IMG/VR virus record: IMGVR_UViG_3300005577_000108
Span: 1-20,039 of that record
Strand: one strand, 5' to 3'
From: a virus
Length of the DNA stretch: 20,039 nt
Part shown: positions 1 through 20,039 of the stretch, piece by piece
Position numbering within the stretch: the stretch's first letter is position 1
How the letters are laid out: every line of letters starts with the position of its first letter
Position numbers and translations under genes: made by a program
Notes under the pieces: model-generated
Databases searched by the model: none
What the model saw: the letters and a program-made list of their open reading frames with translations, nothing else
Told to the model about the DNA's origin: nothing

Positions 1-18
1 GTGGGAATAGGAGTACCG

Positions 19-234
19 ATGAGTGACTTCATCACGTTCCGCCAGCGTGAGCACGTTCCCGAGAATGTGTTCAACAACGGTGTGCTGATCGGGCACGTCG
101 AGTTCGTAGGTGACGGATGGAAGTCCTATCACCGTAATGGCGAGCAGGCCGGGTTCAGCGAGCACAAGTCGAGGGCTGCGCGACTTTTGGCTGAACAACT
201 ACGCGAGAGTAAACGACTTGAGGAGACGAAATGA
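19..234 (+). CDS. Hypothetical small phage protein, 71 aa
   Basis: This short soluble protein begins MSDFITFRQREH and is rich in charged residues, with a basic and acidic C-terminal helix-like stretch (SRAARLLAEQLRESKRLEE). I do not recognise its family. I chose ATG 19 over GTG 1 because AGGAG lies at 9-13, five bases upstream of 19, an ideal ribosome binding site. The GTG at position 1 sits at the window edge with no visible context. Its stop overlaps the next start as ATGA (231-234), so it is the first visible member of a tightly coupled early operon. Function is unknown. Confidence 0.7.
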   Translation: MSDFITFRQREHVPENVFNNGVLIGHVEFVGDGWKSYHRNGEQAGFSEHKSRAARLLAEQLRESKRLEETK

Positions 235-590
235 GCTGGGACGACAACCCGCTGTACCACCCGGAGAAGCACGGGCTAACCCTCGTCGCCGAGGTCGAGT
301 TGAGCGAGCCCTGCTACTCGTTCGACACCCTGGCCGTCTGGCGTGGACCCAAGGGCTACTACATGGGAACCGACTCCGGCTGCTCGTGCCCGACGCCGTT
401 CGAGAGTTACAACGGCGTCGAGGACATGACCGGGCCGCTCACGGTCGACGGGATCCTCGACGAGGCATCGGCGCTCAAGGCCGCTTCCTACGAGCCCAAG
501 TACGACATCGACGGTTTCAACGAGTTCGTCCGCACCGTCCGGGCCAGCGAGACCGATTGGCTGCGAGAGCGCGCGGAGTTGACGCGATGA
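231..590 (+). CDS. Conserved phage protein of unknown function (DUF7574-like)
   Basis: A 119-aa protein starting MSWDDNPLYHPEKHGL. The YHPEKHGL...VEL...CYSFDTLAVWR...DSGCSCPTPFE pattern resembles a family common in actinobacteriophage early regions that I recall as DUF7574; this is from memory. The CSCP motif and a third Cys (near residue 28) could bind metal, but no full zinc site is evident. No signal peptide or membrane segment is visible. It overlaps both neighbours by four bases (ATGA at 231 and 587), so it is probably translated by coupling. No function can be assigned. Confidence 0.75.
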   Translation: MSWDDNPLYHPEKHGLTLVAEVELSEPCYSFDTLAVWRGPKGYYMGTDSGCSCPTPFESYNGVEDMTGPLTVDGILDEASALKAASYEPKYDIDGFNEFVRTVRASETDWLRERAELTR

Positions 591-949
591 GCATCCAGGA
601 TCGCGAGGCGGTCGACTCTGGCACCGAAGATGGCGTTGAGTGGCGCACAGTTGAGGCTCCTATCTACGGGGCAATCAACGGTTACGCGAAGGTGCCCGAG
701 GATCACCCGTGGTTTGGGCTCGACTACGACGACATCGACGTGCGAGTGCATGGTGGGCTCACGTTCGCGTCGGGCGGCTGGATCGGTTTCGACACCCTTC
801 ACATGGGCGACTACTGGCCGGGAGTCCCGTACGGTCGCGACTTCGAGAGCATCGAGTGGGACGCTCCGATGGTCGCCGACGAGGCGCGCCGGCTCGCGCG
901 GCAGATTGCCCAAGCATGGTCAAGTAGTGAGAAGGATTCCGATGCCTGA
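587..949 (+). CDS. Conserved hypothetical protein with HGGLTF / GFDTLHMGD motifs
   Basis: This 120-aa protein contains the sequence YGAINGYAKVPEDHPW, then VHGGLTF, then WIGFDTLHMGDYWPG, and ends in a helix (VADEARRLARQIAQAW). That order of motifs is one I recall from small proteins in Gram-positive phages and some bacterial genomes, none with a known role. The conserved His, Asp and Trp residues look structural or catalytic, but I cannot say which. The start at 587 overlaps the previous stop (ATGA) and the gene ends across the next start at 942, giving an eight-base overlap. It is a soluble cytoplasmic protein by composition. Confidence 0.75.
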   Translation: MSIQDREAVDSGTEDGVEWRTVEAPIYGAINGYAKVPEDHPWFGLDYDDIDVRVHGGLTFASGGWIGFDTLHMGDYWPGVPYGRDFESIEWDAPMVADEARRLARQIAQAWSSSEKDSDA

Positions 950-1118
950 CGTGAGCCTGAGCTACGACGAGTCCTACCCCGTGTTCTTCATCACGAGCTC
1001 CGACGACCCCGACTACACCGTGCACATGACGCAGAAGGAAGTCAATCGGATCATGCGGGCTAGCGACGAGTGGGAAGCGGTACAGGCGATGATGCGCGAG
1101 AGGTGCGACTGGCGATGA
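942..1118 (+). CDS. Hypothetical protein, 58 aa
   Basis: An acidic 58-aa protein (MPDVSLSYDESYPVFFITS...) with no recognisable domain. ATG 942 is preceded by AGAAGGA at 930-936, five bases upstream, which supports this start over a longer in-frame ORF beginning at 630 that would lie inside the preceding gene. It overlaps the previous gene by eight bases and the next by four (ATGA at 1115). The position in an unbroken chain of coupled small genes suggests an early host-takeover or accessory role, but this is inference. Confidence 0.65.
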   Translation: MPDVSLSYDESYPVFFITSSDDPDYTVHMTQKEVNRIMRASDEWEAVQAMMRERCDWR

Positions 1119-1447
1119 GATTCGAGGAAGCTCGACGCATGGTGCAACCGCACCTAAAGTTCGCGCAGGTGCCGCGCGCTGGCGGGGTCGTCACGGAGGG
1201 CGTTATCAATGCGGCAACAGCCGCGTCTCTGATCGTTGGCGCTACGGAGACGGAGATGAAGGACAGTCTCCAAGATGGGTGGTGGTCGGGCGTCCGAGAC
1301 GGGTACGACCTGGCCCGCAAAGTCATCGAAGACAAGTTCTTCGGTGGCCCGACGAAAGACATGATTCTCGGCTGGCTGGCCGAACATGACCCATCCGCAG
1401 AACCAGCATCCCCTGATGCACTTCCAATCGAAGGAGAACCGAAATGA
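1115..1447 (+). CDS. Hypothetical protein, 110 aa
   Basis: A 110-aa soluble protein starting MRFEEARRMVQPH. The middle (VINAATAASLIVGATETEMKDSLQDGWW) looks helical and mildly hydrophobic but not long or hydrophobic enough to be a clear membrane segment. It ends in a proline-rich, acidic tail (PSAEPASPDALPIEGEPK). I do not recognise a family. Start and stop overlap neighbours as ATGA at 1115 and 1444, which argues that the frame is real. Confidence 0.7.
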   Translation: MRFEEARRMVQPHLKFAQVPRAGGVVTEGVINAATAASLIVGATETEMKDSLQDGWWSGVRDGYDLARKVIEDKFFGGPTKDMILGWLAEHDPSAEPASPDALPIEGEPK

Positions 1448-1563
1448 GCACTGACCATTGGCATCACGCATATGTCCGCTGGTTCGACCACGACCGTGCT
1501 GGGCACCGTATTCGGGCAACCCTCTGGGGTTGGATCGCTGACCGCCGCGCTGCCGCGTTGTGA
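1444..1563 (+). CDS. Small ORF, 39 aa, His/Trp/Arg-rich
   Basis: This tiny ORF encodes MSTDHWHHAYVRWFDHDR followed by an Arg/Trp-rich tail ending AAAL. It is supported by an upstream AAGGAGAA (1431-1438), six bases from ATG 1444, and by exact four-base overlaps at both ends (ATGA at 1444, GTGA at 1560). The density of His, Trp and Arg is unusual for random sequence. It may be a small nucleic-acid or metal-binding peptide, but nothing establishes that. Confidence 0.5.
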   Translation: MSTDHWHHAYVRWFDHDRAGHRIRATLWGWIADRRAAAL

Positions 1564-1805
1564 ACGCGATCACCCGGCCGCACACGGCGCTTCTGGTGGG
1601 CGACATCGTTGACTGCGTGATCGGCACGCAGTTCCTACCGAATGAGTCGGGCGACCCGATCAACCTGCACAGCGGTGGCACCCTCACGCGCTGGAACAAG
1701 CACAACATGGCCGAGGTCACCTGGCCGGATGGCTCGAGCTACAGCTATGAGCCGGCGCTGCTGCGTCACCACATTGAGCCATGCTTGACTAAGGAGAACC
1801 GATGA
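1560..1805 (+). CDS. Hypothetical protein, 81 aa, GTG start
   Basis: An 81-aa protein with a probable small beta-barrel pattern: ALLVGDIVDCVIGTQF, then GGTLTRWNKHNMAEVTWPDGSSYSYEPALLRHH. The 'VGDIVD...G...G...V.WPDGS' layout resembles KOW/SH3-like folds, but this is only a pattern impression. GTG 1560 overlaps the previous stop (GTGA). The gene ends with AAGGAGAACCG across the next start at 1802, so its tail also carries that gene's ribosome binding site. Confidence 0.65.
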   Translation: MNAITRPHTALLVGDIVDCVIGTQFLPNESGDPINLHSGGTLTRWNKHNMAEVTWPDGSSYSYEPALLRHHIEPCLTKENR

Positions 1806-2119
1806 TCGAGCTGGACCTAGATCGCATCGCCAAACGACGGACGGATATCCTGACCGACCTTGGCACGAACGCGCTCGCTAAGGCGGCGCTCGCGCTCGGC
1901 ATGGTAGATCGAGACGTTCCCGCCCTAGTCACCGAGATCGTCCGTCTGAACAACGAACTGATCGACGCGCAGGGTGATGCCTCGCCTGCCGTGATTTGGG
2001 ATGAAGGCTACGACGCGGGCATGGATGATGAGGCGTTCGATTCGCGCGGTCTATCCACAGACCCTGGGCGCGATCATCCCCGCCGCCGTAGGTGTCGACA
2101 TCGGCTGCGGCACGCCTAA
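1802..2119 (+). CDS. Hypothetical protein, 105 aa, with a foreign out-of-frame C-terminus
   Basis: Residues 1 to about 80 are a regular soluble, helical protein (IAKRRTDILTDLG..., ALALGMVDRDVPALVTEIVRLNNELIDAQ) ending in GYDAGMDDEA, a common tail in small phage proteins. From about residue 80 the sequence becomes low-complexity and Arg/His-rich (DHPRRRRCRHRLRHA). That stretch is the same DNA that encodes a clear RtcB motif in the next frame. I infer that the natural C-terminus was replaced when an rtcB fragment was joined here, or that the gene was truncated by the same event. AAGGAG precedes ATG 1802. Family unknown. Confidence 0.6.
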   Translation: MIELDLDRIAKRRTDILTDLGTNALAKAALALGMVDRDVPALVTEIVRLNNELIDAQGDASPAVIWDEGYDAGMDDEAFDSRGLSTDPGRDHPRRRRCRHRLRHA

Positions 2120-2129
2120 AGCGTACTAA
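2046..2129 (+). pseudogene. rtcB: Out-of-frame relic of RtcB (RNA 2',3'-cyclic phosphate ligase)
   Basis: In the +1 frame relative to the gene at 1802, bases 2061-2111 encode TLGAIIPAAVGVDIGCG, followed by TPKAY and a stop at 2127-2129. GAIIPAAVGVDIGCG is the signature block of RtcB; its Asp and Cys (D-I-G-C) are manganese ligands in the family. The residues before it (AVYPQ) only loosely match the usual GSVIPT lead-in. Nothing downstream continues the protein, which is normally about 400 aa or more. The frame has ATG codons at 2025 and 2028 but no good ribosome binding site. I read it as a short remnant of a former or neighbouring-phage rtcB left by recombination. Confidence 0.7.
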
Positions 2130-2173
2130 ACCCCAAAAACGTGCAGCTACCGGACGGCGCAGCAAGAGCACCC

Positions 2174-2401
2174 ATGGAAAGGACCGGTAGCCCTGACGGT
2201 GGGCAGGACCCGAATTCGCGCCCGTACAAGCGCCCCACCACCCATTCCGATATACGACCGGCTGACGTGAATCGGCCCGAATTGTTTGCACGTCATCGTG
2301 ACGTTGAAAGGAAGTTGCGAGTGGATGCCCGAAACGGTGCGCTCGAAATGGTCAAGCTCGGACTCACCAGCGACCAGCTCAGCAAGATGGCCAGCGCATG
2401 A
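2174..2401 (+). CDS. Hypothetical protein, up to 75 aa, start uncertain
   Basis: The C-terminal half (RHRDVERKLRVDARNGALEMVKLGLTSDQ) looks like a charged helical segment. The N-terminal part is Pro/Gly/Arg-rich and less protein-like. Possible starts are GTG 2141, ATG 2174 (weak AGCAAGAG upstream) and GTG 2321, which has an ideal AGGAAG at 2309-2314 six bases before it but gives only 26 aa. The stop overlaps the next start (ATGA at 2398), so this frame is probably translated. An eight-base inverted repeat (2146-2153 with 2184-2191) lies across the upstream start region. No function assigned. Confidence 0.4.
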   Translation: MERTGSPDGGQDPNSRPYKRPTTHSDIRPADVNRPELFARHRDVERKLRVDARNGALEMVKLGLTSDQLSKMASA

Positions 2402-2613
2402 GCAAGAAATCGGTGCGCCAGGAACTCGTGGAACAGGTCATCATCGACCATCAGGTAGATATGTCGGGAACTGCGATGGGCGGCGGCTGGGATTTGTGGC
2501 AGGCGAGCTGCCGATCGTGTGGCATTGTTCCGCGCGACGAGTGGCCGGCAGCTCATATCGCCCGCATCCTCGATCAGCACAAGTTGATCGTCCGCAACCC
2601 GACCACTATCTGA
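2398..2613 (+). CDS. Hypothetical protein, 71 aa, with one CxxC
   Basis: A 71-aa protein: a helical N-terminus (MSKKSVRQELVEQVIIDHQ), then WDLWQASCRSCGIVPRDEWPAAHIARILDQH. The WxxxCxxCG...HxxxxxxxxH arrangement (Cys near residues 38 and 41, His near 52 and 59) is compatible with a small zinc-binding fold of the kind often seen in actinophage genes, but the fold is not established. Translation is likely coupled to the upstream gene through the ATGA overlap because no separate ribosome binding site is obvious. Confidence 0.65.
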   Translation: MSKKSVRQELVEQVIIDHQVDMSGTAMGGGWDLWQASCRSCGIVPRDEWPAAHIARILDQHKLIVRNPTTI

Positions 2614-2629
2614 GCATTTGGAGACAACC

Positions 2630-3010
2630 ATGACGGATCGAATCAGAACGGATTCTGGCCAGAACTTTTGGCGTGATGGAGATGGATGGCTGATCGAGGC
2701 CACCGTGGAAATCGACGTCGCCTGGACGACGTTCGGGCTTGCTGAGTTCATCCAGAAGGTTCAGGACGCAGCCGTGATCTTCGCCGAGGAGCCGACTGTG
2801 TCGATCGAGACTGAACTCAGCTACGAAGACAGCATCATCCTAACCTTCGCGCTCGAAGGCAAACGCCGAGCCACTGAAGCCGAGGTCGAGATGGTAGAGA
2901 GATGGATAGCGTCCGAGCCGGCACGGCAAGCTGCCGCAGACCTTTCTGCGCGGCTCAAGGCAGAGTCCGAACTCATGCGGATCCGCGCCCAATATCCGGA
3001 TCTCGTCTAG
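2630..3010 (+). CDS. Hypothetical protein, 126 aa
   Basis: A soluble alpha/beta protein beginning MTDRIRTDSGQNFW. It has a strand-like N-terminus (GWLIEATVEIDVAW), a helix (LAEFIQKVQDAAVIF), a second strand region (TVSIETEL...SIILTFALEG) and a long charged C-terminal helix (EVEMVERWIASEPARQAA...LKAESELMRIRAQY). I do not recognise the family. GGAG at 2620-2623 lies six bases before ATG 2630, so I chose this over the TTG at 2618. It starts a new translational unit 16 bases after the previous stop. Confidence 0.7.
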   Translation: MTDRIRTDSGQNFWRDGDGWLIEATVEIDVAWTTFGLAEFIQKVQDAAVIFAEEPTVSIETELSYEDSIILTFALEGKRRATEAEVEMVERWIASEPARQAAADLSARLKAESELMRIRAQYPDLV

Positions 3011-3049
3011 CCCTGAACGTTCCGATATACGACAAGCGAAAGAGACCTG

Positions 3050-3229
3050 ATGATCAAGAGTCACGACAACCCGATCCTCGCTAGTCTGCGAGATCCCGAA
3101 CTGGACTGGGTGACGCCGGCGTACCTGCTCGATGAACTCGACTACAGGATCATCACCGACTACGAGACACCCGCTGACATCGAGGATGCACGCCGCGTGC
3201 TGAGCCGCCTCGTCTCGACAACAACTTAG
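3050..3229 (+). CDS. Hypothetical protein, 59 aa
   Basis: A short acidic protein: MIKSHDNPILASLRDPELDW, then VTPAYLLDELDYRIITDYETPADIEDARRVLSRL. The pattern is a compact helix-rich domain with a predicted two-helix C-terminus. AAAGAG at 3040-3045 lies upstream of ATG 3050 at four to five bases. It lies 39 bases after the previous stop and eight before the next start. No family recognised. Confidence 0.6.
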   Translation: MIKSHDNPILASLRDPELDWVTPAYLLDELDYRIITDYETPADIEDARRVLSRLVSTTT

Positions 3230-3237
3230 GAGACAGC

Positions 3238-3546
3238 ATGACCTACAGGGTTGTCGCCAACTACGTTCCAAGCGGACGCCTAGCAATCGTCGAGGAGTGG
3301 GAAAGTGACCGGATCGCCAATCGTCGCGAGCGCAAACTCAACAAGGAGATCCGAGCCAAGTACCGGAAGCTGGGCCAGGCAAGTCCGATCTGGTACCGGG
3401 TGATCTACTCGGGCAGCGCCTGGGACGGGTGGAAGGAAGACCGCAGTCTTGTCGCTGCGGCGCGCGGGCATGCAATCGTTCGAGTCGCCAGCCGCAAGAT
3501 AAATGACGCCTTCATTCGAGGGTTCGAGAGGCTGAAAATCCAGTAA
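3238..3546 (+). CDS. Hypothetical basic protein, 102 aa
   Basis: A basic 102-aa protein (MTYRVVANYVPSGRLAIVEEWESDRIANRRERKLNKEIRAKYRK in outline), with a very Arg/Lys-rich stretch near residues 25-45 and a second basic helix at the C-terminus (ASRKINDAFIRGFERLKIQ). This composition suggests nucleic-acid binding, but no named fold is visible. AGGAG at 3229-3233 precedes ATG 3238 by four bases. It is the last gene of the left small-gene operon; a hairpin-rich gap follows. Confidence 0.65.
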   Translation: MTYRVVANYVPSGRLAIVEEWESDRIANRRERKLNKEIRAKYRKLGQASPIWYRVIYSGSAWDGWKEDRSLVAAARGHAIVRVASRKINDAFIRGFERLKIQ

Positions 3547-3696
3547 ACGCAAGCGTTTTTAAGCATGCATGCACCCATTCTTGTTTCTTTGAGATCCGCT
3601 GGCACTCTCGTCGCCTGAGTGCCAGGATTGAAAGTGAAACCCCCGCGCCGGATTGCGCCCGGCCGGGGGCTTGACCAGCTCATGTGAGGAGCCAGC
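3545..3696 (+). terminator. Non-coding gap with three inverted repeats; probable operon end
   Basis: The gap between the basic protein and the HNH gene holds three inverted repeats. AAACGC/GCGTTT (3545-3550, 3553-3558) is followed by a short T run (3556-3560) and starts on the stop codon. GGCACTC/GAGTGCC is at 3601-3607 and 3617-3623. The strongest is a stem of 3640-3645 with 3664-3669 plus 3647-3651 with 3659-3663, one bulged base and a seven-base loop, without a T run. The last is the best terminator candidate, of the U-less type common in high-GC actinobacteria. No convincing promoter was seen. Confidence 0.5.
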
Positions 3697-4206
3697 ATGC
3701 ATATCGTAGCCGTCAATCCGGAGAAATATCAAAGAGCATCCGAACGTCCTTACGTAGTCGAAAAGCTCACCGACCCGAACTACACCACCCGCGTTGACAC
3801 GGGCTGTCTGGTGTGGACTAAGGCGATCAGTTCAACGGGGTACGGCGTTACATCGAACGCCGGACTCAACCTGTCAGTGCATCGCCTCGCGTACTGGGTC
3901 AACTACGGCCCGGTCGAAGGCGACCTAGTTGTGGACCATGTGTGTCGCAACCGCGCATGCTGCGAGCCGGCGCATCTGCGCCTTCTGACACGCGCGGAGA
4001 ACACCGCCGATTCGCACACCGCGCACAAGACGCACTGCTCCCACGGTCACGAGCGAACCGAAGAGAACGTCTACGTCTGGTTCGACCGCAAGGGCAACAT
4101 CCATCGCCAATGTCGAATCTGTGCCACCGAGAAGTCGAAGCGGTGGAACCGAATCAGGACCGAACGCCGCCGAGCGGCAAGAGCGGCGGCTGCGGTCGCC
4201 AGTTAG
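3697..4206 (+). CDS. HNH endonuclease with C-terminal zinc cluster
   Basis: This 169-aa protein fits the HNH_3-type phage endonucleases. After GCLVWTKAISSTGYG comes LSVHRLAYWVNYG (His 62), then VVDHVCRNRACCEPAHLRLLTRAEN (Asp 80, His 81, Cys 83/88/89, His 93, Asn 102). A second metal cluster follows: CSHGH (114-118) and CRIC (139-142). The C-terminus is very Arg-rich. Such enzymes nick or cut DNA and often act as free-standing homing endonucleases, though some serve other phage functions. AGGAG at 3686-3690 lies six bases before ATG 3697. It sits alone behind a hairpin-rich gap and seven bases before the recombination genes, as expected for an inserted gene. Confidence 0.85.
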   Translation: MHIVAVNPEKYQRASERPYVVEKLTDPNYTTRVDTGCLVWTKAISSTGYGVTSNAGLNLSVHRLAYWVNYGPVEGDLVVDHVCRNRACCEPAHLRLLTRAENTADSHTAHKTHCSHGHERTEENVYVWFDRKGNIHRQCRICATEKSKRWNRIRTERRRAARAAAAVAS

Positions 4207-4213
4207 GCGACCC

Positions 4214-4579
4214 ATGACCAGGTCCAGAGCAAGCGCTAAGTCGGCCGGCGCGTCACACGAACGCGCCATCGCGGACTACCTAGCCCTCCATGTTGACGAC
4301 CGGATCGACCGCCGCGTGAAGACCGGCGCGAAGGATCGTGGTGACGTCGGTGGCCTGCGCGTGCTCGGCAACCGGATCGTCCTCGAGTGCAAAGACTACG
4401 GCGGCAAGATCCAGGCCGCCGAGTGGATCAAGGAAGCCGAACTCGAGGCGGGCAACGACGACGCAGCAGCCGGAATCGTCATCGCCAAACGACGCGGCGT
4501 CACCGCTCCCGGCAAACAGTGGGTGCTCATGGACGTCGACACCCTCATCACCCTCATCACAGGACAGAGACCCGAATGA
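4214..4579 (+). CDS. PD-(D/E)XK nuclease, Holliday-junction-resolvase-like
   Basis: A 121-aa protein with the compact resolvase-type nuclease core. Glu 16 lies in the first helix (ASHERAIADYL), Asp 44 in KDRGDVGG, and Glu 58/Lys 60 in IVLECKD, followed by a helical EAELEAGNDDAAAGIVIAKRR and a closing strand. This E-D-ExK pattern and size match Hjc-like and phage VRR-like nucleases. It would cleave branched or replication-derived DNA in the cytoplasm. I chose ATG 4214 rather than upstream in-frame starts, which lie inside the HNH gene. It overlaps the exonuclease gene by four bases (ATGA at 4576), placing it in one recombination operon. Exact substrate is inferred. Confidence 0.75.
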   Translation: MTRSRASAKSAGASHERAIADYLALHVDDRIDRRVKTGAKDRGDVGGLRVLGNRIVLECKDYGGKIQAAEWIKEAELEAGNDDAAAGIVIAKRRGVTAPGKQWVLMDVDTLITLITGQRPE

Positions 4580-5256
4580 CCCTGACAATCCTCAACGACA
4601 TAGAACAGGGATCCGCAGAATGGTACGAGGCACGCCTCGGAATCGTCACCGCCAGCACCGTAGGTCGACTGATCACCGCGAAGACAATCACGCCTGCCTC
4701 GAACGTGGAATCGCGGTCTCTCGCCGCAACCCTGGTTGCCGAGCGACTCAACGGGTGGGCTGACGACAACTACGTCTCTTTCGACATGGCCCGCGGGCAC
4801 GAAGTCGAACCCATCGCTCGAGCGTTGTACAGCGAGCATTACGCGCCAGTTGAAGAGGTCGCGTTCATGATCCGAAACGACGGCGGGTACGAGATCGGCT
4901 ACAGCCCGGACGGTCTAGTCGGCATCGATGGGCTTATCGAAATCAAGTCGAGGAGACCCAAGGAGCATCTGTTCGCGATCCTGGCCGACGCAGTGCCCGA
5001 CGAGAACATGTCGCAACTTCAATGCGGGTTGCTGGTATCGGGCCGTTCGTGGATCGATTACGTGTCGTACTGCGGCGGGATGCCGTTGTGGGTGAAGCGC
5101 GTGTACCCGGATGCGGACTGGTTCGCGGCGATCAAGAAGGCTGTCGAGTCGTTTGAGCGGGCCGCGACTCACATGATGTCCACCTACAGGATGGCGACCG
5201 CTGGGCTCCCCGCAACGGAGCGTGCCGTTGCGGTCCTCGAAGAGATGAGGTTCTGA
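4576..5256 (+). CDS. YqaJ-type viral recombinase / lambda-exonuclease family
   Basis: This 226-aa protein has the YqaJ/lambda-exo layout. Near the N-terminus is EQGSAEWYEARLGIVTAS; then MARGHEVEPIARALY with Glu 76 and Glu 78; YSPDGLVG with Asp 112; LIEIKSRR with the Glu 122/Lys 124 catalytic pair; and NMSQLQCGLLVSGR with Gln 149. Family members degrade one strand of duplex DNA 5' to 3' and feed single strands to an annealing protein. Length is normal for the family. It overlaps the resolvase-like gene (ATGA) and the next gene by one base (TGATG at 5254-5258). No annealing protein is recognisable by sequence next door. Confidence 0.9.
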   Translation: MTLTILNDIEQGSAEWYEARLGIVTASTVGRLITAKTITPASNVESRSLAATLVAERLNGWADDNYVSFDMARGHEVEPIARALYSEHYAPVEEVAFMIRNDGGYEIGYSPDGLVGIDGLIEIKSRRPKEHLFAILADAVPDENMSQLQCGLLVSGRSWIDYVSYCGGMPLWVKRVYPDADWFAAIKKAVESFERAATHMMSTYRMATAGLPATERAVAVLEEMRF

Positions 5257-5807
5257 TGGATCTGTCCCAAAGCATTGTTCCGAAGAGTGACCAACTCAAC
5301 GCAGACGATCTGATCGCAGGCCCGGTGACTGTCACGATCGAATCGGTAACGGCCGGCACAGACGAACAGCCGGTGAACGTGAACCTGGTTGAGTTCCCTG
5401 GCCGCGCGTACAGGCCGTCCAAGTCGATGCGTCGAGTGATGGTCGCGGCGTGGGGTCCGGAGACGTCAACGTATGGTCGGCGTCGGATGACGTTGTTCCG
5501 CAACCCGGATATCCAGTTCGGGGGGCGGGCCGTTGGTGGGATCGAGATCGCGGCCATGAGCGACATCGAGAAGCCGTTGACGATCGCGTTGACTCGCACG
5601 CGTGGAAGCCGGAAGGACTTCACGGTGAAACCCCTCGAGAGTGTGCCCGACGCAGCGGGTGAGTGGCTAGCGGCGATCGGTAAGGCGGCAACGATGGGAC
5701 AGCTCGAGGCGGCTTGGAGGGGAGCTGCGTCAGATGGGGTCGCTTCGGATCCGCGTGTGACGGCGGCGAAGGATGCGAAGAAGGCCCTGCTGGGCAAAGA
5801 AAACTGA
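5256..5807 (+). CDS. Unknown protein, candidate recombination partner of the exonuclease
   Basis: A 183-aa protein starting MDLSQSIVPKSDQLNADDL. It has a beta-rich N-terminal half (GPVTVTIESVTAG, VNVNLVEF, then a basic segment MRRVMVAAWG), a middle TLFRNPDIQFGG...GGIEIAAMSDIEKPL, and a helical Ala-rich C-terminus ending AKKALLGKEN. I recall similar genes directly after phage exonucleases but know no function. Its place and translational coupling to the YqaJ gene suggest a role with processed DNA, such as strand annealing; that is inference from context only. Confidence 0.7.
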   Translation: MDLSQSIVPKSDQLNADDLIAGPVTVTIESVTAGTDEQPVNVNLVEFPGRAYRPSKSMRRVMVAAWGPETSTYGRRRMTLFRNPDIQFGGRAVGGIEIAAMSDIEKPLTIALTRTRGSRKDFTVKPLESVPDAAGEWLAAIGKAATMGQLEAAWRGAASDGVASDPRVTAAKDAKKALLGKEN

Positions 5808-5814
5808 CGCCAAT

Positions 5815-5936
5815 CCGTCCACAGGCACTTCGCCCTTTCACATGCCCGGGTGTCGGCGATGACTGACAGGCTTTTGCACTGAGTTGTCCACCGAAATGCG
5901 GACAGAATGCACTTTCGAATCACAGGGTTGTCCACA
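5815..5936 (+). other. Cluster of DnaA-box-like sites; candidate origin region
   Basis: Three same-strand 9-mers resemble the mycobacterial-type DnaA box TTGTCCACA: CCGTCCACA at 5815-5823, TTGTCCACC at 5884-5892 and an exact TTGTCCACA at 5928-5936. The second and third are each preceded by TGCACT, a partial direct repeat. The second also begins an inverted repeat (TGTCC at 5885-5889, GGACA at 5900-5904). The cluster lies between the recombination and replication genes, a usual place for a phage or plasmid origin. Host DnaA binding is inferred. Confidence 0.4.
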
Positions 5937-5956
5937 GGGCAGCTTGCCGAACGAAC

Positions 5957-5970
5957 GTTCCACGTGGAAC
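5957..5970. promoter_or_regulatory. parS-like perfect palindrome GTTCCACGTGGAAC
   Basis: This 14-base perfect palindrome differs from the bacterial chromosomal parS core GTTTCACGTGAAAC by one base in each half, symmetrically. To my memory, forms with the same core occur among natural parS variants, for example in Pseudomonas. ParB CTPases load at such sites and spread along DNA. No parA or parB is in the window. It lies 20 bases after the exact DnaA-box-like site and 13 before the terminator hairpin. An operator for another dimeric regulator is the main alternative. Confidence 0.5.
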
Positions 5971-5983
5971 ATCAATACGAACG

Positions 5984-6018
5984 AAGCGGCCCAAAGGTGT
6001 TGGCGCACCGGGCCGCTT
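5984..6018 (+). terminator. Strong two-part terminator hairpin
   Basis: AAGCGGCCC-type arm 5984-5992 pairs with 6010-6018, then after a three-A bulge GGTG (5996-5999) pairs with CACC (6006-6009) around a six-base loop. The stem is 13 bp in total. There is no long T run, but high-GC actinophage terminators often lack one. It closes the recombination operon or insulates the candidate origin from it. It lies 31 bases before the TTG start of the next gene. Confidence 0.7.
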
Positions 6019-6049
6019 CTGATCCACCCACCTTGCAATGGAGGACTGA

Positions 6050-6241
6050 TTGTCGACCCTATCTGCCGCAGCCGATCATCTGCGAATGCTGCGCCTCGAA
6101 CGCGACCCCAAGCAGGACGCCCTCTACGTTCGCCTCGCCTTCACCTACGGGATCCCGGTTGACGAGATCGCATCCATCTCCGATCTGCCTCTTCAGCGCG
6201 TGAGAGCGATCCTCGACCCGAATAGTTGTGCCCGTGGCTAG
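6050..6241 (+). CDS. Small helix-turn-helix protein, TTG start
   Basis: A 63-aa protein whose residues about 27-56 (VRLAFTYGIPVDEIASISDL, then PLQRVRAIL) form a plausible helix-turn-helix: a first helix, a PVDEIASIS second helix and a recognition helix. It probably binds DNA. TTG 6050 is chosen because GGAGG at 6040-6044 lies five bases upstream and no ATG or GTG fits. It directly follows the parS-like/DnaA-box gap and terminator, and overlaps the replication gene by eight bases if that starts at 6234. It could be a regulator or origin-binding accessory protein; this is inference. Confidence 0.65.
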   Translation: MSTLSAAADHLRMLRLERDPKQDALYVRLAFTYGIPVDEIASISDLPLQRVRAILDPNSCARG

Positions 6242-6977
6242 GAAAAGGATGATCAGCCCCGAGCTCAGAACATCCGAGAAGGTTGCCCAATGGCCGCGCG
6301 AGGTCCGCTACTTCTGGGTGCTACTACTCGGCTACCTGGACGACTACGGAAAGGGGAAAGACAACCCGCAGCTCATCAAGTCCGACTGCCTCCCCCTCGA
6401 CGATGACGTGACCGCTTCGAAGGTGGACGAGTGGCTTTGGATCATCGCTGGGGCCGGCGTGATCGTCCGATACACGGCCGATGGCGTCAATTACATCGCC
6501 GCGGTGAACTGGAGAGAGCATCAGACGATCCAGCATCCTACCAACAGCAAAATCCCTGATCAGGAAGGGAATGAAATCCGCGTGAAAGGCTCACGAAAGA
6601 TTCGTGAAAGCCTCACTCCTAGTTTAGTTAAGAGTAATTCAATAGAAGCGTCACGCGGGCGCGTGACGGACAGTGACTTTCTTGTCGCCTGGACGCACTG
6701 GCCGAAGAAGACAGACCGAACCAAATCGTTCGAACGGTTCGCCGCCATCGCCAAGTCTCGAGGCCTCGAGACAATCACCGCAGAAGTGATCAAGTTCGGC
6801 GACGCATACGCACGAACGACCGAGAAGAAGTTCGTGCCGGCCCTTGCCGCTTGGCTAAACCGGGAACGATGGACAGACGAACTGCCCACGGCTGGCGGAG
6901 CAGCGCCGGCATACGTTCCAGAAGCCAAAGCTCCCGCAGGCAAGAAGTGGGCCGTCGATGTGATGGACGACTTCTGA
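6234..6977 (+). CDS. Phage replication initiation protein (DnaD/O-like architecture)
   Basis: The N-terminal domain (MARKRMISPELRTSEKVAQWP, then VRYFWVLLLGYLDDYGKGKDN, ending near VNWREHQTIQHPTNSKIP, residues about 1-108) matches the winged-helix-like domain of many actinophage replication proteins. A variable linker (about 109-143) is followed by a helical C-terminal domain (FLVAWTHWPKKTDRTKSFERFAA...). These proteins bind the origin and recruit the helicase. GTG 6234 gives the MARKRM start typical of the family; ATG 6249 has TAGGA upstream and is the alternative, and GTG 6228 is less likely. The linker-coding DNA holds an origin-like repeat array. It sits upstream of the ATPase gene, as expected. 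Confidence 0.75.
   Translation: MARKRMISPELRTSEKVAQWPREVRYFWVLLLGYLDDYGKGKDNPQLIKSDCLPLDDDVTASKVDEWLWIIAGAGVIVRYTADGVNYIAAVNWREHQTIQHPTNSKIPDQEGNEIRVKGSRKIRESLTPSLVKSNSIEASRGRVTDSDFLVAWTHWPKKTDRTKSFERFAAIAKSRGLETITAEVIKFGDAYARTTEKKFVPALAAWLNRERWTDELPTAGGAAPAYVPEAKAPAGKKWAVDVMDDF
6555..6668. repeat. Origin-like array inside the replication gene: iterons, AT-rich tract, palindromes
   Basis: CCTGATCAGG palindrome at 6555-6564. Two direct repeats, CGTGAAAGGCTCAC at 6581-6594 and CGTGAAAGCCTCAC at 6603-6616, match at 13 of 14 bases with starts 22 bp apart, about two helical turns. Between them TCACGAA/TTCGTGA (6591-6597, 6601-6607) form a perfect 7-bp palindrome with a 3-base spacer. An AT-rich tract follows: 6617-6648 has 9 G/C of 32. 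It ends in the 8-bp inverted repeat CGTCACGC/GCGTGACG (6649-6656, 6661-6668). The phage lambda origin has the same logic within gene O: iterons, then AT-rich DNA, in the initiator's linker. Confidence 0.6.
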
Positions 6978-7246
6978 TGCCCGCTATCGGCGCCTCGGTT
7001 GAAAAGTCCCTCGACGACAGCCTCCACAAGCTGCTGGCTGGGGAGATCGAACTATCCGACCTGACACCAGCCCTTCAAGGCTGGTACGTTGCCGGGTTTG
7101 TCAACGGGCAGCAGATCCTCCCCGAAGACGCTCACCTCCGCTGGGAAGCCGACCTCTGGTACTTCGTCGCCAACAACCGTGGCAAGACCGCATCTGACTT
7201 CTACGCCGGCATCACAACAAGGCTCTGGGAGGAGGCAAGTGAGTGA
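6977..7246 (+). CDS. Hypothetical protein, 89 aa, replication operon
   Basis: A small acidic protein (MPAIGASVEKSLDDSLHKLLAGEIELSDLTPALQGWYVAGF in outline, then LRWEADLWYFVANNRGKTASDFYAGITTRLWEEASE). The C-terminal part has a Trp-rich helical pattern. No family recognised. It is joined to the replication protein by TGATG (6975-6979) and overlaps the ATPase start at 7239 by eight bases, so the three are probably made together. A helicase-loading or adapter role is possible from position only. Confidence 0.65.
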   Translation: MPAIGASVEKSLDDSLHKLLAGEIELSDLTPALQGWYVAGFVNGQQILPEDAHLRWEADLWYFVANNRGKTASDFYAGITTRLWEEASE

Positions 7247-8117
7247 CGACTTCGAGAGCGCCGTCGAACAGCAGCGGTTCCGAACCGCTGTCTTCGAGGA
7301 AGCCAAGAACCGCGACAGAGAAGAGAGCGCAGCAAAGGTCGGAACGAAACTCGCCCCCAAACCGCTCGGAGAGATTCTGGCGGACGAGCCGACATGGGAT
7401 TGGCTTGTCCCGGATCTGCTCGAGCGGAAAGACCGACTCGTCGTAACCGGTGCTGAAGGTCTGGGCAAGTCGCACTTCCTCCGCCAGATTGCGATCAGCA
7501 TGTCTGCTGGTGTTCACCCGTTCAAGATCCGCGAGAAGGTCATCCCATCGAGGGTTCTGGTCATCGACGCAGAGAACACCGAACAGCAGTGGTCGCGTGG
7601 TGCACGGTACGTCACCCGACTCGCCGAGCAGCACGGTTCGGTCAGTCCTCGCCGGATGGTGCAAGTGTCGGCGGGGGTTCGCATCGACTTGACGTTGCGG
7701 GCTGACGTCAACCAGGTCCGCGCGCTGATCACAAACATGCGACCCGACGTGCTGTACATCGGACCGTTGTACAAGCTGCTGCCGAAAGCGTTGAACACCG
7801 ACGACGACGCAGCGCCCGTCATTGAAGCCCTCGACAGCTTCCGAGAGCTCGGCGTGACGTTGCTGATGGAAGCGCACGCCGGCCACGCCCGCAACAGTGC
7901 TGGCGAACGTGACCTGCGCCCGCGTGGCGCATCAGCTCTGCTCGGCTGGCCCGAGTTCGGTCTCGGTCTGGCGCCAGTCGACGAATCGGATCTGTCGATG
8001 GTGCGGTTGGCGCAGTGGCGCAACGGCCGCGAGCAACGTGATTGGCCGAAACATCTTAGGCGCGGGCAGGTCGGTGAGCTTCCCTGGGAGCCGGCTTTCC
8101 CCGATTCGAATCTGTAA
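7239..8117 (+). CDS. RepA-like AAA/RecA-fold replicative ATPase (helicase)
   Basis: This 292-aa protein has the RepA/AAA_25 fold. After WDWLVPDLLERKDRLVVTG comes Walker A GAEGLGKSH at residues 71-79, then VLVIDAEN (106-113) supplying the usual acidic residues, then a Walker-B-like PDVLYIGPLYKLLP and the sensor-like LMEAHAGHARN and RPRGASALLGWPEFGLGL. These hexameric ATPases act as replicative helicases or helicase-like factors at plasmid and phage origins. GTG 7239 is chosen because GGAGG at 7228-7232 lies six bases upstream; an ORF open further upstream would run through the preceding gene. It is placed between the initiation and SSB-like genes, as in a compact replisome cassette. Confidence 0.85.
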   Translation: MSDDFESAVEQQRFRTAVFEEAKNRDREESAAKVGTKLAPKPLGEILADEPTWDWLVPDLLERKDRLVVTGAEGLGKSHFLRQIAISMSAGVHPFKIREKVIPSRVLVIDAENTEQQWSRGARYVTRLAEQHGSVSPRRMVQVSAGVRIDLTLRADVNQVRALITNMRPDVLYIGPLYKLLPKALNTDDDAAPVIEALDSFRELGVTLLMEAHAGHARNSAGERDLRPRGASALLGWPEFGLGLAPVDESDLSMVRLAQWRNGREQRDWPKHLRRGQVGELPWEPAFPDSNL

Positions 8118-8146
8118 TACCCCTACCCGAAAAGGAATGAAAGCAA

Positions 8147-8452
8147 ATGGCAACGATCAACATTCAGAACGCGACCGTCCAGTTCGTGAACAACGGCAAG
8201 GGGTTCAAGGTACTTGAGGAGACCACATCTGGTGGCCGCACGTTCAAGCAGCAGTACACAGTGTGGGCTGAGCCGGGTCATGGGTATCAGGTCGGAGACA
8301 CGGTGTCTGTTTCGGGTTTCCTGGGTGCGAAGGTTGGGAAGCCCTGGACGGGTAACGATGGTGTCGAGCGGGCTTCGGTGGAGTTGTCGGTGAACTCGCC
8401 GACGTTCACGAAGTCGCCTGCTTCGGTGAACGAGGCTGAGGTTCCGTTTTGA
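8147..8452 (+). CDS. Probable single-stranded DNA-binding (OB-fold) protein
   Basis: A 101-aa protein with alternating strand segments: ATVQFVNNGKGFKVLEE, then FKQQYTVWAEPGHGYQVGDTVSVSGFLG, then VERASVELSVNSPTF. The 'GDTVSVSGFLGAKVGK...' strand-loop-strand is typical of OB folds in SSB proteins. The C-terminus EAEVPF resembles the acidic, Pro-Phe-ended tip by which SSB recruits partner proteins. It is shorter than bacterial SSB (about 160-180 aa). AAAGGA at 8131-8136 lies ten bases before ATG 8147. Its place after the ATPase supports a replication role. The assignment rests on pattern, not on a match to a named family. Confidence 0.6.
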   Translation: MATINIQNATVQFVNNGKGFKVLEETTSGGRTFKQQYTVWAEPGHGYQVGDTVSVSGFLGAKVGKPWTGNDGVERASVELSVNSPTFTKSPASVNEAEVPF

Positions 8453-9081
8453 GCGCTGATCCTGAACTTATCGATCTCATCAACGAACTCACCCAACCCA
8501 TCCGTGTCGACGTCTGGCAAGGCATGACGAAGCACGTCAGAACCGACCCGCCGCTACTCGACCAACTCAAAGCTGCCGTGACATCGAACGTGGGCGGTGC
8601 GGGCGGCGGATCCAAGGCAGCCCGCGAACGAACACCGCTCGACGTCATCGCGTTCACGCTGCTCGAGCAGATCGACGGGCAAGTCAGGGCGTGGTTGAAG
8701 GATGCAGGCGAACCGTGGGCCGGCGACATCAGCCCGTTGCTGCGGGCGTGGTACGTGATGCACACCCGATATGAACGACCTAAATCTGATCGTCACTTCG
8801 GGATCGTCGCCAGGTGGGTGGCATCCATCCATGACCTGATCGACCCACCCACCAGGCAGGAGATCACGTCACCGTGTCCGAACTGTGGGCAGACGTGGGT
8901 GACCCGAGGGCAGGGCAACGATGCTGAGTCGTTGCGTGCGCTGTGGGCGTTGTGGCGTGGCAATGCGGAAGACTCCGCAGCTCACTGTGAGGGTTGCGGG
9001 AAGACATGGAAGGGCGTGTCTCAGATGCGGTCTTTGCGTATCGCGATCGATGATGCTGAAAAACTTTCGGAACCCGCTTGA
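8449..9081 (+). CDS. Zinc-ribbon phage protein (DUF7341-like)
   Basis: A 210-aa protein: N-terminal PLLDQLKAAV, a Gly-rich link, then KAARERTPLDVIAFTLLEQIDGQVRAWLKDAG, helices to about residue 135, and a zinc ribbon formed by CPNCG (143-147) and CEGCG (180-184). The S/K-ARERTP...D...I...WL.DAG pattern is one I recall as DUF7341 of actinophages, common near DNA-metabolism genes. Its function is unknown; DNA or protein binding through the ribbon is inferred. TTG 8449 overlaps the SSB-like stop (TTGA). Its stop codon lies within the TTGACA box of the following promoter. Confidence 0.7.
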   Translation: MSADPELIDLINELTQPIRVDVWQGMTKHVRTDPPLLDQLKAAVTSNVGGAGGGSKAARERTPLDVIAFTLLEQIDGQVRAWLKDAGEPWAGDISPLLRAWYVMHTRYERPKSDRHFGIVARWVASIHDLIDPPTRQEITSPCPNCGQTWVTRGQGNDAESLRALWALWRGNAEDSAAHCEGCGKTWKGVSQMRSLRIAIDDAEKLSEPA

Positions 9082-9107
9082 CAGATCGAACTACACTCGT
9101 GTAACTT
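9078..9107 (+). promoter_or_regulatory. Sigma-70-type promoter, TTGACA -18 bp- TAACTT
   Basis: A perfect -35 TTGACA at 9078-9083 is followed after 18 bases by TAACTT at 9102-9107 (TAnnnT form). Between them lies the near-palindrome TACAC-TC-GTGTA (9092-9103), which overlaps the -10 and could be an operator. Transcription would begin near 9114, just after the replication operon ends and before a structured leader and terminator. Confidence 0.5.
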
Positions 9108-9113
9108 TGACCC

Positions 9114-9193
9114 CGCGCTGGATACCCCTGACTCAAAAACAGGGTGACGCGCCTGTATCAGTCCACTAAGGCTCACCTGCGGGTGGGCCTTTT
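9114..9193 (+). ncRNA. Candidate small RNA or attenuator leader, about 80 nt
   Basis: From the predicted start near 9114 the RNA could fold as GCGC (9115-9118) with GCGC (9149-9152) enclosing CCCTG (9126-9130) with CAGGG (9140-9144) and an A-rich nine-base loop, then a single-stranded linker, then the terminator hairpin ending at 9193. No ORF with a ribosome binding site lies within it. It is either an independent small RNA or the attenuated leader of the operon that starts at 9215. Homology to any known RNA is not claimed. Confidence 0.35.
9168..9193 (+). terminator. Intrinsic terminator with U tract
   Basis: AAGGCTCACC (9168-9177) pairs with GGTGGGCCTT (9182-9191) through ten pairs including one T-G wobble, with loop TGCG (9178-9181) and TTTT at 9190-9193. 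This is the best classical intrinsic terminator in the window. It stops either read-through from the replication operon or transcripts from the promoter at 9078, and lies 21 bases before the next start codon. Confidence 0.8.
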
Positions 9194-9214
9194 GCGTGGG
9201 CGGAACGGAACACA

Positions 9215-9454
9215 TTGTCATCGCTCGCAGCCGCACTCGCGGCACAGAAACCAGTTGGCAAAGGCACCAGATGCGGTGTCGGAACCCTGATCGAACAGCT
9301 CGACGACATCGACCGCAAAGCGCTCATCAACGCACTCGAGTCCGACATGTACGCCACCGACATCAGCCGGGCGCTGTACTCGGAAGGCCACAAGATCGGC
9401 GGAGGAACCGTCGCACGTCACAGGAAGCATGAGTGCAACTGTGACCGTGGCTGA
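9215..9454 (+). CDS. Small HTH DNA-binding protein, possible small-terminase-like
   Basis: A 79-aa protein: LIEQLDDIDRKALINALESD, then YATDISRALYSEGHKIGGGTVARHRKHECNC. Residues about 48-71 form a helix-turn-helix of the type 'SRAL..EGH.IG..TV.RHR..EC.C', common in short actinophage proteins near packaging genes that are variously called DNA-binding or small terminase. The C-terminal CNC and Cys 20 may bind metal. TTG 9215 has only a weak GGAACGGA upstream (9202-9209). It overlaps the phosphoesterase gene by 26 bases in another frame. A second small-terminase candidate lies at 11835, so I leave the role open. Confidence 0.6.
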   Translation: MSSLAAALAAQKPVGKGTRCGVGTLIEQLDDIDRKALINALESDMYATDISRALYSEGHKIGGGTVARHRKHECNCDRG

Positions 9455-10565
9455 CGCGCTCACGGGACGCGACATTCCCGAAGAGTGGCGAGCTCGGCGT
9501 GTTCTGAATGGCGACGAAGGCGAGACCGTCACCGGTCTCATCAAACCCGTCGACAAAGACGAAGACATCCTCCGCGAAGTTGGCTACGACCCCGACACCA
9601 TCGAGATCGTCGGCAACATCATGCAATGGCAGAAGCAGCAACCGGACGGCACATGGCGCGTCTCGTACCGGTTCTCGCATCGGCCAAAATCTGCATCCCT
9701 GAATCTTCCCGCGCTGTACGCAGCCGCGAGCAGGAAACCGCGTCAACAACTGAAGCCAGCCACGAGCGGCCATACGACGGTGGTTGTCCTCTCCGATGTG
9801 CAGGCCGGGAAGGTGGCAGCTAGAGGTGGGACGCCCGAGTTGATCGACCGGCTGGTCGAGAAGCGGGCGAAGTTGACCTCGTTGCTGTCACAACGCAAAC
9901 CCAGCAAGACAGTGCTGCTCGAGGCCGGTGACCTTTTCGAAGGGTTCGAATCCGGTGGCAATCCGATGTTCACCAACGATCTGTCGTTGGCGCAGCAGAT
10001 GGACCTCGCCGGCACTGAGGTGTACCAGTTCGTTGAGCTGATGCAACGTCACGGGCACGTCGACGTTGTTGCAGTCACGTCGAACCATACGGCGTGGCGC
10101 CGCGGTAAGCAGCAACTTGGGCGACCAGCTGATGATCTTGGCCTGTTCGTCCACAAGCAAGTCGAGAAGGTCGCCAACGCGGCCGGCATCGACGCCGCCT
10201 GGACGTACCCAGCTCCCTACGACGAATCGGTGACGCTCGACGTTGATGGGACCGTCATTGGCCTTGTCCACGGCAACCAGTTCGGTTCCGGGCGTGCGAT
10301 CGACTGGTGGGCCAAGCAGACGCACGGCGGTCAACCTGTCGGCGCTGCTGACGTTCTCGTCACAGGTCACTACCATCACCTGACCGTGATACCGACCGGA
10401 CGTAACCCATACTCGGGTCGCACGAAATGGTGGCTACAAGCACCCACCGTCGACAACGGGTCCGACTGGTTCCGCAACACGGCCGGCGACGACTCGGACC
10501 CCGGACTGATGGTGTTCGACATCGACGACAACGGGTTCAACCTGCAATCGCTCACAGTCCTCTAG
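9429..10565 (+). CDS. Calcineurin-like metallophosphoesterase
   Basis: A 378-aa protein with the metallophosphoesterase motifs in order: VVVLSDVQAGK (Asp 123; Gln 125 where most members have His), LLEAGDLFEG (Gly-Asp 167-168), VTSNHTAWR (Asn 219-His 220), VHGNQ (His 281) and VTGHYHH (His 314, His 316). The first 110 residues are a variable N-terminal part with TWRVSYRFSHRPK. Family members hydrolyse phosphoesters, often nucleic-acid ends (SbcD/Mre11-like) or nucleotides, using two metals. AGGAAG at 9422-9427 is one base before ATG 9429, which is close; an in-frame GTG at 9441 is possible. The DNA substrate is inferred from context. Confidence 0.8.
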   Translation: MSATVTVADALTGRDIPEEWRARRVLNGDEGETVTGLIKPVDKDEDILREVGYDPDTIEIVGNIMQWQKQQPDGTWRVSYRFSHRPKSASLNLPALYAAASRKPRQQLKPATSGHTTVVVLSDVQAGKVAARGGTPELIDRLVEKRAKLTSLLSQRKPSKTVLLEAGDLFEGFESGGNPMFTNDLSLAQQMDLAGTEVYQFVELMQRHGHVDVVAVTSNHTAWRRGKQQLGRPADDLGLFVHKQVEKVANAAGIDAAWTYPAPYDESVTLDVDGTVIGLVHGNQFGSGRAIDWWAKQTHGGQPVGAADVLVTGHYHHLTVIPTGRNPYSGRTKWWLQAPTVDNGSDWFRNTAGDDSDPGLMVFDIDDNGFNLQSLTVL

Positions 10566-10573
10566 ACCATAAC

Positions 10574-10602
10574 TTCACACGCGCGAGCCACGACGGTAGA
10601 TA
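10574..10602 (+). promoter_or_regulatory. Weak promoter candidate in the 10566-10643 gap
   Basis: TTCACA at 10574-10579 (five of six to TTGACA) and TAGATA at 10597-10602 are separated by 17 bases. The -10 match is poor. It lies upstream of a run of tiny genes. No terminator hairpin is obvious in the 78-base gap. Confidence 0.2.
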
Positions 10603-10643
10603 TCGGGGCAACAACTTCCCACACCAATAGCAGGCGGTGACGT

Positions 10644-10826
10644 ATGCAACGTCGCATCATCACCCTCACACTGCAATCCGCCGCCCTCATCGCATGCATG
10701 ACCGCAGGCTGGCACGTCTGGCCGTTAGCAATCGGACTCGGCGTTGCGCTCGGCCTGCATGCTGCCGGCTTCAAAGCAGCCGAAGACAACATCGACCAAG
10801 AACTACATGCAATGGTCGCCGGCTAA
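10644..10826 (+). CDS. Small membrane protein, 60 aa
   Basis: MQRRIITLTLQSAALIACMTAGWHVWPLAIGLGVALGLHAAGFKAAEDNIDQELHAMVAG. A basic N-terminus is followed by hydrophobic stretches at about residues 6-21 and 24-42, compatible with one long or two short membrane helices, and an acidic cytoplasm-like tail. No lysis-type motif is clear. GGCGG at 10633-10637 is a weak ribosome site six bases before ATG 10644. It overlaps the next gene by one base (TAATG). A membrane accessory or holin-like role cannot be excluded. Confidence 0.55.
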   Translation: MQRRIITLTLQSAALIACMTAGWHVWPLAIGLGVALGLHAAGFKAAEDNIDQELHAMVAG

Positions 10827-10996
10827 TGCCAGGAATGGGACGCCGGAAAATGGTGAGCGGTTCCGAATACGACGCCTACACGGCATGGCGGCATCTGCTC
10901 ATCTACACGAGCCGACCCGGCGTTGTGAAGAGCATCAAACGCGCGACTCATAAACGTGAACGACGTGATGCGAAACGCAGGCCCGACGATGCCTGA
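10826..10996 (+). CDS. Hypothetical basic protein, 56 aa
   Basis: A very basic 56-aa protein: MPGMGRRKMVSGSEYDAYTAWRHLLIYTSRPGVVKSIKRATHKRERR in outline, ending AKRRPDDA. The GSEYDAYTAWRHLL start and dense Arg/Lys tail suggest nucleic-acid binding. Similar proteins often lie near packaging genes in actinophages, but I know no function. ATG 10826 overlaps the previous stop by one base, and its own stop (10994-10996) lies eight bases into the next gene. Confidence 0.6.
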   Translation: MPGMGRRKMVSGSEYDAYTAWRHLLIYTSRPGVVKSIKRATHKRERRDAKRRPDDA

Positions 10997-11153
10997 GTGG
11001 ATTCCGACACGTGACGGCATCCCGCTCAAAACCACCGACGCGATGCTCGAGTTCATCCGCGCACAATCCGACACGATCAAGGCGCTCGAAATTGAGCTCG
11101 CCATGTACCGCAGCATCGTTCCGACAGGAAGCGACCAACCCGCACATGTCTGA
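10989..11153 (+). CDS. Hypothetical protein, 54 aa
   Basis: A short helical protein (MPEWIPTRDGIPLKTTDAML, then EFIRAQSDTIKALEIELAMYRSIV) with a likely coiled-coil segment near residues 18-44. I chose ATG 10989, which overlaps the previous gene by eight bases; GTG 10956 is an alternative that would overlap by 41. It overlaps the next gene by eight bases. Family not recognised. Confidence 0.5.
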   Translation: MPEWIPTRDGIPLKTTDAMLEFIRAQSDTIKALEIELAMYRSIVPTGSDQPAHV

Positions 11154-11331
11154 CCCGGCTTGGGTTCCCGAAGCACGCGACGTACCAGCCGAACTCGACG
11201 ACAAGTTCGATCCAGCACGATACGAACAAGTCACATGGTCAACGGTGCAAGACAAACTCGACCACGCATCCCTCGCCGTGCTCCGCGAGATCATGCGCGG
11301 TGGAATCGGAGAACCCGATGATCGTCTCTGA
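11146..11331 (+). CDS. Hypothetical protein, 61 aa
   Basis: A small acidic protein (MSDPAWVPEARDVPAELDDKFDPARYEQ, then WSTVQDKLDHASLAVLREIMRGG). ATG 11146 is chosen over upstream in-frame codons because it is the only ATG and overlaps the previous stop. An AGGAAG at 11126-11131 is too far upstream to be ideal, so coupling is likely. It overlaps the next gene by 14 bases. No function assigned. Confidence 0.5.
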   Translation: MSDPAWVPEARDVPAELDDKFDPARYEQVTWSTVQDKLDHASLAVLREIMRGGIGEPDDRL

Positions 11332-11434
11332 CGAATACGCCGGCATGACCGACAAGGACCGAGACGCCACCATCAACGCATGCGAGTTAGCCATCGCAGA
11401 CATCAACGCACTCATCGACAACGATCAAGCCTGA
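11318..11434 (+). CDS. Small ORF, 38 aa, acidic
   Basis: This ORF encodes MIVSDEYAGMTDKDRDATIN followed by ACELAIADINALIDNDQA. GGAG at 11308-11311 lies six bases before ATG 11318, supporting translation. The sequence is a plausible short helical hairpin. It ends seven bases before the HNH start. Unknown function. Confidence 0.5.
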   Translation: MIVSDEYAGMTDKDRDATINACELAIADINALIDNDQA

Positions 11435-11441
11435 AGAAAAC

Positions 11442-11744
11442 ATGGGCGGCAAGAAACCCAAAGGCCACCCCGCCTACGCAGACCCACGCTACCGAGCAGC
11501 ACGCCTCGAACTACGCAAATGGGATCACATCTGCCACGCACCCGACTGCCGCCAACCAATCGACATGCAACTCAAATACCCACACCCGCTGTCATGGTCA
11601 GCCGACCACATCGTGCCCAAGTCAATGCTCAAACCAGGCGACGCCCGAATGTGGCACATCAGCAACCTTCAAGCCATGCACCTGACCCACAACCAGTCAC
11701 GCGGCAACAAGACAATGCCGAAGACAAGACCGCTCGACTGGTAG
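11442..11744 (+). CDS. HNH endonuclease, packaging-type
   Basis: A 100-aa HNH protein: CHAPDC (Cys 31, Cys 36), SWSADHIVPKS (Asp 55-His 56), HISNLQAMHLTHNQSRGNK (Asn 75, His 80, Asn 84). This is the classic compact HNH of phages in which the gene lies beside terminase; in HK97-type systems such a protein works with large terminase and portal to cut concatemers during packaging. The lack of a second Cys pair distinguishes it from fuller zinc-finger HNH proteins. Ribosome site is weak (GAAGAAAA at 11433-11440). Its location next to terminase strongly supports a packaging role. Confidence 0.85.
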   Translation: MGGKKPKGHPAYADPRYRAARLELRKWDHICHAPDCRQPIDMQLKYPHPLSWSADHIVPKSMLKPGDARMWHISNLQAMHLTHNQSRGNKTMPKTRPLDW

Positions 11745-11834
11745 GGGTGCATCAAATCTCTACAGCCAATTCATGCTGCGGACCCGCCAGCAGAAAAAAT
11801 CTCCCTCCGTCGTTTTCCCAAAGGTCGTGATCTT

Positions 11835-12113
11835 GTGGCTGCGAAGTTGCGGGCGGTTGGCGTGGATGAGCGGGCTGACCCGAAGTCGATTACTGAGGCT
11901 GCGGATCATGGGACGCGGCGTGAACTGTTGGTGGCGACTCGGGCTCGGGTTGCTGCGGCGGTTGAGGACAAGAACACGCCGGCTCGTGATTTGGCGTCTT
12001 TGACGATTCGGTTGATGGCGATCGCGAACGAGATTGAGGCGATTGACGCCAAGGAGGCCGGAGATTCCCGCGCCGAAGTCACCGACCAGCCATTCAACGC
12101 CGAAGCTATCTGA
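11835..12113 (+). CDS. Terminase small subunit-like protein, GTG start
   Basis: A 92-aa protein (MAAKLRAVGVDERADPKSITEAADHGTRRELLVATRARVAAAVEDKNTPARDLASLTIRLMAIANEIEAID in outline). The 'TP.RDLASLTIRL..IA.EIEAID' helix pair is common in the small proteins directly preceding large terminase in actinophages. They recognise DNA ends and load the large subunit. The frame is open upstream to 11745 but has no ATG, GTG or TTG there, so GTG 11835 is the start; AAAGG at 11820-11824 is ten bases away. It overlaps large terminase. Base composition changes sharply at about this point. Confidence 0.6.
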   Translation: MAAKLRAVGVDERADPKSITEAADHGTRRELLVATRARVAAAVEDKNTPARDLASLTIRLMAIANEIEAIDAKEAGDSRAEVTDQPFNAEAI

Positions 12114-13542
12114 GGTTGCTCGGCATGTTGTGATCCCTGAGGGGATTGTGACGACTGCTTGGCCTCGGGTGGTTGCTCAGTGTGCTGAGGTTGGTGTGAC
12201 CTTTGATGCCTGGCAGCACGGTATCGGTGCGATCGCTTTGGGTAAGCGTGCTGATGGCAAATATGCGGCCACGGTCGGCGGGGTTGTTTTGTCGATTCCG
12301 CGTCAGGTTGGGAAGACGTTCCTGATCGGGATGATCGTGATCGCGTTGTGCATCCTGACGCCGGGGTTGACGGTTCTTTGGTCGGCGCATCGGACTCGGA
12401 CGGCGACTAAGACGTTTGGTTCGTTGAAGGGCATGACTTCGCGGAAGAAGATCAAGCCGTTCATGTTGGATCCGCGTAATACGAATGGCGAGCAGGAGAT
12501 CCGTTTTCTGAACGGGTCGGTGATTATGTTCGGGGCTCGGGAGCAGGGCTTCGGTCGTGGTTTTGATGAGGTCGATGTCGAGGTGTTCGACGAGGGCCAG
12601 ATTCTGACGGAGAAGGCTCTCGAGGATATGGTTCCGGCCGCGAACCAGTCGCGGCAGCCGACCGGTGCGTTGTTGTTCTTCATGGGTACGCCGCCTCGTC
12701 CGAATGATCCGGGTGAGGAGTTCACCAACCGGCGCAACAAGGCTTTGTCGGGAAAAGCGAAGAACATGGTTTACGTCGAGTTTTCGGCGGATGACGATGC
12801 GCATGTTGATGACCGGAAGGCTTGGGCGAAAGCTAATCCGTCGTTTCCTGCTCGGACTCCTGTGGAGTCGATGGAGCGGATGCGGGAGAACTTGACCGAT
12901 GAGGATTCGTTCAAGCGTGAGGCGTTGGGCATTTGGGATGACCTGGCGTTGTCTAACTCGGTCATTCCTGCTGCTGAGTGGGGTTCTGCGTTTGATCCGC
13001 ATTTGACGGTTTCCGACTCGGCTTTGTCTGCCGGGCTGGCGATGTCGCCGGATCGTGAGTGGTCGTCTGTGGTTTGGTCTTGGCGGGTTGGCGATCGTTC
13101 TGCGGTGGATGTTGTTCGTCGTTCTGGGACGGATTGGGTTCTGCCGTATCTGGCGGATGTTGCTAGTCGTCGGCGTATTGGTTCGGTTGCTGTGGATCAG
13201 TCTGGGCCGGCCGGAACGATGTTGCCGGCGCTTGGGTCGGCTGGTCTTCCTGTTCGTGTTGTGGATACGGCTGCGTACAAGGCGGCGTGTGCTGTGCTGG
13301 TTGATGAGGTTCGTTACGGACGGTTCGCCCATCGCGGCGATACGGCCTTGTCGACTGCTGCCGCTCGGGTGAAGTGGCGCAAGGTCGGTGATGGTCAGGT
13401 TTTTGCTCGCCGGGACTCTGGTGTGCCTATCGATCCCCTTGAGGGGGCTGCGTTGGCTGTTTGGGGTTTGACCCCGGAGAAGCCGAAAAAGGAGTTCTTC
13501 TTGGCGAACCTCAACGATTTGGTGCCGTCTTCTGATGATTGA
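12064..13542 (+). CDS. terL: Terminase large subunit (packaging ATPase-nuclease), probable ATT start
   Basis: A 492-aa protein with Walker A SIPRQVGKT (residues 77-85), Walker B VDVEVFDE (170-177) and the coupling motif FFMGTP (205-210). The C-terminal nuclease region includes SPDREWSS (Asp 330), VAVDQSG (Asp 378) and DPLEGAALA (Asp 457, Glu 460). It powers DNA translocation into procapsids and cuts concatemers. The frame is open from TTG 12034, but the only good ribosome site, AAGGAGG at 12051-12057, is six bases before an in-frame ATT at 12064, giving MPAPKSPTS.... I therefore prefer ATT. The usual first catalytic Asp appears to be Ala 326. It overlaps the small-terminase-like gene by 50 bases. 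Confidence 0.9.
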   Translation: MPAPKSPTSHSTPKLSEVARHVVIPEGIVTTAWPRVVAQCAEVGVTFDAWQHGIGAIALGKRADGKYAATVGGVVLSIPRQVGKTFLIGMIVIALCILTPGLTVLWSAHRTRTATKTFGSLKGMTSRKKIKPFMLDPRNTNGEQEIRFLNGSVIMFGAREQGFGRGFDEVDVEVFDEGQILTEKALEDMVPAANQSRQPTGALLFFMGTPPRPNDPGEEFTNRRNKALSGKAKNMVYVEFSADDDAHVDDRKAWAKANPSFPARTPVESMERMRENLTDEDSFKREALGIWDDLALSNSVIPAAEWGSAFDPHLTVSDSALSAGLAMSPDREWSSVVWSWRVGDRSAVDVVRRSGTDWVLPYLADVASRRRIGSVAVDQSGPAGTMLPALGSAGLPVRVVDTAAYKAACAVLVDEVRYGRFAHRGDTALSTAAARVKWRKVGDGQVFARRDSGVPIDPLEGAALAVWGLTPEKPKKEFFLANLNDLVPSSDD

Positions 13543-13690
13543 GCGGATCTTGTCTTACGTGCTTGAGGCGATGGGCGTGACTGTCCTTGCTCTTGTGGTG
13601 TGGGGTTTGACTGGTTCGGTCTGGTGGGCGTTGATTCCGGTCGCCGCGTATCTGGTTTTCGTTTCCTACAATCTCGGGGGTAAGCGGTGA
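13535..13690 (+). CDS. Small two-helix membrane protein, 51 aa
   Basis: MIERILSYVLEAMG, then a hydrophobic run VTVLALVVWGLTG, then VWWALIPVAAYLVFVSYN and a basic end LGGKR. Two membrane-spanning helices separated by a short Gly/Ser/Trp turn are likely, with a positive C-terminus. It overlaps terminase by eight bases and portal by four (GTGA at 13687), so it is translationally coupled to both. Such a membrane protein between terminase and portal is seen in actinophages; its role is unknown. Confidence 0.65.
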   Translation: MIERILSYVLEAMGVTVLALVVWGLTGSVWWALIPVAAYLVFVSYNLGGKR

Positions 13691-14910
13691 GCGTCCTCCG
13701 TCGTGCACTCGAGGCCAGGCAAGCGTTTGATCCGTCCGCGTTGACCCCGTACAGGTGGGGTGCTGGTCGCGGGTCGAGCTCGGGTGTGACGGTCAACGAT
13801 CGTGCCGCACTGTCGGTCATCGATTTCTTCGCCGGGGTGCGGATCATCTCGGATGCGGTGTCGTTGACGCCGTTGCAGGGGTTCACGCAGGACCCGTCTG
13901 GGTTGCGTATCCCGGTTGTGAACAAGCCGGTGCAGCTCATTGACCCGTTCATGGACTTCAATCTGCAGCAGGGTCTTGGGCAGATTGTGACGTCGCTGAT
14001 TCTGCGCGGTAATGCGTATGGGATCGCGGTTGGTTTTGATCGTTCTGGGACCGCGAACAAGTGGCGGATACTGAACCCTGACCAGGTTGCTGTGACGTGG
14101 GATGCGTATGGGTTCCGCCAGTACACGGTGAACGGTGAGCTGCGCGACACGGCGCTGATGTGGCACGTTGCGTCGAACATGCTCCCGAACGATGTCAAGG
14201 GCATGGGCATCGTTGAGTATTGCCGCAACGCTATCGGTCTCGGTATTGCTCTGGATGAGGTTTCGGGGTCGTTCTTCAAGAACGGCATCATGTCGACGGG
14301 CATTATCTCGACTGATGTGCCTCTCACCCAGGATGAAGTGAAGGCGACTGCTGAGCAGTTCATCCAAAACCATGCCGGCGTGGGTCGTTCATCGTTGCCG
14401 ATCGTTATCGGTGGTGGGGCGAAGTACACCCCGATTTCGTTGACGCCTGAGGATTCCCAGTTTCTTCAGTCGCGCGAGTTTCAGCGTGGCGAGATCGCGA
14501 CACTGCTCGGTATTCCCCCGCACCTGCTGGGCATCATCGATCGCACCACAAGCTGGGGAACCGGCATTGAGGTGCAGGGTCGTGCGTTCGTCGATTACAC
14601 GCTCCGCGCCTACTTCGTTCGTCTCGAGTCGTTGTTCTCGTCGTTCCTGCAACCGGGAACGTATGCGGCGTTCGACACTGACGCGATCACGAGGGCGACA
14701 ACTCAGGAGCGTTACCACAACTGGAACACGGCCATTCTGTCCGGGTTCCTGAACGTGGATGAGGTTCGCCGCCGCGAGGGCCTGCCGCCACTGCCCGACG
14801 GTGACGGCGAAAAGTACTACACCCCGATTCAGGTTCAGACGGTCCCCGACCCCGAGTCTTCCGCGCCGGCCGCTGCGGTGCCCACCAACGATCCTGCAAC
14901 AGACCTCTAG
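13687..14910 (+). CDS. Portal protein (HK97 family)
   Basis: A 407-aa portal. Characteristic segments include VNDRAALSVIDFFAGVRIISDAVS near residues 37-60, LILRGNAYGIAVGFDRSG, and LQSREFQRGEIATLLGIPPHLLGI near 260-285, followed by the long helical core and NVDEVRRREGLPPLPDGD. It forms the dodecameric ring at one capsid vertex through which DNA enters and to which the tail attaches. Length is usual. GTG 13687 overlaps the previous stop (GTGA). The disordered C-terminus is Pro/Ala-rich. Confidence 0.92.
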   Translation: MSVLRRALEARQAFDPSALTPYRWGAGRGSSSGVTVNDRAALSVIDFFAGVRIISDAVSLTPLQGFTQDPSGLRIPVVNKPVQLIDPFMDFNLQQGLGQIVTSLILRGNAYGIAVGFDRSGTANKWRILNPDQVAVTWDAYGFRQYTVNGELRDTALMWHVASNMLPNDVKGMGIVEYCRNAIGLGIALDEVSGSFFKNGIMSTGIISTDVPLTQDEVKATAEQFIQNHAGVGRSSLPIVIGGGAKYTPISLTPEDSQFLQSREFQRGEIATLLGIPPHLLGIIDRTTSWGTGIEVQGRAFVDYTLRAYFVRLESLFSSFLQPGTYAAFDTDAITRATTQERYHNWNTAILSGFLNVDEVRRREGLPPLPDGDGEKYYTPIQVQTVPDPESSAPAAAVPTNDPATDL

Positions 14911-14918
14911 GAGTCCTA

Positions 14919-15752
14919 ATGCCAGTGACTAACACTCGTCGCATGGTCACCGATGGTGGCCTTGAGTGGCGCTCGGACTCGTCCGGGATCACCCTCGAGG
15001 GACACGCATCGACGTTCAATCAGCCCTACAGCATGGGTTGGTACACGGAGACGGTTGCTCGCGGTGCGTTCACGAAGACGCTCGCCGGTAAGCCTGACGT
15101 GCGTCTGTTGATCAACCACGAGGGACTTCCTCTTGCCCGTTCCGCTTCGGGGACACTGGATCTTGCGCAGGATGATTCGGGCCTGTACGTGCGCTCGGTG
15201 CTTGACCCGTCCGACCCAGACGTTCAACGGATCATGCCGAAGATGAAGCGCGGTGACCTGAACGAGATGTCGTTCGCGTTCGGAACCGTCAAGGATGACT
15301 GGTCGCCGGATCGCACCGAACGCACCCTCCGCGAACTTTCGCTCGCCAACGGCGACGTGTCCATTGTCACTTACCCGGCGAACCCGAACGCTACGTCGTC
15401 GATGCGGTCGAGGATTCTCGAATCTGTTGGCCCGGATCGTCTCCGCGAAATCTACATGGAGATCACTGAGGGGCGTGCGGGTGCGAAGTTCTCATCTGCC
15501 ACGACGTCGCAACTGACTGCGCTGCTCGAGTCGTTGGCCGTAGCGGACACCCATCTTGACTCGTCCCTGGTGGCGCTGTCGGATCTTCTCGGCGTGGCAA
15601 ACCCTGACGATGACGAATCGGCCGCTGAAGACGCTGCCGAGGGTGGCGAAGATACGGGTCGTTCAGCCGACGCTGAGGCGGAAGACGTGACGCTGCGTGC
15701 GGCCCGCGAGGTTCGCGCTGCGCGTCTGCGTCTCGAACTGCTCCGTCACTAA
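14919..15752 (+). CDS. Prohead (capsid maturation) protease, HK97/S78 type, with acidic tail
   Basis: The N-terminal protease domain has LEGHASTFNQPYS, LINHEG (His 67), MSFAF (Ser 118) and LSLANGDVSIVTYPANPNA, the signature order of S78 prohead proteases; His and Ser are two of the catalytic residues. It cleaves the capsid N-terminal delta domain and digests scaffold inside the procapsid. After residue about 170 comes a helical, then very acidic stretch (about 225-257), then a basic helix ending LLRH. That tail is longer than the core domain needs and may give a scaffold-like function. AGGAG at 14909-14913 is five bases before ATG 14919. Confidence 0.9.
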   Translation: MPVTNTRRMVTDGGLEWRSDSSGITLEGHASTFNQPYSMGWYTETVARGAFTKTLAGKPDVRLLINHEGLPLARSASGTLDLAQDDSGLYVRSVLDPSDPDVQRIMPKMKRGDLNEMSFAFGTVKDDWSPDRTERTLRELSLANGDVSIVTYPANPNATSSMRSRILESVGPDRLREIYMEITEGRAGAKFSSATTSQLTALLESLAVADTHLDSSLVALSDLLGVANPDDDESAAEDAAEGGEDTGRSADAEAEDVTLRAAREVRAARLRLELLRH

Positions 15753-15882
15753 CCCAAATACCACCCGCAGGATGCGGGTAGCACAAGCCGAACAAGCCGG
15801 ACACTCCCGAGAGGGAGCCGTCCACTTGGAACCACTTGGGCATCGGAAAGAAACACCCAACCGATGAACCCAGGAGGTTCCC
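15753..15882 (+). promoter_or_regulatory. Structured leader before the major capsid gene
   Basis: The 130-base gap holds three inverted repeats: ACCCGC/GCGGGT (15763-15768, 15774-15779); CTCCC/GGGAG (15804-15808, 15813-15817) with a GAGA tetraloop and an outer GGAC/GTCC (15799-15802, 15820-15823); and CATCGG/CCGATG (15841-15846, 15861-15866). A direct repeat CCACTTGG occurs at 15822-15829 and 15832-15839. AGGAGG at 15872-15877 is five bases before the capsid ATG. No clear -35/-10 was found. The structure may set capsid expression or RNA stability. Confidence 0.5.
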
Positions 15883-17202
15883 ATGTCTCTCATTGAGACC
15901 CTTGAGGCCCGCAAGGCCGAGATCGAGCAGGAGCTCGACACCCTCATTACCGCCGCCGAGACGGAGAGCCGCGCGTTCTCTGACGAGGAAACCACCAAGC
16001 AGGACGAGCTTGTTGCTGAGCACCGTTCCGTCGTCAGCAAGATCGAGTCGCAGAAGGCTGCCGACGAGGTTCGCAAGCAGATGGGCATCCAGCTCGGTTC
16101 TGCCGGCCCGACCGCGAAGGTTGTGTCTGAGGCGAACCCGGTCTACCGCAAGGGTGACCTGTCGACGTCGTACTTCCGTGACCTTTTCGAGGCAGGCACC
16201 GGTGACCCCGAGGCCCGTAATCGGATCATCAAGTCGCAGGAATCGCGCGCCGGCATGACCACCGTCGCAGCCGCGGGTGGAACTTTCGCGCCCCCGGAGT
16301 GGATCGTCGATGAGTACGTGAAGCTGGCCCGCACGGCCCGCGTCACCGCCGACCTGATGACCCACCAGGAACTGCCGCAGGGCATTTCCTCGGTGAACCT
16401 TCCGAAGGTGTCGACCGGTTCGACTGTTGCGGTCGTGCAGACGCAGAACACGCAGATCAGTTCGACCGACATCACCACGACGTCGCTTGCCTCGAGCATC
16501 ACCACGATCTCGGGCGGTCAGACCGTCGCGATCCAGCTCATCCGTCAGGGGGGCACTCCGATCGACGACGTTGTGCTGTCGGACCTGGCGCTCGCCTACG
16601 CATCGCAGCTTGACCTTCAGGTCATCGCTGGTACCGGTGCCAACGGTCAGCTCAAGGGTCTCGTCTCGTCGGGAACTGTGGTCACCTTCACGACCACGAC
16701 CCCGGCGTTCGTTTCCTCGACCGCTGCCGCGTCGTTCTACAACAAGCTGATGTCCGCGATCTCGGCAGTCAACACGACCCGCTACCTGCCGGCTGACACG
16801 ATCATCATGCACCCGGCGCGTTGGGCATGGATCCTCGAGGCTCTGGACACGCAGAACCGTCTGCAAGTCTCGCCGTCGTCGCCGTTCTTCAACGCTGGTG
16901 GCGCTCAGAACGATGCGGTTGCTCAGGGTGCGGTAGGCGCGCTGGGTGGCCTGCCCGTTTACATCGACCCGAACATCGCCCAGAACCTGGGTGCGGGCAC
17001 GAACCAGGACCAGGTGTACGTCCTGCGTCGTGGGGACAACTGGCTGTGGGAGTCGCCCATCGAGGCGGCGTCGTTCGATGCGACTTACGCCAACCAGAAC
17101 TCGGTCTTCTTCCGAGTGCTGGGGTTCAGCGCGTTCATCGCCCGGTACGCCGGCTCGGTGCAGTACATCGACGGAACTGGCCTCATCGTCCCGACCCTGT
17201 AG
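15883..17202 (+). CDS. Major capsid protein (HK97 fold)
   Basis: A 439-aa capsid protein. Residues about 1-70 are a charged coiled coil (MSLIETLEARKAEIEQELDT..., KQDELVAEHRSVVSKIES) acting as the delta-domain scaffold removed by the protease. The body has GGTFAPPEWIVDEYVKLAR, a Ser/Thr-rich beta segment, LALAYASQLDLQVIAGTGANGQ, the P-domain MHPARWAWILEALD, GALGGLPVYIDPNI and the closing FSAFIARYAGSVQYIDGTGLIVP. These are typical of HK97-type capsids. AGGAGG lies five bases before ATG 15883. It is followed by a strong hairpin, as expected for a highly expressed gene. Confidence 0.92.
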   Translation: MSLIETLEARKAEIEQELDTLITAAETESRAFSDEETTKQDELVAEHRSVVSKIESQKAADEVRKQMGIQLGSAGPTAKVVSEANPVYRKGDLSTSYFRDLFEAGTGDPEARNRIIKSQESRAGMTTVAAAGGTFAPPEWIVDEYVKLARTARVTADLMTHQELPQGISSVNLPKVSTGSTVAVVQTQNTQISSTDITTTSLASSITTISGGQTVAIQLIRQGGTPIDDVVLSDLALAYASQLDLQVIAGTGANGQLKGLVSSGTVVTFTTTTPAFVSSTAAASFYNKLMSAISAVNTTRYLPADTIIMHPARWAWILEALDTQNRLQVSPSSPFFNAGGAQNDAVAQGAVGALGGLPVYIDPNIAQNLGAGTNQDQVYVLRRGDNWLWESPIEAASFDATYANQNSVFFRVLGFSAFIARYAGSVQYIDGTGLIVPTL

Positions 17203-17215
17203 CACCCGCTCACTA

Positions 17216-17272
17216 GTCCGTGGCTTAGCGGCTTCGGACAGGGGCGCACCGGTTCCATTCCCGGTGCGCCCC
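17216..17272 (+). terminator. Strong hairpin after the capsid gene
   Basis: GGGGCGCACCGG (17241-17252) pairs perfectly with CCGGTGCGCCCC (17261-17272) around an eight-base loop, the longest perfect stem in the window (12 bp). Just upstream GTCCG (17216-17220) can pair with CGGAC (17235-17239). No T run follows. It may be a partial terminator that keeps downstream genes below capsid level, or a 3' stabiliser of capsid mRNA. Confidence 0.7.
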
Positions 17273-17292
17273 ACCCCGAATGGAAGGCAACA

Positions 17293-18048
17293 ATGCTTCG
17301 CAAAGATCGTGTCGCGGTCGCATGGATCGATGGCGGCACCGTGGATGGCGATTTCGCTGTCTCGATGTTGAACCTGTTCACGTCCCGCAACGACCGGATT
17401 GCCACGGTGATCCGTATTGGTGGGGCGCTGTTGTCGAGGCAGCGGAATGAGATCGTCGCCGCGTTCCTTGAGCGCGACATTGAGTGGCTGTTCTTCATTG
17501 ACTCGGACGAGACGATCACGGTTGAGGCGTTCGACAAGATCGTTGAGGCCGCGCATGACAAGTTGCGGCCGATTGTCGCGGGCGTGTATTTCGCGGCGTG
17601 GGCGAATGAGTCGGGTGTCCATCCGATGCCGATGCCGATGATTTTGGCGCAAAACAAGGTGGGGCGGTATGACCCGATCTGGGATATGCCCGACGATGCG
17701 GTGATCTCGATCGATGCGGCCGGGACTGGCGCGTTGATGATCCACCGGTCGGTACTCGAGGCCATGCGTGATGCATCTGAAGCGTCCGTGCTGGGTCAGC
17801 ACGAGGGCGGGAAGTGGTGTTGGTTCCGCGACATGCCCGTGGTGGGCGAGTGGGTCGGTGAGGACATCTTCTTCTGCAAACGTGCCCGCGATCTGGGGTT
17901 CCCGATCGTCGCCGCTACGGGGGCGCGCCTGGGGCATCACAAGGGCTACTGGGTCACCGATGCCCAGTTCAGGGATTACACGGCGTCGCACCCCGAGGTG
18001 TTGACCGCGCGTCACGAGGTCAAGTTCGAGGGAGTCGATGATGAGTGA
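17293..18048 (+). CDS. Glycosyltransferase, GT-A (GT2-like)
   Basis: A 251-aa protein with the GT-A pattern: GGALLSRQRNEIVAAFLE then WLFFIDSDETI containing the Asp-Ser-Asp metal/nucleotide-sugar motif (residues 70-72), ISIDAAGTGALMIHRSVLEAM, then WVGEDIFFCKRARDLGFPI with the Gly-Glu-Asp acceptor/base motif (189-191), and LGHHKGYW. No membrane segment is seen. It would transfer a sugar from a nucleotide-sugar donor. Its position between capsid and connector genes suggests glycosylation of virion proteins, a modification known for some actinophages; the target is inferred. GGAAGG lies five bases before ATG 17293. Confidence 0.8.
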   Translation: MLRKDRVAVAWIDGGTVDGDFAVSMLNLFTSRNDRIATVIRIGGALLSRQRNEIVAAFLERDIEWLFFIDSDETITVEAFDKIVEAAHDKLRPIVAGVYFAAWANESGVHPMPMPMILAQNKVGRYDPIWDMPDDAVISIDAAGTGALMIHRSVLEAMRDASEASVLGQHEGGKWCWFRDMPVVGEWVGEDIFFCKRARDLGFPIVAATGARLGHHKGYWVTDAQFRDYTASHPEVLTARHEVKFEGVDDE

Positions 18049-18166
18049 TTCTGTCGAGGATCGTGTGGCCGATTTGAAGGCGCAGTTGGTGGTTCCTGGT
18101 GCGAATGTGGCTGCGATCAAAGCGGAGCTGACCAGGCTTCTTGTTCCTGGGTTGGAGACGGCCTGA
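18041..18166 (+). CDS. Small ORF, 41 aa, with repeated L-V-P-G segment
   Basis: MSDSVEDRVADLKAQLVVPG is followed by ANVAAIKAELTRLLVPGLETA. The two halves share a helix-then-(V/L)VPG pattern, suggesting a duplicated short helix. GGAG at 18031-18034 lies six bases before ATG 18041. It overlaps the glycosyltransferase by eight bases and the connector gene by one. It is a head-module small protein of unknown role. Confidence 0.55.
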   Translation: MSDSVEDRVADLKAQLVVPGANVAAIKAELTRLLVPGLETA

Positions 18167-19014
18167 TGTCGGTTCTTCAGGGGGACGTGTTCGCGGCGAG
18201 CTATACGGCACCCGCTACTGCGACGGTTGTTCTGACTGTTACCGCGCCTGATGGGACGACTTCGACTCCTTCTGTTGTGACTGGTGCTGCACCGGTCTAC
18301 ACGTCGACGGTGCCGGCGTCTCAGGTTGGTGCGTATCTTCTGACTTGGGTTGCGTCTGGTGCGGCGACTGGTGTGTTTGCTGATCAGTTCACGGTGGTTG
18401 CGCCGTCGTTGCAGTTGATCTCGTATGGGGATCTGGTTGATCAGATCAACATCTCTGCGACGGATACGACGACGAGCGCGAGGCTTCGTCGTTTCATTCA
18501 GTCGGCTACCGATGTTGTGCAGAACATCACCGGCCCCGTCTTGCCGGTCACGAAGACGACATATTTCGATGGCGGGCAGTCGTCGGTGACGTTGCCGTAC
18601 AAATGGGTGAAATCGATCACTTCGGTTGTTGAGTGGTGGGGTGGCGCGACGATCTACACGTTGACGGCTCAGACTCCTGGTTCGTCGATGGGGACGTTCA
18701 ACTATTTGTGGGATACGTCGAGTAACAGCATCACGCGGTACGCGGGCGGGTTCCCGACGTCGTTCTTCGCCCTCGAGAACTCGGTCACCGTCACATATGT
18801 GGCCGGGATGGTGACGATTCCGCAGGACATCACGGACGCGACCGGTGAGTTGGTTCGCCATTGGTGGCAGAACGGTCAGCAGCCGCGAGCGGCTGGCTTC
18901 ACGAATCCGGGCAGCGATGACGACACCGGAACTATCACGGTCATGGGGTATGCGGTCCCGAACCGAGTCAACGAGATGTTGGCCCCCTACGCCCGTAGGC
19001 CGGCGATCTTCTGA
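18166..19014 (+). CDS. Head-tail connector/adaptor with N-terminal Ig-like domain
   Basis: A 282-aa protein. Residues about 1-80 are beta-rich and Thr/Ala/Val-rich (VLTVTAPDGTTSTPSVVTG, VGAYLLTWVASG), like an Ig-type domain. Residues about 85-282 match head-tail connectors: LISYGDLVDQINIS, RLRRFIQSATDVVQNITGP, a strand-rich middle, then VTIPQDITDATGELVRHWWQNG. Connectors of this type ring the portal after packaging. The ATG at 18166 overlaps the previous stop (TGATG). The Ig-like addition is unusual for a connector and may be displayed or act in assembly. Confidence 0.7.
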   Translation: MSVLQGDVFAASYTAPATATVVLTVTAPDGTTSTPSVVTGAAPVYTSTVPASQVGAYLLTWVASGAATGVFADQFTVVAPSLQLISYGDLVDQINISATDTTTSARLRRFIQSATDVVQNITGPVLPVTKTTYFDGGQSSVTLPYKWVKSITSVVEWWGGATIYTLTAQTPGSSMGTFNYLWDTSSNSITRYAGGFPTSFFALENSVTVTYVAGMVTIPQDITDATGELVRHWWQNGQQPRAAGFTNPGSDDDTGTITVMGYAVPNRVNEMLAPYARRPAIF

Positions 19015-19511
19015 TGGGTGCGAGCATTGGCCCGGCTATCGACTATCTGATCTCCGGCACGAACGTCAACACTGGCACTACCCTGCTCGCGGACCTGACC
19101 GCCATCGATTCGAGTGTCGTTCTTTTGGATGCGGTCGAGAACAAGACGTCTCAATCTGCGGTTTTCATCGGGAAGCGCGCGATCGATTCGGCCGACTCGA
19201 TGTCTGGCGATGACTCCCTTCTCGTGCTCGGTGCTGGGCGCGTGCAGGAGGACTACGAGATCCCGTGCTTCATTGCGGCCAATCGTCCCGGTCCCGATAT
19301 GAAGCCTGCACGAGACGCGGCGTTGGCGCTGTTCAACGGCGTAATGCACTGGCTCGCTGCCGACCGCACTCTTGGCGGGGTGCTTCTACAGGGTCGGTTT
19401 GCCGAGGTCACTGCCAAGTCGCTGATTCAGGACGGAGCACCCGATACGGGCGCTATCCGCGTCGCCATTTTCCCTTTCTCTATCCGCGTCCGTAATCACT
19501 ACATCCCGTAA
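19014..19511 (+). CDS. Probable head-tail joining or tail-terminator protein
   Basis: A 165-aa protein (MGASIGPAIDYLISGTN, VFIGKRAIDSADSM, YEIPCFIAANRPGPDMKPARDAALALFNGVMHWLAADRTLGG, VAIFPFSIRVRNHYIP in outline). The regular strand/helix pattern and location between connector and tail tube match the small completion proteins that stop tail growth or join head to tail. The role is taken from gene order rather than a recognised motif. It overlaps the connector by one base (TGATG at 19012-19016). Confidence 0.55.
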   Translation: MGASIGPAIDYLISGTNVNTGTTLLADLTAIDSSVVLLDAVENKTSQSAVFIGKRAIDSADSMSGDDSLLVLGAGRVQEDYEIPCFIAANRPGPDMKPARDAALALFNGVMHWLAADRTLGGVLLQGRFAEVTAKSLIQDGAPDTGAIRVAIFPFSIRVRNHYIP

Positions 19512-19521
19512 GGACTGATCC

Positions 19522-19752
19522 ATGTCTGTTTTCCAGAACGTTTCTGGTGTTGACCGTGAGCTGGTTGTTGATGGTCGTCGGCAGGAGGTTGTTGCGGGTT
19601 CGACGGTGACGGTTGCTGATGAGTTCGATTATCAGCTCATCGGTCAGGTTGCGACGTGGAAGTTCAGCAAGAAGTCCGCGCCTGCGGCGTCCACTCCGGC
19701 TGTGCCGGATACCACTACCGAGCCGGTTGCGGCGACTGAGGGAGCTAACTGA
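19522..19752 (+). CDS. Hypothetical head-tail region protein, 76 aa
   Basis: A small protein: MSVFQNVSGVDRELVVDGRRQEVVAG, VTVADEFDYQLIGQVATWKF, then a Lys/Ala/Pro/Thr-rich tail. The N-terminal strand pattern is typical of short proteins found just before major tail genes in siphophages; function unknown. AAGGA at 19510-19514 lies seven bases before ATG 19522. It overlaps the next gene by one base. Confidence 0.65.
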   Translation: MSVFQNVSGVDRELVVDGRRQEVVAGSTVTVADEFDYQLIGQVATWKFSKKSAPAASTPAVPDTTTEPVAATEGAN

Positions 19753-20039
19753 TGGCTGTCGGATCGGGTCTGTCGGCCCAACTTGGGATTGTTACGGAGG
19801 CTACTCCGGGTACGCCGCTTGCTGTGACTCGTTTTTATGAGTTCGACAAGGAGTCGATGTCGGAGAAGAAGCACACGGTTCAGGGCGTGGGTCTTCGTGC
19901 GGGTGCGTTGACGAAGCGGGGTTCGCGGCGTGTTCAGACGGCTCGTGAGGCTGGTGGGACGGTTGGGTTTGATATTCCGACTGCTGGTTTTGGTCTGACT
20001 TTGCAGCACATGTTGGGGTCGTTTTCGACTACGGCGACG
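19752..20039 (+). CDS. Major tail tube-like protein, 5' part
   Basis: The first 96 codons are visible: MAVGSGLSAQLGIVTEATPG, TPLAVTRFYEFDKES, then ALTKRGSRRVQTAREAGGTVGFDIPTAGFGLTLQHMLGSF. The GLSAQLGI..E..PGTP..VT.F.EF start and the 'G...FD.P..GFG..L...LG' segment are typical of siphophage major tail proteins that stack to form the tube. The gene runs past the window end. It follows the head-tail genes, as expected. It overlaps the previous stop (TGATG at 19750-19754). Confidence 0.75.
   Translation, partial: MAVGSGLSAQLGIVTEATPGTPLAVTRFYEFDKESMSEKKHTVQGVGLRAGALTKRGSRRVQTAREAGGTVGFDIPTAGFGLTLQHMLGSFSTTAT

Follow-up and report, generated by a model that had tools for sequence, protein, structure and literature searches.

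A short rtcB-derived shard at the end of an unrelated gene in a viral contig, best read as a recombination scar

The presence of an RtcB signature out of frame within an unrelated viral gene raises the question of whether the virus encodes this RNA ligase, a working part of it, or a relic of its gene. The window, which is the whole stretch of DNA analysed, is a fragment of 20,039 bases from a soil virus (IMG/VR record IMGVR_UViG_3300005577_000108) that carries RusA resolvase, YqaJ-type exonuclease, replication protein, MRE11-like exonuclease, terminase and portal genes. An earlier description made from the letters alone (the sequence-only reading) reported an RtcB motif over 2061-2111, held a chance match to be not credible, and proposed a database search, a comparison with related phages and a search for the breakpoint.

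Translation of 2061-2111 in frame 3 gives TLGAIIPAAVGVDIGCG, the metal-site block of RtcB, so the motif is readable where it had been placed, and the GAIIPAAVGVDIGCG block with its Asp and Cys metal ligands is present. The 17 RtcB codons are intact, with one additional rtcB-matching base on either side. The proposed database search led to rtcB with blastn and to RtcB with profiles. In blastn, the region matched 203 phage records and aligned over 2060-2112 with annotated rtcB genes, the best single-piece match being one of 53 bp at 90.6% identity in Caulobacter phages (E 6e-11), and RtcB or tRNA-splicing ligase is annotated under nearly all of the matches listed. The Pfam RtcB and PHROG tRNA-splicing-ligase profiles match this block alone; the Pfam score (12-15.7 bits, about 20 of 426 profile positions covered) stays under the cut-off of 27 because the block is so short. 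Scans of the viral and genome collections with exact and degenerate patterns of the shard gave no match. The Burkholderia matches that carry no annotated gene turned out to code for RtcB in records with sparse annotation, and a long open frame was shown for one of them.

The shard is identical to intact viral rtcB genes at up to 46 of 51 bases, against 31 of 51 at the best other 51-base site within the window. Mismatches to 86 intact rtcB blocks number 84, 50 and 836 at codon positions 1, 2 and 3 of the RtcB frame. For example, three records (L050, L099 and L054) have rtcB genes whose 17-residue peptide matches that of the shard despite 5, 6 and 6 base differences, respectively, all of which are silent and at third positions. 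Differences of this kind imply that the shard evolved as RtcB coding sequence until recently. Judged by its identity and codon-position pattern, the shard is genuine rtcB DNA and a chance match is excluded, in agreement with the sequence-only reading.

The similarity ends sharply at 2060 and 2112, and the flanks on either side are unrelated to RtcB, as had been stated earlier. In a profile of 84 rtcB genes, with which the upstream flank was compared, the 15 residues that precede the block include Asp, His, three Gly and Val with little or no variation. The window lacks D, H, G, G and G at -15, -13, -11, -9 and -5, and keeps Val and Pro alone, these solely with one codon inserted. Anchored alignment gave p of about 0.1 to the left of the shard and no RtcB match downstream. 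A leftward extension to 2044, obtained by an alignment to some mycobacteriophages with a 3-base gap, was not above chance. The start of the feature, earlier given as 2046, lay slightly too far left, similarity upstream of 2060 being indistinguishable from chance; the breakpoint suspected near 2040-2060 is placed by blastn at 2060, and a right end at 2112 is added. A piece of a foreign gene with unrelated flanks on both sides, as a scar would leave, is thus found at this locus. Among the 91 motif copies in the DNA examined, all but that of the window lie in long RtcB-type frames or in frames cut by a contig end.

The enzyme itself was looked for in the window. A full-length RtcB domain (about 400 residues) above the Pfam gathering score is absent, the open frame around the block having 44 codons, and RtcB has no further match in the whole window or in the six frames of 1-4250, for which Pfam returned only HNH and DUF7574 above the cut-off. 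The shard shares with RtcB (PF01139; PHROG 1075, tRNA splicing ligase) the 17 consecutive metal-site residues and their DNA, but it has no N-terminus; neither the guanylylation His nor the other His residues that bind metal were found in the window. Going by these searches, the contig encodes no RtcB enzyme, and the shard would be without RNA-ligase function because it lacks the three His ligands, the guanylylation His and all other parts of the fold. The locus is a warning against crediting a phage with an enzyme on the strength of a short motif match in its contig.

The gene that carries the shard (Table 1) is likely real, as its ATG overlaps the stop of the preceding gene (ATGA) and AAGGAG lies upstream. 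It ends in ...STDPGRDHPRRRRCRHRLRHA, an Arg/His-rich tail derived from the shard DNA in a non-RtcB frame; the origin earlier proposed for this tail is confirmed by the translation. Neither Pfam nor PHROG matches the gene, tblastn against phages gave nothing credible, and homologue searches for it and for the gene at 1070 gave none worth keeping. A +1 frameshift fusion, which had been offered as the less likely alternative, found no support, since a frameshift would add merely 22 residues to the product of the 1802 gene.

Table 1. Features of the window around the rtcB-derived shard and the backbone common to the relative L005
Feature	Position	Strand	Remarks
Gene of unknown function, 105 aa	1802-2119	+	Last part is the shard in another frame
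Open frame with the RtcB block, 44 codons	1995-2129	+	No convincing sign of being a gene
rtcB-derived shard, about 53 bp	2060-2112	+	blastn boundaries; codon-position pattern of differences
114-bp block common with L005, 89%	2134-2247	+	Right edge of the exchanged segment
Backbone shared with L005	4256-15401	+	97% over 4256-10715, 99% over 11146-15401; 15401 is where the L005 stretch examined ends

The setting of the shard was compared with the sole close relative found, the contig L005. To the left of the common backbone, L005 shares islands only, namely the 114-bp block, 3007-3035 (100%) and part of a gene at about 674-823. By this comparison, region 1-4255 is a variable, indeed hypervariable, gene cassette set against the L005 backbone. 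The shard ends 22 bp before the 114-bp block. The distance from gene end to block is 15 bp for the 1802 gene and 23 bp for the different gene that L005 has there; hence the shard marks the edge of the exchanged cassette, and it is located where close relatives differ, as expected of a scar. The comparison with related phages, proposed as a test for an intact rtcB at this place, showed the locus to be unrelated in L005 and rtcB to be present in none of eight related records (L005 and seven more distant viral records).

Intact rtcB is common in actinophages, often near comparable early genes. For example, rtcB adjoins rusA on a Prescottella plasmid, and in cluster K mycobacteriophages, whose rusA is the nearest DNA match to that of the window, rtcB lies about 5 kb away. 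Likewise, L049 has a homologue of the window's 8449 gene, with rtcB two genes ahead of it. The collections searched contained no donor more than about 91% identical over the block; the donor may be viral or bacterial. The scar proposed by the sequence-only reading is the best supported explanation, but that the rtcB in question belonged to a phage relative is not borne out, because none of the eight relatives has rtcB and no donor is closer than about 90%.

The shard would accordingly be best explained as the scar of a recent, essentially non-homologous recombination and not as a functional part of RtcB, with a probability of roughly 0.78. An intact rtcB, viral or bacterial, would have supplied about 53 bp of its middle part, to be joined in between the 1802 gene and the conserved 2134 block, within a cassette rapidly swapped among sister phages; the piece would be expressed, if at all, solely as the out-of-frame C-terminus of the 1802 protein. 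The sharp ends, the unrelated flanks, the silent-only differences and the position at the edge of a cassette unlike that of the sister contig argue for this reading. We infer both the recombination route and its recency; for this event, a non-homologous route is favoured because there are no shared flanks. Exchange between temperate phages reportedly involves small gene fragments more often than whole modules, and relaxed homologous recombination has been argued to be the main route, with illegitimate joining being rarer (PMC3945230). Mycobacteriophage Giles is cited as holding host metE DNA, and its source paper, by its title, concerns the gain of host DNA by a phage through illegitimate recombination (cited in PMC3203893 and PMC3519483). 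Like the metE capture of Giles, the shard is part of a gene of cellular type that became joined, at a gene boundary, to a mosaic phage genome; unlike captures of that type, it is much shorter than a typical captured gene. Against the scar reading, neither the donor nor the pre-recombination state of the exact locus is present in any sequence examined, and the junction occurs in one contig only. The shard is also short, and it falls on the family's most conserved block, as would be expected of a conserved target site too; detection bias accounts equally well for this coincidence. The shard is ordinary phage mosaicism, and it offers a clean, small example of how phages remake gene ends, a recognisable gene shard having become the C-terminus of an unrelated protein.

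A conserved target site would be at hand if the shard were the common core of the attP with which a temperate phage enters the rtcB of its host, a tyrosine integrase pairing the 53 bp with the same sequence in the host gene. Sharp-ended identity with unrelated flanks suits this improbable reading, as do the high conservation of the target, the tyrosine integrase gene of L005 (6469-7284) in the corresponding cassette, and the cores of 24 and 47 bp known in cluster K mycobacteriophages (PMC3203893). An imperfect palindrome of 30 bp (2082-2111, centre GTCGAC) points the same way, but it lies entirely within the rtcB-derived stretch. Moreover, the site is inside a likely gene, no arm-type repeat family was found flanking 2060-2112, and no integrase is recognised in the window, which is a fragment with genes left of base 1 outside its view. 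The exact 47-mer and a partly degenerate 44-mer were absent from the genome collection searched, and a literature search found no paper tying rtcB to an integration site. As many as 481 of 484 motif-bearing phage records match at least 80% of a 25-residue query including the native RtcB flanks, so the motif stands without those flanks in at most three. In sum, the shard resembles the attP core of tyrosine-integrase phages in its short, sharp-ended identity to a gene present in hosts, and differs from it in being a mid-gene block of rtcB and in having no arm-type repeats, with no adjacent integrase recognised and no exact host match found. It is more doubtful still that a whole phage group uses such a core to integrate at the catalytic-centre codons of host rtcB. 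If true, an attP at rtcB would switch off host RNA repair in lysogens, and the core would be a new integration target tied to RNA repair.

A misassembly, in which a short stretch of rtcB-derived read was wrongly built into the metagenomic contig of a phage, is quite improbable: the window is a single metagenomic contig and no second contig with the junction was found, but after a misjoin at a shared repeat at least one flank should be rtcB, neither flank is related to RtcB, and the right one runs on into the block common to L005. Actinophages often have rtcB in comparable early regions (the Prescottella plasmid, cluster K, L049), and the shard might accordingly be what is left of an rtcB that once stood at the same spot in the phage lineage. 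Such a history is very improbable, as it needs two separate deletions, one on each side, that left the internal 53 bp undecayed, and no related contig has an intact rtcB at the spot. Least credible is a functional peptide with the RtcB metal-site loop, e.g. a decoy or a metal-binding tail, translated from ATG 2025 to TAA 2127-2129, the stop of the 44-codon frame, or as a +1 frameshift product of the 1802 gene. The frame is open and its 17 residues are perfectly preserved, but recency accounts equally for the preservation; no strong ribosome-binding site is evident, no homologue with the same arrangement was found, the sister phage L005 is without the peptide, and the RtcB active site is otherwise missing.

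Several minor observations concern the cassette and its surroundings. The counterpart of the 114-bp block in L005 is 5810-5923, and the block is conserved between otherwise unrelated cassettes. Seven of its 12 differences fall at the third position of one forward frame (TAQQEHPWKGPVALTVGRTR...), in which no ORF with a clear start and no family match was found; as a known gene, RNA or terminator, 2134-2247 gave no convincing match. A stretch of 29 bp is identical between the window (3007-3035) and L005 (5784-5812); it adjoins the 114-bp block in L005 and lies about 760 bp off in the window, as if short pieces had been reshuffled in the cassette. L005 has its integrase gene just before rusA, and the window has an HNH endonuclease gene there instead; an 18-nt inverted repeat (94% complementary, 9-nt spacer) precedes the L005 integrase gene at 6389-6433. 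A small early gene of the window (620-890) shows 68-74% DNA identity to genes of Gordonia phages, mycobacteriophage LittleE and the Microcystis cyanophage MinS1, a wide range of hosts for DNA so similar. The rtcB of Brevibacterium phage AGM2 (L024, 1321-1914) has only about 197 codons and looks truncated or interrupted; from 1964 onward it is followed by a large HNH-endonuclease ORF with internal repeats annotated. On the minus strand of the window, 15463-18861 holds an open frame of 1132 codons antisense to the capsid-region genes, which is probably a by-product of G+C-rich codon usage.
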